DNA from: a virus
Reading direction: 5' to 3' (one strand)
Length of the DNA: 64,000 nt
IMG/VR virus record: IMGVR_UViG_3300035698_000221
Span: 1-64,000 of that record
Shown: piece by piece, positions 1-64,000 of the stretch
Numbering within the stretch: the first letter of the stretch is position 1
Layout of the letters: each line of letters starts with the position of its first letter
Translations under genes and position numbers: made by a program
Notes under the pieces: model-generated
The model's database searches: none
What the model was told of the DNA's origin: nothing
Seen by the model: the letters and a program-made list of their open reading frames with translations, nothing else

Positions 1-39
1 ATCTTTCGTTAAAGTGACTGGATATTTAAACATATTCAT
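1..39 (-). CDS. 5' end of a gene cut by the window edge, HicB-like N-terminus
   Basis: Only the first 13 codons are present, running off the left edge. The ATG at 39 is preceded by a GAGGAA Shine-Dalgarno 6 nt upstream, so translation start is credible. The N-terminus MNMFKYPVTLTKD resembles the first strand of HicB-type antitoxins, which often begin with a YPV(T/A)L motif, but 13 residues are not enough to assign a family. It follows the 38-aa gene directly on the same strand. Confidence 0.5.
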   Translation of the reverse strand, partial: MNMFKYPVTLTKD

Positions 40-63
40 TTTTTCCTCATTGTTTTGTGTATC

Positions 64-180
64 TCATATAAATTCACCGGGCATTCCTTTTAAAGATTGT
101 TTAGCCGTGGCATGACCTTGATCTGCTTCTTTCTTTGTTTCTTCGATGTTCATGTTTTCAAAGTTCATATCTTTGTTCAT
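64..180 (-). CDS. Small hypothetical protein, 38 aa
   Basis: ATG at 180 has a good AAGGAG Shine-Dalgarno 6-7 nt upstream, and the frame closes with TGA at 64. The product is charged, Glu/Lys-rich in the middle (EETKKEADQGHATAK) and has no membrane segment or known motif. The next gene starts 24 nt downstream with its own Shine-Dalgarno, so the two are probably co-transcribed. The roughly 190 nt upstream (181-370) hold no further gene; they are AT-rich and probably carry the promoter. Function unknown. Confidence 0.6.
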   Translation of the reverse strand: MNKDMNFENMNIEETKKEADQGHATAKQSLKGMPGEFI

Positions 181-370
181 GTTGTTTTCTCCTTATTTGT
201 TTGTGCCTTGTTCTGCAACTTCCTTTTGTTTGTATCCTCCTTATAGTTATTGTAATAAAAGAACCCTGTAGTACAGCATTATTCTGTACCGCAATAAATA
301 AATATTATACATAGTTATAGCACATAACATATGTTCTTGTCAAAAGAAGCAAGTTCGTACTACGGTAACG

Positions 371-1486
371 CTAACAAAGGGCGGAAGCAGTCTCCTGCGA
401 CTCTTGAGAAAAGACGTCAAGCGTCGCTGGTGTACTGGGCAAAGAAAAGACTCCAGTCTTAACAGCATAGTTGTATAAATCAATAGATGCAAGGTTTTTA
501 TATTTTACCTCCGCCATAATATCTGCATGTTCTAGGAAGCCAAGTGCATAATCATTTACCTTTGCATTAGGATACCAATCACTATGTGCTCGTAGTTTGC
601 TTTTCTTGTGGCCAGCTTCTAGTAACGCTGAAAAGTCAGGCACAGTGTCGTGTGCAAATCCGTCGGATAGTGCAGTATCTCTACTATACGAATAATGTAT
701 TGCAGGGCGTACCCCTCTCCAAGAATCTACTATGCGTTTAAATCTATCGTCGTTTGGTAAAATGTATTCGTTTTCACGGCACAGGTGATGGTGTACATCT
801 AGCACCAAAGCGAGGTCGTCTGCAAGTTCGAGGCTGTCTGCGATTCCCCATTTGTTTTCGTCGTTTTCGATTGTAATTACGTTTCGAGCTTCTTGCGAGA
901 GTCGCTTGAGGGATGCTTTGATGCCAGCTGGACCGTTGCGGCCTGCAATGTGTACATTACATTTAAAGTCTTGAAACTGTTTACCGTACCCCATCCACCG
1001 TATCATGTCAGCGTGATATTCAAATTCTTCTATACTGCGATCAACAATATCCGGGTTATCGCTAGCAAGTACAGTAAACTGGCCAGGGTGCATACTAAGC
1101 CTAACATCCAAAAGACGAGCCAAGTCACCGACTTTTGCCAAATAAGTTCCACAGTACTGACGTACGTCAGGTAACCGCCAGTAATAAGACCATTGATCAT
1201 GAGTATATACTGGAAGGCAATCACTGCCAAGTCTGACCATTCGTAATGCATCGGGTAATCCTCCTACGTATTCTATTAGGTTATAGTACGACTGTATATT
1301 GTGTACCATAATATCCCACAGTCGTTGTTCTGCAACTTCCTTTGTTTGCCTATTAAGCCATGCAACTGTTGTTGATTTGGTATTCAACGGACGCTGGATT
1401 TCCTCCAGTAACTTTTTGGGTTGTGTTTGGTCCGGATGCAAGTACTTGCAAGCAAACCCAATACGTTTTAGATTTTGTGTAAACAT
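371..1486 (-). CDS. uvdE: UV damage endonuclease UvdE
   Basis: UvdE nicks DNA 5' to UV photoproducts and other lesions to start excision repair. The 371-aa product covers the TIM-barrel family at full length. Expected metal ligands are visible in order: H133 in MHPGQF, H179 in NVHIAGR, E207 in ITIENDE, D230/H232 in LDVHHH, H264 in IHYS, H301 in RAHSDW and E325 in MAEVKYK. The start at 1486 has only a weak upstream GGTGAG. It lies downstream of a small beta-rich protein gene with a 32-nt gap. A phage growing in sunlit water would gain repair of its own DNA. The family call is secure. Confidence 0.93.
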   Translation of the reverse strand: MFTQNLKRIGFACKYLHPDQTQPKKLLEEIQRPLNTKSTTVAWLNRQTKEVAEQRLWDIMVHNIQSYYNLIEYVGGLPDALRMVRLGSDCLPVYTHDQWSYYWRLPDVRQYCGTYLAKVGDLARLLDVRLSMHPGQFTVLASDNPDIVDRSIEEFEYHADMIRWMGYGKQFQDFKCNVHIAGRNGPAGIKASLKRLSQEARNVITIENDENKWGIADSLELADDLALVLDVHHHLCRENEYILPNDDRFKRIVDSWRGVRPAIHYSYSRDTALSDGFAHDTVPDFSALLEAGHKKSKLRAHSDWYPNAKVNDYALGFLEHADIMAEVKYKNLASIDLYNYAVKTGVFSLPSTPATLDVFSQESQETASALC

Positions 1487-1518
1487 ACGGTTATTATGTG
1501 CTCACCTCACTGCTTATG

Positions 1519-1977
1519 TCAATCAGTGTATAGCCAACCTAAGTTTTCTAGTTTGTGTAGCCAAGTGAATGTGGGTACTTCAAAGTCTAGTGTGTATGTA
1601 CCTAACCAGCCTAAGAAGTGTCCACCTGGTATAACTTTAGGCAGTGGATTGCCTTGTTGATGTTGTTCTGTTGCCCATGGTTCAGGATATTGAGGAGTAT
1701 AATTACCTGCCCACTTTACTCTATTTAGAGTAAGTCCTTGAATTGTAATGTCTTTTATCTCTACTGCTGTGGTGCTGTCTGAGTTTTCTTTATTCTCAAA
1801 CCATACGCTTAGTTGATGTGGACCAATGTCCAACAGTGTGTCGAACGTCACAGTTTCTATATCTTTTAATACCATACTACGTTCTTCCCCATCTAACTTA
1901 ACAAACACATATGGAATCACAGTTTTATAGTGAGGTTCAAGTGTCACTTGTATTTCAGTTTGGTATTTTGTATCCAT
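1519..1977 (-). CDS. Hypothetical protein, probably beta-sandwich, 152 aa
   Basis: No enzyme motif is seen. The sequence alternates short beta-like strands with many aromatic residues (RVKWAGNYTPQYPEPW, GWLGTYTLDF), which recalls carbohydrate-binding or capsid-type beta sandwiches; that is inference only. There is no signal peptide. The start overlaps the end of the upstream radical-SAM gene by 23 nt, so it is co-transcribed with that gene and may act on the same substrate or be a virion component. Confidence 0.75.
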   Translation of the reverse strand: MDTKYQTEIQVTLEPHYKTVIPYVFVKLDGEERSMVLKDIETVTFDTLLDIGPHQLSVWFENKENSDSTTAVEIKDITIQGLTLNRVKWAGNYTPQYPEPWATEQHQQGNPLPKVIPGGHFLGWLGTYTLDFEVPTFTWLHKLENLGWLYTD

Positions 1978-3220
1978 GTTCTCGAAAGAAATCTGCGAAC
2001 TCCGGCAAGTAGTCTAACACATTAAGTTTATACTCATTGTCCCAACGTTGCAACCATGTTATTAATTCTTTTTCGTTGCCTGGTTTGTGCTCCTGTTCTA
2101 AACAGTTAATTATACCCTCGCACTCCTGTTTTAGTTGTGCTTGCCACCTAGTAGCATCTCTGTTACCAACTTGTTCGTTGATGTCTACAGTTATATTGTC
2201 GCTCCATTGTCGTAACTCTTTTATAATAGATAGTCTGTACTGTTTAGGAAGTAGGCTTATTCGTAAATAGCCTGGATCACTGAGTATAACACTCATAACA
2301 ATAAGTCTATGTTTATATGCAAAATCTAACAGGCTCTTATACCTACTAACACTTAAGATACTTGGAGTAGGACGCAAAATTATATTAAAGTTTTCTGATC
2401 TATGCTCTACCCACTGCTCTATTACTTTAATTACATCCTGTGTTCGACTGCCTTGTCTGATATAATCGTTTACTGGATCAGTTGTTTCTATACTAAGTTC
2501 GACATCTACACTACTAAATTTTTGTAAATATTCTAGTATACTGCTGTCAAATTTAGTTGCATTACTTACAAAACTAAAACTGATGTCTGGTCTGCGTTCA
2601 CTAAGTGTCTTTAGTAAATGTTTAAACTTTGGTTGTATAAGAGGTTCTCCTCCCATTATGTGTATACGCTTTAGTTTAGTGGTAGTGCATATTTGTTCTA
2701 TAAATTGGTCTGCTCTAGGATCGTTAATCCAGAGCTTCTTGCTTGTGTACTCTACAGGCATTCCCCAACGTCTGTACAGTGTCTCTATTTTGCTACTAGC
2801 ATCAGAGTTGCACATCTTACAGGCTAAGTTACACTCATTGCCTAAGTCTATATGCCACTCTCTGTACATACTGTGGTCTAGGTTTAAGAACTTGTCTCTA
2901 GTATGAGCCTCGTTAAAACTCTGATCAAACTTAGTTGACCATATAGCACTTTTTAAGTTTTCGTTCTGACGTTTACTTGTATGTCCTTGATCTTCCTCTA
3001 GATAACAGCCATGACACCTATTGCTTTTTTTACTACCCAGTAGTTCTTTCTTAAAGTCCACCATGCTGTCGGACTCTATCCATTGTTTTACTGTATGAGT
3101 TTTTACATTATATCCGTGTGTGGTATCTTTGTTGGAAAAACAACAGTGTCCATAGGTACCGTCCCAGAACACATGCCCCTGGTACCAAGGTACATTGCAG
3201 AATATATCTTTATCAGGCAT
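1955..3220 (-). CDS. Radical SAM protein with extra N-terminal cysteine cluster
   Basis: 421 aa. The CxxxCxxC motif that binds the radical-SAM [4Fe-4S] cluster is at C130, C134 and C137 (NECNLACKMCNS), followed by the SAM-binding GGEP motif in MGGEPL. An N-terminal region has further cysteines at C8, C26, C27, C69 and C72, suitable for an auxiliary cluster, in a SPASM/twitch-like style. The substrate cannot be read; relatives modify peptides or small molecules. It overlaps the GNG-type protein gene upstream by 8 nt and the beta-rich gene downstream. Two more proteins of the same design lie at 8495-10000 and 53379-54497. Confidence 0.88.
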   Translation of the reverse strand: MPDKDIFCNVPWYQGHVFWDGTYGHCCFSNKDTTHGYNVKTHTVKQWIESDSMVDFKKELLGSKKSNRCHGCYLEEDQGHTSKRQNENLKSAIWSTKFDQSFNEAHTRDKFLNLDHSMYREWHIDLGNECNLACKMCNSDASSKIETLYRRWGMPVEYTSKKLWINDPRADQFIEQICTTTKLKRIHIMGGEPLIQPKFKHLLKTLSERRPDISFSFVSNATKFDSSILEYLQKFSSVDVELSIETTDPVNDYIRQGSRTQDVIKVIEQWVEHRSENFNIILRPTPSILSVSRYKSLLDFAYKHRLIVMSVILSDPGYLRISLLPKQYRLSIIKELRQWSDNITVDINEQVGNRDATRWQAQLKQECEGIINCLEQEHKPGNEKELITWLQRWDNEYKLNVLDYLPEFADFFREHGYKIPN

Positions 3221-3839
3221 CAGTTGCTACTAAGGTATCAAAAAAAGTTTCAGGGGTATCTATCGACAGATTGCTTACACCGTGCCAGGCAGCTGGTACT
3301 TGCCATCCAGCGGGCTGTACCTGCACAAATTGCGTATCAGGGTACCATTGAGCTAATTGAACAAATTGCTGTATCCAAAAGCCTGGATCAACTGCTCTGT
3401 GATCTGCTTTGTCATAGCCTGGTGATCCCTTGTAAACGTTGTTGGACTTGCCAGCAACACCGTAAAAATCAAATCCAAACATACACAGTATTTCTGCGCC
3501 TTGCTCACATGCTACGAACATGGCAAGTGGTCCTGAGTTCCAATGCCACTGCTTCTGCCACTTGTTTGTTCCTTCTTCTTTAAATTCAGGAATGTAATTT
3601 ACCCCAGGCACCCCATTGTACAACGGTGACCATCTTTTTCTAGTATAGACGTTTGCTTTAGTATGGTACTCGTCTCTGAGAATAAGTTCTACTTGGGCTT
3701 GATCAATAGCAACAAGGTTATCTACATGCCAGTCCTTGTATATCCTATTACACCCCCAGACTGGACCAAAGTCTCTGAGTCTATCTATACTGATGTTACT
3801 TCGACTTTGACCGTTACCTATAATAAAGGTTAAGTTCAT
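3213..3839 (-). CDS. GNG-motif phage protein, possible sugar-transfer family
   Basis: 208 aa. It begins with NLTFIIGNGQSRSNISIDRL and continues GPVWGCNRIYKDWHVDNLVAIDQ. This GNGxSR...GCNxIY...VAID pattern occurs in many phage proteins and in the Rossmann-like half of MAF/DUF115 and sialyltransferase-like proteins. Catalytic residues cannot be assigned. It overlaps both neighbours by a few bases, between a tail fibre gene and a radical-SAM gene, which suggests tailoring of fibre or host glycans. The specific function is an inference. Confidence 0.7.
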   Translation of the reverse strand: MNLTFIIGNGQSRSNISIDRLRDFGPVWGCNRIYKDWHVDNLVAIDQAQVELILRDEYHTKANVYTRKRWSPLYNGVPGVNYIPEFKEEGTNKWQKQWHWNSGPLAMFVACEQGAEILCMFGFDFYGVAGKSNNVYKGSPGYDKADHRAVDPGFWIQQFVQLAQWYPDTQFVQVQPAGWQVPAAWHGVSNLSIDTPETFFDTLVATDA

Positions 3840-5047
3840 TCACAATTACCGAAAGATGACCAACGATCTCCTCCCAAACAAACCCAGCCCACTGGTCTCC
3901 CTATGTCTGGATGACTGTTAAACACAATATGCCCTTTAACTGATTCAACATTGGGCAGTATAGGATTGCTTGTGAATTTATTACCGCCTATTTTTAAATT
4001 ATCTATTGACGCAGAGCCGTCTTGGTTTAGTACTATGTTATCGTTACGGTTAGCACCCAAGACCACGGTGGTATCTCTTGAGCTACCGATATACGCTTTA
4101 TGTCTAGAATGCTTCTTTATTACTACCTCAGTTTCTTCGTCCCAGACTGACAGTGATGCGCTAGGTTCGACTGTGTTTATTCCGATGCGACCTTTGGTAA
4201 CATACAATGTGTCTGCTAAGAGTGATTCACCTTTTACTTGTAGTTCTTTAAGTTGTCCAACTTTCTGTAAGTTGCTAGTCGTTACTGTACCAGCAATGCT
4301 GGTCCCGTCTGTAAACACGTTACCATTCAGACTTATTTTGCTAACGTCTATACCTTGGTTCTTAAGTGTAAACAAGACACCATCAACTATACTCTGTTTA
4401 AACACTTTGTCAAATTCTTCACCTAATCTACAAATAACACCTTCCACGATGTCAATAAAGAAATTACAGTCTGCTGGAATAGTTCCGTGAACAATTAAGT
4501 TACCATCCACTATTAAATTTTCTTTTATGTTGGCATTTCGTGCAACTAATGTGTTCTCTACTACTACGTTATCATCTAAGACACTAAGTTCACAATTTAT
4601 AGCATGATCCTCTATGCCTCTAGACTTAAATTTTTTGTGTATACCACCATTAACTTGGTTCCCAGATATCGTTACAGTGTTGTTCCTAATGCTGTCAAAA
4701 GGAATACTGCCTTCTGGAAATTTTATATGTGTGATTTTGTCGGCCAGTTCACGTGTTGTTGCTTCTGACACCAGGTGTGGTATGTCAACGTGAAGCATCT
4801 TTTGTTTTACTGCTTTGGTTATTTCATTGGCTAACTGTTGGTTTATTTCATTTTCATTTTGAAGTAACTTTTGTTTTACTGCTTTGGGTACTTCATTGGC
4901 CAATAGAAGCATCTTTTGTTTTACTACGTTGGCTACTTCATTGGCCAATAGAAGATCTATTTCATTTTCATTATGAAGTATCTTTTGTTTTACTGCTTTG
5001 GTTATTTCATTGGCTAATAGTTGATTTATTTCATTTTCATTTATCAT
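3836..5047 (-). CDS. Tail fibre or other appendage protein with N-terminal repeats
   Basis: 403 aa. Residues 1-85 hold four imperfect repeats of about 18-23 residues of the type NENEIxxxLANEIxKAVKQKxL, predicted helical and coiled-coil. The rest is beta-rich with fibre-style elements such as NLIVDGNLIVHGT and RIGINTVEPSASLSVWD, which recurs in phage fibres next to chaperone or tip domains. The C-terminus (GWVCLGGDRWSSFG) resembles fibre ends. The start overlaps the upstream gene by 11 nt and the end overlaps the downstream ATG by 4 nt. Probably a host-contact appendage. Confidence 0.72.
   Translation of the reverse strand: MINENEINQLLANEITKAVKQKILHNENEIDLLLANEVANVVKQKMLLLANEVPKAVKQKLLQNENEINQQLANEITKAVKQKMLHVDIPHLVSEATTRELADKITHIKFPEGSIPFDSIRNNTVTISGNQVNGGIHKKFKSRGIEDHAINCELSVLDDNVVVENTLVARNANIKENLIVDGNLIVHGTIPADCNFFIDIVEGVICRLGEEFDKVFKQSIVDGVLFTLKNQGIDVSKISLNGNVFTDGTSIAGTVTTSNLQKVGQLKELQVKGESLLADTLYVTKGRIGINTVEPSASLSVWDEETEVVIKKHSRHKAYIGSSRDTTVVLGANRNDNIVLNQDGSASIDNLKIGGNKFTSNPILPNVESVKGHIVFNSHPDIGRPVGWVCLGGDRWSSFGNCE
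4795..5045 (-). repeat. Coding tandem repeats in the fibre gene
   Basis: Four imperfect direct repeats of about 54-69 bp encode the NENEI-LANE-VKQK units. Units differ by short insertions or losses of the NENEI part, as expected from slippage or unequal recombination in an appendage gene. Confidence 0.8.
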
Positions 5048-5738
5048 AGTTTATTGATATTACATGTTCAAAGTTTCGTCGAATAAGACCTTTCCACATC
5101 ATGTTCTTCTGTACCTGAAAGGACGTAGCACCTCCGTCGATGCTAAACTTTGCTAACTGTTTAAAATACATAGGCATACGCTTGTACGGCCCATGTGTTT
5201 GATTGTCTTCACCATCTAATTCATATACTAGACTGTCCCAGTGCTTGGTTCCACAATGTATATGATACTCTAAGTATATAGTTCTATCTGTATCATTGAC
5301 AACAGAAATAGGCATTGAAAATTCTTTATCTCTGTGATTCATGTTTTTATAATCACGCAAAGTAGTTATTAGACTACGCTTTGTTATTGCGCTTAATATA
5401 TTTATTTTTTGTTGTTGGTCCTGTTCATCTTTTGCAAATGTATAATATTCGTCAGTTGCAATAACATAATCCCAGAGGGTAGTATTAGTGGGATCAACTT
5501 CTGTATATGTCTTATCTTGCTCTGTTAAAAACTTTAATACACTTTCATCTGCTTCCATAATACCAAAGTTGTCTACTAATAAACACAGAGGATTAAATCC
5601 AGCAAATAAAATTGTAGGCTCTGGTGCTGTAACCAGAGATCTAATTATGTCTTGTTTTTTTGAAACAAGGTCTCTTGTATTTGCATATTTTTGATATGCT
5701 TTAAGCAGGAGAGCGTTATATTTCGTAAAATCGTTCAT
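5037..5738 (-). CDS. Hypothetical protein, 233 aa
   Basis: Not recognised. The N-terminal third is helical; the segment TILFAGFNPLCLLVDNFGI loosely recalls the first loop of Rossmann-type methyltransferases but lacks the GxGxG signature. The C-terminal half is beta-rich (MPISVVNDTDRTIYLEYHIHCGT). A strong GGAGGT Shine-Dalgarno precedes the ATG at 5738. It sits between the amidinotransferase and fibre genes with an 11-nt overlap into the fibre gene, so it probably belongs to the same transcription unit. Confidence 0.72.
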   Translation of the reverse strand: MNDFTKYNALLLKAYQKYANTRDLVSKKQDIIRSLVTAPEPTILFAGFNPLCLLVDNFGIMEADESVLKFLTEQDKTYTEVDPTNTTLWDYVIATDEYYTFAKDEQDQQQKINILSAITKRSLITTLRDYKNMNHRDKEFSMPISVVNDTDRTIYLEYHIHCGTKHWDSLVYELDGEDNQTHGPYKRMPMYFKQLAKFSIDGGATSFQVQKNMMWKGLIRRNFEHVISINYDK

Positions 5739-5745
5739 AATATAT

Positions 5746-6762
5746 TTACCTCCTGTATAAATCTAGTGTAGCACAGTGCAACCCTCCGCCTAATGTGCGT
5801 GCGTGTCTAAAGCTCACGGGCACCGTATCGATACCTCGTTTGTTAAGTAGTTTCATTAATTTTGTTTGTGTTTTTTCTATAATTACAGTAGAGGGGTTAA
5901 CGGAGAGCATGTTCATCGCAATCCAGGCACTTGCGTAGGGGTAGTGCCAGAAAGTCTGAGGTTCAATCATATCTTCTGTTACGTAAATGATATCTTTGTC
6001 TTGTAAGACAGGCGGTAGGTTAGCATCATTTACTCTAGAAGCATTTACGACAAACTGCTCTTCGTTAAGTGCTGTTATTGTACTATCAATGTGCGCAAAA
6101 GCATAGAGGTTATGGCAAAATTGTACCCTATAATCTTTACCTAAAATGTTTTGCAACCATTGCCCACCAAGTTTATTGCCTGTGTTGCTGACAAGGTAAA
6201 GTAAGTCTTTGCCTAAACGTAAAATATTTGCGGCATCGAATATAGGTTCGTCTTGTGGTATGTGTAGTGTTTTATTTTTTACAAATATTTCACTGTCTAA
6301 CAATCTAGGTTTAGGTGCAGATATCCAACGACATCCATCCTTAATCGCTTCTCGTCTTATGTGATCATAACACAATACTTCTTGTTGTCTACTTCTCATC
6401 GCCATAGGACACTCTATAACAGTATCTCCTACAACTAATAGACTGTCTCTGGGGTTGTACGCATTAAACCCATCAGCAACCCAGTCATGGCCCACAGTTA
6501 TCTTACTGAACTCTAGTGCTTTGGGTCTGTATACAGTTACACCCAGTTTCTCTAACTCATCAACTAGTCCTTGCAGATCCTCTTCTGTTTCAGCTCTGAC
6601 ATGTTCTGGTATATAACCACGCCATTGTTTAGATTTATCCCAGGTGCTTATTGTATCACATAATGAGAATACTTTGTCATTGTTGGGGTAGTGTAAATTT
6701 TCCGCTGTTCCAACTATGACCGATTTCAGCTGGTCCCATTCGTTGTGTGAGTTTACTATCAT
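5746..6762 (-). CDS. Amidinotransferase (glycine/inosamine amidinotransferase family)
   Basis: 338 aa, full length for the family. It would transfer the amidino group of arginine to an amine acceptor through a covalent Cys intermediate. The N-terminus VNSHNEWDQLKSVIVGTA is characteristic, and the triad residues appear as D176 (IFDAAN), H224 (AHIDST) and C330 (GGGLHCATLD). The acceptor is unknown: glycine gives guanidinoacetate, while inosamines or amino sugars give guanidino sugars. The gene follows a 2OG oxygenase, a nucleotide-sugar dehydrogenase and a radical-SAM gene in an overlapping run, which suggests surface-glycan or metabolite tailoring. The start overlaps the upstream CDS by 86 nt, but the N-terminal family match supports it. 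Confidence 0.9.
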   Translation of the reverse strand: MIVNSHNEWDQLKSVIVGTAENLHYPNNDKVFSLCDTISTWDKSKQWRGYIPEHVRAETEEDLQGLVDELEKLGVTVYRPKALEFSKITVGHDWVADGFNAYNPRDSLLVVGDTVIECPMAMRSRQQEVLCYDHIRREAIKDGCRWISAPKPRLLDSEIFVKNKTLHIPQDEPIFDAANILRLGKDLLYLVSNTGNKLGGQWLQNILGKDYRVQFCHNLYAFAHIDSTITALNEEQFVVNASRVNDANLPPVLQDKDIIYVTEDMIEPQTFWHYPYASAWIAMNMLSVNPSTVIIEKTQTKLMKLLNKRGIDTVPVSFRHARTLGGGLHCATLDLYRR

Positions 6763-7288
6763 TCGTGATTCCTGTTAATTGTAATGTATATCTGTTTTGT
6801 CTGCCTAGATTTGCGGCTATATGTGAAGTATCGTACTGCCACGTAATACAATCACCTGCTCGCCAACCGGTAATAGGACAATCTGCTACTTCCAAGTAGT
6901 GTCCTGACTGCCAATCCTCTAAGAATATAACTGCTCGCCATATGCTGTAAGGATTATCTACATTAAAAAGTTCTCTGTACTTCTTATAGGTGTCTCTGTG
7001 CTCTGGCAAGATACGCCCTGGAGGCATACAGTAAAAACTACTTAGGCAGTGCGCCCAGCCTAATTGTTCGCATAGTCCTTCAACGAACGTGGGCTGTGGC
7101 TTCCGTGAGTCGTGCATGTCACCTGTATAGTATCTATAAATATGCCCTTGATCTTGCCAGCGTTGTACTGTTAATTTGTCATTAAAACATTCATTCTCAT
7201 AGTTAAGAATGGTATGCTCTGTGGACCACGTTCTATCAAACCGGGTAACAAAAAATATGTTGGAACTACCTGCCTCTGCTGTTGCCAT
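6677..7288 (-). CDS. 2-oxoglutarate/Fe(II) oxygenase-like protein
   Basis: 203 aa. The HxD iron motif is H97-R-D99 (LPEHRDTYKKY), the distal His is H156 (YDTSHIAANLG) and the oxoglutarate-binding Arg is R166 (NRYTLQLTG). The segment GHYLEVADCPITGWRAGD is typical of an aspartyl/asparaginyl-hydroxylase-like family common in marine phages. Its substrate is unknown. It overlaps the dehydrogenase gene upstream by 23 nt and the amidinotransferase downstream by 86 nt; the last 28 residues are therefore read in two frames. Confidence 0.8.
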   Translation of the reverse strand: MATAEAGSSNIFFVTRFDRTWSTEHTILNYENECFNDKLTVQRWQDQGHIYRYYTGDMHDSRKPQPTFVEGLCEQLGWAHCLSSFYCMPPGRILPEHRDTYKKYRELFNVDNPYSIWRAVIFLEDWQSGHYLEVADCPITGWRAGDCITWQYDTSHIAANLGRQNRYTLQLTGITNDSKLTQRMGPAEIGHSWNSGKFTLPQQ

Positions 7289-8498
7289 AGTGTACTACCA
7301 TAATTTTAGGATTGTCTGTTGTGTATGAACGCCAAGGATCAACTACGATACTGCCATCTTCTATCTCACAATATAATTTTTGTTCCTCTATAACTCCTGC
7401 ATAACCATATGTTACTATTTGATTATGTGCTAGTAGGACAACTCCATGCACACTGGTTGGGTTATCGCCTTCGGTAAGAGGATCTATGTAAGTTACCTTA
7501 TTGTTGTACTCATTTTCAATATAATGCCCAATTAGTAGACTGTAACTACCGTCTACGTAAGGTACGTTGGGCTTGTAAGCCTTACCATGTATATAGATAG
7601 GTAAATTATATTCTCCTGCAAGTCTACATAGTCTTGTTGATATATTCCGTGCTTGTATTTCCCTTGCATCCATGATAGCATTAAACAAATCATAGTTTAA
7701 GCCAAGTTCTTGTGCCATATAACGTAGTGCAATGTTATCACGTGGATGACAAGGTCCGGCGTCTCCCATACCTGCTGTAAGATACTTGTGTCCTGTTATA
7801 CGCATTGTAGAATGCTTTAGTGCATTAGTAACAACGTCAACATTGATGTTGCCAGACTTTTCTGCTACATCCTGTATCATGTTTACTAGTCCAATCTTAA
7901 CACTAATAAACGTATTGTAAAATATTTTAATTGCTTCTGCTTCGTCCCATGTGCCTACCACGTAACGTGGATCATTTTCCATTATTTCTTTATAAACATC
8001 TATAAGTTCTTTTGCGTCTGTAGTTTCTGACCCGTCTTCTGTGCCAATAATAACCATTTCAGGGTTAACCATGTCCCATGATACTGATCCCATAGCAATA
8101 AGGTAGGGGTTGTATATAAAGCGTGTGTTCGAGAGCAGATTTATAAAGTTTTTACGTGTTGTACCGGGTAAAACTGTGCTAATTAACACAACCAATTGCT
8201 GTTTGGTAGCGTGTTCATTAACTTCTTTACATACGTCAATAACAATACTATAATCAAAATCTTTGTTTTCTAAATGGCTAATAGGTTGACTGCCATCATA
8301 CTTAGGGTCATGTGGAGTAGGGACAGCAATAAAAACTATATCGCTAGATTCTACTACATCCTTAATGTTGTCCTTCACTGTTACAGTATCACTTGTTACA
8401 GATGCAACATCATAGCCTGAAGTTTCATACTTCGTAGCAAAGGCCTCTGCACATGGTAATCCTAATTTACCTAATCCAATAAACCCTATCTTCTTCAT
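7266..8498 (-). CDS. UDP-glucose/GDP-mannose dehydrogenase family protein
   Basis: 410 aa. The N-terminal NAD-binding fold is shown by KIGFIGLGKLGLP, followed by VFIAVPTP and the ISTVLPGTT strand. The catalytic region reads GMGDAGPCHPRDNIAL with C250 as the expected thiol of the four-electron oxidation. The product would be a sugar acid such as a uronate. The start overlaps the stop of the upstream radical-SAM gene as ATGA. In phages such enzymes are usually linked to surface-polysaccharide alteration. Family call strong, sugar unknown. Confidence 0.88.
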   Translation of the reverse strand: MKKIGFIGLGKLGLPCAEAFATKYETSGYDVASVTSDTVTVKDNIKDVVESSDIVFIAVPTPHDPKYDGSQPISHLENKDFDYSIVIDVCKEVNEHATKQQLVVLISTVLPGTTRKNFINLLSNTRFIYNPYLIAMGSVSWDMVNPEMVIIGTEDGSETTDAKELIDVYKEIMENDPRYVVGTWDEAEAIKIFYNTFISVKIGLVNMIQDVAEKSGNINVDVVTNALKHSTMRITGHKYLTAGMGDAGPCHPRDNIALRYMAQELGLNYDLFNAIMDAREIQARNISTRLCRLAGEYNLPIYIHGKAYKPNVPYVDGSYSLLIGHYIENEYNNKVTYIDPLTEGDNPTSVHGVVLLAHNQIVTYGYAGVIEEQKLYCEIEDGSIVVDPWRSYTTDNPKIMVVHYGNSRGR

Positions 8499-10000
8499 AA
8501 TAATTTTCTGCCCTCTTCTAATTCAGGAACATAATCAACTAGTTTAACATTTCTTGACTTATCTAGCAAGTCGTTAAACTCATAAAATTTACCTAGCCAG
8601 TGCAAGTCTGTCTTGGGATCGTTACTATAATACTCTAGCAACGAGTCTATTATACTTTTGTTGTCTCTTGCGTCTGTGTAATATGCATTTGTTTTTGTTA
8701 CTCGTGTTAAACTGTCTACTACCAACTCTGGAAATGGATGATTAAACACATTAACGGTTTTGTCTGGCCAGTATACCTGCTGTAGGAAAACTGTACTGCC
8801 TGGAAACTCTCTGTCATAAAACTCATAAAGTAAATGTAAGTTAGTAATGTTCCAAGGACTAGGTATACATTCTAAACTTACATAGAAACCTTCTGCTCCA
8901 AGTCGTTTAGCATTGGCAACGGTTTTGTCCCAAACACTGTTCCAACGTATGTAATCGTTTACTTTACCATACCCATCAATACTAAAACTAAAATTTACCT
9001 CATCAAACTTGTGCATAAGATTAATTAACTTGTCATTTACTTTTTGTCCATTTGTGTTTAGTGTGATATCTAAGTCTGTTCTTCCTAGTGTAATACATTT
9101 GTCTAAGAAGTTATAGAACTCTGGTATGATAGTTGGCTCACCGCCTGTGCTGTATATCCTAGTACCTGGCAACAAGTTCTCTACATCAATATGTTCGTAG
9201 TTGCCCCATTGTTTTTTATAACTGGGATATTCAAACTTTATTTCTTTAAATTCTTTCTCAATCAAGTGACTGTTTTCAGGACAGCACATCCTACATTGCA
9301 AGTTACACTTGTTACTAGGTCTAACTTCGTAATATGTAGGCAGGGCTACTTCCAAATCTTCCATACTTTGTATATTCATTTTTACTGCCCAGTCCATGCT
9401 TTCATGAACTCTAGTACTAACAAAGCCTAGCTCTTCTTCCTTATAACACAAGTTACAGTTATGTATTCTTTCGCCACTTTTCAGTTTGTTCCTGATCTCC
9501 ACAAACTCAGGATCAGTGCGCCAATCACCAAGGTCTTCAAGTTTCTTAATTGGTATTTTACTTTTACTGCATATTAACACATCACCGTATTCTTCTAATA
9601 GGTGCATCCAGGGATAGGTACAAAATGCCTTGTTATCCTGTAACAGGTCCCACATAAACTGTATGCTTTTTATATTTTCGTTATCTCTAAATTCTGTGGT
9701 ATGCGCTAACTTCTCTAACTCTACCATGATTTTATATGTGCTTAGTAGAGCTTTCCAATGGCTCCATACTGCAACAGGTTGGTCTAGCAACACAATCCTA
9801 TCAAAGTTCTTAGCAACCTCAACAATACCACCCGCCCAGATATCTACTATAGTGGTATGATAGTATCCCGAATTGTCTGGTACAAATTTGCTGTCAGACA
9901 CCAACCCATAATTAGTTGTGTTGTTGTTTTTGGCTATGTCTGTTACTAATTGATCTGTACTGGTGTCGTTTGTTCCTAGGAACAGTACTTTGTTTAACAT
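8495..10000 (-). CDS. Radical SAM protein with N-terminal Rossmann-like extension
   Basis: 501 aa. The first 110 residues (LFLGTNDTSTDQL ... FDRIVLLDQP) form an extra alpha/beta domain. Auxiliary cysteines are C127, C144, C182 and C185, and the radical-SAM triad is C232, C236, C239 (NKCNLQCRMCCP), followed by STGGEPT. The layout matches the radical-SAM proteins at 1955-3220 and 53379-54497. It is the first gene of a minus-strand run that continues with the nucleotide-sugar dehydrogenase, and its leader faces the divergent palindromic promoter at 10028-10048. Substrate unknown. Confidence 0.87.
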   Translation of the reverse strand: MLNKVLFLGTNDTSTDQLVTDIAKNNNTTNYGLVSDSKFVPDNSGYYHTTIVDIWAGGIVEVAKNFDRIVLLDQPVAVWSHWKALLSTYKIMVELEKLAHTTEFRDNENIKSIQFMWDLLQDNKAFCTYPWMHLLEEYGDVLICSKSKIPIKKLEDLGDWRTDPEFVEIRNKLKSGERIHNCNLCYKEEELGFVSTRVHESMDWAVKMNIQSMEDLEVALPTYYEVRPSNKCNLQCRMCCPENSHLIEKEFKEIKFEYPSYKKQWGNYEHIDVENLLPGTRIYSTGGEPTIIPEFYNFLDKCITLGRTDLDITLNTNGQKVNDKLINLMHKFDEVNFSFSIDGYGKVNDYIRWNSVWDKTVANAKRLGAEGFYVSLECIPSPWNITNLHLLYEFYDREFPGSTVFLQQVYWPDKTVNVFNHPFPELVVDSLTRVTKTNAYYTDARDNKSIIDSLLEYYSNDPKTDLHWLGKFYEFNDLLDKSRNVKLVDYVPELEEGRKLL

Positions 10001-10027
10001 TTGTTGTATTTGAAAGTTGCTATATTT

Positions 10028-10048
10028 TATTTAGCTGACAGCTAAATA
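10028..10048. promoter_or_regulatory. Perfect palindrome carrying divergent late-type promoters
   Basis: A 21-bp perfect inverted repeat: TATTTAGCTG, one central base, then its exact complement. Each arm reads CTAAATA outward, close to the T4-type late promoter TATAAATA. It lies between the divergent starts at 10000 (minus) and 10067 (plus), so one element can serve both directions. The plus leader would be only about 10 nt long. Confidence 0.65.
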
Positions 10049-10066
10049 CTTGTGAGGGAATTACAA

Positions 10067-10345
10067 ATGGAAATATTCGAAGTAATTGGGGAGCTTGGTT
10101 TTCCAATAGCGGCGGCTATCGCTGGTGGATATTTTGTTTTTCTAAGCCTACGTTTCATACTTGAGGGAGTTATGGGCAGTGTGCGAGGATTAACTGGTAT
10201 TATTAACGCCTTAGATAACCGTGTGCGTACAATGAATCACGACGTCATAAGAATTGATACTCTTATGTCAAACGCTCTACATGTCAAACCTGACTTAGAT
10301 CGCATTGCACGAGCTGATGGGAAAAATGATGCCAGGAGAGATTAA
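10067..10345 (+). CDS. Small membrane protein, holin-like topology, paralogue 1
   Basis: 92 aa. The ATG at 10067 is chosen because GAGGGA lies 8 nt upstream. One transmembrane helix near the N-terminus (GFPIAAAIAGGYFVFLSLRFI) is followed by a helix with the pattern RVRTMNHDVIRIDTLM, probably a coiled coil. The next gene encodes a relative of the same design, joined by a TAATG overlap. Candidates for the role are holin, antiholin or membrane anchor, but nothing in the sequence proves lysis. Confidence 0.78.
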   Translation: MEIFEVIGELGFPIAAAIAGGYFVFLSLRFILEGVMGSVRGLTGIINALDNRVRTMNHDVIRIDTLMSNALHVKPDLDRIARADGKNDARRD

Positions 10346-10638
10346 TGGATATAGTAGAACTTATAAAGCAATACGGATTTCCCGTAGTTGCGGCAGTTGG
10401 TCTTGGATATTTTGTAGTTTACGTCTGGAAGTGGGCGACCGAACAAGTTAAGCCTGTACTAAGCGAAGCACAAACGACGCTGATTGCGTTGATTGATAGA
10501 ATTCGTATGCTTGACAATGACTTAATTAGGCTCAATCAAAAACTAAATGTTGTATTACAGATGCGTGAAGAAGAACAGAGACGTAAAAATGAAGACAGGA
10601 TAAGAGAAATAGAGAAAGACGGCAGTACGCAGAAGTGA
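10345..10638 (+). CDS. Small membrane protein, holin-like topology, paralogue 2
   Basis: 97 aa. Like the preceding protein it begins with a short amphipathic segment and one transmembrane helix (GFPVVAAVGLGYFVVYVW), then a helix containing RIRMLDNDLIRLNQKL. The C-terminal tail is highly charged. The shared GFP(I/V) helix and (R)xR...D(V/L)IR motif indicate tandem duplication. Translation is coupled to the gene before (TAATG) and after (GTGA). Confidence 0.78.
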   Translation: MDIVELIKQYGFPVVAAVGLGYFVVYVWKWATEQVKPVLSEAQTTLIALIDRIRMLDNDLIRLNQKLNVVLQMREEEQRRKNEDRIREIEKDGSTQK

Positions 10639-11267
10639 CAACATTAGAACTGGTTTACAGTAAACCACTCGACCCCGTGGGATATTACACAAAACCCTGT
10701 GATGCATCAATGCTTTCTGACAATCCCACGGACCTAATGGATCCAAACAGTTTTGATCTTGTCGAATTAGAGATAGCACTTGTTAAAGCAAATACAGGTG
10801 ATATCTACAGCGAACGTTATCCCAGCGAAAAAGCGGACTGGTTTATCCAGGCAGAAACTAAGTTTGGAGTTGTGTTAAATCACAGCAACGTACTATATAG
10901 GAGAGGGTATCAGGGAGAAGCCAGAAAACAATTATGGCGTTTAGCAGAACAAGACGGTAGAATACATCGTGTGCTACAACAACGTCCTAGATGGGGACTA
11001 GATATTAGTTTGGAGTACATAAGTAGACAAGGTGACATGTTTGAAATATTACACTGGGAGTATGACAGTGATAACTACGATGAGATAGAACAATATCGAC
11101 AACAATACGAACCAGTAATACTGAATACAGACTGGGAAGATGGTGCGAAACAACTACTTAAACGCAAAGACGAATGGCATCACTTACACATGAAAGAACA
11201 AAACAAATATAAAACTAATTACTTTGGATTTGTAGGAGAAAACTACGGTCGTTTTTTATGGAATTAA
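10635..11267 (+). CDS. Hypothetical protein, 210 aa
   Basis: Starts with GTG overlapping the stop of the membrane-protein gene (GTGA), a normal coupling in this genome. The protein is soluble, acidic and rich in aromatic residues (HWEYDSDNYDEIEQYRQQY) and ends with NYGRFLWN. No family is recognised. It is third in the four-gene plus-strand block. Confidence 0.75.
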   Translation: MTTLELVYSKPLDPVGYYTKPCDASMLSDNPTDLMDPNSFDLVELEIALVKANTGDIYSERYPSEKADWFIQAETKFGVVLNHSNVLYRRGYQGEARKQLWRLAEQDGRIHRVLQQRPRWGLDISLEYISRQGDMFEILHWEYDSDNYDEIEQYRQQYEPVILNTDWEDGAKQLLKRKDEWHHLHMKEQNKYKTNYFGFVGENYGRFLWN

Positions 11268-12040
11268 GCATAAAGTATAAAAACTTTCCTGCCTTACATT
11301 GTAACATTTTTAATACCGAACTTGGTACAAAATACTACGATTTAGTGCAGACAAACTATCAACAACAGTTCCCCATTTACCGAGATAGGCTAAAATTTAC
11401 ACCTGCATATCTCAGCGAACTGGCAGAACAGGTTAACAAACATTTTAATTGGTCATGGGATGCCAGTAACTTATCATTAGAGAACACTGCTCGAATGCAC
11501 AAGGACATAGAACGTCTTGTTGGCAAAGATTTTGATAGTGTACCAGAACACCTAGATAACACTGTACACGACTTGCATTACGGGTTACATTTACTACAAG
11601 ACGACACAGCACCTAGTAGGTTGGGTTGGCTACAAATAGAGTGGTACAACGATAGCGGGTTCGACAGTGTCGATATAGAATTTAGTACTAGCATGTCTGT
11701 GGGAGATTTAAAGTTGCAGAATCCGTTTGTGGGTCACGGGCCTTTGCAAATTTACCTAGAAAACGATTACAAAAACATCAGTCAAACCTGTAAGTTTCAT
11801 ACGTTTGTTAAACCAGGTATAAACATTGCTACTATTAATTATGAAGAGTTTGCCGATATAGACAAACTGACATCTGATTTTACTAAACATGCTCCTGAGT
11901 TTGTAGAGCAACATGGGTTAGATAAGATAGAACTGTATACTGGTTATCCGATTATAGGACAAGTGTTAAATTTAGACTTGTTAAACAAGTTTCTATCGTA
12001 CCCAGTACCGCTAGAATTAGAAAGTATAGAGTTTAAGTAG
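11258..12040 (+). CDS. Hypothetical protein related in pattern to the product at 49675-50565
   Basis: 260 aa, last gene of the plus-strand block, overlapping its predecessor by 10 nt. Visible segments are VHDLHYGLHLL, GWLQIEWYN and GHGPLQIYLENDYKNI. The 296-aa product at 49675-50565 has a similar order of features (LNYLHNIFERYHG, GGLYINYCEIGKTLVDM). Both are isolated plus-strand genes in a mostly minus-strand genome. I infer a shared family; function unknown. It ends convergently 3 nt from the cyclase gene with no clear terminator. Confidence 0.75.
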   Translation: MELSIKYKNFPALHCNIFNTELGTKYYDLVQTNYQQQFPIYRDRLKFTPAYLSELAEQVNKHFNWSWDASNLSLENTARMHKDIERLVGKDFDSVPEHLDNTVHDLHYGLHLLQDDTAPSRLGWLQIEWYNDSGFDSVDIEFSTSMSVGDLKLQNPFVGHGPLQIYLENDYKNISQTCKFHTFVKPGINIATINYEEFADIDKLTSDFTKHAPEFVEQHGLDKIELYTGYPIIGQVLNLDLLNKFLSYPVPLELESIEFK

Positions 12041-12042
12041 TA

Positions 12043-14073
12043 CTACTTAGTTTGCGCTCTAAAAATTCCGTCCCAGATCTCTAAGTCGTTAATGTCAGAC
12101 TTTTCAAGTTCCGTAATACGCTCGCTCATTAACACATAATACTGTTCAAGTTCTCCTGAAAAGGCCAACTTATTACCGCCAGCAATCCTCTTAGCTTCGT
12201 TCCAGTCTCTGTTTCTATATGCGTCGAGATACTCCTGATGTTTCTTTATCTCGACATCAAATGATGAAGTTACAGGAGTGTATATTGTTACTGGATCTTC
12301 TTTGCCTTTAACAGCAATTAAGTCTAGTTCGATTAATTGTGTGTCGGTTACCGACTTTGCTGTTTCTTCACCAATGATTGTGATGACTCCGTACGATTTG
12401 GATTGGCCTTCAAGCCTGCTTCCAAGATTGACAGCATCACCGAGTACACTGTAATCAAACCTTTGATCAGAACCCATATTACCCACGACGCAGGCACCAG
12501 TGTTAATACCAATACCAATATTAATAGGTAGTAGATTATCTTTGGATAGTTCTTCATTAAGTCGCCTAACTCCATCAACCATGTCTTGCGCCGCCAGTAC
12601 TGCTTTTTGTTCATGACCTTCTATCTCCAGTGGCGCATTCCAGAACGCCATAATACAGTCTCCCATATACTTATCTATGGTTCCCCTATGCTCCATAATT
12701 ATGTTAGTCATGGGAGTTAAGAACTTATTAATAAGTCGTGTTAGACCTTGTGGATCTGTTTTATACTGTTCACTAATAGGGGTAAATCCTCTGATATCAC
12801 AAAACAAGAATGTCATGACTCTGGTAACACCACCTAACTGCATCTTCTCAGGATGCTTCTGTAATTCTGCTACCAGCTCTTTACTGATGTAAGTTCCAAA
12901 CTGTTTCTTAATCTGTTGCTTCTGATAAAATTCGCTTAAGAACTTAACTGTATATGCATGCACATAAGTTAACACCAAGGCAAATATAATTGCTGTTATG
13001 TCAAACAATAGTCGTTGTTCTGTGTAATAGTATTGAGCCGCATAATAAATGCCTACAACAACCGCTATTACAGGCACAAAGCCATATGTCCAACTTGATA
13101 TAAAAATAGCAAGCAAGCCTAATACTACAATTGCCAGTAGTTCTGCACCGTCTGCCCAATCAGCACGTACAATGTTTACACCATTGAACATTGTACCTAC
13201 TACTGCGGCTTGTACTTCATGTGGCCAACTGCCACCTAATGCTGTTGCTACAGGCTGGTTAGTACCTGCCGCTGTTGGGCCAATAATAACTACGCCTCCA
13301 CCAAAATCTTCTGGCAGATTAGTTAGACTATGTTTATAACTTTGTTGGCTCCAGTCTATCCAGATACGTCCCAGTGCATCAGTAGTTATAGTACCAAAGG
13401 CTGGTATACGCATTTTCTCAACACCGTATTCAAACAGTTTGATCTGAAAGGTTGTGTCTCCTGCGGCTGATCTTAATATCTCTAACGGTACGCCTGGGTA
13501 TAAGTTTTCGCCCACTGCGGCAACTAATGGAATGCGTCTAGTAACACCATCTATCTCTGGTAATGTGTTAGCAATACCAACACCGTATGCACGTTGTTCT
13601 AGCTCTTCAGTGTTTGCTATTATGCCAGGATAGTTGATAATTGTGTTCATGTACTCTGGATTTAAAATCACTGCACCTGGTTTCTTAGGTGTGTTTTTGC
13701 TCCATTGGCTAGGTACACTTGTTAGTATGACAGGATAAGACTCCATTGCCTCTGCTAGTGCTAGGTCCTGATCTGATGCTTCTGGCATGAGAACATTTAA
13801 CACAACCAGCCCTGCATTCCTGTTATATAGGTCTACAATTAAGTCTGCATAATAGTCTCTGGGCACGGGCCATGCGCCTATTTCGGTTAGTGCAAGGTCG
13901 TCTATATTAACAGTGTGTATGTTATTTTGTACTGGTTCTTGGCTTGTAATTAGAGTATCGAAGTAACGTAGCCTAACACTTTCCACAAATCCTGGATCCG
14001 ACATTTTAATATATGCGCATATTAATAATGTGATTATTGCTGTCCAGGGACTCAGCAATATTTTTTTGAACAT
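12043..14073 (-). CDS. CHASE2-domain class III adenylate/guanylate cyclase
   Basis: 676 aa. N-terminal membrane helix at about 8-25, then a CHASE2-type extracytoplasmic sensor at about 27-305 (VNIDDLALTEIGAWPVPRDYY is typical), two to three membrane helices at about 310-385, and a class III cyclase domain at about 415-600. Catalytic features are complete: metal-binding D426 (FLFCDIRGFTP) and D472, base-contacting K468 (DKYMGDCIMAFW), and N549/R553 of the transition-state site (GDAVNLGSRLEG). It should make cAMP (or cGMP) in response to a periplasmic or membrane signal. In bacteria CHASE2 cyclases often sit near FecR-domain genes, and a FecR gene lies 3 kb upstream here. A full-length cyclase in a phage-like genome is unusual. 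Confidence 0.93.
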   Translation of the reverse strand: MFKKILLSPWTAIITLLICAYIKMSDPGFVESVRLRYFDTLITSQEPVQNNIHTVNIDDLALTEIGAWPVPRDYYADLIVDLYNRNAGLVVLNVLMPEASDQDLALAEAMESYPVILTSVPSQWSKNTPKKPGAVILNPEYMNTIINYPGIIANTEELEQRAYGVGIANTLPEIDGVTRRIPLVAAVGENLYPGVPLEILRSAAGDTTFQIKLFEYGVEKMRIPAFGTITTDALGRIWIDWSQQSYKHSLTNLPEDFGGGVVIIGPTAAGTNQPVATALGGSWPHEVQAAVVGTMFNGVNIVRADWADGAELLAIVVLGLLAIFISSWTYGFVPVIAVVVGIYYAAQYYYTEQRLLFDITAIIFALVLTYVHAYTVKFLSEFYQKQQIKKQFGTYISKELVAELQKHPEKMQLGGVTRVMTFLFCDIRGFTPISEQYKTDPQGLTRLINKFLTPMTNIIMEHRGTIDKYMGDCIMAFWNAPLEIEGHEQKAVLAAQDMVDGVRRLNEELSKDNLLPINIGIGINTGACVVGNMGSDQRFDYSVLGDAVNLGSRLEGQSKSYGVITIIGEETAKSVTDTQLIELDLIAVKGKEDPVTIYTPVTSSFDVEIKKHQEYLDAYRNRDWNEAKRIAGGNKLAFSGELEQYYVLMSERITELEKSDINDLEIWDGIFRAQTK

Positions 14074-14080
14074 AACGTAT

Positions 14081-15202
14081 TTACTCTATGTTATCTATTT
14101 TTTGTAGCAACTTGTTAAGCATGGCTTCTTTGGTCTTTTTAATAAGGTCCATAAACATAAAAAAGTTATATTGTGTTATAAACATAACTTTTTCGTAGAC
14201 TCCTGCAGGATCTTGTTTAGCTAGATATTCAACTTGGTCAAATGCTCTATCAAATCTTTTTCTAGGATCTGCTATGTCGTCATAACTTTCATCTATAACC
14301 GAGTCAAAAGTTTCAAATCCTAGACTTTTTATGAATCGTAACGTATGCTGTGGTGCAAACATTATAAACATACGTTGCGCCATAAACATCTTAGCAGTCT
14401 TCTCTGTCAGGAAGAAAGGTCCAGGATTTGTGTCATCTGGGTTGTTGCCAAAACTTTCACAACATATACTGTAGTGTGTCTTTTCGTATATGTCCCAGGG
14501 TGTGACTTCACTTATTTGATGTGGTTCTAAATCTTGTGGTTGTTCTTCTGTAAAGTTTTTGCTTACGTAAGGCCACAGCAACTCTTTGCCATCTAGTGTT
14601 TTTCGTACATGATCGTACAAGTACTTAGGGTTGTCTCCCCAATGATTAATAAACGTGTCTCTATAGTTTACAATAGAGTTTGAGAGTAAATCTGGACGCT
14701 GTTGTAAACGTGCCATTACATAACTACGATGCAATTTACGGGATCCCAATAACGCATCAAACAGAAACTCACGCTTATTATAACTACTCACTTGAATAGA
14801 GTTTAGGTTACGATGGTGAAACATCCACCAAGGTCTGTATATAAAGTCGGGGTCTGTTAGTTCAGTTGTAACCCCACCAGCCGCAACCAGATAGTTTTTA
14901 ATTCCAGCAGGTTGAATGCATTCTTCTATAATATAGTCTTGGCTATGACATTCTATATCACTTAACACCACCAGATCAAACTTGCTAAAGTCGTATTTTT
15001 TAAACTTCTCTCTATACGTATAACTGCCTGGACAATTAAACAATGCAGGCATCATAGCAATCTTACACGGTTGTGCTAGTGCTTCTGTGTAATCATCAGT
15101 AAACTGCCAGTTTACGTGATCGTGGCCTAACCAGTCACTAGCAACATTTATTGCACTGGTTGGGGTAACAAAATTAAATATTTTGTGTTCAGATATTTTC
15201 AA
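14081..15202 (-). CDS. Glycosyltransferase-like protein, paralogue A
   Basis: 373 aa. The C-terminal half contains FFLTEKTAKMFMAQRMFIMF, then GFETFDSVIDESYDDI and a closing helix region. This matches the pattern in the product at 20597-21790 (LTEKIFKPIVARQPFMLL, GFKTFDGFIDESYD) and recalls nucleotide-sugar-binding lobes of GT10-like transferases. Start is TTG at 15202, the only start in this frame after an upstream stop; it overlaps the end of a short upstream reading frame, which could couple them. The two paralogues flank the curli-like island. Confidence 0.72.
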   Translation of the reverse strand: MKISEHKIFNFVTPTSAINVASDWLGHDHVNWQFTDDYTEALAQPCKIAMMPALFNCPGSYTYREKFKKYDFSKFDLVVLSDIECHSQDYIIEECIQPAGIKNYLVAAGGVTTELTDPDFIYRPWWMFHHRNLNSIQVSSYNKREFLFDALLGSRKLHRSYVMARLQQRPDLLSNSIVNYRDTFINHWGDNPKYLYDHVRKTLDGKELLWPYVSKNFTEEQPQDLEPHQISEVTPWDIYEKTHYSICCESFGNNPDDTNPGPFFLTEKTAKMFMAQRMFIMFAPQHTLRFIKSLGFETFDSVIDESYDDIADPRKRFDRAFDQVEYLAKQDPAGVYEKVMFITQYNFFMFMDLIKKTKEAMLNKLLQKIDNIE

Positions 15203-15333
15203 AGAACACCATCGTCACTAGTGTTATGGACTCGATGAAACGCACCATCCGGAATCAATATGGTGTCACCTCCTTATACATGAAACTGTCTGTCGTCCAA
15301 TTTCATCGAATCCATATCCACTAATAAAATGAT
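15203..15333 (-). pseudogene. Cupin-fold relic inside nested inverted repeats
   Basis: After the DUF1289 stop, the same frame reads about 19 codons to TAA (DMDSMKLDDRQFHV), then GGDTILIPDGAFHRVHNTSDDGVL to TGA. The part GDTILIPDGAFHRVHN fits cupin motif 2 exactly (G-x5-P-x-G-x2-H-x3-N). Motif 1 is missing, so this is a relic or a very short peptide. A strong AAGGAGGTGA lies just after the TAA, and a TTG start there would give a 19-aa peptide ending on the TTG of the next gene. DNA arms 15225-15240 and 15301-15316 form a 16-bp stem, with an inner CACCAT/ATGGTG stem at 15243-15248 and 15260-15265. Confidence 0.5.
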
Positions 15334-15483
15334 TCATACTTCTCTGTCTTCTAGTTGTTGTACTATGCTGTCACGTTGTGCATCTGTATAGCTAATCCAG
15401 TTGGCTATTTCTTCTTGTGTACGATTACAGCCCAAACAATAGCCATTTTCCATAACACAAATTTTCTGACAAGGTGATTGCAT
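15334..15483 (-). CDS. DUF1289 family small cysteine-rich protein
   Basis: 49 aa. It begins MQSPCQKICVMENGYCLGCN and continues RTQEEIANWISYTD, matching DUF1289 (SPC-x3-C, C-x-GC-x-RT-x-EI-x-W). The four cysteines C5, C9, C16 and C19 probably bind a metal. Its role in bacteria is not established. ATG overlaps the stop of the QueD-like gene (TAATG), with GAGGAC as Shine-Dalgarno, so the two are translationally coupled. Confidence 0.8.
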   Translation of the reverse strand: MQSPCQKICVMENGYCLGCNRTQEEIANWISYTDAQRDSIVQQLEDREV

Positions 15484-15983
15484 TACTCATACAAGTCCTC
15501 GTTCCATTCTCTGTGTCCCTCACGCCAAGCCATGTTGCTTTGTGTTTCACGTACTTCTACTCTGTAACACCAAAGTCTATCTGCTTCGCTTTGCCCCCAC
15601 ATGTCTGGGATATACACACCATTTACATATTTGTACAGTTGGTCTGCAAGGCCTTCGCAACCAAGTTTTGGTAAGATAGTTAGTTTAGCCAACTTCTTTG
15701 CTTGCAGTTGCTTGTACATTTCTATTTCTGGGTCGTCTTCAGCAACCAGTAGCGTATGGTCAAACTGATCCTGTAATATTTGCTTTAGTTCCGTTAATCC
15801 GCCGTAATCGGCAACCCAGTTTCTAACATCTAGGTCGTCTGTTCCAAAAAAGAAACGCATTGTAAACGCATAACCGTGTATTACGTTGCAGTGACTGTCA
15901 GCTCTCCATTGTCTATATGCACACGGAAACTGATCAACGTATTCTTTTGTGCTCACGTACTTGTATTGTCTTGGTTCGTTCAT
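15483..15983 (-). CDS. 6-pyruvoyltetrahydropterin synthase / QueD-like protein
   Basis: 166 aa, T-fold family. The segment QFPCAYRQWRADSHCNVIHGYAF aligns with the metal and Cys region of QueD/PTPS proteins, with C32 as the likely catalytic Cys and H36 as a ligand. FDHTLLVAEDDPE corresponds to the conserved DH motif. Two usual zinc histidines appear replaced (CAY for CAH and HGY for HGH), so catalysis may differ. QueD acts in preQ0/queuosine synthesis, which phages use for DNA or tRNA modification; no other queuosine genes are visible here. Confidence 0.75.
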   Translation of the reverse strand: MNEPRQYKYVSTKEYVDQFPCAYRQWRADSHCNVIHGYAFTMRFFFGTDDLDVRNWVADYGGLTELKQILQDQFDHTLLVAEDDPEIEMYKQLQAKKLAKLTILPKLGCEGLADQLYKYVNGVYIPDMWGQSEADRLWCYRVEVRETQSNMAWREGHREWNEDLYE

Positions 15984-16145
15984 TATTATGTCCTATATTA
16001 AAAGTAATTATAACATAGACTTGCAGAATTTGTATACCGGGTTGAATGCCAGAAAAGGCCGGTTGCAACTATTTATTGCTCCAATGTTTGTAAAACTTTT
16101 AGACATGCATTACTATAACACACTAGATCCGTGTAGTCAAGACGT
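15984..16145. promoter_or_regulatory. Leader region of the QueD-like gene
   Basis: 162 nt without a convincing gene. On the minus strand AATAAATA at 16070-16077 could be a late promoter, and a TATAAT-like hexamer lies nearer the gene. A plus-strand frame (15988-16149) has no ribosome site and is not called. Confidence 0.4.
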
Positions 16146-17372
16146 TTAGTCGCCTTGTGTTACAGTCAATGAGCATCCTGCACTGGTATAGCATGTTCCG
16201 CTTGTTGTTGATTCATCACTCATACTATGTGGTAAACTATATGTTTTATCGTTGGTGCCGTTCTGATCTAGACTAAATGTCCAACTACCACCGCTCTCTG
16301 TTAGTTCAACAGTAGCCGCATGGTCACCAGCACCTTGCTGTGTTATTGTAGCAGTATTGTTGTCACCAATTAAATCCAATTGTAGATAATGGTTGCCCCC
16401 ATCTTTCTGAATCAGTGTTGCTGAGTTACTATCTCCGTTAACATCAATAAATGCTGTATGGTTCCCACTGCCTGTTTGAGTTAAGTCTAGTATATTACTG
16501 TCGCCTAAAATTTCAGCTTCTGTATAATGCCCATAGCTGGTTGCTGACGTACTAGCATCTTGATCTATGTCGATGTCGTTAAGGTTTCCTGTAACATTTA
16601 GCAACAAAAGACTTGGTTCACCTGCCTGCGAAATAAAAATATCATTGCTATCACCTGTTATATTAATATCTATATCGTTACTAGAGCCTGAACTTATAGC
16701 TGATCTATTAGAGTTTATTCTAGTTTGTTGTGCAGAAGTTGGCCCAGAAGAATATGATGGCGTTGCTGAAGAACTACTCGATGTAGAAGTTGTACTGAGC
16801 CAACTTGTGGGTATGTTTGCTTGATTAGAATACTGATAATCAGTTAAACTGTAATTGATATCAAGTTCTGCACCGCCTCCCCACTCGTACCACCAAACTG
16901 TAATTGGATATTCTTGCCCGCCCGTAAGTGTAATAGAACCTTGAGCATTCCAAGTGGCACCACCTTGTTGTTGCCAGTCCTGGATTACGTTAGTGCCATC
17001 TATGTTCATAAACACGCCATCATCTGCTCTTACACCAAAGTACACAGTTGTTGATACACCTGCTGTGCCTGGCCATGTGATGTATCCTGTTATTTCTAAT
17101 GCTACATAATCTGAACGACCACTGTCTAATACACTACCCCAATTATACCCACTTATGCCTGACATCGTTCCTGTGCTGAGTACACTGCTTAGATAAGATG
17201 GACTTGAGTTCGATCCATCACTATTATAGCCTGCTACGTTATCGTAGTATGGAAATTCAAGACTGGGTGCATATGAGGTTATGTAATATGAGGTATAATC
17301 TAAATCTGCCCATGTAGGAGTAGCAACAAATATTAACCAACTAAAGAGTATTAAGACAAGTCTTTTAAACAT
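16146..17372 (-). CDS. Secreted adhesin: PA14-like domain plus curlin repeats
   Basis: 408 aa. A signal peptide ends near residue 22 (FSWLIFVATPTWA). Residues about 30-185 resemble a PA14/GLEYA domain (YFGVRADDGVFMNIDG, then PITVWWYEWGGGAELDINY), a sugar-binding fold. After a Ser/Thr-rich linker, residues about 235-370 hold curlin-type repeats of the form GDSNxxxxxQxGxGN (GDSNILDLTQTGSGNH, GDNNTATITQQGAGDH). This combination predicts a surface amyloid-like adhesin exported through the nearby CsgG. It overlaps the FecR gene stop by 1 nt. Confidence 0.82.
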   Translation of the reverse strand: MFKRLVLILFSWLIFVATPTWADLDYTSYYITSYAPSLEFPYYDNVAGYNSDGSNSSPSYLSSVLSTGTMSGISGYNWGSVLDSGRSDYVALEITGYITWPGTAGVSTTVYFGVRADDGVFMNIDGTNVIQDWQQQGGATWNAQGSITLTGGQEYPITVWWYEWGGGAELDINYSLTDYQYSNQANIPTSWLSTTSTSSSSSATPSYSSGPTSAQQTRINSNRSAISSGSSNDIDINITGDSNDIFISQAGEPSLLLLNVTGNLNDIDIDQDASTSATSYGHYTEAEILGDSNILDLTQTGSGNHTAFIDVNGDSNSATLIQKDGGNHYLQLDLIGDNNTATITQQGAGDHAATVELTESGGSWTFSLDQNGTNDKTYSLPHSMSDESTTSGTCYTSAGCSLTVTQGD

Positions 17373-18469
17373 TATTGACTCTGTATAATAGTTATTTCTG
17401 TTCCTGAACCACCTTGAACTTGTATTTGAGCTGGGACGTCATCCTGTGTAATATTTACGTTGCCTTCCATAACTCGTTCCAGACTTATCTCAGCAACATG
17501 AGGTGGTCTCTCACTTCTCATAAAAATCTCTTCTTCGTTTGCATACCATAATATCCAACTGTACTGTTGTATTGTTGGTAGCGTCTCGTTTGTTTCCAAT
17601 TGGTCTCTGTTTAAGTCCACTGTGGTCAAGTCCAGCATATTGCCTAAGAAATCAAAATCTAAGTAATTTATGTCAAGTTCGTAATTATTTGCTAGTTCAT
17701 CTTCTTCGTCTAACTGGTTAGTGTCTAAATCATCAAATTTTAATAAGTCTTTGTCTAGTGGATCTTTACTGCGCTCTTGCTCTTCTTGAGCTATCCTAAC
17801 TTCTTCTGGTGGACTAATAATAAGAAAATTGTCAATCAATGCTTCTGTAATGTTAACAATTGTTGGTTCAGTAGGCATTGAATCACTGCTAGTTACCAAT
17901 GTAGCCTGAAATGCCTGATTCATAATAACAGCACCCACGTCTGTTAGAACTTCAATCTCCCCCACATAACAGTCTACTTCATTGTCAGTTGGGCAACTAG
18001 GTAGTAGAATAACAAGACTACGTCCTATCTCGTCTACAGTCATTGTGAAGTCTGTTCCTCGAACAGCAATAGTAGCAGTTGGTGTTTGAATGTTAACATT
18101 CTCAGCATTGTCTTTTGCTATTTTACCAGATGCGTAGCGTACTGTGCCTAACACTACTTTCATGCCTAGTTTACCTGGCGTTTCACTCCCTGGATCGTAG
18201 ATAAATTCATCTACTATTAATTTACTTTGTTCGATAATGCGGATTTTGGTGTTATCTGCAAAAGTTATGCCTACTTTTGACTTTGCTGTCTGTATAACAT
18301 CTTGCATAAAGATGTCAGCACCTTTTTCGCTAGGTAGTTTTGATTTTGCTCTGCTTATCTCCGCAGGCCCAGTTTGTTCTGTAACATTCCCTATACCTTT
18401 TGCAAATACTGTAGAGGATATAAGAAATGTTACAGCAAATAGAGTCCTACTGAACTGTGATGTCAACAT
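17372..18469 (-). CDS. FecR-domain secreted protein
   Basis: 365 aa from the ATG at 18469, chosen because it gives a signal peptide (MLTSQFSRTLFAVTFLISS). Residues about 25-165 show a FecR-type domain with the hallmark TPTATIAVRGTDFTM. The middle is acidic and the extreme C-terminus (GNVNITQDDVPAQIQVQGG) resembles a curlin repeat. FecR domains sense periplasmic or surface signals and occur next to CHASE2 cyclases in bacteria. The start overlaps the curlin gene by 23 nt. It may be a sensor or an exported fibre component. Confidence 0.82.
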   Translation of the reverse strand: MLTSQFSRTLFAVTFLISSTVFAKGIGNVTEQTGPAEISRAKSKLPSEKGADIFMQDVIQTAKSKVGITFADNTKIRIIEQSKLIVDEFIYDPGSETPGKLGMKVVLGTVRYASGKIAKDNAENVNIQTPTATIAVRGTDFTMTVDEIGRSLVILLPSCPTDNEVDCYVGEIEVLTDVGAVIMNQAFQATLVTSSDSMPTEPTIVNITEALIDNFLIISPPEEVRIAQEEQERSKDPLDKDLLKFDDLDTNQLDEEDELANNYELDINYLDFDFLGNMLDLTTVDLNRDQLETNETLPTIQQYSWILWYANEEEIFMRSERPPHVAEISLERVMEGNVNITQDDVPAQIQVQGGSGTEITIIQSQ

Positions 18470-19088
18470 CGTTGTCTTGCCCGTCGATGTTAAGAATAAC
18501 ATTTGAACCTGTAACATCATTTAAGATGTCAACAGTATTAGCATCGCTTAGGTCTAACGAATCTGCTCCAATAGTTACTGTGTTAGTTTGACTTGCACCT
18601 GTTGCTTCAATGTTAACAGCGTTGGTATCACCTGTTATCGAAATAGTATTTGAAGTTGTACTGTCAGTAATACCGCCTGTACAAGTCATTGCAACCCCTG
18701 ATGCACTGTCGTTAGATCCACAAACTGTTGCCCAGTTTGTATCACCCGTAATGTCAATATCAACAGTTGTACTGGATGCACCGTCAACACTAACGTTAGT
18801 TTCGTTACTGCTACCCAGAACATCAATATCAACATTTGATGAAGTTGCGCTATTTTCTAATTCAATGTCTGCATTATTCAAATTACCGTCTTGGGTAATA
18901 CTTAATGTAATACTATCACCACTGAGTGTTGCGGCATCTCCCGACGAGTTTACTGTGTTAGTCCCGTTCTGTTGTATAACTGTGATTGTTGAACTATCAC
19001 CTGCCTGATCAATATACACGTCATTCGCAAAAACCGTGCCACAAGTTATCAGTAATATTGCACCTACAATAGTTCTTAAAATTTTCAT
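18447..19088 (-). CDS. Curlin-like secreted repeat protein (CsgA/CsgB type)
   Basis: 213 aa from the ATG at 19088, which has a GAGGAA Shine-Dalgarno and gives a clean signal peptide (MKILRTIVGAILLITCGTVFA). The mature part begins NDVYIDQAGDSSTITVIQQN, the classic curlin unit, and continues with degenerate repeats rich in Asn, Ser, Thr and Asp (ITGDTNAVNIEATG). Such proteins polymerise as extracellular amyloid. Gln/Gly of the repeats decay towards the C-terminus, so polymerisation ability is uncertain. Confidence 0.82.
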   Translation of the reverse strand: MKILRTIVGAILLITCGTVFANDVYIDQAGDSSTITVIQQNGTNTVNSSGDAATLSGDSITLSITQDGNLNNADIELENSATSSNVDIDVLGSSNETNVSVDGASSTTVDIDITGDTNWATVCGSNDSASGVAMTCTGGITDSTTSNTISITGDTNAVNIEATGASQTNTVTIGADSLDLSDANTVDILNDVTGSNVILNIDGQDNDVDITVQ

Positions 19089-19194
19089 TTTTCCTCTTCC
19101 CTTGGCCATGTAGCCACACATATCAGATCATAGTGATGATATAACACTTATTGCTATTTAAATAATACTGCACAAATAAATACATAGCACTATT

Positions 19195-20085
19195 TCAAAG
19201 TGGGTTCTTTTCTATTAGTTTTAGCTGTTTTTCATACTCTTCTTGTAACATTTCGACCTCTGACAGCTGTTTTGACACATTTTCTATTCTGTCAGATGAT
19301 ACAGTGACCTCTGAGTTTTTAAAGTCCCAGTACCCATTTGCTTTGCCTTGCATAATCATTTCTATTACTGCGGCGTCAATAACTCGTTGAACTGCAACTG
19401 TGGTAGGCTCGTTTGTGTAGTTACCAGCTTCTATCTCTACGGCACGTGTTCCCATATCAATAAATCTAAATGCTGATAGACTAGTGCCATAACTTATAAT
19501 AGTCTTACTAGCAGTAACTGCCACTAATACCTCACCAGTCTGAGTAGAAATAACTCGCATCGCAACTGTTACTACATCCTCCCTATACTCCTGGTGTAAT
19601 CCTATTCCTAAATATCTTGCACCACTACCGCCTGTTTTTATATTACTATCGTACCCTACTATAGCACCTTCCAGTAAAATTCCTGCATATTTTAATGGCT
19701 TAAGTGTACTTTGATCGTCAACTGCTTGTCTTTGTTGCCTAATAATCTGTCTCTCTTTAGTTAGGTTGTCTAAGCCAACACGCTCAATAACCTTAAACCA
19801 CTCACCGTTGCCTACTTCTTTAAGACTTTTAATTACCCATTCAACCGACCCCTGTGTTACTGCTGTAGATATGTTTGAAAAACGCTCACTGGGTTTACGT
19901 TGACCTGTTTTGTCTTCAAACGAATAAACAGCAATGTATATAGGTCCTTGTGCAGGAGGCGGGATATTATAAAACATTTCGTCTTGGCTCTGTACAATTG
20001 TAGGTGCTTCAAAGGATGTTTTACCAGCGACAGTTGCACATCCTGAAACTAACAGTGTTGCCATTAACATCATCAAGATTTTCAT
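19195..20085 (-). CDS. csgG: CsgG, curli secretion outer-membrane lipoprotein
   Basis: 296 aa. Signal peptide with lipobox LVSGC, lipidation at C16. Family hallmarks are present through the length: IYIAVYSFEDKTGQRKP, VIERVGLDNLTKERQI, GILLEGAIVGYDSNIKTGG, GARYLGIG and EAGNYTNEPTTVAVQRVI. CsgG forms a nonameric pore that exports curlins (type VIII secretion). csgF lies immediately upstream with a 1-nt gap, and the curlin-like genes downstream are on the same strand. No csgE is visible. Confidence 0.95.
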   Translation of the reverse strand: MKILMMLMATLLVSGCATVAGKTSFEAPTIVQSQDEMFYNIPPPAQGPIYIAVYSFEDKTGQRKPSERFSNISTAVTQGSVEWVIKSLKEVGNGEWFKVIERVGLDNLTKERQIIRQQRQAVDDQSTLKPLKYAGILLEGAIVGYDSNIKTGGSGARYLGIGLHQEYREDVVTVAMRVISTQTGEVLVAVTASKTIISYGTSLSAFRFIDMGTRAVEIEAGNYTNEPTTVAVQRVIDAAVIEMIMQGKANGYWDFKNSEVTVSSDRIENVSKQLSEVEMLQEEYEKQLKLIEKNPL

Positions 20086-20086
20086 A

Positions 20087-20548
20087 TTAGAAAGAAAAGT
20101 CTCCTACAGGTACAGAAAATGTGGATAATATCGACCCATTACTGTCAGACACTGTTACAGATATAACACCATCAATACGAGACCATGCTACTGTGTCACC
20201 AAACGGTGTTGTTACTATTCCTTCAGCATCAGCTGCCGCCGCCGCCTCACCAAAAAGGCTATCACTAATTTGCTTACTGAGCTGACTGTAGATCCTAGAT
20301 TCCAGGTTATTCTGAAACTTCCAGGTATTTGTGGCTCGCAAATCTCGCTCTGATTCATCAGACGAAGCCTTTGCTTTTTTATCGTTTTCAGTTCTTCTAT
20401 TAGACTCTAACTGTTCAATAGTTAGCACATGCGCACTATACCCGTTTCCTGTAAACGCAGGGCTCTTATAATTAAACGTTAAATTGTCTGCAGATGCCAC
20501 TGAGGCCATAAATAAAAACATTAATAGGTACTTCACTTTTATCCTCAA
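20087..20548 (-). CDS. csgF: CsgF, curli assembly factor
   Basis: 153 aa. Signal peptide ends near residue 20 (FLFMASVASA). The mature start NLTFNYKSPAFTGNG matches the CsgF segment that inserts into the CsgG channel, and the rest follows the family to the short C-terminal strand region (VISVTVSDSNGS). CsgF couples secretion to nucleation at the cell surface. Directly followed by csgG. Confidence 0.9.
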   Translation of the reverse strand: MRIKVKYLLMFLFMASVASADNLTFNYKSPAFTGNGYSAHVLTIEQLESNRRTENDKKAKASSDESERDLRATNTWKFQNNLESRIYSQLSKQISDSLFGEAAAAADAEGIVTTPFGDTVAWSRIDGVISVTVSDSNGSILSTFSVPVGDFSF

Positions 20549-20596
20549 ATATACTACTTATTTGTATTTACTACTTAATAGGCCCCAAACACTTGT

Positions 20597-21790
20597 ATGT
20601 TTAATATTGACCACCATTATGACATCCTATACGCCAACTTGTTATCAAATAAGCATTTACAAGGGCATGCTTTAAAGAGCTTTGATACGTGTGAATCAAA
20701 TAACGACATGCTAAAGTATCCAGATTCTTCACTGTTTCAACTTGAAGATGTGTATTTTTATGACCAAGAACCTTTTGGGATTAGTACGCAGATACCGCAA
20801 AGTATGTATGACGTCGTGCGTAAACTACAAGATGGCAGGTGGGATTTAAAGTATAATATATGGGCAACTAGCGAGGTTAATAATCCCTTGTTAGATGCAT
20901 TTTGTAACAAGAATAACTTAATTAAATGGTATTATTTTTATCATGCATTTGCTAGTCTTGACTGGTTTAGAAGTGCAAAATTTTCCCCCAGGGTCGATGT
21001 CAGTCAAGGAGCAAGTTATATAAGTTTAAATAACCTGTGCTCTGAATCAAGAATTTATAGATCGTTGTTTGTGGCAAAACTGTATGATCAAGGGCTGTTA
21101 GGGGAAGGTGTTGTTTCATACAATCTTAAGGACTATGACAATAACACATTTATTTCAGAGCAAGATAAAAAACTTATTAAAAAGATGTCAGAGCGTAGTC
21201 CCACTTTTAGGATACAAAAGACCAATTACCTACGTGACAATGCAAGTGCTGAACTAGAGTACGATCTCTGGACAAGTGGTTTTTGGCATATAGTCAGTGA
21301 GACCTGCTTTTACGAAAAAACAAATCATCTTACCGAAAAAATATTTAAACCTATCGTTGCTAGACAACCGTTTATGCTATTAGGCTGTACAGGCAACTTA
21401 GAGTACTTACGTTCATATGGTTTTAAGACATTTGACGGATTTATTGATGAGAGTTACGATACAGAAACAGATCCCGCTATTAGATTAGATATGGTAATTA
21501 AACAGATAAAAAGTATATGTAACTTGTCAGCAACAGACAAACGTAGGATGTATCTAGAAATGTTGCCTATTTTAGATTATAACTTTAATCACTTTTATAA
21601 TACATTATTTGATATATGTTGGCAAGAGCTATTGGATAACTTTGAAATAGCGGATAATCTGTTACAGAATAAGCAACAGCATTATGCAAGACACCCTGAC
21701 TTAAAAGTAATAGATGGTGAACTGGGGAGTGTTAACACATTACCAGGTAATGCAGGGAAACAGTTTAGAGAAAGATGGAAATTTAAATAG
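20597..21790 (+). CDS. Glycosyltransferase-like protein, paralogue B
   Basis: 397 aa, divergent from csgF. The C-terminal region has NHLTEKIFKPIVARQPFMLL, then EYLRSYGFKTFDGFIDESYD, matching paralogue A at 14081-15202 and resembling GT10-like sugar transferases. The N-terminus (NIDHHYDILYANLL) differs. ATG at 20597 has no clear Shine-Dalgarno. Its end overlaps the next convergent gene by 8 nt. Likely modifies a surface or fibre glycan. Confidence 0.72.
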   Translation: MFNIDHHYDILYANLLSNKHLQGHALKSFDTCESNNDMLKYPDSSLFQLEDVYFYDQEPFGISTQIPQSMYDVVRKLQDGRWDLKYNIWATSEVNNPLLDAFCNKNNLIKWYYFYHAFASLDWFRSAKFSPRVDVSQGASYISLNNLCSESRIYRSLFVAKLYDQGLLGEGVVSYNLKDYDNNTFISEQDKKLIKKMSERSPTFRIQKTNYLRDNASAELEYDLWTSGFWHIVSETCFYEKTNHLTEKIFKPIVARQPFMLLGCTGNLEYLRSYGFKTFDGFIDESYDTETDPAIRLDMVIKQIKSICNLSATDKRRMYLEMLPILDYNFNHFYNTLFDICWQELLDNFEIADNLLQNKQQHYARHPDLKVIDGELGSVNTLPGNAGKQFRERWKFK

Positions 21791-22439
21791 CCCACTTTTT
21801 AAATACATCACCAAGTTGTTTATACAGCAATGGTATATTATTATCAAAAGCAATCTCAAACGATATTATAAAAAATACAGATTTTTCTGAGTTGTCTGAG
21901 CGCAACGAATGCGGAACAGAACCGTTCCCTATAAAACCACAATTTTTATATGTCTCTAAAATTGGCATTTCGCTACTATCAAGCCACTTGTCAGATGGCT
22001 CAGCATCTGTTACTGGTTTAGAAAAGGCACAAAATGTGGGCCATGCTTCTGTTGTATAGTCTGGCCTACTAACCTGTCGACGTCTAAAACCAGTTATGTC
22101 ATGTATATTCCATGACACGCCACCTGTTGTCATATACAACCCTATATTATTTCTGTTTTCTTCGACGACCTCTTGTACAATAACACAATTTGTGTTGGGT
22201 GGTAAGGGATATATCTCTAAATGACTTATTTGCCAAGGTAACTCATTATGTATAAAAGACAAAAAGTCTGCACTAAGTATTTTATAGGCGTATTCGGCTG
22301 GCAGGTTTGCACGGTTTTTTGAATCAACCACAAACCTAGATTTATATTTCTCAGACCAAACAATGTGTAAACTGTCTAAGTCAACATCAGGATCGATTAT
22401 ATTGTCAAGGTATGGAAATTTATATCTGGTATATCTCAT
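21783..22439 (-). CDS. Hypothetical protein, 218 aa
   Basis: Not recognised. The C-terminal half has FIGNGSVPHSLRSDNSEKSVFFIISFEI, which has the spacing of a cupin-like or 2OG-oxygenase-like beta-strand pair with a His, but the iron motif is not complete. It ends convergently with the glycosyltransferase-like gene. A strong terminator of the upstream gene lies just before its start. Confidence 0.7.
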   Translation of the reverse strand: MRYTRYKFPYLDNIIDPDVDLDSLHIVWSEKYKSRFVVDSKNRANLPAEYAYKILSADFLSFIHNELPWQISHLEIYPLPPNTNCVIVQEVVEENRNNIGLYMTTGGVSWNIHDITGFRRRQVSRPDYTTEAWPTFCAFSKPVTDAEPSDKWLDSSEMPILETYKNCGFIGNGSVPHSLRSDNSEKSVFFIISFEIAFDNNIPLLYKQLGDVFKKWAI

Positions 22440-22446
22440 CGCAAAG

Positions 22447-22477
22447 AATAAAAAGACACATCACGTGCCTTTTTATT
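22447..22477 (-). terminator. Rho-independent terminator
   Basis: A 13-bp stem (22465-22477 with 22447-22459) closed by a 5-nt loop, A-rich on entry and U-rich on exit on the minus strand. It ends the cistron of the gene at 22491-23114. Confidence 0.8.
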
Positions 22478-22490
22478 TTGTTAACAACGG

Positions 22491-23114
22491 TTAAATGTAA
22501 TCAGCTAATGCTGTTTGATGTTCTGCCAGTGTAGTCGCCCCTATTAGGAACACACATACTGCCCAGCCTACTGCACCAGCGCCATTTGTGCTGTTAGTAG
22601 GCAGATTAAATTGCATTATGGTAGGTGTGCTATCAGTTACTGAGTCTATTGCTGTAAGTTCACTACAGTATTTCCAGTTTGCTTCTTCTGTGCCTGCGCC
22701 ATCGTTAACATAAACATTGCAGGCGCCGCCCTGCTCAGTAGCAGTCTTACCAGTTACATCATAAGATCCTGTGACCAGGGCATCCCCGCCCCATTGTTCT
22801 ACAATAACACACATTTCACCAGCAGTTGTTGAATTTTGTGGATATCCATCGTAGTTTTGAGGAATCTTATATATTTCTATAGAGTCAACACTTAATCCTA
22901 CGCCATATATCAATTGCAAGAATTCATATGATAACGCATTACTAACAACAGCATTATCTGTAATTGTCTTGGTCATCCCATCGGTGGGGCCAGCCCCTAA
23001 GGCCAAGTAGGTATGTCCGTTTGCACCTTCCTGACTTGTAGTCTGACTTTCGAAATCGTAATCTACATTACGAACCGTAACACCTTCCCCTAAACTTAAT
23101 ACTTGCTTTGCCAT
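22491..23114 (-). CDS. Probable virion protein, single-gene cistron
   Basis: 207 aa from the ATG at 23114 (MAKQVLSLG), with AAGGA 10 nt upstream. The protein is beta-rich and Gly/Thr/Ser-rich with no enzyme motif (GANGHTYLALGAGPTDG, GAGAVGWAVCVFLIGA). It has its own CATAAATA promoter and a strong terminator, an arrangement shared with the paralogue pair at 44555-45544; this suggests a product needed in large amounts. Confidence 0.72.
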   Translation of the reverse strand: MAKQVLSLGEGVTVRNVDYDFESQTTSQEGANGHTYLALGAGPTDGMTKTITDNAVVSNALSYEFLQLIYGVGLSVDSIEIYKIPQNYDGYPQNSTTAGEMCVIVEQWGGDALVTGSYDVTGKTATEQGGACNVYVNDGAGTEEANWKYCSELTAIDSVTDSTPTIMQFNLPTNSTNGAGAVGWAVCVFLIGATTLAEHQTALADYI

Positions 23115-23145
23115 GTCGGTCAATCCTTAAATTAGTTATTCAATG

Positions 23146-23153
23146 TATTTATG
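23146..23153 (-). promoter_or_regulatory. Late-type promoter CATAAATA
   Basis: CATAAATA on the minus strand, about 32 nt upstream of the ATG at 23114; variant of the T4 late motif. Confidence 0.6.
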
Positions 23154-23154
23154 C

Positions 23155-23694
23155 CTATTTTGAAATAGGCACATTTCCATAGAATATAGGTTCTTCAGGT
23201 AATTGCCTTATTAAACATACTCTAATAGACTCTAAGTTTTCAACACTGTGTATCTCCTGTACTGATAACTTATACCATTTATCACGCTTTAATACTTTAG
23301 AATACACTAGTTCTATCTCGTCTCTGGGTACTGCTTTAATTGGTAGATATTGTTTATCTAACAATTTTTTATAAAAACAAGTACTAACATTATCCCCACC
23401 AGGATCAATAATATACGATATAGTAAAGTCTCTATGGTCGTCTCTGTGAGGCACAAGATAGGAACCTTTTTCCAGTATCTGTATTATCCAGTTAAACTTG
23501 TCCTGTCCATTATCTTTAAACCACGTTGTTTTAAGACGAGACAAATCCACGTTGTAAATTTTAAACGTTGCCACATTACTGAACTCTGGATCAAACTTAT
23601 AAGAGTATATACCGGTATCTGGATTTGTTTGTAACAGTTCTGATATTACTTCCTTAGGTATACTGGGGATATCTAATTGCTCAATATACATCAT
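23155..23694 (-). CDS. 2OG-Fe(II) oxygenase-like protein
   Basis: 179 aa. A double-stranded beta-helix oxygenase is suggested by VPHRDDHRDFTISYIID (HxD) and the distal SVQEIHSVENLESIRVCLIR, where His and Arg would bind iron and oxoglutarate. Prolyl-hydroxylase-like members are common in marine phages. Substrate unknown. It overlaps its upstream neighbour by 14 nt. Confidence 0.7.
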   Translation of the reverse strand: MMYIEQLDIPSIPKEVISELLQTNPDTGIYSYKFDPEFSNVATFKIYNVDLSRLKTTWFKDNGQDKFNWIIQILEKGSYLVPHRDDHRDFTISYIIDPGGDNVSTCFYKKLLDKQYLPIKAVPRDEIELVYSKVLKRDKWYKLSVQEIHSVENLESIRVCLIRQLPEEPIFYGNVPISK

Positions 23695-24016
23695 CAGATG
23701 AATTCCCCGCCTCTGTTAGTATGTGTTTATAATAACTGTCTAGTTCGCCTTTAAATTTCCCCATCAGATGACTTATGGCTTGTTCACAAAAACTATAATC
23801 CTGTTTAATATGGTTCTTAACCACCTCTCTGTGTAGACCACACCATTCTTCTAGACTTGATATTTCTTGCAATGGTACTTTATCCATGTCTATAATAACG
23901 TGAGGTTCCACTGTGACAGTTTTTTCTCCCTCTGTTTGTGTGATTGGGGGTAACGGTAATACTGTGTAAGTTTCCGCTAACTTGTCTGCCGATTCCTTAG
24001 TAAAAACTACATTCAT
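23681..24016 (-). CDS. Hypothetical protein, 111 aa
   Basis: Start at 24016 forms an ATGA overlap with the stop of the membrane-anchored protein upstream. The protein (MNVVFTKESADKLAETY ...) is soluble with an acidic helical C-terminus. No family recognised; it may be a small regulator or structural accessory of the operon. Confidence 0.7.
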   Translation of the reverse strand: MNVVFTKESADKLAETYTVLPLPPITQTEGEKTVTVEPHVIIDMDKVPLQEISSLEEWCGLHREVVKNHIKQDYSFCEQAISHLMGKFKGELDSYYKHILTEAGNSSDDVY

Positions 24017-24606
24017 GCGCCTTTTCCTATCTGTACATCTTCTATTGAAGCACCATGACATGCCACCGCTTTCATTGCCCATGCAATACTGCCTTTGGCT
24101 TTAGCAAAACTCCTTGCTTGTCCAGTTTCATAAATTGTTTGTGTTCTGATAACCCAGTCTTTGTCAACATAATAATCTCGCAAAGGTTGCACTAGCCCAC
24201 TTGAGCACTCAATAGTTGCTTCACTAACTACTTTGATAACACCCACGGCGTATCCTGGTATTACTTTTGGACCATCTGTAAATTCAAACATTACCCAAAC
24301 GTGTCTATATATTGTGACTTTCTCAATTTTATCTATGTTAAGATACAATCGTCTATTATCTACATGACCCACTTGTCGCCAGCCTTTGGTGTCGTTCTCC
24401 AGTTGGCCGTATCTACTGGTAGGGTGTGGGGTAATATCTAATATGTCACCTGTTAGTTCCGTCCCATCTTCTAATTGAAGAGGGTTATCTTCTGTGTACT
24501 CTTGTGCCAACACTGACGTAGTAATTAACCAGCCAATAAACATTAACGCTGATATAAAAAATGCGATTAACAGTGCAAATCCAACTTTCTTTTGCGACTT
24601 AGTCAT
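24013..24606 (-). CDS. Exported protein resembling surface-adhesin E family
   Basis: 197 aa. An N-terminal hydrophobic segment (GFALLIAFFISALMFIGWLI) acts as a signal anchor or signal peptide. The mature part reads WRQVGHVDNRRLYLNIDKI, VWVMFEFTDG and later SEATIECSSG, in the order seen in surface-adhesin protein E-like domains. The match is by pattern only. It is a candidate exported phage protein, perhaps acting in the periplasm or at the surface. Confidence 0.68.
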   Translation of the reverse strand: MTKSQKKVGFALLIAFFISALMFIGWLITTSVLAQEYTEDNPLQLEDGTELTGDILDITPHPTSRYGQLENDTKGWRQVGHVDNRRLYLNIDKIEKVTIYRHVWVMFEFTDGPKVIPGYAVGVIKVVSEATIECSSGLVQPLRDYYVDKDWVIRTQTIYETGQARSFAKAKGSIAWAMKAVACHGASIEDVQIGKGA

Positions 24607-24634
24607 TGTTTTTTCCTATATATTAATACAATAT

Positions 24635-25162
24635 TTAACGATTAAGGCCTAGTTGTCTAAAAACTTTTTGAACTGCCTTGGCCTGATAGTAACAGTCAGT
24701 TAGTGCATTATGCGCACCTTCAAAATTTTTGGGTCTTGGATCTTCGTTGAGTAATTTGAATAATGTTCTAGAATCTCTAATTTGCCAGTAGTGCCATGGA
24801 CAAGGTCTTTTAACTTGACGCAATAGGTTCTCCATTAATGCAATATCAAATACCGGGCCTTGTGCCCATATATTATCTACGCCAACCATAAATCTTGATA
24901 TGCTGTCAAATACCACATCGAGTGGATCTCTGTTACTCGTTCCCAAAGCTTCTTCTCTAACTGCCAGTGTTTGTTTGCCCCACCAAGCACAAGTGTCTTC
25001 GTCGACACGACGTCCCATTTTAATTTGAGAATCTACATCTAGCCTATGGTAAATGGTGTTACCTTCAGCGTTTGATTTGGGATCAAACTTCAACGCACCT
25101 ATTGTGAGTATAACTGCGTCGGGCTGAGTTGCCAGAGTTTCGATATCTATCATTACATCCAT
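24635..25162 (-). CDS. dexA: DexA-like 3'-5' exonuclease (DEDD)
   Basis: 175 aa. It starts MDVMIDIETLATQPDAVIL, giving the DxE catalytic pair D6/E8, then has VDNIWAQGPVFDIAL (second Asp) and EGAHNALTDCYYQAKAV (HxxxxD). This is the DEDDh order of the Rv2179c/T4 DexA group. In T4 DexA degrades single-stranded DNA. It is separated by 1 nt from clpS. Confidence 0.82.
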   Translation of the reverse strand: MDVMIDIETLATQPDAVILTIGALKFDPKSNAEGNTIYHRLDVDSQIKMGRRVDEDTCAWWGKQTLAVREEALGTSNRDPLDVVFDSISRFMVGVDNIWAQGPVFDIALMENLLRQVKRPCPWHYWQIRDSRTLFKLLNEDPRPKNFEGAHNALTDCYYQAKAVQKVFRQLGLNR

Positions 25163-25163
25163 A

Positions 25164-25472
25164 TTAATCTGCTTCTAGTTTTACTTGTAACGGAAAATTA
25201 TGATTACGTGCAAGTAGTGTTACTTCCACGCCTTTTTGTTCTGCAATTTCGTATGGATAAGTTGCTACAATTGCACTGCCATACTCGTGTATTTTTTGTG
25301 TTATATCGGTAGCATCAGTTGGGTCGTAAGAAAATATTGAGATTAAAGTGGTAATTACAAATTCTACAGTGGTTTCGTTATCATTTAGATAGATAACATT
25401 AAACATTGACGGTTCTTTAACCTTCTCATTTACTGCTGGTTTTGAATCTACTTCTTTTATGTCTGGCATCAC
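25164..25472 (-). CDS. clpS: ClpS-like protease adaptor
   Basis: 102 aa. Residues about 22-95 follow ClpS: MFNVIYLNDNETTVEFVITTL (the N-degron pocket strand and helix), DITQKIHEYGSAIVATYPYEIAEQK and a closing strand. ClpS normally delivers N-degron substrates to ClpA; here the phage carries ClpX but no ClpA in view. It follows hsp20 after a 46-nt spacer with a GC-rich hairpin. Confidence 0.85.
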   Translation of the reverse strand: MMPDIKEVDSKPAVNEKVKEPSMFNVIYLNDNETTVEFVITTLISIFSYDPTDATDITQKIHEYGSAIVATYPYEIAEQKGVEVTLLARNHNFPLQVKLEAD

Positions 25473-25487
25473 TGTCTTTCTATATGT

Positions 25488-25509
25488 GGGGGAGATATTT
25501 CACTCCCCC
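25488..25509 (-). terminator. GC-rich intergenic hairpin after hsp20
   Basis: 7-bp perfect stem GGGGGAG/CTCCCCC with an 8-nt loop (25488-25494 with 25503-25509). There is no U-run afterwards on the minus strand, so it may reduce read-through or protect mRNA ends rather than terminate fully. Confidence 0.5.
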
Positions 25510-25517
25510 TAGACTGT

Positions 25518-25970
25518 TTATTTGCTGTCGGTTACTGTTGAATCAGTGATCTTGATTGTTTTAGGTTTTAATGCGTCTGGTACTTCACGCACTAAATGCA
25601 CATTCAACATACCCAACTCAAGTGTAGCGTTTGCTACCTTAACATGGTCAGCGAGTGTGAACTCTCTGCGGAAGTTGCGGCCGCCAATACCTTTGTGTAG
25701 GTAGTTGACATCTTCGTCTCCTTTAGGAGCAGTTCCTTCAATCTTTAGTTGATCACCATCTGTAGTAACCTCAAGATTCTCCATACCAAAGCCAGCAACT
25801 GCTAACGAAATCATATACTCATCTTCGTTAATTTGTGCTATGTTGTATGGGGGGTAACCATTTCCATTTGGACTATTTGCAAATTGTCTTTCCATTTCGT
25901 TAAACAGTCTATCAAAGCCAATAGTGGCTCTGTGGAAGTGTGGTAGGTCTAGAGTTGTTAGTCTTGTCAT
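25518..25970 (-). CDS. Small heat-shock protein Hsp20
   Basis: 150 aa from the ATG at 25970, preceded by AAGGAG 6 nt upstream. The alpha-crystallin domain runs from about 33 to 130 (EDEYMISLAVAGFGMENLEV, GIGGRNFRREFTLADHVKV) and the C-terminal tail is short. It binds unfolding proteins; phage Hsp20 is thought to aid virion assembly or stress. A TATAAATA promoter lies 89 nt upstream, leaving a structured leader. Confidence 0.93.
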   Translation of the reverse strand: MTRLTTLDLPHFHRATIGFDRLFNEMERQFANSPNGNGYPPYNIAQINEDEYMISLAVAGFGMENLEVTTDGDQLKIEGTAPKGDEDVNYLHKGIGGRNFRREFTLADHVKVANATLELGMLNVHLVREVPDALKPKTIKITDSTVTDSK

Positions 25971-26058
25971 TGTTTTCTCCTTAATATTAAGCAAGATTAA
26001 TTGTAGCACCCTTTCGGCGTGCCGGTAAATGTACTCCGGTTCATCCTTTGTACACATT
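25971..26058 (-). promoter_or_regulatory. Structured hsp20 leader, possible RNA thermometer
   Basis: The leader contains CCGG-10 nt-CCGG, then GCAC...GTGC around a GAAA loop, and finally a CTTAATATTAAG palindrome touching the AAGGAG ribosome site. Weak A-U pairing over the Shine-Dalgarno of a heat-shock gene is compatible with a thermometer but is not proof. Confidence 0.4.
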
Positions 26059-26066
26059 TATTTATA
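26059..26066 (-). promoter_or_regulatory. Late promoter TATAAATA for hsp20
   Basis: Exact T4 late-promoter core TATAAATA on the minus strand, 89 nt upstream of the Hsp20 start. Confidence 0.7.
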
Positions 26067-26085
26067 CAGGGTCTTTCTGTATAAG

Positions 26086-26337
26086 TCAATATTTCTTTTC
26101 GGGTAATTTTTCCAAAGCAAGTTGTTTAAGCCAACGTTTACGTGCTTGGGCGGCTTTTCGTTTGCGGAGAGTTGTTGGTTTAATATACTCAGTTTTATCC
26201 TGCACCTGTTGTAATTTTCCGCTTTCTTGCACTTTTTTCTTTAGTTTGCGTAATGCTGTTTCCACATTACCATCTTTAACGAACACTGATGTGCCTGATA
26301 GGTGTGCATCAAATTGATTATTTTTTTGGTATTTCAT
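26086..26337 (-). CDS. rpsU: Ribosomal protein bS21
   Basis: 83 aa, highly basic. Start at 26337 (MKYQKNNQFDAHL) lies inside the end of clpX (20-nt overlap). The S21 core is clear: SVFVKDGNVETALRKLKKKV, then KPTTLRKRKAAQARKRW. bS21 is a labile 30S protein near the anti-Shine-Dalgarno; phage copies probably replace the host protein to favour phage mRNAs. No obvious Shine-Dalgarno is seen, which fits a gene able to bias its own translation or coupling to clpX. Confidence 0.9.
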   Translation of the reverse strand: MKYQKNNQFDAHLSGTSVFVKDGNVETALRKLKKKVQESGKLQQVQDKTEYIKPTTLRKRKAAQARKRWLKQLALEKLPEKKY

Positions 26338-27547
26338 ATTTAAAGTTTGCTTTTTTGTTGTCCTTAATAACTTTTTCGGTAATAGTAATACTCTTAATGT
26401 GATTCTTTTTAATTTCGGCCATGTCAAACATATAAGGCTGTAATATTCGTTCTAACACAGCCTTAAGTCCTCGAGCACCTACTTTTAATTTTACTGCTTC
26501 TTCGGCAATGGCTCTTAATGAACCACTATCAAAGTTTAATTTAATGTTATCAACACCAAAGTAAAATTTCATTTGTGCTAATAAATTGTGTTTAGGCTCT
26601 TTAAGTATAGCAACATAGTCGTCTAGTGTCAAGTCATTTGTATGCACTATAACAGGAAATCTGCCCGTAAATTCTGGTATCATACCAAACTTAACAAAGT
26701 CCTCGTGTATAATCTGACTTCTATCTGTTCCTTTACTTTTAAGTTTGCTGCCAAAACCAATAGCAGTGGCATTGATACGTTTTTCGATAATTTTCTCTAA
26801 GTCCACAAATGCACCACCAGCGATAAAGAGTATATTACTTGTGTCTATGTCTACACTCTCACTAACGACCATTTTCTTGCTTGCTTTTACTGATATTTTG
26901 CATTTGGTGCCCTCAACGAGCTTTAAAAGTGCTTGTTGAACGCCCTCTCCTGAGACGTCCTTGCTAGTAGTACTTGATTCGCCTTTACGTGCAATTTTAT
27001 CTATCTCATCAATAAACACAATACCCTGTTCACATTTCCTGGGATCGAATCCTGCTTCTGCTAATAAACGCTCTATAACGTTCTCTACATCTTCGCCCAC
27101 GTAACCAGCTTCGGTTAAACTAGTTGCATCAGTAATAACAAATGGCACCTTGAGGTATTCTGCGATAGTCTTAGCTAATAATGTTTTGCCTGTTCCCGTA
27201 GGACCAAACAATAATAAATTACTCTTATCCAACTTGATGTTGGTATTGTTAAACACTCTTTTATAATGATTGACCACGGCTACAGCAATAGCTGTTTTTG
27301 CCTCATCCTGCCCAATAATGTGTTCGTCTAAATGTTTCTTTATTCCCACAGGGTCTAGGGTCTCAGCGATCTTTAATTCTGGTATGATTTTATCTTGTTT
27401 TTCTTTCGCTAAGATATTAGTACATAATTCTGTACATTCATCACAAATACCAACATCATTGCTTATTATTAACGTTTCTACTTCACTTTTATTTTTGCCG
27501 CAGAAATTACATACTACTTCTGGCTTATCCTTGGTGTTCATTGGCAT
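26318..27547 (-). CDS. clpX: ClpX ATP-dependent protease unfoldase
   Basis: 409 aa, full length. N-terminal zinc-binding domain with four Cys (CNFCGKNK...CDECTELC), Walker A GPTGTGKTLLAKT, pore loop GYVGEDVE, Walker B GIVFIDEIDKIARK, and the C-terminal lid with GARGLKAVLERILQPYMFDMAE. ClpX recruits ClpP; no phage ClpP is in this window, so it probably docks to host ClpP. It is followed by bS21, Hsp20 and ClpS, a compact proteostasis cluster. Confidence 0.96.
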   Translation of the reverse strand: MPMNTKDKPEVVCNFCGKNKSEVETLIISNDVGICDECTELCTNILAKEKQDKIIPELKIAETLDPVGIKKHLDEHIIGQDEAKTAIAVAVVNHYKRVFNNTNIKLDKSNLLLFGPTGTGKTLLAKTIAEYLKVPFVITDATSLTEAGYVGEDVENVIERLLAEAGFDPRKCEQGIVFIDEIDKIARKGESSTTSKDVSGEGVQQALLKLVEGTKCKISVKASKKMVVSESVDIDTSNILFIAGGAFVDLEKIIEKRINATAIGFGSKLKSKGTDRSQIIHEDFVKFGMIPEFTGRFPVIVHTNDLTLDDYVAILKEPKHNLLAQMKFYFGVDNIKLNFDSGSLRAIAEEAVKLKVGARGLKAVLERILQPYMFDMAEIKKNHIKSITITEKVIKDNKKANFKYEIPKK

Positions 27548-27870
27548 CTTTCTAAAATTAGTTCTAAAACGGTTTGGCTGTCTGTTGAGATTGCTTTTTT
27601 ACTCTTAAGTAACTCTGTTTTTAAATCTATATGTTCTGTTAACTGTGTATTGTTTACTATAGTGTAGTCCACAATCTCAGCAACTTTACTTAGCCATTTT
27701 ACATCATCGCTATAACTTCCGTATATATAAAAATCAATATTCATATCGAAGTTAGTAAAGGTTTCCTTAACTCCCATGAGCTCGTCCATGTTTATATCAA
27801 ACAACAAAAACTTTTTACTGTCTCTGTCCAGTCTGTCTGGTGCCGATATAATATTAATTTCACTTACCAA
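27538..27870 (-). CDS. Hypothetical protein, 110 aa
   Basis: Short alpha/beta protein (INIISAPDRLDRDSKKFLLF, MNIDFYIYGSYSDDVKWL), overlapping clpX by 10 nt and its upstream neighbour by 11 nt. A glycosyl- or nucleotide-binding half-fold is possible. Small proteins of this sort are common in marine T4-like phages. Function unknown. Confidence 0.72.
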   Translation of the reverse strand: MVSEINIISAPDRLDRDSKKFLLFDINMDELMGVKETFTNFDMNIDFYIYGSYSDDVKWLSKVAEIVDYTIVNNTQLTEHIDLKTELLKSKKAISTDSQTVLELILERCQ

Positions 27871-28399
27871 GGACTGTCTCCTTTTTTAGATAACGTTTGA
27901 GTTGTTCTTGTTCAGTTACAGTTAGTTCTTCTAGTGTATAATCGCCTTTGTTAATACGATCTATTAAGTGCTTTAAATATTCTTCATCGTAAGTATAAAT
28001 GTCTGTGTTATCTTTGTCAACTTCTATCCATTTATTACCATTGTATTTGAATAATTTAGTTGGTTTACTGTCGACACGTAAAAACATGTCGCCTTTGTTG
28101 GGGTGCTCTGGAAATTTAATACCAAAGCCTGTTTTACTAGCGTACCGAGCATCGTTATTGTCTGCTTGTAGACCTAGTTCTTCTTTAACTAGTCTAAAGT
28201 ATTCAGGTTTAACAACCTCTTTTATTTTTTCTACTTCTACCTCAACAAACTTTTCGATCTCTACAAACACCTCTACTACCTTTTCAACAACGACTTCTTT
28301 AGGCTTACGCTCTAGTTCGTCTAAAGCCTTATCTAATCGCTGTAGAGCTATTTGATATTTGCGCCAAATGCTCTCTACTGTTTCTTGATGCTTATGCAT
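27860..28399 (-). CDS. Coiled-coil protein with Val-Glu-Lys repeats, 179 aa
   Basis: N-terminus helical (ESIWRKYQIALQRLDKALDEL), then a repeated V(E/V)KVVEV pattern (residues about 36-65), then a compact C-terminal domain with KGDMFLRVDSKPTKLFKYNG and TYDEEYLKHL. The C-terminal module is shared by many marine phage proteins. The first lines resemble the gene downstream-upstream pair at 28392-28619 (IWAKYKNTLAQLNEVLDD), suggesting relatedness. Possibly virion associated. Confidence 0.72.
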   Translation of the reverse strand: MHKHQETVESIWRKYQIALQRLDKALDELERKPKEVVVEKVVEVFVEIEKFVEVEVEKIKEVVKPEYFRLVKEELGLQADNNDARYASKTGFGIKFPEHPNKGDMFLRVDSKPTKLFKYNGNKWIEVDKDNTDIYTYDEEYLKHLIDRINKGDYTLEELTVTEQEQLKRYLKKETVLGK

Positions 28400-28619
28400 C
28401 TGTTCCTAAACGTGAATTGATTTTTGCTTCTAGTTCTGCAATATCTGCTGGCATTGTAAAGTCAAGATCAAGTTCACTTTTCAGTGCTTCATTCTCGTCC
28501 AAAGCCTCGTTGAGTTCATTTTTCAGTGCTTCATTATCGTCCAATACCTCGTTGAGTTGTGCCAGGGTATTCTTATACTTTGCCCAAATTCCATCAATTT
28601 CCTGTTGTGGCTTAGCCAT
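28392..28619 (-). CDS. Small coiled-coil protein, 75 aa
   Basis: Contains a tandem repeat NEALKNELNEALDE / NEALKSELDLD and ends in FTMPADIAELEAKINSRLG. That ending matches the C-terminus of the upstream membrane protein (MPADVADLEGNVNDKLR), hinting at a shared interaction tag. It overlaps both neighbours by 8 nt. Confidence 0.75.
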   Translation of the reverse strand: MAKPQQEIDGIWAKYKNTLAQLNEVLDDNEALKNELNEALDENEALKSELDLDFTMPADIAELEAKINSRLGTDA

Positions 28620-29979
28620 TATTCTTTTTCCTTAGTTTATCATTAACGTTACCCTCTAGATCTGCTACATCTGCAGGCATGGAAGTGTCTACGTTTGCCT
28701 CAACATAGACCCTTTCAATTTTTACTTCAGGTTCTATATTCGGAGGGTACATTTCATTCATAAGATCATCATCTTCTTTAGTGTACTCTCTGTGTGCATG
28801 TGTGGGACTCTGTTTTTCCTCTCTAGCCCATTGGAATTGTTTGGTTGCGGCAAGTATCAGTGTAAGTGCCAATGGATCAAATACCACAACCAGCAGTAAA
28901 ATTACCCAACGAACAGCACGTTCCAACATATTAACATCAGGATTGTCACCGTAAATTACTGCGGCAACATACTTAATTGGACCTACTTCTGCTTCTAGTT
29001 TACGATATTCCTTTTCGTAGACAGCAATTTCTTCATTAAGTTTGTCTATTTCCAACTGTTCAGAATCTACTAGGTTTTCAAATTCATCTATTTTGCCGTC
29101 TATGTCATCTGTTTTAGTAGTAGCGGCATTACGCAAATTTTGTATTCTAGCATTTGTTGATGCTAAACCATCAGCATACTTTTGGTCGATCGTATTAAGA
29201 CGAGTATTCAGTGTTGTGTTGATGTTTTTAATTTCACGTTGGGCGGCGCTGGCAACACTTAGTTCGTTGCGTTTTGCTGTTTCTGTTGTTGCTAGTTCAG
29301 TTGTCTGGGCTTCTTTTATTGCGTCGTCTAGCCCTTTTTTATTAAAGGAGTTTTGATATCTAGCCTGTGCGGCCGCAATGTCTGCTGTCTTTCTGACCTG
29401 TGCCGCTTTGATGTCTGCGTCTTTACGATCTAAGGCTTGCTCTAAACGCTTTTGCTGTAATGCTATTTGTTTCTCTGCATCAGTACGAGCATTTGCTTTT
29501 TCCTGAGTAATCTGTCCCCGTACTTCGTTAAGTGTGTCTTGGTTCCGGTCTACCAGATTATCTACACGCTGATCTTCACCTTTACTGAGTCTGCCAAGTT
29601 CTGTGTTCCATCTAGCAATCTTAGCCTCACTTCTGATTATTTTACTTGCTAACTGAGTTACTTCTGCACGTTGCTCATCGCTCATTGCAGTCTGTTCGAT
29701 ATGTGCTTTGGATAAGAAACCAAAGATACCCATACTGGTAACAAACATCAATATAGCAATTGCAGGTATTAGATAAAGTTTGAATGCCACCGGCATTCGT
29801 TTCCAATTTTGGTGTAACCAAACTGTAGCAACAATCTTACCAGTTTCAAGTGCTCCGCCCATAACAATAACAGGTACGGCAGCCGCGGCAAATATTGCTA
29901 TAAGCCCGATAATGCTATAAAAAGCGGCAATACCGCTAATAGCAAGTGCAACAGTTAATATAAATGCGGCAAAAATCAT
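28612..29979 (-). CDS. Membrane protein with long coiled coil, 455 aa
   Basis: Three to four hydrophobic segments in residues 1-90 (FILTVALAISGIAAFYSIIGL, YLIPAIAILMFVTSMGIFGFL) are followed by about 240 residues of Ala/Glu/Lys/Arg-rich coiled coil, another membrane segment near 365-385 (WVILLLVVVFDPLALTLILA) and a charged tail. Similar large membrane proteins are conserved in cyanomyophages without known role. Inner-membrane remodelling or DNA injection are guesses. Confidence 0.75.
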   Translation of the reverse strand: MIFAAFILTVALAISGIAAFYSIIGLIAIFAAAAVPVIVMGGALETGKIVATVWLHQNWKRMPVAFKLYLIPAIAILMFVTSMGIFGFLSKAHIEQTAMSDEQRAEVTQLASKIIRSEAKIARWNTELGRLSKGEDQRVDNLVDRNQDTLNEVRGQITQEKANARTDAEKQIALQQKRLEQALDRKDADIKAAQVRKTADIAAAQARYQNSFNKKGLDDAIKEAQTTELATTETAKRNELSVASAAQREIKNINTTLNTRLNTIDQKYADGLASTNARIQNLRNAATTKTDDIDGKIDEFENLVDSEQLEIDKLNEEIAVYEKEYRKLEAEVGPIKYVAAVIYGDNPDVNMLERAVRWVILLLVVVFDPLALTLILAATKQFQWAREEKQSPTHAHREYTKEDDDLMNEMYPPNIEPEVKIERVYVEANVDTSMPADVADLEGNVNDKLRKKNNG

Positions 29980-29990
29980 AGTATGAGTAT

Positions 29991-30197
29991 TTAATGTTCT
30001 TGTCGATTTCTTGGCAAATACATGTATAGGTCTCGTTGCTCTTGAGATATATTATCTGCATACCAAAACTTCTTGTGAGTATCGTATGTGTTTGCCGCAA
30101 TGCTGGCAAGCATGTCCTGTAGTCCTGGCAATAGTTCTTCGTCAAAGTCTACAAGTTCTTCATCGTCCCAATCTTCATCTAGTTTTTTATCAGTCAT
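29991..30197 (-). CDS. Small acidic protein, 68 aa
   Basis: Start at 30197 with GGAGAG Shine-Dalgarno and an ATGA overlap with the Zn-ribbon gene upstream. Begins MTDKKLDEDWDDEELVDFDE, strongly acidic, then a helical part with an aromatic C-terminus. Function unknown; acidic tails can mimic DNA. Confidence 0.75.
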   Translation of the reverse strand: MTDKKLDEDWDDEELVDFDEELLPGLQDMLASIAANTYDTHKKFWYADNISQEQRDLYMYLPRNRQEH

Positions 30198-30301
30198 TTT
30201 TTCTCTCCACAGTAAGGACAAGACTCACCATTTGGTATATACACCAATGGATGTCCATCCCATGATTCTTTGCCACCACTACATGCCCATTGATCTGACA
30301 T
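30194..30301 (-). CDS. Tiny zf-CHCC-like zinc ribbon, 35 aa
   Basis: Reads MSDQWACSGGKESWDGHPLV, then YIPNGESCPYCGEKK. The C-x-GG...GHP-x-VYI...CPYC arrangement matches the CHCC zinc finger known from NDUFS6-like proteins. Start has AGGAG upstream and overlaps the stop of the next gene (TAATG). Possibly a minimal metal-binding regulator. Confidence 0.72.
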   Translation of the reverse strand: MSDQWACSGGKESWDGHPLVYIPNGESCPYCGEKK

Positions 30302-30444
30302 TAGAGCTCCTGGTTCTTATGCTTAGTTTTACGAGTATGCTTGGTACGATCTTGCTCTACTTTAGCCTTGTAAGGACCCTGCCGATTTAGCAATTCTTTT
30401 GCATACGGATTACGTTTTTTTAGCCTGTTAATTACTGAAGTCAT
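30301..30444 (-). CDS. Tiny basic protein, 47 aa
   Basis: ATG at 30444 preceded by GAGGGG, stop overlapping the next ATG. Lys/Arg-rich with VINRLKKRNPYAKELLNRQ and a tail RTKHTRKTKHKNQEL. Probably binds nucleic acid. First gene of this small minus-strand cluster, divergent from the gene at 30498. Confidence 0.7.
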   Translation of the reverse strand: MTSVINRLKKRNPYAKELLNRQGPYKAKVEQDRTKHTRKTKHKNQEL

Positions 30445-30497
30445 TTTTCCCCTCTAATAGTTTTTATATGTAAATAGTGTACAGTCATTCTATTCAT

Positions 30498-30743
30498 ATG
30501 TCAATACTTAACACATTACGTGCCGGGCATCTCGCAGACCACCGAATTAGAACAAGCGAAGGTGGTTACCGATTCTGTCGTTTAATACAAGGCGAAGAAA
30601 AATCCATAAAGTGCTTTAAATGGTTTATGGAACATGCCAACGGTCGTTGGGCATGGCAACACACTCCCTGGCGATCCCAGGGCGAATACCTGATATTTTT
30701 AGATGATGAGGACGACATCTTGTACTTTACTTTGACGTACTAG
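30498..30743 (+). CDS. Hypothetical protein, 81 aa, isolated on plus strand
   Basis: ATG at 30498 (MSILNTLRAGHLADHRIRTS) is preferred to an upstream GTG. The sequence GRWAWQHTPWRSQGEYLIFL is aromatic rich. A TGTAAATA motif upstream may be its promoter. It ends overlapping the stop of the convergent endolysin gene by 4 nt. Not recognised. Confidence 0.6.
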   Translation: MSILNTLRAGHLADHRIRTSEGGYRFCRLIQGEEKSIKCFKWFMEHANGRWAWQHTPWRSQGEYLIFLDDEDDILYFTLTY

Positions 30744-31300
30744 TTTTCCCAACGGTAAAAAATATGATCCTCGATTGCTACCGTCTTTGTTATAGTACGG
30801 GCCCACGATGGACTCACATAGGTAGCATGGTAATGGGTTGCACCGTCAGTTATGTCTATCATCTGTGTTTTACCCAATAATACGTCGCCCACTAACATCT
30901 TAATAGCACCAAATGATGCAGAATTAATTAATGTATCTGACTTGCCATCACAGTACCAACTAAATTGGCACTGATGTTTGACGGGTACTAGTTTTTTTAT
31001 GCTTTTCCAACTAGGTTGATGAGGACCTTGCATCACTACTTCACATATTGTGTTAGGATACCGATGGTCAGTAACACGGTTAAGTGTTACATACATTACT
31101 GCCAACTGCCCTGCTCTGGGTTGATTACGTGCTTCGTGGTATATGTTTTGGTAGAGGCACCCTAATTGCTCTTTGTTATAATACTTTAAGTCGACTACCG
31201 GTACATGTGATACCACATGCTGTACTTGTTGTTGTTGTACTACTACTAAGAAAGCCAGTAAACTCAATATTCCTGCACTAAGTGTAGCGTAAACCCTCAT
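30740..31300 (-). CDS. SleB-type cell wall hydrolase, probable SAR endolysin
   Basis: 186 aa. N-terminal hydrophobic segment (ATLSAGILSLLAFLVVV) followed by Gln-rich linker, then the hydrolase_2 (SleB) domain: CLYQNIYHEARNQPRAGQL with the likely catalytic Glu, VMYVTLNRVTD, CQFSWYCDG and ATHYHATYVSPSWA. Enzymes of this family cleave peptidoglycan. A weak N-terminal anchor suggests signal-arrest-release export independent of a classical holin. Confidence 0.87.
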   Translation of the reverse strand: MRVYATLSAGILSLLAFLVVVQQQQVQHVVSHVPVVDLKYYNKEQLGCLYQNIYHEARNQPRAGQLAVMYVTLNRVTDHRYPNTICEVVMQGPHQPSWKSIKKLVPVKHQCQFSWYCDGKSDTLINSASFGAIKMLVGDVLLGKTQMIDITDGATHYHATYVSPSWARTITKTVAIEDHIFYRWEN

Positions 31301-31355
31301 CTCCGCATCCTTTTGTAAGTATATAGTGTAATTATATAACCGCTCGGCTAGCTTG

Positions 31356-33014
31356 TCAACCTTGCATTGCGTTTGGTATTATGCCCGCAGTCGTCAGAAC
31401 TGTCTGATTTTGTCCAGAGTATACACTTGATTTGATTGCATCACCTGTTATGTTTGATTCGACCATGCCTAACAATATATCCCTAGTTCCCAGATCATCA
31501 AGATCAACACCGAAAGATTCAAGTGACCCGGCAAACGCAAGAATAGTGTTTTTATTTGATGAGAATTGTGCTGTATCTATACCAGCTTTAGACAATAATG
31601 ACTTTGAGTCTGAAACTTGTTTTGCTATAGCATCGTAATCTGTGTGTACAGTTTCGCAGGCTTCTCTGAGTTCCAGACTGCCAATCGCAAGAAAAGAACG
31701 CAAGTTGTTGTAGTAGGCGTCTAGCCCTGTTTCGATAGCACTTATAGCATCCGAATAAGAGCCATATGATCCTGCACCAACACCTGCTGGTACTATTACT
31801 GACAGTGTTGACCCGTCTGGTTCCCCATATACATCTGTTGCTACATTAGTGATGCGCTCATATCCTGATATTAGATTAAGTCCATCTGAGCTTGCACTTA
31901 TAACAGTTAAGGCGGTGGCAATACGAGTTAAACGTGCTTCAAGTAGCCAGCCTGATACAGGACCTATAATATCTCTTAAAGTTGGTTGTCCATACAGCCC
32001 ACTACCTGTTCCTAGTTGTGCTAACAGGGCAGTAAAAGTTGTTGTTTGTATAGGAGTAGTAACAACATCTAAATTAGCAAGTGGTCCTGAAGTGGTAACT
32101 TGCCTAATGGTGTTTCCAAATGCAATATTATCTTGAAGTTTTAAAAATGTAAATGTGTTTAATGCTTGTGCCACTTCGGTAAAACTACTAAATGTTACTA
32201 AATCTGAAGATGTACGTAGAGCCGTCGAAGGCAACAATACATCAACTACGTTTTCCAATCGTTCGTTGGGAGTGTACTGAAATGTCTGATAAAAAGAGGA
32301 GTCTATTGCTATCAGAGATAGTACATCATAGAGTATGTCTTCATATTGTTCATCATAATAATCTATTTCATCAACTAGATTAAGACCAGATATCCAGGTT
32401 TTAATTGGGTCTGACAGAGGCAATTCTGCGTCTATTAATTGTTTTGCTAATCCTCTTGCTGTGCCGTATAACTCCAAATCCTTGTAATCAAATACAGTTC
32501 CCATAGCAATAAAATCATTGCCTAGTTTTGTTAAGTTTTCTTGCGAGTTCACAGTTAAAAACCCAGTTAATCCACCTGTACTGATGTCACTTTGCTTTGA
32601 AACCTTGGCGCCGTAGTCAGACAAATCAGTTGTATTCTTTTTTGTTGCGTCCTTGATTATGCGAAAGCACTGAGTTGCATACCCAGACGCTTGCATAAAA
32701 AACTGTCCAAAGCCTGAGATGTCACCTGAAGCAAATAGTGTTGTAGCATGGTTATAATATGCCGTACGTAAACTACCTGTGGGTGTTACGGTAGTGTATG
32801 CACTTGGTATATTTCCCACTAGCCCTGGCATAATATTATTGCCTAGGTCACTTATATCTACGCTCACTGCATTAGCATCTGTTATAGCCGCCTGTGCTTT
32901 AGATATAATATCAGTACTGTACATGGCAGCAAACAGCGTATTCACAAAAGCATTGTCTAAGCCGCCATCGGCTAACAATCCTTGCGTTGCTGTTAATGTG
33001 CTTGGTTGTGTCAT
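31356..33014 (-). CDS. Probable large virion structural protein
   Basis: 552 aa. Begins MTQPSTLTATQGLLADGGLD, rich in Ala, Ser, Thr and Asp, with no enzyme motif and long helical stretches. It directly follows the PAAR gene, so a baseplate or tail position is likely. Resembles uncharacterised structural proteins of marine myophages. No signal peptide. Confidence 0.75.
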   Translation of the reverse strand: MTQPSTLTATQGLLADGGLDNAFVNTLFAAMYSTDIISKAQAAITDANAVSVDISDLGNNIMPGLVGNIPSAYTTVTPTGSLRTAYYNHATTLFASGDISGFGQFFMQASGYATQCFRIIKDATKKNTTDLSDYGAKVSKQSDISTGGLTGFLTVNSQENLTKLGNDFIAMGTVFDYKDLELYGTARGLAKQLIDAELPLSDPIKTWISGLNLVDEIDYYDEQYEDILYDVLSLIAIDSSFYQTFQYTPNERLENVVDVLLPSTALRTSSDLVTFSSFTEVAQALNTFTFLKLQDNIAFGNTIRQVTTSGPLANLDVVTTPIQTTTFTALLAQLGTGSGLYGQPTLRDIIGPVSGWLLEARLTRIATALTVISASSDGLNLISGYERITNVATDVYGEPDGSTLSVIVPAGVGAGSYGSYSDAISAIETGLDAYYNNLRSFLAIGSLELREACETVHTDYDAIAKQVSDSKSLLSKAGIDTAQFSSNKNTILAFAGSLESFGVDLDDLGTRDILLGMVESNITGDAIKSSVYSGQNQTVLTTAGIIPNAMQG

Positions 33015-33302
33015 TTATCCGCCTGTAATTACTGAGCCCGCACCACTTGCATTTGATGCACCACAGTTATTCGAATCACCTATTCTTGTTACCGGTCGGC
33101 CGCCTGCATTTACTGTGCCACTACCTGATACAACCACAGGACCACAATGGGCGCCACCGACTGGTGGGCATAGAGAATCAGGTGTTAATGTAGATCCTAT
33201 AACTGCACAGGCTTGTCCTTCAACAATTACAGATTCAACCACTACACCCACAATTGTGCCGCCGTGTGAATTAACATCTGACCTTCTAGATGTTGCTGGC
33301 AT
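33015..33302 (-). CDS. PAAR-domain tail-spike tip protein
   Basis: 95 aa. Gly/Val-rich with repeating turns (HGGTIVGVVVESVIVEGQ, GGAHCGPVVVSGSGTVN, GRPVTRIGDSNNCG); this is the PAAR cone that caps the gp5-type central spike and binds metal through His/Cys. It lies between an Lsm-like small protein and the large virion protein with 0-1 nt gaps. Confidence 0.88.
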   Translation of the reverse strand: MPATSRRSDVNSHGGTIVGVVVESVIVEGQACAVIGSTLTPDSLCPPVGGAHCGPVVVSGSGTVNAGGRPVTRIGDSNNCGASNASGAGSVITGG

Positions 33303-33602
33303 CTATACTCCTTTAACTATTTGTATACCCGAGGTGCTTTGTAAATATCCGTCAGCGGCTTCTTTGGCTGTTGGTCCATGAAACACAATATGCTGATTCT
33401 TTAGCACTACTGTATTTATTTGCGCTGTCATACCCAATTGTACCATAGCCATCCCTTGCCCGCTAGGCATTAAGGTCAGTGGTTTTGCTACTAAAAATCC
33501 GTCGTCCTGGCACTCTTCTACTCGTGCGATGCATTCCTGACCGGTAACTAACATAAATGTAGCGATGTCACCTTTGTTATATTCTGGCGTATTAATTAGC
33601 AT
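33303..33602 (-). CDS. Conserved phage protein, small beta-barrel, 99 aa
   Basis: Reads KGDIATFMLVTGQECIARVE, GFLVAKPLTLMPSGQGMAMV and VLKNQHIVFHGPT, the strand order of a small SH3/Lsm-like barrel seen in marine phages. Overlaps the glutaredoxin gene by 11 nt. Function unknown. Confidence 0.72.
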   Translation of the reverse strand: MLINTPEYNKGDIATFMLVTGQECIARVEECQDDGFLVAKPLTLMPSGQGMAMVQLGMTAQINTVVLKNQHIVFHGPTAKEAADGYLQSTSGIQIVKGV

Positions 33603-33852
33603 TTATTTCCTTAATTTTCTGTTTAACTGTGTTTTCATCTAACTTTGCTAGTCCTTGGTAACCACCTTCTACCAGCAATGTATCTTTTACGTATAGTTGT
33701 GGCACTGTTCTATGGCCCTGTTCCTTTAACCAAGAACTTAGTTCTTGACTATGACTAATATTTTTCTCTTCGAATGTGATATCTGCCTTCTCTAGCCAGG
33801 CTTTCGCATACTGACAAAAAGGGCAATGATCTTTTGTGTACATTGTTATCAT
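33592..33852 (-). CDS. grx: Glutaredoxin
   Basis: 86 aa. Active site C10-P-F-C13 (YTKDHCPFCQYAK), cis-Pro motif RTVPQLYV and the GGYQGL glutathione-binding turn. It can reduce ribonucleotide reductase, whose genes lie just upstream. Confidence 0.93.
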   Translation of the reverse strand: MITMYTKDHCPFCQYAKAWLEKADITFEEKNISHSQELSSWLKEQGHRTVPQLYVKDTLLVEGGYQGLAKLDENTVKQKIKEINAN

Positions 33853-34715
33853 AAGAATTTTTTAACCTTTCCAAATATTTCATCAAAATTTATGACTATT
33901 TCTTCGTTATTGTCAAATACGATACTGTCTTCTAAATTTGGACAAGCATCACATATACAATTGTGATCTTCCGCTGTTGTGTTAGCAATATCGTCTATAT
34001 GTGTGTAACTATAACGTTTTTGTTCCATTAGAGCAACTTCACGTTGTGTCATAATCCAGTTACCCAGTAGCTCATACTCACTAAACCATTTTATGTTTGG
34101 AGTAGGAACACTGAGTGGATCCTCAGGAACATTATTAATTATCGCATCAAACGGATCGCAGTTATTTCTTGCTATGAGCTCATGCTTGAGACTTAGCCAG
34201 TCCTCTTTATATACTGGCATGAATTCTGTAACAAAACTGTGTGGCACTTGTCTCTCAATACCTAATGCATTTTGCAGTGTTTGGTAGTAAGCAAGACTGT
34301 GAGTCTCGTTGGGTAGTATAAAATACTTAAGTAGGTCACCTTCCCACAAGTTATATGGATTAATACAGAATGTATCTGGATCTTGTATAAGGATTACGTC
34401 TGCATCTATGTAATCTAAACTGGCAAGTTTTAATGCTTGTTGGTACAACCAACTGTTCCTATAATCACCAGGTATCCACCAGTTACGCACACTGGGATAT
34501 AGACTATCCATTTCGCCATCAAACACATATTTAAATTTTGATGTGTCTAGATACTTGGATAAAACTCTATCTAAGAATGGGTTAGCCTCAGTATTTTCAC
34601 AATTTGTGAATATGTATGTTTCATCTATACCTTTGATATAGTGATCAAACTGTAGACTTAGACAAGCGTGTGGTATCCTATACCACGCAACAAATAACGC
34701 TCGAGCAACCTTCAC
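33849..34715 (-). CDS. Glycosyltransferase-like protein (DUF6492-type)
   Basis: 288 aa. The segment NSWLYQQALKLASLDYIDAD followed by VILIQDPDTFCINPY resembles DUF6492-like transferases, with DPD as the probable metal-binding DxD. C-terminal CICDACPNLE adds three cysteines. Overlaps nrdB and glutaredoxin genes by 4 nt each, so it is part of that operon despite a different role. Confidence 0.72.
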   Translation of the reverse strand: MKVARALFVAWYRIPHACLSLQFDHYIKGIDETYIFTNCENTEANPFLDRVLSKYLDTSKFKYVFDGEMDSLYPSVRNWWIPGDYRNSWLYQQALKLASLDYIDADVILIQDPDTFCINPYNLWEGDLLKYFILPNETHSLAYYQTLQNALGIERQVPHSFVTEFMPVYKEDWLSLKHELIARNNCDPFDAIINNVPEDPLSVPTPNIKWFSEYELLGNWIMTQREVALMEQKRYSYTHIDDIANTTAEDHNCICDACPNLEDSIVFDNNEEIVINFDEIFGKVKKFL

Positions 34716-35842
34716 AGAGTTATGCCCTTAAAGGTATCTTCGTCAACGTCTTGTTTAGTACCACCAATAACATAACTACTCAGTTCAACTTCTTGCGGTG
34801 CTACTTGTACTTCTGCTCCTGCAATCCATTTTTGTGTCCAAGGTAAAGGATTACTTTGTCCTACTTTGTATGGTGAATATACACCAATAGAAGTCATGCG
34901 TTTGTTTGCCAACCACTCAACATATTCTGTTAGTAGTTGTTTATTAAGACCTATCATTGATCCGTCTTTAAACAAATATTCTGCCCAGGAAGTCTCTTGT
35001 TCCACTGCACTAACAAAAATATCTGTTACTAGATGCTCACACTCTTTTTTAATTTTAGCAAAGTCTTTGTCATCTGTAGGCAATATCTTAAGTAAAGTCT
35101 GTGTACTTGCCAAGTGGACATTCTCATCACGGGCGATAAACTTAATAATTTTAGCATTACCTTCCATCTTTTTAAGTTCAGCAAATGCCCAACTGCATGC
35201 AAACGATACATAGAAGCGTATGCCTTCCAGCGCATTAACACTGTTAATGGCTAACCATAGTTTCTTCTTAAGTTCATACTTGTTAATGTCATATTTCTTA
35301 CCATTAACAATATGGTTTCCTTCTCCCAGTAAACCATAAAACTGTGAGTAGTTAATAAGGTCATCGTAGTAACCTGTAATTGCTTCTGCGCAGGTCACAA
35401 TCTCCTTAATGTCAGTTATACTATCAAACACTTTCGCAGGATCGCTGTACACATTGCGAATAATATGTGTGTAACTACGGCTGTGAATTGTTTCGTTAAA
35501 CGCCCATGTCTGGATCCAGGTTTCAAGTTCTGGAATTGTGCATAGTGGCAGGAATGCTAAATTAGGAGAGCGTCCTTGAACACTGTCTAATAAAATTTGC
35601 CTCTTAAGATTACTGGTAAAGATGTGTTGCTCGTGTGATGTTAAGTCTTTAAAGTCTTTGGAGTCACGCATTACATCAACTTCTTCTGGGCGCCAGAAGA
35701 ACCCTAACTGCTTATCAGTTAACTTTTCAAACTGTCTATATTTTACGGTGTCATATCGTTGCACACTACTGCCACCGTTGGGGTCTAAGAATGCCAAAGC
35801 CTTAAGGTGGTTATCTTTTTTCTGTATATTAAAAACGCTCAT
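34712..35842 (-). CDS. nrdB: Ribonucleotide reductase class Ia, beta subunit
   Basis: 376 aa. Diiron ligands are visible: D86 (LLDSVQG), E117 and H120 (FNETIHSRSY) with radical tyrosine Y124, then the Glu of EAITGYYDDL and ENVHLAS. Works with NrdA to make dNDPs. Followed by an overlapping glycosyltransferase gene and glutaredoxin. Confidence 0.95.
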   Translation of the reverse strand: MSVFNIQKKDNHLKALAFLDPNGGSSVQRYDTVKYRQFEKLTDKQLGFFWRPEEVDVMRDSKDFKDLTSHEQHIFTSNLKRQILLDSVQGRSPNLAFLPLCTIPELETWIQTWAFNETIHSRSYTHIIRNVYSDPAKVFDSITDIKEIVTCAEAITGYYDDLINYSQFYGLLGEGNHIVNGKKYDINKYELKKKLWLAINSVNALEGIRFYVSFACSWAFAELKKMEGNAKIIKFIARDENVHLASTQTLLKILPTDDKDFAKIKKECEHLVTDIFVSAVEQETSWAEYLFKDGSMIGLNKQLLTEYVEWLANKRMTSIGVYSPYKVGQSNPLPWTQKWIAGAEVQVAPQEVELSSYVIGGTKQDVDEDTFKGITL

Positions 35843-35855
35843 AATTACACTCGGG

Positions 35856-38150
35856 TTATATTACGCAACTTTCGCAGGCTTCGTCATCTAACTCACCAGG
35901 TTGTAGTTCTTCTAGTTTATTAACATCTATTTCACCTTGACCATCATAGGTGTTGAAGTAATACAACTGCTTGCCACCGTACTTATAAAACATCATAAGA
36001 TGTTTTAGCATATCACTCATTGGTATCTTTTCATCTTCATACCACTGTGGATTGTAACTGGTGTTAACACTAATACCTTGATCGATGTACTTCTGTAATA
36101 CTGCCATGATTTTTATGTAACCAGTTGGATCTCTTTGATCCCACAGCAATTCATATTTATTCTTAAGTCGACGATACTCAGGCACTACCTGCTTAAGTAC
36201 CCCGTCCTTGCTCTGCTTAACGCTAACAAAACTACGTGGTGGCTCAATACCATTAGTAGCATTACTAATCTGAGCACTCGTTTCTGCAGGCATCAATGCC
36301 ATTAGGGTTGCATTACGTATACCATGTTCTTTAATCTCTTTGCGCAAGTAGTCCCAATCAAACTGTCGTTTTTTGGGCTTAACAAGTTCATCCACATCAC
36401 GTTTGTAAGTATCGATTGGTAGTATGCCATCTGCATACTTTAAGTTTTGGAACCCATCACATCGACCAAATTCTTTAGCAAGTTCCATGCTTGCTCTAAT
36501 TAAATAGTAACTCCATGCTTCTGCATATTGATCTACTAATTCCAATGCTCGAGGATCACTGTAGCTCGTGTCGTTCTTTGCTAACCAGTAAGCAAGATTA
36601 ATAATACCCACACCTAGTGGTCTGTATTCTCGGGTTGCTTCTTCTGCCGCCTTTACTGGATATCCCTGATAGCTCAGTAAGGCATCTAATCCACGTACTG
36701 CTAACCTACAGGGTTTCTCAAAATCTTCAGGTGTCTTAATAGCACCCCAGTTAATTGCACTTAGTGTACATAATGCTATTCTACCGTCTGGATCCTCAAA
36801 ACTTTTAAGAGGTTTAGTAGGCAAGTCAATTTCGCAACATAAGTTACTCTGCCTAATAGGTGCTACATCTGGTTTAAACGGTGAGTGTGTATTAGCATGG
36901 TCAACGTTCATTAAGTAGACACGCCCTGTATCCTTGCGTTCTTGCATAAAGGCAGTAAACAGATCAATTGCTTTAACTTTCTTTTTGCGTATACTTGTTT
37001 TACGCTCTGCTTGCTCATACAACTCTTTAAACTTGTCGGCGTTAACATAGAATGCTTCGTACAATTCCGGTACATCGTTGGGCGAAAACAGGGTAATATC
37101 TCCCCCTTGGATAAGTCTTTCGTACATTAATTTGTTAAATTGAACCCCATAATCCATGTGGCGTACTCTGTTATCTTCTGTGCCTTTGTTGTTCTTTAAT
37201 ACTAACAAATCTTCTACTTCTAGGTGCCATAATGGATAGTATATTGTTGCCGCTCCACCACGAACCCCGCCCTGACTACATGACTTCACTGCACTCTGGA
37301 ATAATTTAAGAAACGGGATAACACCTGTGTGGGACGCATCACCATTACGCACTGGTGAGTTAATAGCACGGATGCGACCTGCGCCGATGCCAATACCTGC
37401 CTTTTGCGAAACATATTTTACAATAGCACTCGCTGTTGCATTAATACTATCTAGACTGTCATCTGTTTCGATTAATACACAACTGCTGAATTGTTTTTGC
37501 GGTGTGCGTACACCTGCCATAACAGGAGTTGGTAAACTAATCAAGTGGGTACTAATAGCATCGTAATAATCATGTACCCATTGTAATCTTGTTTCTTTAG
37601 GATAGTTTTGGAACAGGGTTGCCGCAATTAACATGTAACACACTTGTGGAGTTTCGTACAAATCTTTAGTTACACGATTCTGTACAAGATATTTTCCCCT
37701 AAACTGTTCCATAGCAACATAGGTAAAGTTTTCATCTCGCTCGTGATTAATGTAACTGTTTAACTTTTTCCATTCTTCAGTTGAGTATACCTCTAACAAT
37801 TCACTATCATAATAGCCACGTTTCACGTTTGCTTCCACAATACGCTTTAGGTCCCAGGGATCGTAATCGTTATAAACTTGTTTTCTGATATGATAGTTTA
37901 TTAGCCTACCAGCAACATACTGGTAGTTAGGGTTCTCCTCTGAAATAAGATCAGCGGCACTTTTAATAAGTGTTTCCTGGACATCTGATGTCTTAATACC
38001 ATCATAAAACTGTAGGCTTGATTTTATTTCCACTTCGCTGGCACTTACGCCTGTAATTCCGTCGGTTGCCCACATGACAACTTTATGCATTTTTTCTATG
38101 TTTAGAGGTTCTTTGTGACCTTCTCGTTTCGTTACTAAAATTTTGCTCAT
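35856..38150 (-). CDS. nrdA: Ribonucleotide reductase class Ia, alpha subunit
   Basis: 764 aa. N-terminal ATP-cone (ILVTKREGHKEPLNIEKMHK), active-site Cys in KQFSSCVLIE and the later NLCCEIDLP/ALCTLSAINWG segments, and C-terminal redox pair DDEACESCVI. A complete enzyme with allosteric domain. Start at 38150, 7 nt after the decayed gene upstream. Confidence 0.96.
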   Translation of the reverse strand: MSKILVTKREGHKEPLNIEKMHKVVMWATDGITGVSASEVEIKSSLQFYDGIKTSDVQETLIKSAADLISEENPNYQYVAGRLINYHIRKQVYNDYDPWDLKRIVEANVKRGYYDSELLEVYSTEEWKKLNSYINHERDENFTYVAMEQFRGKYLVQNRVTKDLYETPQVCYMLIAATLFQNYPKETRLQWVHDYYDAISTHLISLPTPVMAGVRTPQKQFSSCVLIETDDSLDSINATASAIVKYVSQKAGIGIGAGRIRAINSPVRNGDASHTGVIPFLKLFQSAVKSCSQGGVRGGAATIYYPLWHLEVEDLLVLKNNKGTEDNRVRHMDYGVQFNKLMYERLIQGGDITLFSPNDVPELYEAFYVNADKFKELYEQAERKTSIRKKKVKAIDLFTAFMQERKDTGRVYLMNVDHANTHSPFKPDVAPIRQSNLCCEIDLPTKPLKSFEDPDGRIALCTLSAINWGAIKTPEDFEKPCRLAVRGLDALLSYQGYPVKAAEEATREYRPLGVGIINLAYWLAKNDTSYSDPRALELVDQYAEAWSYYLIRASMELAKEFGRCDGFQNLKYADGILPIDTYKRDVDELVKPKKRQFDWDYLRKEIKEHGIRNATLMALMPAETSAQISNATNGIEPPRSFVSVKQSKDGVLKQVVPEYRRLKNKYELLWDQRDPTGYIKIMAVLQKYIDQGISVNTSYNPQWYEDEKIPMSDMLKHLMMFYKYGGKQLYYFNTYDGQGEIDVNKLEELQPGELDDEACESCVI

Positions 38151-38157
38151 TGATGCC

Positions 38158-38703
38158 TCACATATATTGGTCTAAATGTAAATCTTGAGGAGTGTATTGG
38201 TACATTATTTTAACCCCTGGATCTATTTGTTGAGTATTTACTACACTGTCCCACTCATAATTAAGTATATATTTTCCATCGTCTGACAGATACTATATAG
38301 TAATATTTTCCCTGGTCCCTGTTTAACCCTATTAATAATACATAGTGGGTTATATACAAGTTTTTTTGGATACTATCCAAAAGATGCGGCTTAAATGTTA
38401 CTATAACCCAATTAAGTAATATTATTATAACATAGCTGCTATGATCATCGTGTCCACTTAAAAACAAAGTATACAGCATACCAAGAGCTTTAGCAAATTC
38501 ATCATAGCCAGAGTCCTCTAATAGTTCCCAGGGATCAGGCCAGGACTTATGACCCGTAAAGTCCATACAGGTGTTTATTATAGGAGCATATGACCATAGG
38601 CTGACTGTTTTCCGTAGTGCATCATCAAATGTTTTCTTTTGAATCTTGCGCCTAAAGGAAGATCACTCACGCACTCTGAAATTTTTTGGTGCTGCCAGAT
38701 CAT
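38158..38703 (-). pseudogene. Frameshifted conserved phage gene
   Basis: Three frames are needed to read one coherent protein. Frame 1 (from ATG 38703) gives MIWQHQKISECVSDLPLGAR. Frame 2 gives KKTFDDALRKTVSLWSYAPI, INTCMDFTGHKSWPDPWELL and FAKALGMLYTLFLSGHDDHS. Frame 3 (38158 to about 38286) gives SDDGKYILNYEWDSVVNTQQ and ends QYTPQDLHLDQYM. The middle stretch 38287-38440 is AT-rich and low in coding character. The 101-aa open frame at 38261-38566 is the largest remnant. It sits between the spike gene and nrdA, and is unusual decay in this compact genome; a sequencing or assembly error is the alternative. Confidence 0.65.
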
Positions 38704-38712
38704 TTTGATCTA

Positions 38713-40296
38713 TTAATATAGGTATCTAATTGAATATTTCATTGTGGCGTTACTGCCGGTTGATGTTGTTGCATAGTTAATGGTACTTGTGTTGGTAGCA
38801 AATGTAACAGTGAGTGTTACACCAGTTGCAGAATCTTCTGAAAAATCCTCGCTGTAACCAACAGTTGTGCCATGGGCTATGTGTAATGTTCCTGTTCTAA
38901 AAGTTGTTGCACGAACAATGCTGTAGTCAATAATAGCACCGTGTGTATATTTGTTGTCTGCAAGTGTAATGCCTGTTAACGTTGTTGACTGATTATCATT
39001 AAGAGTTACTGACAGACCTGCTTCCTGTCTATGCGCACCATATTGGATGCTATTGCCAGCAACCTGGCCATAATTAGAAACATTGGCTATACTAATTCTA
39101 GGCTGATCTAAATCGTCTGTGTCGTTACGTTCGAATGCATCACCTATACTAAAGTTACCACCGCTTGCAAAGAATATTACTGGAGCAGCCTGGTTACCAG
39201 CACCGTTAAAGTTGTTACCTACCTCGTAAAAATAGTTGTAAGCAGACACTACGTGTTTAATAGAGGAATATGTGTGAATACCCATGTTAGCAATTCTATC
39301 AAAGTAACTACCTGTTACTTTAAAACCACGTGGTCCTTCGTCCTGGGGAGAAGATCCTGTTAGACTTTCGCCCAACTTAACTCCTTTATAGAGTTCGTCG
39401 AAGTAACTATTCTGCACAACAACGTTTCTACAATTGTAGTCTACCTCAATACCAAATGTGTTGTTTGTAAAGTAGCAATTATCAAATGTAACGTGCTCTG
39501 TAACTAATACTGCTGTTGATTCTATCTGAAGGCATGCCTTTGCGTCACTAACTGATATTGGCAACGTTAGATTGCCTTTAAATTTAACATCATCAAAATG
39601 TATGTGCTGGGCAGAGGAAACTAAACCAACGTGTTCAGTTGTGCTGTTCCAGAATGTACACCCAGACACTTCAATAAATTCTGGTCTTGTGGCTGCATTA
39701 GTTGCAATACTGGCATCTATTTGTTGTAAACTATCTGCCGTCTTAAACACATAAGATTGTCCTGAATCTGTTTGCTTAAAGATTGTGCTTTCTGCGCCTT
39801 CGCCGATTAGTTTAGCGTAAGTAGGAATCTTAATTACATCGCCTGTAATTTTATAAATCCCTGCTGGAAAGTAAAGAGATCTGCGGATTTCTTCGTTAAC
39901 TTCTCTACAATACAACTGAAAGAGTGCTCTATTAATAGCGGCTGTGTCGTCTGACTCACCATCACCCACTGCGCCAAAGTCTCTAACATTTATAAAGTCA
40001 TCAAACTTTTTCTGTAGTGATCTCTCAACAGGGGTGCTTGAACTTGTGCCTGTTGTTACTACGTAACCAGACTGTTCGCCCACATAAGTGTACACTTGGC
40101 TCGTGTTTAGTAAATCACTAAACTCTGTCAGGATCTGTGTGTTGCCTAGTGCAGGCGCACCCTCTTCAAGTGTGCCGTTACCAATGTATAACCTTCTGTT
40201 GTCTACCGACCAGCCAAGTTCTGCCGCTGATAACTGCGGTAGGTTATCTGATGTTCCACGTCTGTGTTGTATTCGAGATATTTGTAAAATTGCCAC
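38713..40296 (-). CDS. Tail spike with pectate-lyase-like beta helix
   Basis: 527 aa, GTG start at 40296. N-terminus RIQHRRGTSDNLPQLSAAEL with WSVDNRRLYIGNG is the attachment module common in phage fibres. Residues about 100-450 form a right-handed beta helix starting VRDFGAVGDGESDDTAAINR, the Pectate_lyase_3 signature. Likely binds or degrades host polysaccharide. AATAAATA at 40326-40333 may be its promoter. Confidence 0.87.
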   Translation of the reverse strand: MAILQISRIQHRRGTSDNLPQLSAAELGWSVDNRRLYIGNGTLEEGAPALGNTQILTEFSDLLNTSQVYTYVGEQSGYVVTTGTSSSTPVERSLQKKFDDFINVRDFGAVGDGESDDTAAINRALFQLYCREVNEEIRRSLYFPAGIYKITGDVIKIPTYAKLIGEGAESTIFKQTDSGQSYVFKTADSLQQIDASIATNAATRPEFIEVSGCTFWNSTTEHVGLVSSAQHIHFDDVKFKGNLTLPISVSDAKACLQIESTAVLVTEHVTFDNCYFTNNTFGIEVDYNCRNVVVQNSYFDELYKGVKLGESLTGSSPQDEGPRGFKVTGSYFDRIANMGIHTYSSIKHVVSAYNYFYEVGNNFNGAGNQAAPVIFFASGGNFSIGDAFERNDTDDLDQPRISIANVSNYGQVAGNSIQYGAHRQEAGLSVTLNDNQSTTLTGITLADNKYTHGAIIDYSIVRATTFRTGTLHIAHGTTVGYSEDFSEDSATGVTLTVTFATNTSTINYATTSTGSNATMKYSIRYLY

Positions 40297-40324
40297 GTTA
40301 GGAGTCCTTACTAATGTATTTTAC

Positions 40325-40999
40325 TTATTTATTATAATATTGCTCTACTCTATCCCACCATTTCTGTTTCCAGAACTCTAGTTCGTCACCTTCGATCTCA
40401 AACTGTTGGTAGGTTAAATCTCTTGAACACATTAAAATCACACCACGTTTAATCTCGGTGTTGTGTGTTTTGTCGTGTGCTAAAATATACGCACTTAATT
40501 GCAGGAAGTAATCCTCAATCCATTCACGTTTTTTAGGCTTGTTCGTTTGTTTAAAGTCTAAGACAGCAGGCTCACCTTTAAACATGCACACACAGTCTGT
40601 TGTGCCAGCATATAGCCCCGAGTAGTACAAAGGAACCTCTACCCCCCAACACTCATTCATATCCGTTAGCCCAGTGTCAATAACCACACGAGCCATCTTG
40701 TCTGCTTGTTGTTGTATAAGGTTACTACCTGGTGCTTCCAGTGTACCTAAACAGTATTCTTCTAGTTTTTTGTGTAGAACTGTACCAACGTTGGCGGCTT
40801 CAGTTACTATCTGTTGTGCTTTGGTTTCACCTACACGCTTTCGCCAGTTCATTAGTGCCTGCATTTTTTCAGCAGGTTTAGTTTTATCAAGAACAGTAGT
40901 TACAGATGGAACAGCATCTCCCTCTGGTGTGAGGTAATGTCTTTTTCCGTCTATGTTTTTTCTATTGATTCTTACGTATTCGTATCGGTCTGTGATCAT
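40325..40999 (-). CDS. PD-(D/E)XK exonuclease (RecB/MGME1-like)
   Basis: 224 aa. Motifs in order: GTVLHKKLEEY, E in WGVEVPLYYSGLYAGTTD, then VLDFKQTNKPKKREW (DxK) and the Q-containing helix DYFLQLSAYILAH. This fold cleaves single-stranded DNA ends; conserved in T4-like marine phages. It starts close after a small virion-type gene. Confidence 0.87.
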   Translation of the reverse strand: MITDRYEYVRINRKNIDGKRHYLTPEGDAVPSVTTVLDKTKPAEKMQALMNWRKRVGETKAQQIVTEAANVGTVLHKKLEEYCLGTLEAPGSNLIQQQADKMARVVIDTGLTDMNECWGVEVPLYYSGLYAGTTDCVCMFKGEPAVLDFKQTNKPKKREWIEDYFLQLSAYILAHDKTHNTEIKRGVILMCSRDLTYQQFEIEGDELEFWKQKWWDRVEQYYNK

Positions 41000-41002
41000 C
41001 GA

Positions 41003-41362
41003 TTACCAGGACATTTGCCAATATAGCTCAGTACCTGTTGTTGATTTGCGGACAATAGCATATCCTAGTTTTTGAAAATGCGAGATAACTTCTGTCATCT
41101 GCTCGGTTTTTACTGCATCTGTCGTTGTGCCTTGCCAGGCTGTGTAATATTCTCTACCTGTTGCATCAGCGTTGGTCATTACACTGCCAGTAATAGTGGT
41201 ACCGTTAATAGTAATAGTGGTTGCACTTGTGGCAGTAATAGTAAACACACCCGAACTAATTGCGATTAGTACACGCTGTGTTAAGATTGCAATCTCGCCA
41301 GCAACTACGGCGTTGCCTTGCGATTGTTCTCTTGCGTTTGCTGATGTTGGTAAAAATGCCAT
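41003..41362 (-). CDS. Hypothetical, probably virion protein, 119 aa
   Basis: Ala/Thr/Ile-rich beta protein (SGVFTITATSATTITINGTT) with a helical C-terminus. AATAAATA at 41380-41387 lies 18 nt upstream of the start. Its own promoter suggests a late structural role; no family recognised. Confidence 0.7.
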   Translation of the reverse strand: MAFLPTSANAREQSQGNAVVAGEIAILTQRVLIAISSGVFTITATSATTITINGTTITGSVMTNADATGREYYTAWQGTTTDAVKTEQMTEVISHFQKLGYAIVRKSTTGTELYWQMSW

Positions 41363-41382
41363 GCTAGTATCCTTTAGTGTAT

Positions 41383-41697
41383 TTATTTAAAAGTAACACT
41401 TTCCCCGCACCCACAACTAGCTATTTCGTTAGGGTTTAGGAATACTAATAAATTATTAAGACCTTTAACTTGCATGTCTACAGTTGTGCCGGTAAGCCAG
41501 TCTTCATGCACAGGGTCCCATGTATAAGTTACATCACCTTGCTTACTAACCTTGAAGCCTTCTGGTATGTGATCGAGCCAGTCAAGTTGATAACTATAAC
41601 CAGTACAGCCTTGTTGTTTAAAACTTATTCGTAGGGTTTTATTATCACTTACGTACTTGTAAAAGTGATCGTATGCTCGGGGGGTAAATGTAATCAT
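41383..41697 (-). CDS. A-type iron-sulfur carrier (IscA/HesB family)
   Basis: 104 aa. Three ligand cysteines C30 (KQQGCTGYSY), C95 and C97 (IASCGCGES) in the expected spacing. Transfers Fe-S clusters; in this phage plausible clients are the three radical-SAM proteins. Confidence 0.92.
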   Translation of the reverse strand: MITFTPRAYDHFYKYVSDNKTLRISFKQQGCTGYSYQLDWLDHIPEGFKVSKQGDVTYTWDPVHEDWLTGTTVDMQVKGLNNLLVFLNPNEIASCGCGESVTFK

Positions 41698-41714
41698 GTG
41701 TGTATTATAACAGA

Positions 41715-42062
41715 TTATTGTCTACGACTCAATGCTCTTTTTGCCATTTGGTTAACTTTAACCTCAGGAGGCATGTTGCCACCACCAGGCTGTAATTGGG
41801 TCATTCCACCATCTAAATTAAGAGTAACCATGTTACCGTCTATATTTTTAATTAGGTTTCGTATTGTTGGCTCGTTAAACAACTGTTGTATTGTATTAGG
41901 ATCAATTTGTGTTCCTGTATTGCCAACCATTTTTACTAGACTGTTTAAAGTGATATTTGGCTGTAAGCCGCTATCTTGAGATCGACCTTTAAGGAACTCA
42001 AGGACAGAAGCCAGCTTTGAGACTAGCTCCTGTTGATCTTCATGTAACTCTGAAAAACGCAT
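41715..42062 (-). CDS. Hypothetical protein with capsid-targeting-like N-terminus
   Basis: 115 aa, MRFSELHEDQQELVSKLASV then IDPNTIQQLFNEPTIRNL and a Gly/Met-rich part. The start resembles the short MxxxExxxE leader of T4 internal head proteins. Overlaps its upstream neighbour by 1 nt. Function unknown. Confidence 0.7.
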   Translation of the reverse strand: MRFSELHEDQQELVSKLASVLEFLKGRSQDSGLQPNITLNSLVKMVGNTGTQIDPNTIQQLFNEPTIRNLIKNIDGNMVTLNLDGGMTQLQPGGGNMPPEVKVNQMAKRALSRRQ

Positions 42063-42694
42063 TAGCGCATTTCTCTGCCGACTGGCTCGTCCTCTTCAGG
42101 CTCTATCATAGGCTCTTCTTCTGGCATATCTGCCATTGCAGGCTCTTCTACGGGCATCTCACCTGCCATTGCAGGATCAGGACCTTCACCAGTAACGATT
42201 TTACTTGCATCGTCTAATGACATTCGTGCGGCCGTCATTGCATCTAATAACCCCTGGATTGTGGCGCTTGCTGAATTAACATACTGTGTGCCTTTGCCTC
42301 CGCCCATCTGGTCATTAATGCTATCGCCTAATGGTGGAAGATCTTCGTTTAGAATTTCTCCCAAATCCTCTACCATACCTTGTAATCTATCTGTAATGTC
42401 CTTGGCAGCTAACAGAACTTCAGCAGTTTGTACTTCACCTTCTACCACTACTTCAACTGTGTCATCTAACCAGTCAGTTAGACTCTCTTTAACCATTAAA
42501 AGTTCCATATAACGTGGGTTCTTTTCGGCTGTGTGGAAAGAACTGCTGTTACGGACGTTCTCCATACCAGAAGAAATTGTTTCTAACAACCCTTCCGCTT
42601 TTTCCACTGTCATTCTATCAAAGTTAACAGCAAAGCCAAATCTGCTTTCCATTACTTTTTTTGTGTTTTTTCTCTTTAAGTCGTTAAGTTGCAT
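42062..42694 (-). CDS. Probable head-associated acidic protein, 210 aa
   Basis: Helical first 140 residues (TVEKAEGLLETISSGMENV, DITDRLQGMVEDLGEIL), then a long Glu/Pro/Met-rich acidic tail (MPVEEPAMADMPEEEPMIEP). Acidic helical proteins of this size are typical of prohead core in T4-like phages; this is inference. Confidence 0.68.
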   Translation of the reverse strand: MQLNDLKRKNTKKVMESRFGFAVNFDRMTVEKAEGLLETISSGMENVRNSSSFHTAEKNPRYMELLMVKESLTDWLDDTVEVVVEGEVQTAEVLLAAKDITDRLQGMVEDLGEILNEDLPPLGDSINDQMGGGKGTQYVNSASATIQGLLDAMTAARMSLDDASKIVTGEGPDPAMAGEMPVEEPAMADMPEEEPMIEPEEDEPVGREMR

Positions 42695-42711
42695 ATTAAG
42701 AATTCCTAAAT

Positions 42712-43188
42712 TTAATTATATTTAGCCAGAAAGATACTTTTCTTACATTCCTGTTCGGTTTGTTTCTTGATTGGAAGAGCTTGACTATATCTAGCATAGT
42801 ATAGCAAAAACTTATCCTTATTGTTGTTTTTGTAGTGTAGTGTTAGTTGTTGTTTGTAGTACTCTACATCTTGTGTGTAATTTTCTAATTTACTGTCTAA
42901 AATAGCAATATTACTACAGCGATTGAGGTTGCATAGTTGGTAATAACTGGCATAACATACCGCATGTTTTTGTTTATAGAAATTACATACCTTGCCACCA
43001 GCTAGATTTACTGAGTAGGTACCGTGTTTATTCTTATAAACACGCAGTTCTCCTACCATAAGACTATTATCTTCCTTGGCCCAAATTATATCAGGGCTAT
43101 TGAATAATATATCTGGCAGATGCTTAGTAGTAAACTGTTTAAGTTTTTTTGCTGACTGTTTAAGTTTTATTGCTGTTTGAGTTTTCAC
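42712..43188 (-). CDS. Hypothetical Lys/Tyr-rich protein, 158 aa
   Basis: Basic and aromatic (KLKQSAKKLKQFTTKHL, QDVEYYKQQLTLHYKNNNK), with five cysteines, some spaced in the middle. No motif recognised. Gap of 2 nt to the coiled-coil membrane protein upstream. Confidence 0.7.
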   Translation of the reverse strand: MKTQTAIKLKQSAKKLKQFTTKHLPDILFNSPDIIWAKEDNSLMVGELRVYKNKHGTYSVNLAGGKVCNFYKQKHAVCYASYYQLCNLNRCSNIAILDSKLENYTQDVEYYKQQLTLHYKNNNKDKFLLYYARYSQALPIKKQTEQECKKSIFLAKYN

Positions 43189-43190
43189 AT

Positions 43191-43481
43191 TTAGGATACA
43201 GGCATGATTGAAATAACATCAATTAGTTTCAGCACTAAGGCTATAACAGCAGTGGTCATAACAGCAATAGTAGTACCTGCAATAGTTAAGATGCGGTTAT
43301 TAATGCGGGCTGTGACCTTATTCATGTCCTCTTTCAGACCCAACAAGTGGGTAGATAAAGAATCTAATCGGTTCTCTAGGATTTTAAAATTAATGTTCAA
43401 TTCTTTGTACCTTTCGGCACATAAATCTACGTGGGCGGAAAGATTTTTCTTCTCGATTGTTTGTTGTTTAATTGTCACCAC
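43191..43481 (-). CDS. Coiled-coil protein with C-terminal membrane anchor (XhlA-like)
   Basis: 96 aa. Residues 15-65 form a coiled coil (NFKILENRLDSLSTHLLGL), then a single membrane helix (ILTIAGTTIAVMTTAVIALVL). Same layout as XhlA-type phage membrane proteins that assist lysis. TATAAATA at 43610-43617 and AATAAATA at 43575-43582 lie upstream. Confidence 0.7.
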   Translation of the reverse strand: MVTIKQQTIEKKNLSAHVDLCAERYKELNINFKILENRLDSLSTHLLGLKEDMNKVTARINNRILTIAGTTIAVMTTAVIALVLKLIDVISIMPVS

Positions 43482-43586
43482 TCTCTTCCTATGTAAGTTA
43501 AAACTGATAGAGCTATGCCTGTTGATAGTGCCAGAGTAGTGAGTGCCTAGTATATGTGCCGTTTATTACCCAAGTATTTATTCCTT
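43482..43586. promoter_or_regulatory. Leader region of the XhlA-like gene
   Basis: 105 nt without a gene. On the minus strand it contains AATAAATA (43575-43582), a probable late promoter, and ends in a purine-rich GAAGAGAG stretch near the start codon. Confidence 0.5.
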
Positions 43587-44093
43587 TTACCACCTGAGTT
43601 TGTAATATATATTTATACCTATATGTAGTATGGGTATTTCTACTACTGCTGTTTCGTGTAAACCAGTTATTATAGGTATATTGTGTGTATCATTATTAAG
43701 AGCGGCAACAGGATCGTCACCTATTCTGTATACATCCGGCTGTTCTGGACTAAAACTAAAATGCCAGATGTCGTGGGTGCCTGTGATATCAGTAAAATTA
43801 TAGAGCGACATGTCCTGTTTACGCAATCGTTTAGGATCTTCCAGATACACAGGTTGGGCCCTTAAACTAATTACTTGTATGCAGGTTTCGTAGTTACGTT
43901 GTTGATTACGGCTTCTAATCCAGGACTTCTCGTCATTAATTAGTTGATCTGCATCATCATTGAACATAGGCATGCCTTCTTTGTAGTATGCTACTACGCC
44001 TGTTCTAGTCATATCCACTAGTGTATAACAATCAATTACACAACTGCCTCTGCCTTCCACACTGCCTGCACTATGACCGTGTATTTTACTCAT
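43587..44093 (-). CDS. Hypothetical protein, 168 aa
   Basis: Start at 44093 (MSKIHGHSAGSVEGRGSCV) is preferred because it only overlaps the preceding stop by 8 nt. The protein is soluble, with NDEKSWIRSRNQQRNYETCI and THDIWHFSFSPEQPD. Not recognised; perhaps a small enzyme or baseplate accessory. Confidence 0.68.
   Translation of the reverse strand: MSKIHGHSAGSVEGRGSCVIDCYTLVDMTRTGVVAYYKEGMPMFNDDADQLINDEKSWIRSRNQQRNYETCIQVISLRAQPVYLEDPKRLRKQDMSLYNFTDITGTHDIWHFSFSPEQPDVYRIGDDPVAALNNDTHNIPIITGLHETAVVEIPILHIGINIYYKLRW
43610..43617 (-). promoter_or_regulatory. Late promoter TATAAATA
   Basis: Exact TATAAATA on the minus strand inside the 3' end of the preceding gene, upstream of 43191-43481. Confidence 0.5.
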
Positions 44094-44502
44094 ATGTAAA
44101 CTTTGCCTGGTAAGGCTCAGGATCTTTATTGAATAAAGGATTAACATACTTAAAGTAACGGTCCCAGGTAATACAATCATTTAGATTGGGATGTATAATT
44201 ACATCTATAGATGTATATCCAAGATGAAGGGCGGCATCATATCTATTAGCTCCCATTTTAATTGCCCAGACTAAATTATCCTCGTTTACTACAGGATCTA
44301 CTTTAAGTTTACCCCAGAATTGTTTACTAAACAACTCCGTTGTTATCTTACACACTGCTAATGGGTAATACATACCTTGATCCCGCATCGTTGGGAGAAC
44401 CTTCCATTTAAAACGTTCGTTGGGGTGTATAAAAAGTGAACTTAATTGTGTTAAGGGCACTTGCTGTATTCTTAAATCTCTATGTAAACTTTGACAGTGC
44501 AT
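44086..44502 (-). CDS. ParB/sulfiredoxin-like domain protein
   Basis: 138 aa from the ATG at 44502. NERFKWKVLPTMRDQGMYYP and then IKMGANRYDAALHLGYTSID follow the ParB N-terminal fold, with the (G)xNR motif. Phage versions may have nuclease or NTPase activity. The leader contains the preceding terminator hairpin and a TATAAATA, so it has its own late promoter; no clear Shine-Dalgarno. Confidence 0.75.
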   Translation of the reverse strand: MHCQSLHRDLRIQQVPLTQLSSLFIHPNERFKWKVLPTMRDQGMYYPLAVCKITTELFSKQFWGKLKVDPVVNEDNLVWAIKMGANRYDAALHLGYTSIDVIIHPNLNDCITWDRYFKYVNPLFNKDPEPYQAKFTYE

Positions 44503-44531
44503 AAAAAAAGGCACACAAAATGTATGCCTTT
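44503..44531 (-). terminator. Rho-independent terminator
   Basis: Minus strand AAAAAGGCATACA, a 3-nt loop, then TGTGTGCCTTTTTTT; about 13 paired bases with one G-U and a U-run. It ends the 44555-44986 cistron, yet lies within the leader of 44086-44502. Confidence 0.78.
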
Positions 44532-44532
44532 T

Positions 44533-44540
44533 TATTTATA
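44533..44540 (-). promoter_or_regulatory. Late promoter TATAAATA ahead of the terminator hairpin
   Basis: Exact TATAAATA on the minus strand. Transcription from it would start inside the hairpin and could supply the ParB-like gene despite the terminator. Confidence 0.6.
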
Positions 44541-44554
44541 GTGTTAATTTAGTA

Positions 44555-44986
44555 TTATGCTAAATCTAACCCAGGTGCTGTAACGTCTGTACCTGTAACA
44601 TTGATTGAGTTCAATGTTGTAGTAGCACGAATGGACGCCTGCAATGCTGACGCTGTCCAGCTAGAACCTTCAACTGCAACACTGATTTGTCCTGTGTCGT
44701 CGCCTTCTACCTGATATGCTACGAGAGTTGCAGTTCCTTCGTTAGTACCGTCTGTGTAGTTTTGGATAATTTGTAAAACTTTTTCTACACACTCGTTAGG
44801 TCCCATTTCTGAACGCAAGTCTTGGTTAGTACTAGAACCGTTTTGAATAACAATTTTGAAAAAGTCTAACTTACGACCTACAACATCTACTAGTTCGTCT
44901 GCTGAGATGTTACCAACGTTTGCTACTGATCTGTCATATGACACGTTACCTGATGGGCTACCGTGTACTCTTGTTAAATCTGCCAT
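44555..44986 (-). CDS. Probable abundant virion protein, paralogue 1
   Basis: 143 aa. MADLTRVHGSPSGNVSYDRS, VGRKLDFFKIVIQNGSS and GQISVAVEGSSWTASALQ align with the neighbour at 45086-45544. AAGGAG Shine-Dalgarno; own TATAAATA promoter and terminator. Small beta-rich proteins under individual strong promoters are often decoration or fibre proteins. Confidence 0.78.
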   Translation of the reverse strand: MADLTRVHGSPSGNVSYDRSVANVGNISADELVDVVGRKLDFFKIVIQNGSSTNQDLRSEMGPNECVEKVLQIIQNYTDGTNEGTATLVAYQVEGDDTGQISVAVEGSSWTASALQASIRATTTLNSINVTGTDVTAPGLDLA

Positions 44987-45016
44987 TTGTCACTCCTTAA
45001 TTAAATGTATTTGTAG

Positions 45017-45024
45017 TATTTATA
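45017..45024 (-). promoter_or_regulatory. Late promoter TATAAATA
   Basis: Exact TATAAATA on the minus strand, about 31 nt upstream of the ATG at 44986, directly after the terminator of the upstream gene. Confidence 0.7.
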
Positions 45025-45032
45025 CTGGTTAT

Positions 45033-45066
45033 AAAAAAAAGGCGCAAATAATATGCGCCCTTTTTT
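45033..45066 (-). terminator. Rho-independent terminator
   Basis: Stem TGCGCC reads against GGCGCA (45054-45059 with 45041-45046), 7-nt AT loop, followed on the minus strand by eight U. A-run on the other side makes it potentially bidirectional. Confidence 0.85.
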
Positions 45067-45085
45067 AAGTTACTAAAACTCTAAA

Positions 45086-45544
45086 TTATGATAGTGCTAA
45101 CTTCATGCCTGTATCTGTTACGAGTGTGCCTGTTACGTCTTTTGAATTGCCACCAACTGTTGCGCCTAATGCACGAATTGCTGTTTGCAATGTTGCGCCT
45201 GTCCAATTTGAACCAGCAACCATAACGCTGATTTGACCGTTAGCATCGTCTTGTACCTGATATGCTAAAATCTCACCACCGTATTGTACGCTAGAAACGG
45301 TAGATGCCGCAACTGCTTTAAGAATTGCTTCAACTGATTCGCCAGCGTCTAATTCGTTTTGTAGATCGACATTACCTGCGCCGCCTGATCCAGATGCGTT
45401 GTAAATAACGATTCCAAAGAACTTAGCACTTCTACCAATGTTAACTACTAACTCGTCACCACTTAATGCTCCACTACCAGAGAGGCCTCTGTCCTGATGA
45501 ACCACACCATGTGCGTTACCATGTACTCTTGTTACGTCTGCCAT
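45086..45544 (-). CDS. Probable abundant virion protein, paralogue 2
   Basis: 152 aa. MADVTRVHGNAHGVVHQDRG, IGRSAKFFGIVIYNASG and GQISVMVAGSNWTGATLQ match paralogue 1. AAGGAG upstream of the ATG at 45544, CATAAATA promoter at 45593-45600 and a terminator downstream. Result of tandem duplication including the promoter-terminator unit. Confidence 0.78.
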   Translation of the reverse strand: MADVTRVHGNAHGVVHQDRGLSGSGALSGDELVVNIGRSAKFFGIVIYNASGSGGAGNVDLQNELDAGESVEAILKAVAASTVSSVQYGGEILAYQVQDDANGQISVMVAGSNWTGATLQTAIRALGATVGGNSKDVTGTLVTDTGMKLALS

Positions 45545-45592
45545 TTTAAAACTCCTTAAATTTTATTATTAGCCTGTTCGCTAACTTACTAT

Positions 45593-45600
45593 TATTTATG
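45593..45600 (-). promoter_or_regulatory. Late-type promoter CATAAATA
   Basis: CATAAATA on the minus strand, about 50 nt upstream of the ATG at 45544. Confidence 0.55.
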
Positions 45601-46153
45601 CTAGTTCTTTAAATTTTGACCAGTATACGTCAATATAAGGAGTGTCAGAACGAACGTTCTGTCTAAGATTTACTACTGTTGTTTTCTTTTGTGCGTCACT
45701 GTAGTTGTCCCAGTAACTTACTAAGCGTCTGATGTTTTTAAGAGCACTATCCTGTACTTTTAATGTGTCTTCTAGTTTAGTGAATAGTGCTCTGTCTCTG
45801 GTGATGTGTCTATTATCGTTAATAATGTCTAACAAATAACGTTTGATGCCAAAGTCAGGAACATACACTGACTTGTCAGTCTTTAAATACGTGTCATATT
45901 TGTCTTGGTTATTAACAACACTTATAAGATTGTACATATCAGTTTGGGCAGCCTTCATTCCTGGAAACCCCCCAAACTGATATGTCTTCTTAGCATACTG
46001 TTTAACCCAGTTTTTGTCATAATGTCTAATAATTTCCAACATCATAACAATTTGATACAGTAGATGACCTAGGTCACGAGCAGACATCCCCTCGAAGTCG
46101 TGTTCGTACCTAAAAATCCTGCTTTCATTTAATTCTTGAATAAAGTCAAACAA
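45596..46153 (-). CDS. Conserved phage protein, 185 aa
   Basis: Mostly helical (DLGHLLYQIVMMLEIIRHYD, KNIRRLVSYWDNYSDAQKK). Resembles uncharacterised proteins of T4-like cyanophages that lie near the nucleotidyltransferase genes. Start overlaps the stop upstream by 8 nt. Confidence 0.72.
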   Translation of the reverse strand: MFDFIQELNESRIFRYEHDFEGMSARDLGHLLYQIVMMLEIIRHYDKNWVKQYAKKTYQFGGFPGMKAAQTDMYNLISVVNNQDKYDTYLKTDKSVYVPDFGIKRYLLDIINDNRHITRDRALFTKLEDTLKVQDSALKNIRRLVSYWDNYSDAQKKTTVVNLRQNVRSDTPYIDVYWSKFKELA

Positions 46154-46736
46154 CGCCCATTCCCTTTGCTACCTTGTTAAAAACTGTCTGAGCCAACTCA
46201 CCAGTTAAACCAGTAAGTTGTTGAAATTTTGTCATGTCCTTAGCCTGCACTGCACCTCGAACATCTGTTGCTCTCACATCACCTTTATCGGTGTTAGCAA
46301 ATCCGGTTACATCTTTAAACTTGTAATAACCATGACGTGCTTCAACACCATTAAACTTTTTAAAACTACCAACGAAGTCGTTAATTCTTTCTGGATCACC
46401 AACAAAAACTAAAGTAATGTTCTCTGCTTCTTTGGGATCGTATTTGTTATATATTGCTACAATAGCATTGTATACTGTCTTAATACTGGGGTCAGATAAT
46501 ATGTTGTCGCTGTGCCCAGGAAACATCTGTTTCAGTATAGCAACTTTGTCTGCATACTGCAATGGATTCTTTTTAGGATCGGTTGTTTGTCCCGTGCCTA
46601 TCCAGAAACCATAGTTTCCTACTGACTCCAGTTTCTTAAACACCTCTGCGTGTCCTAAGTGTGGTGGCTGAAACCTACCCCAACTAAAGGCTACACGTTG
46701 TTCTGGTGCTTCTCTTAATATTTCTTTTGCTCTCAT
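46146..46736 (-). CDS. Cytidylyltransferase-like nucleotidyltransferase
   Basis: 196 aa from ATG 46736. The leader MRAKEILREAPEQ is followed by VAFSWGRFQPPHLGHAEVFK with the HxGH motif of the cytidylyltransferase/NadM superfamily, GFWIGTGQTTDPKKNPL and TLVFVGDPERI. The usual ISSTxxR end is replaced by VRATDVRGAV. NAD-type or other adenylyl transfer is possible. The leader resembles T4 capsid-targeting sequences. Confidence 0.8.
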   Translation of the reverse strand: MRAKEILREAPEQRVAFSWGRFQPPHLGHAEVFKKLESVGNYGFWIGTGQTTDPKKNPLQYADKVAILKQMFPGHSDNILSDPSIKTVYNAIVAIYNKYDPKEAENITLVFVGDPERINDFVGSFKKFNGVEARHGYYKFKDVTGFANTDKGDVRATDVRGAVQAKDMTKFQQLTGLTGELAQTVFNKVAKGMGVV

Positions 46737-46740
46737 AGTA

Positions 46741-47856
46741 CTACTTATCTTTAAAGCCTCTGTTAGGCGTCCAAGTCGGTTGATCAATCATTTTAATAAA
46801 CTGTCCCGGTAAGTCAGCCTTAAACTCTTTACCTGGATGAGCTTGCACATAACCTTCTGGTTTAGTCTGTCTGATATCACCGTGTGTTGCTGACCCTAAC
46901 TGCTGTAATACCAGATTCTTTTGTCCTGTTATCATTTCAACTGCGTTAAGCGTAGCGTCTAATCCAGGATGGTTTAAAACTTTTTGTGCTTGCTCAGCAC
47001 TTAAGTTATTTTGTACCCAGTCTGTAAAACCTTTCTTTGCACCTGGTATTCTAAGCGACTGATTGTAGAACTTATATAACACATCGCCTGGTCTTTTTAA
47101 TCCTGACTGGCCACCAATAAAGTCATCTATTTTACTGGCATTACTGCTAATATAACGTTCCACAATACCTAACCCTTTGTCGTCAAGTTTAGGTTTTTCT
47201 TCAGTATACGCTGTGCCTTGTACAATGACATCCGGTGTGCTTAACTTCTCTACATTATCCAGACGACCTTCAGGCGACATTATGTCTTCTTGGTATCCAG
47301 TAATCGCTACCATGATTGTTGCAGTAGCAATACGCTTGCCTAAATTGCTGTCTGCTGGAATATGAAACTTTGTTACATTAGGTTGGAACTCGTATTCGTT
47401 TGTTGCTTTGTTTAACACAGCAGGCTTTCCTGGATGGAACAATAACCCACCTTCCACTAGTCCCTTTTTAGGACTTGCGTTACGTAAGTAAGGCCATAAT
47501 GCACCCATGTCTTTAGCAAGTGCCTGTCTAGCATCTTGTTGTTCTGGTTTAATCTTACCTGTACCTGCTACGAAGTCTGTTACATCCTGCGGTCCTGTTG
47601 CCAGTGTAGGGATACCTGCACCAACCTCTCTCACACCACGCTTAAGGTATGCAAGAGCATTCTTCATCAGAACCGTAAACTTACCGTGAACTTCTCCCCA
47701 GTACACTACAGGCATTCCGTCCCACTTTATTTCTATACCGCCGGACTCTTGCATGTCTTTAAGACGCCCAACAGCATGTAGTCCACCACGACTGCCGTTA
47801 GTGAATACCAGATCTTCAATGTGTTGATACTTTCTGCCTACTGTAGGTTCTGCCAT
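46741..47856 (-). CDS. Conserved phage protein with KWDG motif (DUF6267-like)
   Basis: 371 aa. It starts TVGRKYQHIEDLVFTNGSRG and contains GGIEIKWDGMPVVYWGEVHG, then FTVLMKNALA. The KWDG motif recalls the adenylated lysine motif KxDG of ligases and capping enzymes, and KGLVEGGLLF could be the later strand motif. Most likely a divergent nucleotidyltransferase of the ligase superfamily, though the family is normally listed as unknown. Overlaps the upstream NTase gene by 19 nt. Confidence 0.72.
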   Translation of the reverse strand: MAEPTVGRKYQHIEDLVFTNGSRGGLHAVGRLKDMQESGGIEIKWDGMPVVYWGEVHGKFTVLMKNALAYLKRGVREVGAGIPTLATGPQDVTDFVAGTGKIKPEQQDARQALAKDMGALWPYLRNASPKKGLVEGGLLFHPGKPAVLNKATNEYEFQPNVTKFHIPADSNLGKRIATATIMVAITGYQEDIMSPEGRLDNVEKLSTPDVIVQGTAYTEEKPKLDDKGLGIVERYISSNASKIDDFIGGQSGLKRPGDVLYKFYNQSLRIPGAKKGFTDWVQNNLSAEQAQKVLNHPGLDATLNAVEMITGQKNLVLQQLGSATHGDIRQTKPEGYVQAHPGKEFKADLPGQFIKMIDQPTWTPNRGFKDK

Positions 47857-48536
47857 TTTTGATTCCACTCTGTTGCCATGTATTTGTTTTTAATTGCGTC
47901 GTACTTTTTAGGATAGGGCTCCAATGCCTTTAGTAACTTTGTGGGATTGCCCATGTCGTCTGCTGTGGCACTGGGACCAATAATAATCTTTGCTATTTCA
48001 TCTTTGTTGTTGGAGACCAATTCCTTAGTTTCCCTGTTAACTAGTCCTTTGTATGGACTCATCATTAAACTTTCTGCTTCAGGTGTCGCACTCATGTTTG
48101 CTAGGTCTGCCCACATAGCATGTAGTGTCCCACCTTTCATGTTGGGATCAGTATAATCATGTGTATGCAATGGCTGTGCCGCTTGTGCATTATTAACTGC
48201 CATTAAGTCTACTTGTGCCACACCGCCTTCACCGTTAGGTACGCCAACGTGTATACTAACACCAGTGCGTTTTGCTTCTAGCCCCATGTTTTGGAAATGT
48301 TTTTCCAATGCTTGTCTAGCTAGTTTTAAGTCATCTAACGGAAATATGTCTAGTAACTGTTCGGCATCAATAAGAACATCAACGTCACTGCTAACTTCTT
48401 TCTTGCCTGCTGAACCAATAGCGTACATGTCTATACCAAGTGGTAACGCCTTTTGTAAGTTCTTCTTAACAGCATCAAAGTTCTTAAGTGTAACTGGCAG
48501 TGCTGAAGGAATTGCTTTACCACCTTCTGATATCAT
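47838..48536 (-). CDS. Nucleotidyltransferase (Pol beta-like fold)
   Basis: 232 aa. IDMYAIGSAGKKEVSSDVDVLI gives the GS-x10-DxD signature, with a third Asp in VAQVDLMAV. The target (RNA, protein or small molecule) cannot be read. It lies beside the HxGH and KWDG genes in what is a cluster of nucleotidyl-transfer candidates. Confidence 0.78.
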   Translation of the reverse strand: MISEGGKAIPSALPVTLKNFDAVKKNLQKALPLGIDMYAIGSAGKKEVSSDVDVLIDAEQLLDIFPLDDLKLARQALEKHFQNMGLEAKRTGVSIHVGVPNGEGGVAQVDLMAVNNAQAAQPLHTHDYTDPNMKGGTLHAMWADLANMSATPEAESLMMSPYKGLVNRETKELVSNNKDEIAKIIIGPSATADDMGNPTKLLKALEPYPKKYDAIKNKYMATEWNQKWQNLQ

Positions 48537-49123
48537 CGTGTTCCGCCCTTGCTTCTATTATAGAACATGTCAATCACAGTCTGTGCTTTACTGTTAGGGT
48601 TAATATATGCTTGTCTGTTTACAGAGTACCAACCTGCTGGTGTAAGTGTTATAGTAGAGTATCCTTTAAATTCTTCTTGATGCTTAAATCCCAACGCCCT
48701 GTTAAGTTCAACTGTTGATACAGAAAATTCGTCCAGGGCGGATTTTACATGAAGAGGTTGGTGTGGTATAAAAAATGTTTTAGGATCAACGTTGTTAAAT
48801 CTGTTTGGATCTATATCAACATCCACACTGTCAAGATATGCTTTATCCTGATTAGTAGGCCTCGATCCAATCCAGCCTCTAGACTTTGCATACGCTATTT
48901 TAGCATCTAAATTTGCATTAAGTTGTGCAGGAGACTGTTGTGCAGTTTGGTTTGCTTTTTGTTGTACAGGCGTATTAGTTACTGACTGTTGTGCAGTTTG
49001 GTTTGCTTTTTGTTGTTTTGTATAGGATCGCTCTTCACGATCAATTTGCCCAGCACTTTTGCCTGCCAAACCACCTGCGATTTGTGCCCACAACCCTGCC
49101 TCAAATAATTCTTTAACTTTCAT
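48533..49123 (-). CDS. Probable internal head protein with KANQTAQQS repeats
   Basis: 196 aa. Leader MKVKELFEAGLWAQIAGGLA with GKSAGQ matches the next protein's start; LFEA fits a T4 gp21-type cleavage site. Residues 38-64 contain the repeat QQKANQTAQQS twice. The C-terminal half is a folded domain (STITLTPAGWYSVNRQAYIN). Function inferred. Confidence 0.7.
   Translation of the reverse strand: MKVKELFEAGLWAQIAGGLAGKSAGQIDREERSYTKQQKANQTAQQSVTNTPVQQKANQTAQQSPAQLNANLDAKIAYAKSRGWIGSRPTNQDKAYLDSVDVDIDPNRFNNVDPKTFFIPHQPLHVKSALDEFSVSTVELNRALGFKHQEEFKGYSTITLTPAGWYSVNRQAYINPNSKAQTVIDMFYNRSKGGTR
48933..49016 (-). repeat. 33-bp direct repeat, period 51 bp
   Basis: Identical copies at 48933-48965 and 48984-49016 encode the repeated QKANQTAQQS segment. 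The exact identity at DNA level shows a recent in-frame duplication. Confidence 0.8.
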
Positions 49124-49392
49124 TAATGCGCCTTTTTTGCGGCAGAAATATTAGTGTCAAGACTAATACTACTACCCTGTGCTGTTGCTTGTTTTTTAAG
49201 CCAATCTAGGTATTGTGGCACTGACATGCCTTTTTCTCTAGCCGCTTTTTGTATTCTTTCTTTTTCTGCATTTTCTGTTCCTGCTTTCTGTTTTTCATAA
49301 TTAACAGTGTCAGCGGATTTTCCAGCAAGTCCGCCAGCAAACTGTGATGCTAGATCTTTCCAGCCTTCTGTAACAACCTCGTTAACCTTCAC
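49123..49392 (-). CDS. Small probable internal head protein, 89 aa
   Basis: Leader MKVNEVVTEGWKDLASQFAG and GLAGKSADTVN resemble the N-terminus of the following protein, followed by charged helix KQKAGTENAEKERIQKAARE. One-base overlap with the next gene. Probably related by duplication of the leader segment. Confidence 0.7.
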   Translation of the reverse strand: MKVNEVVTEGWKDLASQFAGGLAGKSADTVNYEKQKAGTENAEKERIQKAAREKGMSVPQYLDWLKKQATAQGSSISLDTNISAAKKAH

Positions 49393-49630
49393 GTTTGGCT
49401 CTCCTTATACCCCTGGTAAACTTTTCTGGTTCCCCGGTGCGTATGCTGTTTAGCAAACGTTTTTCTAAGTTTGCGGCAGTCTCTGAGTCATAAGTTTCTT
49501 TTATGTGCTGTAGCAAGTTTATCGCACTTAGAATAACATTGTGGGCTCTGTTCTCTATTAGAACATTATTATCTCTTTGTGAAACAAAGATATCTAATTC
49601 ATCTAATAGGCTTCTTGTTTTCTTTTGCAC
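49382..49630 (-). CDS. Conserved phage protein, 82 aa
   Basis: GTG start at 49630. Helical with LIENRAHNVILSAINLLQHI and ANLEKRLLNSIRTGEPEKF, typical of a small conserved protein in marine T4-like phages. TATAAATA at 49652-49659 is its probable promoter. Confidence 0.72.
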   Translation of the reverse strand: MQKKTRSLLDELDIFVSQRDNNVLIENRAHNVILSAINLLQHIKETYDSETAANLEKRLLNSIRTGEPEKFTRGIRRAKREG

Positions 49631-49651
49631 TACACGCTCCAGGATTAAGTA

Positions 49652-49659
49652 TATTTATA
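49652..49659 (-). promoter_or_regulatory. Late promoter TATAAATA
   Basis: Exact TATAAATA on the minus strand, 22 nt upstream of the GTG at 49630; the divergent plus gene starts 16 nt to the right. Confidence 0.65.
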
Positions 49660-49674
49660 GTATCTATAAACATT

Positions 49675-50565
49675 ATGACAAGATTAGAAATAACACTATC
49701 CAATATACATGGTTCTCAATATACACTCTATTATAGCATATTTCGCACCGAAATAGCAAGTAAATGGTTGTCCGAATTGCAAAAAACACTAGATTTGGGT
49801 ACCCATTTAGACGACCCTGAGAGACTCTATGGCTTTACTGGATCTAAGTATACACTGGAATACTGTGTGGACACAATAAATGGGTTTGTGGACACAATAA
49901 ACGCATATAAGCCTGTATGCGAACGTTATATTAACTACAATTACACACAGGACGACCTCAACTACTTACATAATATATTTGAACGCTATCATGGGCTCTA
50001 TGATGCTCAAGACAGCAGTGACTGGTACTCTAAGGCACCCAAGGCTGTACAACATGCACTAGGACAACTTAACATATACATACATAGACTAGAGAGCAGT
50101 AGCGGGTACGCAAGGTTTGTGTGTACGTTTAGCAGTGATCAGAGACCACGGATACCGTTTGCCCCAGAAGATTACGAACACTTTAGTCTGCAGGAACAAT
50201 GGGGAGGATTGTATATAAACTATTGCGAAATAGGCAAGACATTGGTTGATATGTATAGGGACGATGATCAGCATATCGGTGACGAAGCATTTATACCTCA
50301 ACAATATTTCAAAAGCGACTTTAACGCAAAGTTTACTCATCACACTGAGGAAGAGTATGCGGAGTTAGAACGCAATGTGTTAAATTATTACCACAAGCAT
50401 AAAGAAAAGTTTATAAAGTTAGGGTATACTGCGCCTAAATTTGCATTGGGGTCTATTCAGGTTGGGCAACTAAGTTTTCCCAGTGATTGTGATAAAAAGA
50501 TTTTTGAGAAAGAGTACTTGTCTAACTATACTTTTATCGATAGTTTGCGTATAAACTACGCCTAA
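49675..50565 (+). CDS. Hypothetical protein, 296 aa, plus-strand relative of 11258-12040
   Basis: ATG at 49675 (MTRLEITLSNIHGSQYTLYY); no clear Shine-Dalgarno. Contains LNYLHNIFERYHG, AVQHALGQLNIYIHRLES, GGLYINYCEIGKTLVDMYRD and AFIPQQYFKSDF. Pattern similarity with the protein at 11258-12040 suggests a family. Converges and overlaps with a 2OG-type gene by 32 nt. Function unknown. Confidence 0.72.
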   Translation: MTRLEITLSNIHGSQYTLYYSIFRTEIASKWLSELQKTLDLGTHLDDPERLYGFTGSKYTLEYCVDTINGFVDTINAYKPVCERYINYNYTQDDLNYLHNIFERYHGLYDAQDSSDWYSKAPKAVQHALGQLNIYIHRLESSSGYARFVCTFSSDQRPRIPFAPEDYEHFSLQEQWGGLYINYCEIGKTLVDMYRDDDQHIGDEAFIPQQYFKSDFNAKFTHHTEEEYAELERNVLNYYHKHKEKFIKLGYTAPKFALGSIQVGQLSFPSDCDKKIFEKEYLSNYTFIDSLRINYA

Positions 50566-51112
50566 CATTTCCTGGCGTCATCATACCGTGCCAACTAGTT
50601 GGAGTATTGTGCATGATGTATCCTGTGTTCGAAATGAAAGGAAACTTATATATTTCTGTGTTTTGACTAGAATATATTGAAGTACCACAATCCTCATCTG
50701 CATCGTTAAGATAAACTTGTATGGCTACCCTAATACTATCATTGTCTACATGTGGTGGAATTATATATTCTGTACCATCCTCCCACATGTTACAATGTTG
50801 AAAGTCTACCTGGTGTCCTATTGCTTCCGATATTACTGGGCTTAGTTGTTGAAAAGCATAATGCATACGTCTATATGGACTAGTTGATACCTGATCCCAG
50901 TGTACTGCACGTCTTGGTATATCAAATTCTAATTGCTCAGTCTCCCACTTCTGATTTGCCGCCATAAAGTCTCTTATGTCAACTATAATATCATCTGGCA
51001 ACACGTTTTCTATACGCCATGCCCACGATGCAATACGAGTTCTGTTTGCGATCGATTCAGCGGCATGTTTTGCTGTTCTTTGAATGTAATTAAAGTTTTC
51101 TAATAAATGCAT
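50534..51112 (-). CDS. 2OG-Fe(II) oxygenase-like protein
   Basis: 192 aa; start ATG 51112 overlaps the previous stop (TAATG). YIIPPHVDNDSIRVAIQVYL gives the HxD motif, and TGYIMHNTPTSWHGM followed by VRRSLYANYR supplies the distal His and Arg. One of four such oxygenase-like genes in the window. Confidence 0.8.
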   Translation of the reverse strand: MHLLENFNYIQRTAKHAAESIANRTRIASWAWRIENVLPDDIIVDIRDFMAANQKWETEQLEFDIPRRAVHWDQVSTSPYRRMHYAFQQLSPVISEAIGHQVDFQHCNMWEDGTEYIIPPHVDNDSIRVAIQVYLNDADEDCGTSIYSSQNTEIYKFPFISNTGYIMHNTPTSWHGMMTPGNVRRSLYANYR

Positions 51113-51372
51113 TAACTGTCGTCTTTCTTTGTTAATTCCCACAATGTTTTTAATTGCAATAGAGCATCCTGTAAGGTAACATTATCCTTTGCCTCGTGCA
51201 TTAGCTGATTAAACCCTCGTACATCTATATACCATGATGGTATTGTGTCTCGTCTACCCACAAGAGTACGTGCAATTTGACCTGGACTACGTTCGTAGAC
51301 CGTTTGTCCGCCATCTGGAGATTCAAATATCACTAATTCTCTATATATTATCTCAAAACTATCGTTATTCAA
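51112..51372 (-). CDS. Hypothetical protein, 86 aa
   Basis: ELVIFESPDGGQTVYERSPG then TIPSWYIDVRGFNQLMHEA. A small protein found next to the helicase gene in T4-like marine phages; overlaps helicase end by 8 nt. Confidence 0.72.
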   Translation of the reverse strand: MNNDSFEIIYRELVIFESPDGGQTVYERSPGQIARTLVGRRDTIPSWYIDVRGFNQLMHEAKDNVTLQDALLQLKTLWELTKKDDS

Positions 51373-52735
51373 CTTTCCTCAGCCCAGCCAACATAGACTT
51401 GAGCTTAGAACTATCGACTTGAGCTGTGACCTTGGGTGCTTCTGTAGTTGTTGATGATTTTGTTTTTATTTGATTCATAATACCCGATTGTCGTTGGTTA
51501 GTCTGCTCTTCTTCACCTGCGTCGATAATTCTCAGCGTCTCCATGTTGTACTCTAAATCAATCTTTTGTCCAACACCACTAGAACTACGAGTCTTCATTA
51601 ACTGTATCTGATATCGTCCACGTTCACGCATTGCTCTTGACGTAAATATACCAAACACGTTGTCAGCAGTATTTATTTTGCTTAACCCACCAGATATGTG
51701 GCTATGATCAAATTCTATTTCTTCAACCGCACTGCGATTTAATTGTGATGCGGTTACCATCAGTATGTTAAATTCTTTTGCTAGATTACGTAGTTCTTCA
51801 CTCACATACTTGTCTTTAACAAACAAGTCACTTGGACTTACCTTTGCACTAACTGGCATAACCAAGTCCAAATAGTCTACCATGATAAAGTCTGCTTTTT
51901 GTCCTGTCTGTACTTCCAGTTCTTTCAAGTACGCTCTAATTTGATTAACGTTGCTCTGTGCCGGCATGTACTTGATGCGTAGGCTACCTGACTTCTTACC
52001 AACCATTTTGATCTTCATCTCCACAGTATCGATCTCTTTAAATATTTCACGTGTGCTGACATTAGACAACATGCTGTCTATACGCATAGCACACAAGCCT
52101 TCACTAAGTTCTAGTGTTAGGAATACCCCGTTAAGTCCTTGTATAATCCAGTTAATAGCAAGGTTTTGCATAAACAAACTCTTACCACTACCACTGCCAC
52201 CAGCAAAGATGTTTAACTCGCCTTTGTTAAAGCCACCAAACAGTTTCTTATCCAGTGTGGGCCAGCCTGTACTTACTTGTCCGTTGTTGTCCCTTAGTAA
52301 ACTAAGTCTAGCCTTAGGATCCTCAAAATAGTCTATGCCTAGATCTTTTGTTAAACTAATTTGTACTGCGTCTTTAATTAATTTCTCAACAGGATCATAG
52401 TCACCTTTTTCCAAGTAGTCAGCCGCCTTCAGTATGGCACGTTCAAGTTCTTGTCTGCGACTAAATCCTTCAAATTCTTCTAGAAACCAGTCATGTTGTG
52501 CTTCCTGCACTTCACCAACGTCTTTAAGCTCTACACCAGATGTTGCTTTTACCTGATCTTTATTAGGCAGAGACTTGTGTTTGTCTGTGTACTCTTGTAT
52601 AAACCTGGCTGTGTCCTGTAGACTTCTATCAAAGTTAGCAGGGTTAAAGATGTTTCCAACACGCACAAACATTTGAGCGTCTGCCATCATCATTTCTAAA
52701 AATAGTTTTTGTAAATCTGCACTGTAATTCTTCAT
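51365..52735 (-). CDS. 41: Replicative DNA helicase, gp41/DnaB-like
   Basis: 456 aa. Walker A NIFAGGSGSGKSLFMQN within GGFNKGELNIF, Walker B ADFIMVDYLDLVMP, and the DnaB-type motif ILMVTASQLNRSAVEEIEF. N-terminal helical domain of about 150 residues. Unwinds DNA at the fork with the primase encoded 1.7 kb upstream. Confidence 0.94.
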   Translation of the reverse strand: MKNYSADLQKLFLEMMMADAQMFVRVGNIFNPANFDRSLQDTARFIQEYTDKHKSLPNKDQVKATSGVELKDVGEVQEAQHDWFLEEFEGFSRRQELERAILKAADYLEKGDYDPVEKLIKDAVQISLTKDLGIDYFEDPKARLSLLRDNNGQVSTGWPTLDKKLFGGFNKGELNIFAGGSGSGKSLFMQNLAINWIIQGLNGVFLTLELSEGLCAMRIDSMLSNVSTREIFKEIDTVEMKIKMVGKKSGSLRIKYMPAQSNVNQIRAYLKELEVQTGQKADFIMVDYLDLVMPVSAKVSPSDLFVKDKYVSEELRNLAKEFNILMVTASQLNRSAVEEIEFDHSHISGGLSKINTADNVFGIFTSRAMRERGRYQIQLMKTRSSSGVGQKIDLEYNMETLRIIDAGEEEQTNQRQSGIMNQIKTKSSTTTEAPKVTAQVDSSKLKSMLAGLRKVE

Positions 52736-52743
52736 ATTAATTA

Positions 52744-53382
52744 TTATACATTAAATTTGTTAAAATGTGTATCTTTTGTGTAGTCAAAACCGATGACAGA
52801 ACCGTTTAACTCGTGCCTATCTAACTTGTACATGCCCTCAATAAACTCACCTGGTTGTACACTGGCATCATAAAGACTGTCAGGATTTACGCCGCAAAAA
52901 CATGCTCGATCAGTGTTGCCAAACTGTTTCATTATAAGGTAGCTCTGATACTTATTCCCTATGTAGTCATTATGTGTGATATCTGCATGGTTGTAAACAT
53001 AAGAACTTGTCATCCAGGCTACTACTGCATTTAAATCTAACGTAATTGACTGTATAAGATGAAATGGAAATATAACACTATTGTAGTATTGCTGATTCCA
53101 TCGCTTACCCAACTTCCATAACTCCAGTGTGCTTAGTTTGCCAAAGCTCTGAGTACTTAATGCACTTCCATTGTGGTTAAAAAATACAAAATCTATTCTG
53201 GGCAACTGTTGTAACTGTCGTTCTATTACAGCAGGATTAAGAGTATCCCAGTCTAATAATATATTATTAACACCATCTACGTCCACACTGCTAATACTGT
53301 GTACACTATGTCCACGTTGCACTAAACTATCTAATATAGTTCTACCAAACTTTTTACCACAACCTACTAGCAAAATGTTCAT
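52744..53382 (-). CDS. SDR-like Rossmann oxidoreductase
   Basis: 212 aa. MNILLVGCGKKFGRTILDSL is a nucleotide-binding start; FVFFNHNGSALS replaces the NNAG motif and YIGNKYQSYLIMK offers a YxxxK-like pair. Overlaps the radical-SAM gene by 4 nt, so they may act together. Substrate unknown. Confidence 0.75.
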   Translation of the reverse strand: MNILLVGCGKKFGRTILDSLVQRGHSVHSISSVDVDGVNNILLDWDTLNPAVIERQLQQLPRIDFVFFNHNGSALSTQSFGKLSTLELWKLGKRWNQQYYNSVIFPFHLIQSITLDLNAVVAWMTSSYVYNHADITHNDYIGNKYQSYLIMKQFGNTDRACFCGVNPDSLYDASVQPGEFIEGMYKLDRHELNGSVIGFDYTKDTHFNKFNV

Positions 53383-54497
53383 AGTTCAGGAAATACCTCT
53401 TGCCAGTTGCCTGGAAACTGTGTAAAGAAAGATGTATAGTCATCTGCCTTATCACAATTTAATTCTTGTAGGCAAGCATCTAACTCATTACATAAGTTTG
53501 CATTATCAGCAAACTCCTGTTTATGTGCAAGTATTTTAGTTTTACAATCTTCTTTAAGGGAGTGTGATAGGTTGCGACACTTAATAACAGTATGGTCCAT
53601 GAGGACTTGGTTAATTGTAAAATCTGTTATACCAAAATTATTGTGGAAAAACTTCTGACAGTCTGTCAGATACAACGCACTTGCTATGAAGAACACACTG
53701 TTTAACCTAAACTTAGCGTGACTCTGCTGTAACCATGTTAGATTTGTTAGGAACTTCTGCCAGTCTGCCCCACGTCTAATATAATTAAACCTATCTGCTG
53801 TAGAGTCAGCACTTATTGTAAACAATACATTTTTAAACTTTAATATTTCGTTTATTATGGCATTGTCTTGTTCGAACATCATGTTAGTGTTAATTCTAAA
53901 CTGACAATCTATATTCTTGTCCAAACGCTTTAACAGTCTTTGATTATGCTTAATGAGGGTAGGCTCACCGCCACTCAGGTATATTTCTTTAAGGTTGTGC
54001 TGGTTGTCGACAATTATGTCTATTATCTTGTCTGCTTGGTCATTGGGTGTATGTAAGACTGGTTTGCCCTGTTCCTGTGCAATACTGCTACTCTGATTTG
54101 CCCAACACGTAATACACTTTAAGTTACAGGTAGAACTCCAATGTAGATCAACTGCTCTTAGTTGGAATGCAGAATCGTCACTGTAATCTATGTCCTCAAA
54201 CTTAAACATGGGATTGTAAAGATCTCTTAGGTACTTGTGATCACTTTCGTCCTCGTGTCTGGTGCAATGTGTGCAATTTTTATGCGGCTTATCCTGATAC
54301 AGAGTTTGTCTTATATCCTTTACTACAGGGCTATGTAAAATGCTATCAATGTTGTCGGTGGATAAGTTGCCCAACGTATCCATACCATGTACGCAGGTTT
54401 TTACTGTGCCATCCATTTCAACTTTGAAGTGGTTCCAGGGCACCGCACAAAAATTGCGTGACTGTTTAAAAAGAAAAAACTTTTGTTTTGGGTCCAT
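53379..54497 (-). CDS. Radical SAM protein with N-terminal auxiliary cysteines
   Basis: 372 aa. Auxiliary Cys at C17, C35, C75 and C78 and the SAM cluster C124, C128, C131 (STCNLKCITCWA), followed by LSGGEPTLI. Same design as 1955-3220 and 8495-10000. Lies between the SDR and primase genes, all overlapping by 1-4 nt. Substrate unknown. Confidence 0.88.
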   Translation of the reverse strand: MDPKQKFFLFKQSRNFCAVPWNHFKVEMDGTVKTCVHGMDTLGNLSTDNIDSILHSPVVKDIRQTLYQDKPHKNCTHCTRHEDESDHKYLRDLYNPMFKFEDIDYSDDSAFQLRAVDLHWSSTCNLKCITCWANQSSSIAQEQGKPVLHTPNDQADKIIDIIVDNQHNLKEIYLSGGEPTLIKHNQRLLKRLDKNIDCQFRINTNMMFEQDNAIINEILKFKNVLFTISADSTADRFNYIRRGADWQKFLTNLTWLQQSHAKFRLNSVFFIASALYLTDCQKFFHNNFGITDFTINQVLMDHTVIKCRNLSHSLKEDCKTKILAHKQEFADNANLCNELDACLQELNCDKADDYTSFFTQFPGNWQEVFPEL

Positions 54498-55522
54498 TAT
54501 TTTATTGCTTTACGCATTAAATTAATCTTTAGTTTACTTGCCTGTGCGTTATCTAAGATGTTTTTTACTACAAATAATTTACCATATCGTTGTACCGCTT
54601 CTCCAACATCTTTACAGGTTTCTGACCATGTAGGGAAACTAACTTCCCAGTCATATTCTATTGCGTCTTGTATCATACGCTGTCCTGCTCGATCAAAGTC
54701 TGGTACCACAATTACTCGTTTACCCAACCTATCAATTATTTCAGCCTGTGTGTCGTTTATGTTATTACTTAATATAGCAACTCCATCAACTGCCATTGCA
54801 TCAAAAGGACCTTCACACACAATAACAAACTTGGTGTCCTTGGTTTGTGCATCTGTATTGAATACATAATTGCTATCATAACTGTTAAAGTACTTGGGCT
54901 TTATGCTGGGATCCATTGCTCTTGCAGTATATCCTATTATCTTGTCCTGCCAGGTAAACGGTATAATAACTCGCCTATCCATATTAACATTACTGCTGGT
55001 GCTATAAAATATAGGATAGCGTTGTGTGTTAATCTTTCGCTCAACTGCATAGCCGACAACATCTCTGAAGTTCTGAGTTATTTCGTAATTGGGATCTAAT
55101 GCCATCATTGTGGCAACTTGTCTAATATCTGCACTTTCTTCAGGCAGTGGCCTTGGGTCGAACTCTATTTTTTCCTGCTGTTTGTCAATCTCTTCAACAA
55201 CATCAACAAGCTCTTCTCTGATACGCATGGCTTCAAACACCAAACGTTGTACATCATTCTGTGCTACCCCAAACCAGGATAACAGTCTACGAAACTTGAA
55301 GTTAAAATGCCACCCTGGACGCCAGGTGCTTTTAAAATTACAGTTAAAACAGTGGTAGGATATCGAACCGTCTGGTGCAGTTATAATACCGCCCCTACCT
55401 CTGGTGTCTTGACTATGGCCTAAATGTGTACAGCACTGTGCATTAAAGCTAGTCCAGCCACTTGGTGCTGTCTTGCGTTTTGAGGGCAATTTATCTAAGA
55501 CTGTTTGCTGTATAATATTCAC
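54497..55522 (-). CDS. 61: DNA primase, gp61-like
   Basis: 341 aa. N-terminal Cys/His zinc ribbon (CCTHLGHSQD...YHCFNCNF), and a Toprim domain with FVIVCEGPFDAMAVDGVAIL and VIVVPDFDRAGQRM. Makes RNA primers with the gp41 helicase. Confidence 0.93.
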   Translation of the reverse strand: MNIIQQTVLDKLPSKRKTAPSGWTSFNAQCCTHLGHSQDTRGRGGIITAPDGSISYHCFNCNFKSTWRPGWHFNFKFRRLLSWFGVAQNDVQRLVFEAMRIREELVDVVEEIDKQQEKIEFDPRPLPEESADIRQVATMMALDPNYEITQNFRDVVGYAVERKINTQRYPIFYSTSSNVNMDRRVIIPFTWQDKIIGYTARAMDPSIKPKYFNSYDSNYVFNTDAQTKDTKFVIVCEGPFDAMAVDGVAILSNNINDTQAEIIDRLGKRVIVVPDFDRAGQRMIQDAIEYDWEVSFPTWSETCKDVGEAVQRYGKLFVVKNILDNAQASKLKINLMRKAIK

Positions 55523-56244
55523 TATATAAGTTTACACTCTTTCATAAAACTTATCAAGTATTTTGCTATAAATTGGTGACCAAGCTCGTTGGGATGTTCT
55601 CCCCATGCCCAGACTTTATGTCCTTCCATTGCTCGGTGTGTGCATACATCCATCATACTCCATTCTGTAACAAACTTGTCGTCGATGTTGCCTTGAGTGC
55701 GTTTTGGAAAAACAGGAGCATACACCCATTTCATATTACGTTCTTTACAAAGTGCTCTTGATGACATAACAAAATCCAATAACGTATAATCATGCAGTTC
55801 TGGACCACTGCTATGCACCAAATGTCTTTTCCAGTGTTCAACTAAAGGCTGGTGCTGATCACCGTATTGCAAGTAGCCACTGCTTAGCCATTGCTTGTCC
55901 TTTGCTGAGTAAAAACTGTATCTCTCATGTGAGGTTGTGGCAAATATTATTAGACTGTCTGAACAATCTTTGGGTTGCTGGTGCACCCATTCTATAAATT
56001 TAACACGCATACCTATTAAACTATCGGCAGGTTTAGATAAATTTAAAACAGGAGTACCTAATGCTTTTTCGAGTAGACTGGAATATCTATGTTCTTCTCT
56101 GTAAGGAAGATTTTCGTGAAAGTATTTGTATTCAGCGTCGTCAACGCCGTAACCTTCACTTTCTAATTTAGGAACAAGTGCAGGATCAACTAAATCTGAT
56201 CCGTAAGTCCAACTGTCGCCAAAACATACTATACGTTTAGCCAC
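55522..56244 (-). CDS. SGNH/GDSL hydrolase-like protein
   Basis: 240 aa. Block I is IVCFGDSWTYGSDL, with Ser as nucleophile, and block V is EHPNELGHQFIAK with a His. Esterase or acyl-group removal on glycans is likely. Overlaps primase by 1 nt. A second SGNH-like gene is at 59543-60277. Confidence 0.8.
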   Translation of the reverse strand: MAKRIVCFGDSWTYGSDLVDPALVPKLESEGYGVDDAEYKYFHENLPYREEHRYSSLLEKALGTPVLNLSKPADSLIGMRVKFIEWVHQQPKDCSDSLIIFATTSHERYSFYSAKDKQWLSSGYLQYGDQHQPLVEHWKRHLVHSSGPELHDYTLLDFVMSSRALCKERNMKWVYAPVFPKRTQGNIDDKFVTEWSMMDVCTHRAMEGHKVWAWGEHPNELGHQFIAKYLISFMKECKLI

Positions 56245-56995
56245 GATATAGTATTTTGGTTATACTCCCTGAAGTTTTTACTTGAGTGAACCTTACAGCT
56301 CTATAGTTACCTGTCCAGGTTGCATAGTACGTACCTGTTGCACTGGCATATGTTTTTGTCTGTACGGTAAAGTAATTTGCACTAGCGTAGTTTGGAGTAT
56401 CGTCCAGTGTGCCTTCAATAAGGATATTACCTGTATAGTTGCTTAGGTAAAATGCCGCAGTATGCAACTTACTACCCTGGTTGGAACTCTTGTCACTGAT
56501 AACATAACTTGTTACATTACTATCAGCATTAACAGTGAGCTCAGTTGAGGCTGTAAACGTTGGATAGTGACCATCTAATACTTGCAGTGTGCCACGCACC
56601 CCATAGTTGTCGTCAGCATATGCAATCTCGTCATTACCCTCACCACTTGTTACTGCCACGGTGTAATTGTAATAGGTAGCAGGTAAGTCCAGTAAGTTAT
56701 TGTCATCTAGTGTCACTAGTGCCTGACCTTTACTGGCACTATGAATAATGGCAGTGGTTGTGCTATAAACCGAATTAGTCTCTGGATTTAGCACATTTAA
56801 CTTAATTGTACGATCGCTGATATTAATGGGTTTCTGATCTTGGTTTTTAATTTCGATTAAGAATTTATTTGCTACCCCACGGTAGGCTTTTATGTCTCTA
56901 TTATACACACTGACTGTCCTTCTGTTGGTGTCCAAAAGTTCTACTATTTGGCAAGGTATCTTTTGCCTATATAAATATTGAGTAATGAATTGCAT
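56237..56995 (-). CDS. Virion protein, fibre or BppU-like domain
   Basis: 252 aa from ATG 56995; a GTG at 56908 with AGAAGG upstream is an alternative that starts right at the conserved part YNRDIKAYRGVANKFLIEI. The domain KNQDQKPINISDRTIKLNVL resembles BppU-like baseplate modules; the C-terminus is a beta sandwich (YTGNILIEGTLDDTP, YYATWTGNYRAVRFTQV). Probably a baseplate or fibre component. Confidence 0.75.
   Translation of the reverse strand: MQFITQYLYRQKIPCQIVELLDTNRRTVSVYNRDIKAYRGVANKFLIEIKNQDQKPINISDRTIKLNVLNPETNSVYSTTTAIIHSASKGQALVTLDDNNLLDLPATYYNYTVAVTSGEGNDEIAYADDNYGVRGTLQVLDGHYPTFTASTELTVNADSNVTSYVISDKSSNQGSKLHTAAFYLSNYTGNILIEGTLDDTPNYASANYFTVQTKTYASATGTYYATWTGNYRAVRFTQVKTSGSITKILYRG
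56970..56977 (+). promoter_or_regulatory. Late promoter TATAAATA on plus strand
   Basis: Exact TATAAATA, 31 nt upstream of the GTG at 57008. An opposing AATAAATA lies on the minus strand at 56999-57006, so two divergent or facing late promoters overlap here. Confidence 0.65.
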
Positions 56996-57007
56996 ATTGT
57001 ATTTATT

Positions 57008-57388
57008 GTGACAGACAACAAATTCCATCAACTCTTAGACAAATATCCTTTTTTGAGTTATGTTGTCTATGGAGGCAACGATTACATCGGCATAATACAA
57101 AATTACGATGAAATTATTACCACGCTATATGATTATTCTGCGTTAAAGTCCCCTGAAGAACGTCTACAATTCTTAGAACTGGCAGATTCCTGGTGGTGGG
57201 AATCTAATAGATTAATGCCTATTAATGTGTTTTTAAAAAACGACTGGAAAGTATTTAAGGTATTCCTTAAAACGTTTAACAGCAAAGACGTTGTTATTAA
57301 GTATGGTCCTCAGTTGAGTCTTAAAAACCTAAGTTTAAAACGAACAAAACGTAGGGCAATAACACTAGTACGAAAACCTACCCAATAG
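57008..57388 (+). CDS. Conserved marine myophage protein, 126 aa
   Basis: GTG start at 57008 (VTDNKFHQLLDKYPFLSYVV). DSWWWESNRLMPINVFLKND and then KRTKRRAITLVRKP are strongly conserved features I know from T4-like cyanophages. Basic C-terminus suggests nucleic-acid or RNA polymerase contact; function unknown. Its end overlaps the convergent gene by 11 nt. Confidence 0.75.
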   Translation: MTDNKFHQLLDKYPFLSYVVYGGNDYIGIIQNYDEIITTLYDYSALKSPEERLQFLELADSWWWESNRLMPINVFLKNDWKVFKVFLKTFNSKDVVIKYGPQLSLKNLSLKRTKRRAITLVRKPTQ

Positions 57389-58313
57389 CATCAAAAATTA
57401 TAGATGTGTTGTCTATACGGGGCAAATCTGTCAGTACTCCTCCTAATTTTGCATTTAAGTAAGATTCCTGCATTATTGTTAAATCAATACGCACACCCCT
57501 AGACTGTTCTAATATGTCGTCTACCTCTTTCTTTAATCCCACACACTGCTGTCTTTTCACAAAAGTTTCGTGAAAGTGTCGTGAATCCTTGAGATTCCTA
57601 GACAGTTCTTTCTTATCCACCAATGTTAACCCAAACTGTTTTGCAATATCATCTATGTGTTGCAACATGTTATCAGTATTAAAGATATCTAAAAACGGTA
57701 ACTTGTAAACGTTTTGATTGCTTGTGTACACAACCTCATCTTGTTTTTGCATAAATGGGTTAACTCCGGAGAACCAGTTAGTAAAGTACTTACGCAGTAG
57801 AGGTCCACTGGCGTCGGGATATTCCTTGGTTAACAACTTAGGAGAGAACCCAAATTGTTTAGCACATTCGTCAACAATGTGAACTGGTAGTTCGTAAAAT
57901 TCTGTAATAGTCTTAATATTGGGCCAATCAGATCCTTTTACTTCATTGTAGAAGTCTGGTATAACGTCAGTTAGTTTTATAATATCGTCTAGAGCTTGTT
58001 GATAATAATTGTTGGATAACTTACTGATTGTATCTACAGACAGATCCCCTTCCGATCCTAATCTTATTCTTTTAGGCAGATTTAACGATATCTGTGATAT
58101 ATGTAAAAGGTCTTCCTGAGTAAACTCGATATAGATTCTGTTATCACCATCCAGATTGTTTAGTGTGGCATTGTTAACTGAAAAGATACGTTCTTGCATT
58201 GACCTCGTCTGCGCCAAAGTGATACTAAAATTTCCGGTAACAAAAACAGTGTTTAGAGTATACTCAACAAAATCTTGCATACACTCAGCTACGTGATCAA
58301 TATAGATTTTCAT
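57378..58313 (-). CDS. Hypothetical protein, 311 aa
   Basis: Mixed protein: beta part (NRIYIEFTQEDLLHISQISL), then helices (YYQQALDDIIKLTDVIPDFY, PVHIVDECAKQFGFSPKLLT). No motif. It directly follows the mini-DnaE gene (4-nt overlap) and may act with it, for example as a binding partner. Confidence 0.7.
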   Translation of the reverse strand: MKIYIDHVAECMQDFVEYTLNTVFVTGNFSITLAQTRSMQERIFSVNNATLNNLDGDNRIYIEFTQEDLLHISQISLNLPKRIRLGSEGDLSVDTISKLSNNYYQQALDDIIKLTDVIPDFYNEVKGSDWPNIKTITEFYELPVHIVDECAKQFGFSPKLLTKEYPDASGPLLRKYFTNWFSGVNPFMQKQDEVVYTSNQNVYKLPFLDIFNTDNMLQHIDDIAKQFGLTLVDKKELSRNLKDSRHFHETFVKRQQCVGLKKEVDDILEQSRGVRIDLTIMQESYLNAKLGGVLTDLPRIDNTSIIFDAIG

Positions 58314-58879
58314 ATCATATTTAACAAGTTCATATGCACTATTACAAGATATGCATAACTAGTTGCATGACTTTTCTTGAAGTAGTAACTGCCATCTCTG
58401 GGTGTAGTCCATACTTCCTGATTAATAGTCGCCCAGTCTTTGTTTAACAAATACCGTTTACTGGGACGTATGATTGCTAGTACAGCCGCCATCTCATCAA
58501 CAGTCTGAGGTTTTAGTTTTTGAACAATATCATAATGGTTGCTGATATGTATGATGTTCTTTACAAACTCTGGGTCTTGTAATCTAGCCCAGGGAGGCTC
58601 TGTGGCCATTAACACATCAAGCTCTTCTTCTGACTGAATCTGCTGATACACACTAACATTTAGAAAGTCTAGTTTAACATAACCACGCTGTTCTGCTTCT
58701 TTATGGTCAATGCTTGCTAACTTAGTTATTGGGTGTTGTGGTATATTATTTACATACACGCCTGTGTTATGCGGCACAAACTCTTCATTGCGATATATGC
58801 TGGCAGGAATATGTTTAATGTGTTCGAGTATTCGATCTCTGGCACCAAAGTCTATGTCAATATCTGCTTGAAACTTCAT
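58310..58879 (-). CDS. Miniature DnaE (Pol III alpha)-like protein
   Basis: 189 aa, against more than 1000 for DnaE. DnaE palm landmarks appear in the same order: D6/D8/D10 in ADIDIDFGARD (DnaE PDFDIDF), H37-NTGV (H-x-TGV), K69-L-D71-F in GYVKLDFLNVSVY (DnaE K-x-DFLGL), MAAVLAIIRP (DLIA..ALxRP) and F167-KKSHATSYAYL (FNKSHAxxYAL). All three catalytic carboxylate positions seem to be kept. PHP, fingers and beta-binding parts are absent. Activity is unproven; it may be a relic repurposed as a repair or regulatory protein. Confidence 0.7.
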   Translation of the reverse strand: MKFQADIDIDFGARDRILEHIKHIPASIYRNEEFVPHNTGVYVNNIPQHPITKLASIDHKEAEQRGYVKLDFLNVSVYQQIQSEEELDVLMATEPPWARLQDPEFVKNIIHISNHYDIVQKLKPQTVDEMAAVLAIIRPSKRYLLNKDWATINQEVWTTPRDGSYYFKKSHATSYAYLVIVHMNLLNMI

Positions 58880-59559
58880 AGCCTAATGTCCTTAAGTGCC
58901 TGTGTAACCCACTCTGTGTCTGCTACAAAATCTATAAACCTACGTTGCCAGTACTCTGGGTCAATGTAAGGATACACAATAGCAAGTTGTTCTTCATTCA
59001 ATGTATCTAAAAACTCTCGTCCGCTGTCGCTATTAAACACTAGCCATGCGCTTACTCTGCCTGTGCTGATGTGATGACATATACGATTGCTGTTAGCATA
59101 TCTAAAGTAATCCGTAATACCATTCTTAAGTTCAGGATGTTCCTCGCAATAGTCCAACATTTCTTTAACACCACGTTCAAGTGCGTCTTGTGACTGTTCA
59201 CGTTTTATGTAGGGCAACATCCATTCTTGGTACAACTTGTCTTTTGTCCAGTGGTCAATCTTTTTATTGTTTTTCAGTAACCATTCACAAAAGTTCACAA
59301 AGTTTATGGCACGTATGTCTACACAATAACGTCCAAACTTTACAAATGCAATATAGTATGGGCTCTTAGCAAAGTCCTCGTAGTCTTTAGTACGTGCTGA
59401 CCCTTGAGTTATCTCATAAAAACGCTTATATGCCCTGAGTCCAAACTGCACACCTGTTTCAGACTCTTGTTGTACTCTACGTTTGGGCTCGCAAAGATGT
59501 ACCGCAAGTGTTGATTCCTTGCGATAGCTCTTGGTACAATACTTACAGGTGTAACTCAT
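58876..59559 (-). CDS. C2H2-type zinc-finger phage protein, 227 aa
   Basis: Starts SYTCKYCTKSYRKESTLAVH with a C-x2-C...H-x-C/H finger (residues 5-23), followed by a helical domain (AYKRFYEITQG, DALERGVKEMLDYCEEHPEL). Known as a conserved hypothetical in T4-like marine phages. DNA or RNA binding is likely. Overlaps neighbours by 4-17 nt. Confidence 0.75.
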   Translation of the reverse strand: MSYTCKYCTKSYRKESTLAVHLCEPKRRVQQESETGVQFGLRAYKRFYEITQGSARTKDYEDFAKSPYYIAFVKFGRYCVDIRAINFVNFCEWLLKNNKKIDHWTKDKLYQEWMLPYIKREQSQDALERGVKEMLDYCEEHPELKNGITDYFRYANSNRICHHISTGRVSAWLVFNSDSGREFLDTLNEEQLAIVYPYIDPEYWQRRFIDFVADTEWVTQALKDIRL

Positions 59560-60277
59560 GTTTTCTTATATGCGTTTCCAAATAATCATTCAACCACTTG
59601 TGTTCGCCAGGTTGTCTGTGTCGAATTTCAGCCTCAATGTGTTCTTCGCCAGGCACACATGCCACTCCTGCTCGGTGTTGTTCTCGTATTGCACACCACT
59701 TAAAATCACCTATGATATTTTTATGTCCTGCTAATAGCCGTATCCTGTTGAACTCTTCAGGCAACATACCGTCCCACCAATGGTCTGCTTGTTGATATAT
59801 TATACAGCTATGTCCACGTTGTGTCAAACTATCAATCAATGACAACATTTGGTACATAAGGTTTTCTAGTCTATCCACCATGGTGCCTACTTCGTACTTT
59901 TCTCTAAACAGTTTCCATTGTTTTGTATCAGCATCAGTCCATTGGGGTATCCATCTATTCTTACCAAATTGTTGATTTTGTGGATTAGACCACGCCCCTT
60001 CCCATATGTCTTGTTCCTTAGGAAAAGAGTACTCATCGTAACGGCAAATAGGTAATTCTTCTCTGCTGATAAAGGTAAGTCCAATAACATACAGTGACTT
60101 GTATTCTGACTCGTAACTATGTTTGAGTGTTGTTCTTATAATTCTACTGTTCGCACTGCCTGTAATACTGATGTCTTCACTTTGCATTTGCAGATTTAAT
60201 GCTAGGTCGTCATGACCTCGGCCTCTAGTATACGTGTCCATGTAACTGCACCCGTTGGCTACAACATGTGATATCAT
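59543..60277 (-). CDS. SGNH-hydrolase-like protein
   Basis: 244 aa. VVANGCSYMDTYTRG is a block-I-like start (N-G-C-S) and PGEHKWLNDYLETHI is the block-V-like end with His. YVIGLTFISREEL fits block III. Likely esterase fold, possibly acting on surface glycans; catalytic status uncertain. Confidence 0.72.
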   Translation of the reverse strand: MISHVVANGCSYMDTYTRGRGHDDLALNLQMQSEDISITGSANSRIIRTTLKHSYESEYKSLYVIGLTFISREELPICRYDEYSFPKEQDIWEGAWSNPQNQQFGKNRWIPQWTDADTKQWKLFREKYEVGTMVDRLENLMYQMLSLIDSLTQRGHSCIIYQQADHWWDGMLPEEFNRIRLLAGHKNIIGDFKWCAIREQHRAGVACVPGEEHIEAEIRHRQPGEHKWLNDYLETHIRKHELHL

Positions 60278-60852
60278 CCAGGCCCCCAGGCTATCTCTGC
60301 CGCTAGTACATGCCTTGGATGTTCAGTTAGATACTGCTCTCGTCTCCAGCGAGGCATTACGCCATCATGTGACCAGTTGGCAGTAAAAAATGATATGCTG
60401 TTCTCATAACCAAATATCATAAACTCCTCATCGTCAGCTGGTTTCCAGTGTGTGCCATGAGCAGGATCAAAATTACGTAGATAGTACACCAATGAATAAG
60501 CAGTTAAGTGTTGATGCCAGTAGGAGTCATCGACATTGTTTGCATGTGCTGTTGCTGACCATGCGTTAATTATGTGCAACTCCTGCCCCTCAATTTCTGA
60601 CACAATCTTAACAATAGTATCGTAAAATGTCCGCCACAATGTAGTTTGAAACTGTTCACGAGTATGCATATCAGTTACTGAGTTTCCAGCTACATGTGGA
60701 TGAATTCCCTGATGTTCTCTTTTAAAGCGATCAATATCTGCAACCATTTGCAGTTGAGTACTGTCATCAAGGAAGTCTTTTATCTGATAAAAATGTTCAC
60801 CATTAATCACAGTGTGACTTGTGTTGTAGCCAAGAAATTTATTTAAAGGCAT
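60274..60852 (-). CDS. Possible 2OG-Fe(II) oxygenase-like protein
   Basis: 192 aa. SYWHQHLTAYSLVYYLRNFD resembles the HxD/HxH strand, and FFTANWSHDGVMPRWRREQ may supply the distal His and Arg. Iron-binding spacing is less typical than in the other three oxygenase genes, so the call is tentative. Confidence 0.62.
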   Translation of the reverse strand: MPLNKFLGYNTSHTVINGEHFYQIKDFLDDSTQLQMVADIDRFKREHQGIHPHVAGNSVTDMHTREQFQTTLWRTFYDTIVKIVSEIEGQELHIINAWSATAHANNVDDSYWHQHLTAYSLVYYLRNFDPAHGTHWKPADDEEFMIFGYENSISFFTANWSHDGVMPRWRREQYLTEHPRHVLAAEIAWGPG

Positions 60853-61306
60853 CTTTAATCTCTTTGTCAGACCAACCTAGTTGTCGAGCGTGTTCCTTAA
60901 GGTCGGCTTTGGTGTTAATTTTCACCAATAACTCCAACTCATCTTCCTTGGCATTGGGGTATATCTGTTGCAAGAACTTGCGCTCCTTGTTACTGGTACT
61001 GCCGTTCTTAGGAGTTGTTAACCAATAATGGTATGTGTTTCCCATCTTAGGACTTATGGTTGTTGTGCATAACCACTGAAGTTTGGGGTGTTTGTTAATG
61101 TTAAAGAAGTCTTTATTTGTTGTGTCATTGCACCTACGCAAGTAATACTCAGCAAGGTCCAGGTTGCCAGACACGTTTGCTGAAAACTTCATTAGTACAT
61201 AAGGACTAAACTTCTTACGTTCATCTTCAGTAAGGTCGTCGTAGAAATCACGCACCTTGCCATCAACCATGGCCATTTCGTTTTTAATTGATAACTTATC
61301 TACCAT
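60839..61306 (-). CDS. 62: Clamp-loader small subunit, gp62-like
   Basis: 155 aa. SIKNEMAMVDGKVRDFYDDL, KKFSPYVLMKFSANVSG, KHPKLQWLCTTTISPKMGN and WSDKEIKDAF are the known order of gp62-like proteins of T4-like marine phages. It would pair with gp44, expected outside this window, to load the sliding clamp. Confidence 0.85.
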   Translation of the reverse strand: MVDKLSIKNEMAMVDGKVRDFYDDLTEDERKKFSPYVLMKFSANVSGNLDLAEYYLRRCNDTTNKDFFNINKHPKLQWLCTTTISPKMGNTYHYWLTTPKNGSTSNKERKFLQQIYPNAKEDELELLVKINTKADLKEHARQLGWSDKEIKDAFK

Positions 61307-61800
61307 ACTTTGCTGTAATCTACAACTTCACTTTGTCTGCTTATATCTTTAACGAAATATGCACACAGTGGTTTATCGCCCTTAGTCAGTGGCACTGCCA
61401 ATAGCTGTCCAGGTTTAAGTTTAGGAAAGTACCACTTTACATCTTGGTATATGTCAACTATTTCTATTGGGTAAAACTCAGGTCGATAACTGCTACGAGG
61501 ATTAAACGCAAACGCACTAAACCCTCTGTCATTAACACTTGTGAGAGGAAGTACTTCTAGGTCACCTAAATCAGGCTCACCAATTAGAATTTGCCAGTCT
61601 ACCGGCATCTTGATAATATTATTGCCAATGTTTAACACAAGTGCAGGACTATTAAATGATTCCATAAAGATTAATGGGATAAAGAAATAATCTGGATCCT
61701 TGGCATCTGAGTTGTCTAGTACGCAGAAACGCAAATCACCTACGTCATCAGGTATTGCGTTCATTTCAAAAGATTTATTCTCAAGTGTTAAAATTCGCAT
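61300..61800 (-). CDS. Conserved marine T4-like phage protein, 166 aa
   Basis: ILTLENKSFEMNAIPDDVGD, LRFCVLDNSDAKDPDYFFIP and DVKWYFPKLKPGQLLAVPL are strongly conserved in this phage group, next to gp62. A beta-rich soluble protein; function unknown, perhaps replisome associated because of position. ATG overlaps the stop of the methyltransferase remnant (TAATG). Confidence 0.78.
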   Translation of the reverse strand: MRILTLENKSFEMNAIPDDVGDLRFCVLDNSDAKDPDYFFIPLIFMESFNSPALVLNIGNNIIKMPVDWQILIGEPDLGDLEVLPLTSVNDRGFSAFAFNPRSSYRPEFYPIEIVDIYQDVKWYFPKLKPGQLLAVPLTKGDKPLCAYFVKDISRQSEVVDYSKVW

Positions 61801-62346
61801 TAGTAATTCAGTCTCCAGTTTTCTATTTTATGATCGTACCATATTTTTATATCGGCGTTTGTGTTTCTTACTCTGGCTAAAATTGTTTTTGCAGGACTAC
61901 CCCATATGGTATGTTCTACATTACTCTTTTGACTTGTTGGCTATTTGTATTATTTCTTCGTCGAATATTTGTGATCCAATTGTTTCAGAAACAAAATAAT
62001 CCACATCGTCTGGGATATCATTTCTGTCGCAATTGTAAAAATTTTTGTTAATGACTTGTATAGTATCGTCAAGACCAAGTTTTTGAATTATTTTTATTGC
62101 AAACTCAGCCCTGCCCTTGTCCATTTCGATACTGTAGACTTTTTTGGCTCCAGCTTTGGCGGCTAATATACTTAACAATCCTGTACCTGTGCCTATGTCA
62201 CACATGATACTGCCAGGCGCTATTTTCTCAATTGCTTTTTTATATGCAATGTTCCTACCAGTGTCGTTGATCATTGGCATAAAAATACCATTGTTACTGA
62301 ACCAGTCAAAGTCTTCTTCACTGCTTGTTTTTGTGTTGTCAGTCAT
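61800..62346 (-). pseudogene. PRMT-like methyltransferase, frameshifted or truncated
   Basis: The open part (61921-62346, 141 aa) has the SAM-binding core MCDIGTGTGLLSILAAKAGA and the PRMT-like SETIGSQIFDEE, but lacks the C-terminal beta barrel. A one-base shift near 61930, in a CAAAAGAG run, opens a frame to 61800 with SNVEHTIWGSPAKTILARVR and DIKIWYDHKIENWRLNY, whose stop overlaps the next ATG normally. Its intact relative is at 62921-63862. It may still make a 141-aa protein. Confidence 0.7.
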
Positions 62347-62948
62347 TGAGTGTTAGTATTCTCATATATTATTTGGTGTGCGTCCTCTGTTATGTTATAG
62401 TAGTATTCGCCTGTTAGATAACTCCACTCGTCTTTTATAACAGCACTATGTAGAGGTAACTCATCAAGAGTATACCATGACTTTTCCACTATTTTATTAT
62501 TATACACTTCTGTGTTAGCAAAGTAAACCTTGGGTACATCAATCTTTGTTACACACTCATGTACAAACTTGTGGTGTATGTGTCCATAGTCTCCGTCCTT
62601 GGCATGCGTAACTACTAGGTCATAGTTCTTCTTTCTTATTATATCTAATTCTGCCTGTGTCTTCTTAACTACTCTTATTATATCTAATTCTGCCTGTGCA
62701 GTATCAAAACTTATACCGTGTTCCATGTCACGGTAGTCATCTACATAGCCTAAAAACTGTGTATCGATATTTCTTGCTAACCAAAATTTGGCAAGTTCCC
62801 GAGCTCTGCTGTCCTGGTGTCGATATGTTAGATAGCATATATCAAAGTTGATCTTGGATTTATATCGTTGTATAAATCCTCCAGCAAGTATAGCACAGTC
62901 ATCTGGGTGTGCTACTATAACTAATCCTGTAATTTTTGAAACATCCAT
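62343..62948 (-). CDS. LmbE/PIG-L family deacetylase
   Basis: 201 aa. GLVIVAHPDDCAILAGGFIQ holds the AHPDD zinc motif, with a further DGDYGHIHHKFVH supplying HxxH-like ligands. Removes N-acetyl groups from amino sugars. An internal 13-residue duplication (TQAELDIIR twice) lies at about 93-115. Flanked by two related methyltransferases. Confidence 0.85.
   Translation of the reverse strand: MDVSKITGLVIVAHPDDCAILAGGFIQRYKSKINFDICYLTYRHQDSRARELAKFWLARNIDTQFLGYVDDYRDMEHGISFDTAQAELDIIRVVKKTQAELDIIRKKNYDLVVTHAKDGDYGHIHHKFVHECVTKIDVPKVYFANTEVYNNKIVEKSWYTLDELPLHSAVIKDEWSYLTGEYYYNITEDAHQIIYENTNTQ
62635..62698 (-). repeat. 25-bp direct repeat, period 39 bp
   Basis: Identical 25-bp copies at 62635-62659 and 62674-62698, 39 bp apart, duplicate 13 codons in frame within the deacetylase gene. 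Confidence 0.85.
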
Positions 62949-63862
62949 TTGTTTTTTTGTTCGCTAAAATAAATACGTAAATCAGATTTAGGTATTGCTA
63001 TACACTTACACACATTTTGCCAAATAGTATCTGACACCCACATACTTGTTGTTTGGAATGTTGCATGCCAGTTTATATTTAAAAATACCCAATCATTGGG
63101 ACCTAGCCTTTGTAGTTTTTGACCTAACGCAGAAAATACATGTCTAGGTATAATTATTTCAGGAACAACCATTGACTCCATGTGGTCTATAACTATTGGG
63201 GCACTCTGCCAGATCTTGTTTAATCTTATGTCCTCAAAGTTGTGTAGGTGTGAAAATAGATTAGGTATGGTATTTGCCTGTTCTCCACGGTCTTCTAATT
63301 GCATCTCTTTATTCAGAACATCTGCAAACTCAGGATGATTGTTCTCATTGTAGTTAAATGCCATGCTTTCCTGCATACATGTAGTCCAGATAGGATGATT
63401 TTCGTACAAGTCAATGTTAATTGAAAACTTCTCTGGTATCATATATTGACAACGAATTCTTGCATGGTCAGCAAGTCGCAACCAGTTTTCATTATAGATA
63501 TGCGCACCTATTGTTTCACTTACGACTATGTCGCTGTGTAAGTCTGTGTCAAAATAATTTTTGTTTACAATGGTAACTCGGTCTTGGTACCCCAGTTTCT
63601 CTATCATGTTTTTAAGGAATGCACAACGTTTACTACTGGCTTCTACTGCTGTGACATGTTTTGCGCCGTGCTTGATTGCTAATGCTGTTAAGTATCCCGT
63701 GCCTGCACCAATGTCAACAACCGTTTTATTCTGGCAAATGCTTTTTAATGCCTGGTCGTAGAATCTATTACGACCATTGTCATTAAGCATGCCGATATTT
63801 GTGCCATCATCCTCAAACCAACTAATGTCTGATGATTCTTCTTTGTGATTTATGAATGACAT
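62921..63862 (-). CDS. PRMT-like SAM methyltransferase
   Basis: 313 aa. VVDIGAGTGYLTALAIKHGA is the SAM motif I, followed by VTAVEASSKRC, VVSETIGAHIYNENW and the barrel part (DWVFLNINWHATFQTT). This is the layout of protein-arginine-type methyltransferases, but the substrate (protein or sugar) is open. Overlaps the deacetylase gene by 28 nt. Confidence 0.83.
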   Translation of the reverse strand: MSFINHKEESSDISWFEDDGTNIGMLNDNGRNRFYDQALKSICQNKTVVDIGAGTGYLTALAIKHGAKHVTAVEASSKRCAFLKNMIEKLGYQDRVTIVNKNYFDTDLHSDIVVSETIGAHIYNENWLRLADHARIRCQYMIPEKFSINIDLYENHPIWTTCMQESMAFNYNENNHPEFADVLNKEMQLEDRGEQANTIPNLFSHLHNFEDIRLNKIWQSAPIVIDHMESMVVPEIIIPRHVFSALGQKLQRLGPNDWVFLNINWHATFQTTSMWVSDTIWQNVCKCIAIPKSDLRIYFSEQKNKWMFQKLQD

Positions 63863-64000
63863 TCAATAATTTCCTTGTATCTTTTTGCTAGGTAAGTTTG
63901 GCTTTCTACTGCACCGTGATAGCCTGGGTCCTCCCCCTCAAAAGGCCACTCATTGGTTGAGTATGCAGGAGTATCTTTGTAATCTAATGTTAAACAATGA
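63850..64000 (-). CDS. 3' end of a gene cut by the window edge
   Basis: Open frame from the right edge to TAA at 63850, overlapping the methyltransferase start by 13 nt. The last 50 residues include DYKDTPAYSTNEWPFEGEDP and SQTYLAKRYKEIIECHS. Not recognised; part of the same minus-strand unit. Confidence 0.65.
   Translation of the reverse strand, partial: HCLTLDYKDTPAYSTNEWPFEGEDPGYHGAVESQTYLAKRYKEIIECHS

Follow-up and report, generated by a model that had tools for sequence, protein, structure and literature searches.

A 2020 report of curli genes in marine phages left their function unclear (PMC7029224). PMC9599517 describes pelagiphages from two families that carry CsgF, CsgG, CsgA/B, FecR and an adenylate cyclase, with a histidine kinase upstream that is always present in the podophage version, and also ocean metatranscriptomes that contain transcripts from viral curli genes. 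Together with PMC9004378, these papers offer rival guesses on what phage curli do; in PMC9004378, cultures infected with Melnitz did not clump and this phage was taken to have no curlin subunits. None of the three mentions CHASE2 in its main text. In bacteria, the available part of PMC5192318 describes the BiofilmReg operon of B. contaminans, where a FecR-domain protein adjoins a CHASE2 receptor with histidine kinase output, and PMC7529298 and PMC13001267 give a genetic precedent in S. meliloti, where the outer-membrane protein NsrA acts upstream of CHASE2 cyclases. The S. meliloti FecR-domain gene smc02177 was dispensable for signal perception (PMC5498481).

The island studied here lies on the minus strand (12043-20548) of a window of 64,000 bases from IMG/VR record IMGVR_UViG_3300035698_000221 (68,743 bases, classed as viral in IMG/VR), and encodes CsgF, CsgG, a small curlin-like protein, a FecR-domain protein, a PA14-curlin and a CHASE2 adenylate cyclase (Table 1). 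It shares the order CsgF, CsgG, curlin, FecR, second curlin, cyclase with the pelagiphage type VIII secretion module, as given in PMC7029224, PMC9004378 and the accessible text of PMC9599517, but differs from it in that no histidine kinase was found, the second curlin has a PA14 domain and two additional genes lie ahead of the cyclase. CsgG, CsgF and curlin repeats are common to the island and to E. coli curli (type VIII secretion), whereas CsgE, the usual periplasmic cap, was found in 0 of 14 phage records and FecR and the cyclase are added. Like the island, BiofilmReg (in the available part of PMC5192318) sets a secreted FecR-domain protein beside a CHASE2 receptor, in a system tied to biofilm, but its output is a histidine kinase with a response regulator and its FecR is joined to LysM. 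S. meliloti also has an outer-envelope protein (NsrA) that acts upstream of CHASE2 adenylate cyclases (CyaK, CyaD1 and CyaD2); there FecR is fused to TPR repeats and to a part predicted to sit in the outer membrane, with no curlin tail and no curli. The preliminary description of this DNA regarded the link between cyclase and FecR as new, which fails because the whole set, both genes included, is already in the accessible text of PMC9599517. What looks new relative to that set is a possible mechanism, made up of the FecR-CHASE2 pairing, a curlin-like tail on FecR and a cyclase domain with the traits of a cassette.

The island and its relatives

Table 1. Genes of the island in window coordinates; the Pfam scores for CsgF, CsgG, FecR, PA14, CHASE2, Guanylate_cyc and the Curlin_rpt of the PA14-curlin are all above cut-off.
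Feature	Position	Strand	Assigned role	Evidence
csgF	20087..20548	-	extracellular adaptor of curli pore	Pfam CsgF 51.5 bits
csgG	19195..20085	-	outer-membrane curli secretion pore	Pfam CsgG 185.4 bits
Small curlin-like exported protein	18447..19121	-	putative fibre subunit	NCBIfam CsgA E 9e-6, yet below the model's cut-off; Pfam Curlin_rpt 10.1 bits, below the 20.7 cut-off; position of phage kin
FecR-domain protein with curlin-like C-terminal tail	17372..18520	-	putative periplasmic relay	Pfam FecR 40.6 bits
PA14-curlin	16146..17372	-	putative fibre subunit with adhesin domain	Pfam PA14 40.7 bits, Curlin_rpt 43.7 bits
QueD-like gene	15483..15983	-		PHROG QueD-like E 4.9e-34; Pfam PTPS 50.6 bits
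ORF without family	14081..15202	-		kin of ORF at 20597-21790 (BLASTP)
CHASE2-adenylate cyclase	12043..14073	-	inner-membrane receptor	Pfam CHASE2 112.9 bits, Guanylate_cyc 66.1 bits

The six genes named in the preliminary description are all present on the minus strand at the coordinates it gave, by ORFs and Pfam, with weaker evidence for the small curlin; the cyclase, which it put 3 kb further on, starts only 2.1 kb past the PA14-curlin (14073 to 16146). Two genes separate them, the QueD-like gene, which we do not hold to be part of the module, and an ORF that has no Pfam, PHROGs or NCBIfam match at the limits used and resembles the ORF at 20597-21790 (35% over 93 residues, E 5e-14). Seven of ten other window proteins scanned match PHROG families, among them a ribonucleotide reductase (1099.5 bits) and a DnaB-like helicase (247 bits). 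A chimera or a bacterial chromosome, the origins that the preliminary description had itself raised as an objection, are unlikely, because 20.5-21.1 kb of the stretch is 100% identical in two more IMG/VR contigs (29,927 and 289,070 bases). The window holds neither a tRNA nor an Rfam match that reaches the gathering score; the late promoter TATAAATA occurs 7 times in it against 8 expected, with none ahead of csgF, and promoter and terminator scans of the window gave chance levels.

The module recurs unchanged in the 289-kb phage contig, and the same order is found in HTVC008M and Melnitz, where csgF is also the first gene of the set. Related loci were collected with the cyclase (best 80 of at least 577), CsgG (best 80 of 351) and FecR (best 80 of at least 506), and are thus near relatives. 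Where more than 8 kb of flank was available on both sides, CsgF, CsgG, FecR and the cyclase co-occurred in 33/33, 24/24 and 28/28 loci, respectively, so the proposed sensing-plus-adhesion set does stay together in related phages. With any length of flank, the cyclase loci had FecR in 68/80 and CsgG in 63/80, the CsgG loci had FecR in 76/80 and the cyclase in 55/80, and the FecR loci had CsgG in 78/79 and the cyclase in 67/79 (one of the 80, L033, was counted under the cyclase scan); many of these loci end at contig ends. The commonest order puts FecR between two curlin genes (106 loci). HATPase_c, the mark of a histidine kinase, was found in none of four records, namely this one (a fragment), the 289-kb contig (maybe a fragment), HTVC008M and Melnitz.

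The csgG product matches solved CsgG (3x2r, E 4e-53, residues 2-258) and has a lipobox, judged by eye. The small protein is a probable curlin, mainly by its position and by the phage relatives found in the same place. The PA14-curlin matches the curlin structure 8c50 (E 1e-11) and also the PA14 structures 6qe7 and 6m8m; by a profile built from two sequences only, PA14 is on the second curlin in 12 of the 126 groups that have both FecR and the cyclase. We infer that these subunits leave through CsgG and assemble on the infected cell into amyloid-like fibres, which would most likely serve adhesion, either holding nearby hosts together or coating the surface.

The CHASE2 cyclase and its catalytic domain

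The cyclase was described from the start as complete, and the full set of class III catalytic residues is indeed there (D426, K468, D472, D540, N549 and R553). CHASE2 spans about residues 26-300 and the catalytic domain about 416-600, in a model with pLDDT 89 and four long helices that could span the membrane. No solved structure matched CHASE2 by sequence at E 0.001, and in a fold search with the whole model the matches were filled by the cyclase domain. By its residues the enzyme of the window is predicted to be an adenylate cyclase, and a cAMP output may hold, though one with no known receiver, because a cNMP-binding domain was found in none of 14 phage records. PycC models of the Pycsar defence system match the cyclase domain (PADLOC, 94.3 bits), as they may any class III cyclase, and we did not take this as defence.

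Among 126 phage cyclases, 49 have a non-canonical active site without the usual catalytic Asn (the N class includes L068, which has S540 and N549), and all 49 keep D426, K468, D472 and R553. The idea that the Melnitz cyclase is a decayed pseudo-enzyme was dropped, as this class forms one clade of the cyclase tree and retains those four residues throughout. The active-site label has to change 17 times on the CHASE2 tree versus once on the cyclase tree, and 6 times on a tree across both domains (residues 15-535). These trees used 55 phage rows below 68% identity, with 5 binned rows added for the single-domain trees and sliding windows and 15 for the both-domain tree; in L243 the cyclase runs over two frames, and its part with both domains was used unaltered. 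Tree error as the source of the 17 changes is countered by several observations: well-supported branches force 11 of them, one of the clades is rejected at p 0.003, and the halves of each domain agree with each other (r 0.91 and 0.92), whereas CHASE2 and cyclase agree only at 0.32-0.40. The halves of CsgG (0.77) and of the FecR domain (0.68) agree less than this, and a certain amount of intragenic recombination or noise is therefore general. In sliding windows the exchanged part has its borders roughly at residues 345-410 and 590-640, and the window's own cyclase is a mosaic. Taken from alignments and trees, this suggests that the cyclase domain is a cassette swapped repeatedly between phages under a conserved sensor.

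The FecR-domain protein and its partners

The true start of the FecR protein is probably the ATG near 18469, and even from the longest ORF start only about 40 residues, with one signal-peptide-like helix (judged by eye), precede the FecR domain. The model has this domain at about residues 40-232 and a C-terminal beta domain at 322-380, which found Ig-like matches alone, near Z 3. The FecR domain has the same fold as that of the FecR/PupR sigma regulators (6ovk, Z 15.7, 134 residues), in an alignment that spans model residues 71-232 only, so that the region of the STN reader lies outside the comparison. Unlike those regulators, the phage protein, in its longest ORF and in its model, has no N-terminal cytoplasmic anti-sigma domain and no membrane anchor, and it appears to carry a linker and a curlin-like tail where the STN reader would sit. 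Nor was a partner ECF sigma factor found nearby: Sigma70_r2 gave no match in this record or its 289-kb kin, and the matches in 3 of 14 phage records are far from FecR.

The tail is named curlin-like by an end motif and a profile only, since Pfam Curlin_rpt was found in 0 of 31 FecR proteins. On complete ORFs with distinct tails, the curlin end motif closes the FecR protein in 137/152, the small curlin in 72/121 and the second curlin in 82/127, against 17/142 for CsgF, 1/145 for the cyclase, 0/155 for CsgG and 11/1519 for other ORFs. A profile of the tail matches the curlins at E 7e-5 and 4e-4 (hhalign probabilities 62.5% and 35.8%), versus E 0.012 or worse for CsgG, CsgF and the cyclase. The motif is absent from the FecR of a Hyphomonas locus (L248).

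Covariation was measured over 107 loci, each of which represents one group and has all four genes at close to full length. Given CsgG and CsgF, the FecR domain correlates with CHASE2 (r 0.28, 0/500 permutations as high), while its value with the cyclase domain is 0.08 (17/500) and that of CsgF with CHASE2, given FecR and CsgG, is -0.06. The tail gives r 0.22 with CsgG (0/500) and 0.04 with CHASE2 (41/500). For the FecR domain, the value with CsgF (0.41) exceeds that with CHASE2 (0.28), and with FecR left out a small tie between CsgG and CHASE2 is left (0.11, 4/500). Phage genes recombine, a caveat for all these values. The partial correlations are modest, and they are consistent with a FecR domain that covaries with CHASE2 and a tail that covaries with CsgG; together with the domain comparisons they suggest that the FecR protein, the "iron regulator" of the set, links the fibre to the sensor.

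FecR and CHASE2 genes had been said to be frequent neighbours in bacteria, and CHASE2 does lie in the flank of 28 of 80 bacterial FecR loci, with none in the flanking DNA examined for the other 52. Setting aside six curli-type loci (L243-L248), the pair occurs without curli in 22 of 74, always within 0.7 kb (L261 and L262 are identical sequences), and the outputs among six such pairs scanned include a cyclase, HD_5 and SpoIIE. That a FecR domain of this type pairs with a CHASE2 sensor whatever the output looks new, as far as gene neighbourhoods can tell. On pSymB of S. meliloti the sole CHASE2 gene follows a 1219-aa ORF that bears a FecR domain (57.2 bits). The gene nsrA probably lies directly upstream of cyaK, and NsrA has a FecR domain if it is this ORF. 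Conversely, neither FecR nor CHASE2 was found in 24 other bacterial curli regions (two of which, L353 and L360, end at contig ends). These come from 23 of the 26 genomes with a CsgF match; left out were the Hyphomonas genome of L248 (G001), which has FecR and cyclase, G185, under the cut-off, and G415, whose 3.1-kb locus L334 shows CsgF and CsgG only. The phage gene order also occurs in two MAGs of Caulobacteraceae and in a contig of Hyphomonas, and L244, L245 and L248 fall inside the phage rows of the both-domain tree, for a mosaic gene and with the direction not fixed. Import of the set as one unit, as the preliminary description had it, is a candidate reading, with the shared order on one side and the 24 curli regions without FecR and CHASE2 on the other; alphaproteobacteria are a candidate source. 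The binned bacterial loci L243, L246 and L247, nested among phages, are read as phage contigs.

Candidate functions of the module

Based on these comparisons, we propose, with a probability of about 0.42, that the phage carries in this island an envelope-spanning module for adhesion and signalling, with FecR as periplasmic relay and an exchangeable cyclase output. Curlin subunits would exit through the CsgG/CsgF pore, and the infected cell would come to bear amyloid-like fibres. FecR would act as a periplasmic relay and not as a regulator of iron or sigma factors. Its FecR domain, which has the juxta-membrane fold of PupR, would face the CHASE2 receptor, and its curlin-like tail would engage the fibre or the pore, in place of the outer-envelope readers of other FecR proteins (STN domain, LysM, outer-membrane barrel). 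With such a relay, fibre export or surface contact would alter the cyclic-nucleotide output in the cytoplasm, and the catalytic cassette under the conserved sensor would be exchanged between a canonical adenylate cyclase and its non-canonical sister. That phages swap this cassette beneath a conserved sensor suggests selection on the signal received by the host. A bolder version, which we think doubtful, is that phages welded curli export and a FecR-CHASE2 relay into a self-reporting fibre, with the cyclase cassette swapped at least 11 times on well-supported branches and a non-canonical class that maybe makes another product, as in a second-messenger arms race.

An adhesive or shielding fibre could also travel with an independent FecR-CHASE2 envelope sensor that retunes the host, the two being joined by operon convenience and not by fibre-sensing. 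The parts are separable, because each occurs without the other in bacteria, and among 115 groups FecR and the cyclase share a strand in 104 and lie within 2 kb in 84, with the cyclase more than 4 kb off or upstream in 8; but the FecR tail tracks CsgG and the gene commonly sits between the two curlins, and we regard this explanation as rather unlikely. The accessible text of PMC9599517 makes FecR an iron-dependent regulator and lets cAMP from the cyclase turn on the phage curli genes, citing cAMP control of csgD in Gammaproteobacteria and the iron role of FecR. This seems improbable for a FecR without anti-sigma part or anchor, in phages where sigma-70 region 2 is rare and distant and cNMP-binding domains were not found, and for a domain whose bacterial company is CHASE2. 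Strong conservation of CsgG and the missing CsgE would fit a gated secretin or pinholin that times lysis (PMC9004378); this is very improbable, as FecR and the cyclase are left unexplained and the Melnitz operon, taken there to lack curlins, encodes two curlin-repeat proteins (GenBank record and alignments). The missing CsgE would equally suit an ungated CsgG that admits larger nutrients, with FecR linked to iron (PMC7029224 and the accessible text of PMC9599517), but this leaves the conserved curlins and CsgF unexplained and has hardly any likelihood in our view.

The FecR relay that we favour names a protein whose halves have different predicted partners, which makes the function of phage curli testable, and the natural series of cyclase swaps provides enzymes that can be compared against each other. 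Our results also point to a possible input for CHASE2, a widespread sensor with few known signals, namely FecR-domain proteins that act as readers of the outer envelope. Should the exchange of cassettes result from selection on the product, phages would be tuning or evading a second messenger of their hosts.

Composition of the module and its conservation among phages

From 20548 to 12043 on the minus strand, the window has genes for CsgF and CsgG, followed by a small curlin-like protein, a protein with a FecR domain and a PA14-curlin; a QueD-like gene and a family-less ORF come next, and then a CHASE2-cyclase, as the preliminary description of a csgF-to-cyclase island had it for the named genes. 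The cyclase begins 2.1 kb past the PA14-curlin, not the 3 kb given there, and it has the residues with which an adenylate cyclase binds metal, selects adenine and stabilizes the transition state. All named domains passed their Pfam cut-offs, except that the small protein's curlin repeat scored 10.1 bits against a required 20.7. The source record is viral, with a phage-type ribonucleotide reductase and a DnaB-like helicase aboard, and the module stretch recurs at 100% identity in two further IMG/VR contigs, one of 289,070 bases.

Other features of the window
Feature	Position	Strand	Evidence
Family-less ORF within the module	14081-15202	-	C-terminal stretch shared with ORF 20597-21790 (35% over 93 residues, E 5e-14)
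Family-less ORF flanking the module	20597-21790	+	C-terminal stretch shared with ORF 14081-15202
133-aa protein	23681-24082	-	phmmer, up to 75.6 bits to small phage proteins (own near-copies and locus L165 set aside)
Protein with weak Surface-adhesin E match	24013-24606	-	25.4 bits, cut-off 23.7; 3.5 kb from curli genes
ClpS adaptor and adjoining HSP20 chaperone, phage-borne	25164-25472 and 25518-26057	-	83.4 bits and 55.4 bits
Radical SAM protein, twitch-domain type	8495-10000	-	NCBIfam N_Twi_rSAM, 250.5 bits
Second radical SAM protein	53379-54497	-	

The two family-less ORFs are perhaps, as a guess, glycosyltransferase-like, and the adhesin E match is perhaps another surface protein. The kin of the 133-aa protein are small phage proteins matching the C-terminal helical tail of module cyclases (residues about 566-671); several phages have stand-alone cyclase-tail proteins close to the module.

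By tblastn, the cyclase had matches in eight phage records (two being Acinetobacter phages at 20% query coverage), CsgG in seven, among them a 1.5-kb record of a Salmonella phage, and FecR in six, all three occurring together in HTVC008M (two records) and the four Melnitz phages. IMG/VR contained at least 577 relatives of the cyclase, 351 of CsgG and at least 506 of FecR, and the best 80 of each were analysed. Among these, CsgF, CsgG, FecR and cyclase were all present in 33/33, 24/24 and 28/28 loci, respectively, with more than 8 kb on either side of the query gene (27/27, 11/11 and 24/24 with one locus per near-identical group); related phages do keep the set together, against the contrary prospect raised in the preliminary description. 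The commonest order in these scans was CsgF, CsgG, curlin, FecR, second curlin, cyclase (106 loci, including copies of one phage). Few second curlins carry PA14: a profile built from two sequences found it in 12 of the 126 groups with FecR and cyclase.

The FecR protein and its proposed partnership with CHASE2

Unlike FecR/PupR regulators, the phage FecR protein has neither an anti-sigma domain nor a membrane anchor; its FecR domain is preceded by about 40 residues that, judged by eye, look like a signal peptide. In the structure model of the window protein (pLDDT 81), one beta domain spans about 40-232 and a second, small one 322-380, with a linker of poor order between them. The first domain of the model matches the periplasmic part of PupR (6ovk; Z 15.7, 134 residues, PupR 111-248), the match falling on what PMC7186176 names the juxta-membrane subdomain (residues 110-238). 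The tail ends in a hydrophobic-x-hydrophobic-x-Gln pattern in 137/152 FecR proteins, versus 7/152 shuffled tails; its counts elsewhere were 72/121 in small and 82/127 in second curlins, 17/142 in CsgF, 1/145 in cyclases, 0/155 in CsgG and 11/1519 in other ORFs. Profile comparison favours a tie of the tail to curlins only, but the Pfam curlin model matched 0/31 FecR proteins.

We compared sequence distances across 107 loci by partial correlation with 500 permutations. The FecR domain tracked CHASE2 once CsgG and CsgF were removed (r 0.28, 0/500 as high), and also CsgF (0.41) and CsgG (0.25), while CsgF given FecR and CsgG did not follow CHASE2 (r -0.06) and CsgG hardly did (r 0.11, 4/500). The FecR tail tracked CsgG (r 0.22, 0/500) and not CHASE2 (r 0.04, 41/500). 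This pattern is what would be expected of a bridge, and is not proof of contact.

A scan of a species-genome collection gave 188 relatives of the phage FecR profile. CHASE2 genes flanked 28 of the best 80, bearing out the earlier remark that the two are neighbours in bacteria; six of the 28 also had curli parts (L243-L248). CHASE2 occurred in 22 of the 74 non-curli loci, always within 0.7 kb (two of the 22 being identical sequences), and six scanned CHASE2 proteins from such loci had class III cyclase (1), HD_5 (4) or SpoIIE (1) outputs. A histidine kinase output is described for a biofilm operon in PMC5192318. The FecR domain is read as belonging with CHASE2, outputs differing. Five of the six curli-type genomes hold just one CHASE2 gene and the sixth two, so chance closeness to FecR is unlikely.

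Loci L243, L246 and L247, on contigs titled Flavobacteriaceae, Pirellulales and Rhodobacteraceae, have a phage-type module nested among phages; these three of the six genomes are probably phage-contaminated bins. G001 is a Hyphomonas genome; for its class and family, CsgF was found in 7/385 and 21/105 genomes. FecR and CHASE2 were absent within 8 kb of 24 curli regions in 23 genomes other than G001, and present at the curli region of G001 itself. Together with the full-flank phage counts, this makes the union of curli with FecR-CHASE2 the rule in related phages and rare in bacteria (L248 of Hyphomonas, L244 and L245 of Caulobacteraceae).

In S. meliloti, pSymB has only one CHASE2 gene, with a 1-base overlap with an upstream ORF of 1219 aa in which TPR repeats accompany a FecR domain (57.2 bits). 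The former should be cyaK (SMb20776), and by gene order the latter would be nsrA. According to PMC7529298 and PMC13001267, NsrA is located in the outer membrane and CHASE2 cyclases act downstream of it.

Exchange of the cyclase domain

Adenylate cyclases rely on metal-binding, adenine-choosing and transition-state residues, and the full set is present in 76 of 126 non-redundant phage cyclases (Asn class). Another 49, including Melnitz, have the catalytic Asn replaced by Ser and the adenine-binding Asp by Ser, Gly or Ala (Ser class), and one has the Asp change alone; D426, K468, D472 and R553 are kept in 126/126. In trees of 60 rows (25 Ser, 35 Asn), the class label changed 17 times on CHASE2, versus a shuffled mean of about 19.5, with 11 of the 17 forced by starred branches and one clade rejected (p 0.003). 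On the cyclase tree, motif excluded, it changed once. With windows of 90 residues, the label changed 14-18 times as far as residue 405, 1 to 3 times for windows lying within 345-615, and 7-9 times in the tail. At CHASE2 identities of at least 72%, the cyclase domain shared a mean of 47% in 37 opposite-class pairs and 85% in 121 same-class pairs. Judged by sequence, the cyclase domain is a cassette exchanged among phages, its 5' border falling close to the predicted entry of the last transmembrane helix into the cytoplasm. The window's own gene is likewise a mosaic: the closest sequence is L011 for CHASE2 (64%), L087 for the cyclase domain (73%; only 95th for CHASE2), and L073 and L004 for the tail (45%).

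Possible roles of the module

The preliminary description mentioned curli-related clusters in pelagimyophages, and CsgF and CsgG are indeed reported there (PMC7029224). It took the cyclase and FecR connection to look new, but PMC9599517 already describes the module in phages of two families, where CsgA/B occur together with FecR and adenylate cyclase, and supports it with metatranscriptomes. The word CHASE2 is absent from the main texts of these two papers and of PMC9004378. In open-licence literature on CHASE2 with FecR, phage curli, phage CHASE2 cyclases and phage cyclase domain swapping, mostly at listing level, we found no account of the phage FecR tail, a phage FecR-CHASE2 link or cyclase cassette exchange. 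Published roles are possible alternatives: a lysis-timing pore of CsgF/CsgG (PMC9004378), or aggregation, superinfection defence and uptake, which PMC9599517 discusses. PMC9004378 states that Melnitz is without csgA and csgB, contrary to its GenBank record, where two proteins of the operon are annotated as having curlin repeats.

The most economical account would be a putative fibre organelle that carries its own relay, in which we infer fibre formation. Curlins would be exported by CsgG/CsgF, the FecR protein would connect the CHASE2 receptor with the structure outside, and the cyclase output would be exchanged among phages. A search of 14 phage records, some perhaps fragments, gave no cNMP-binding domain, so the receiver of the signal would have to be a host protein.
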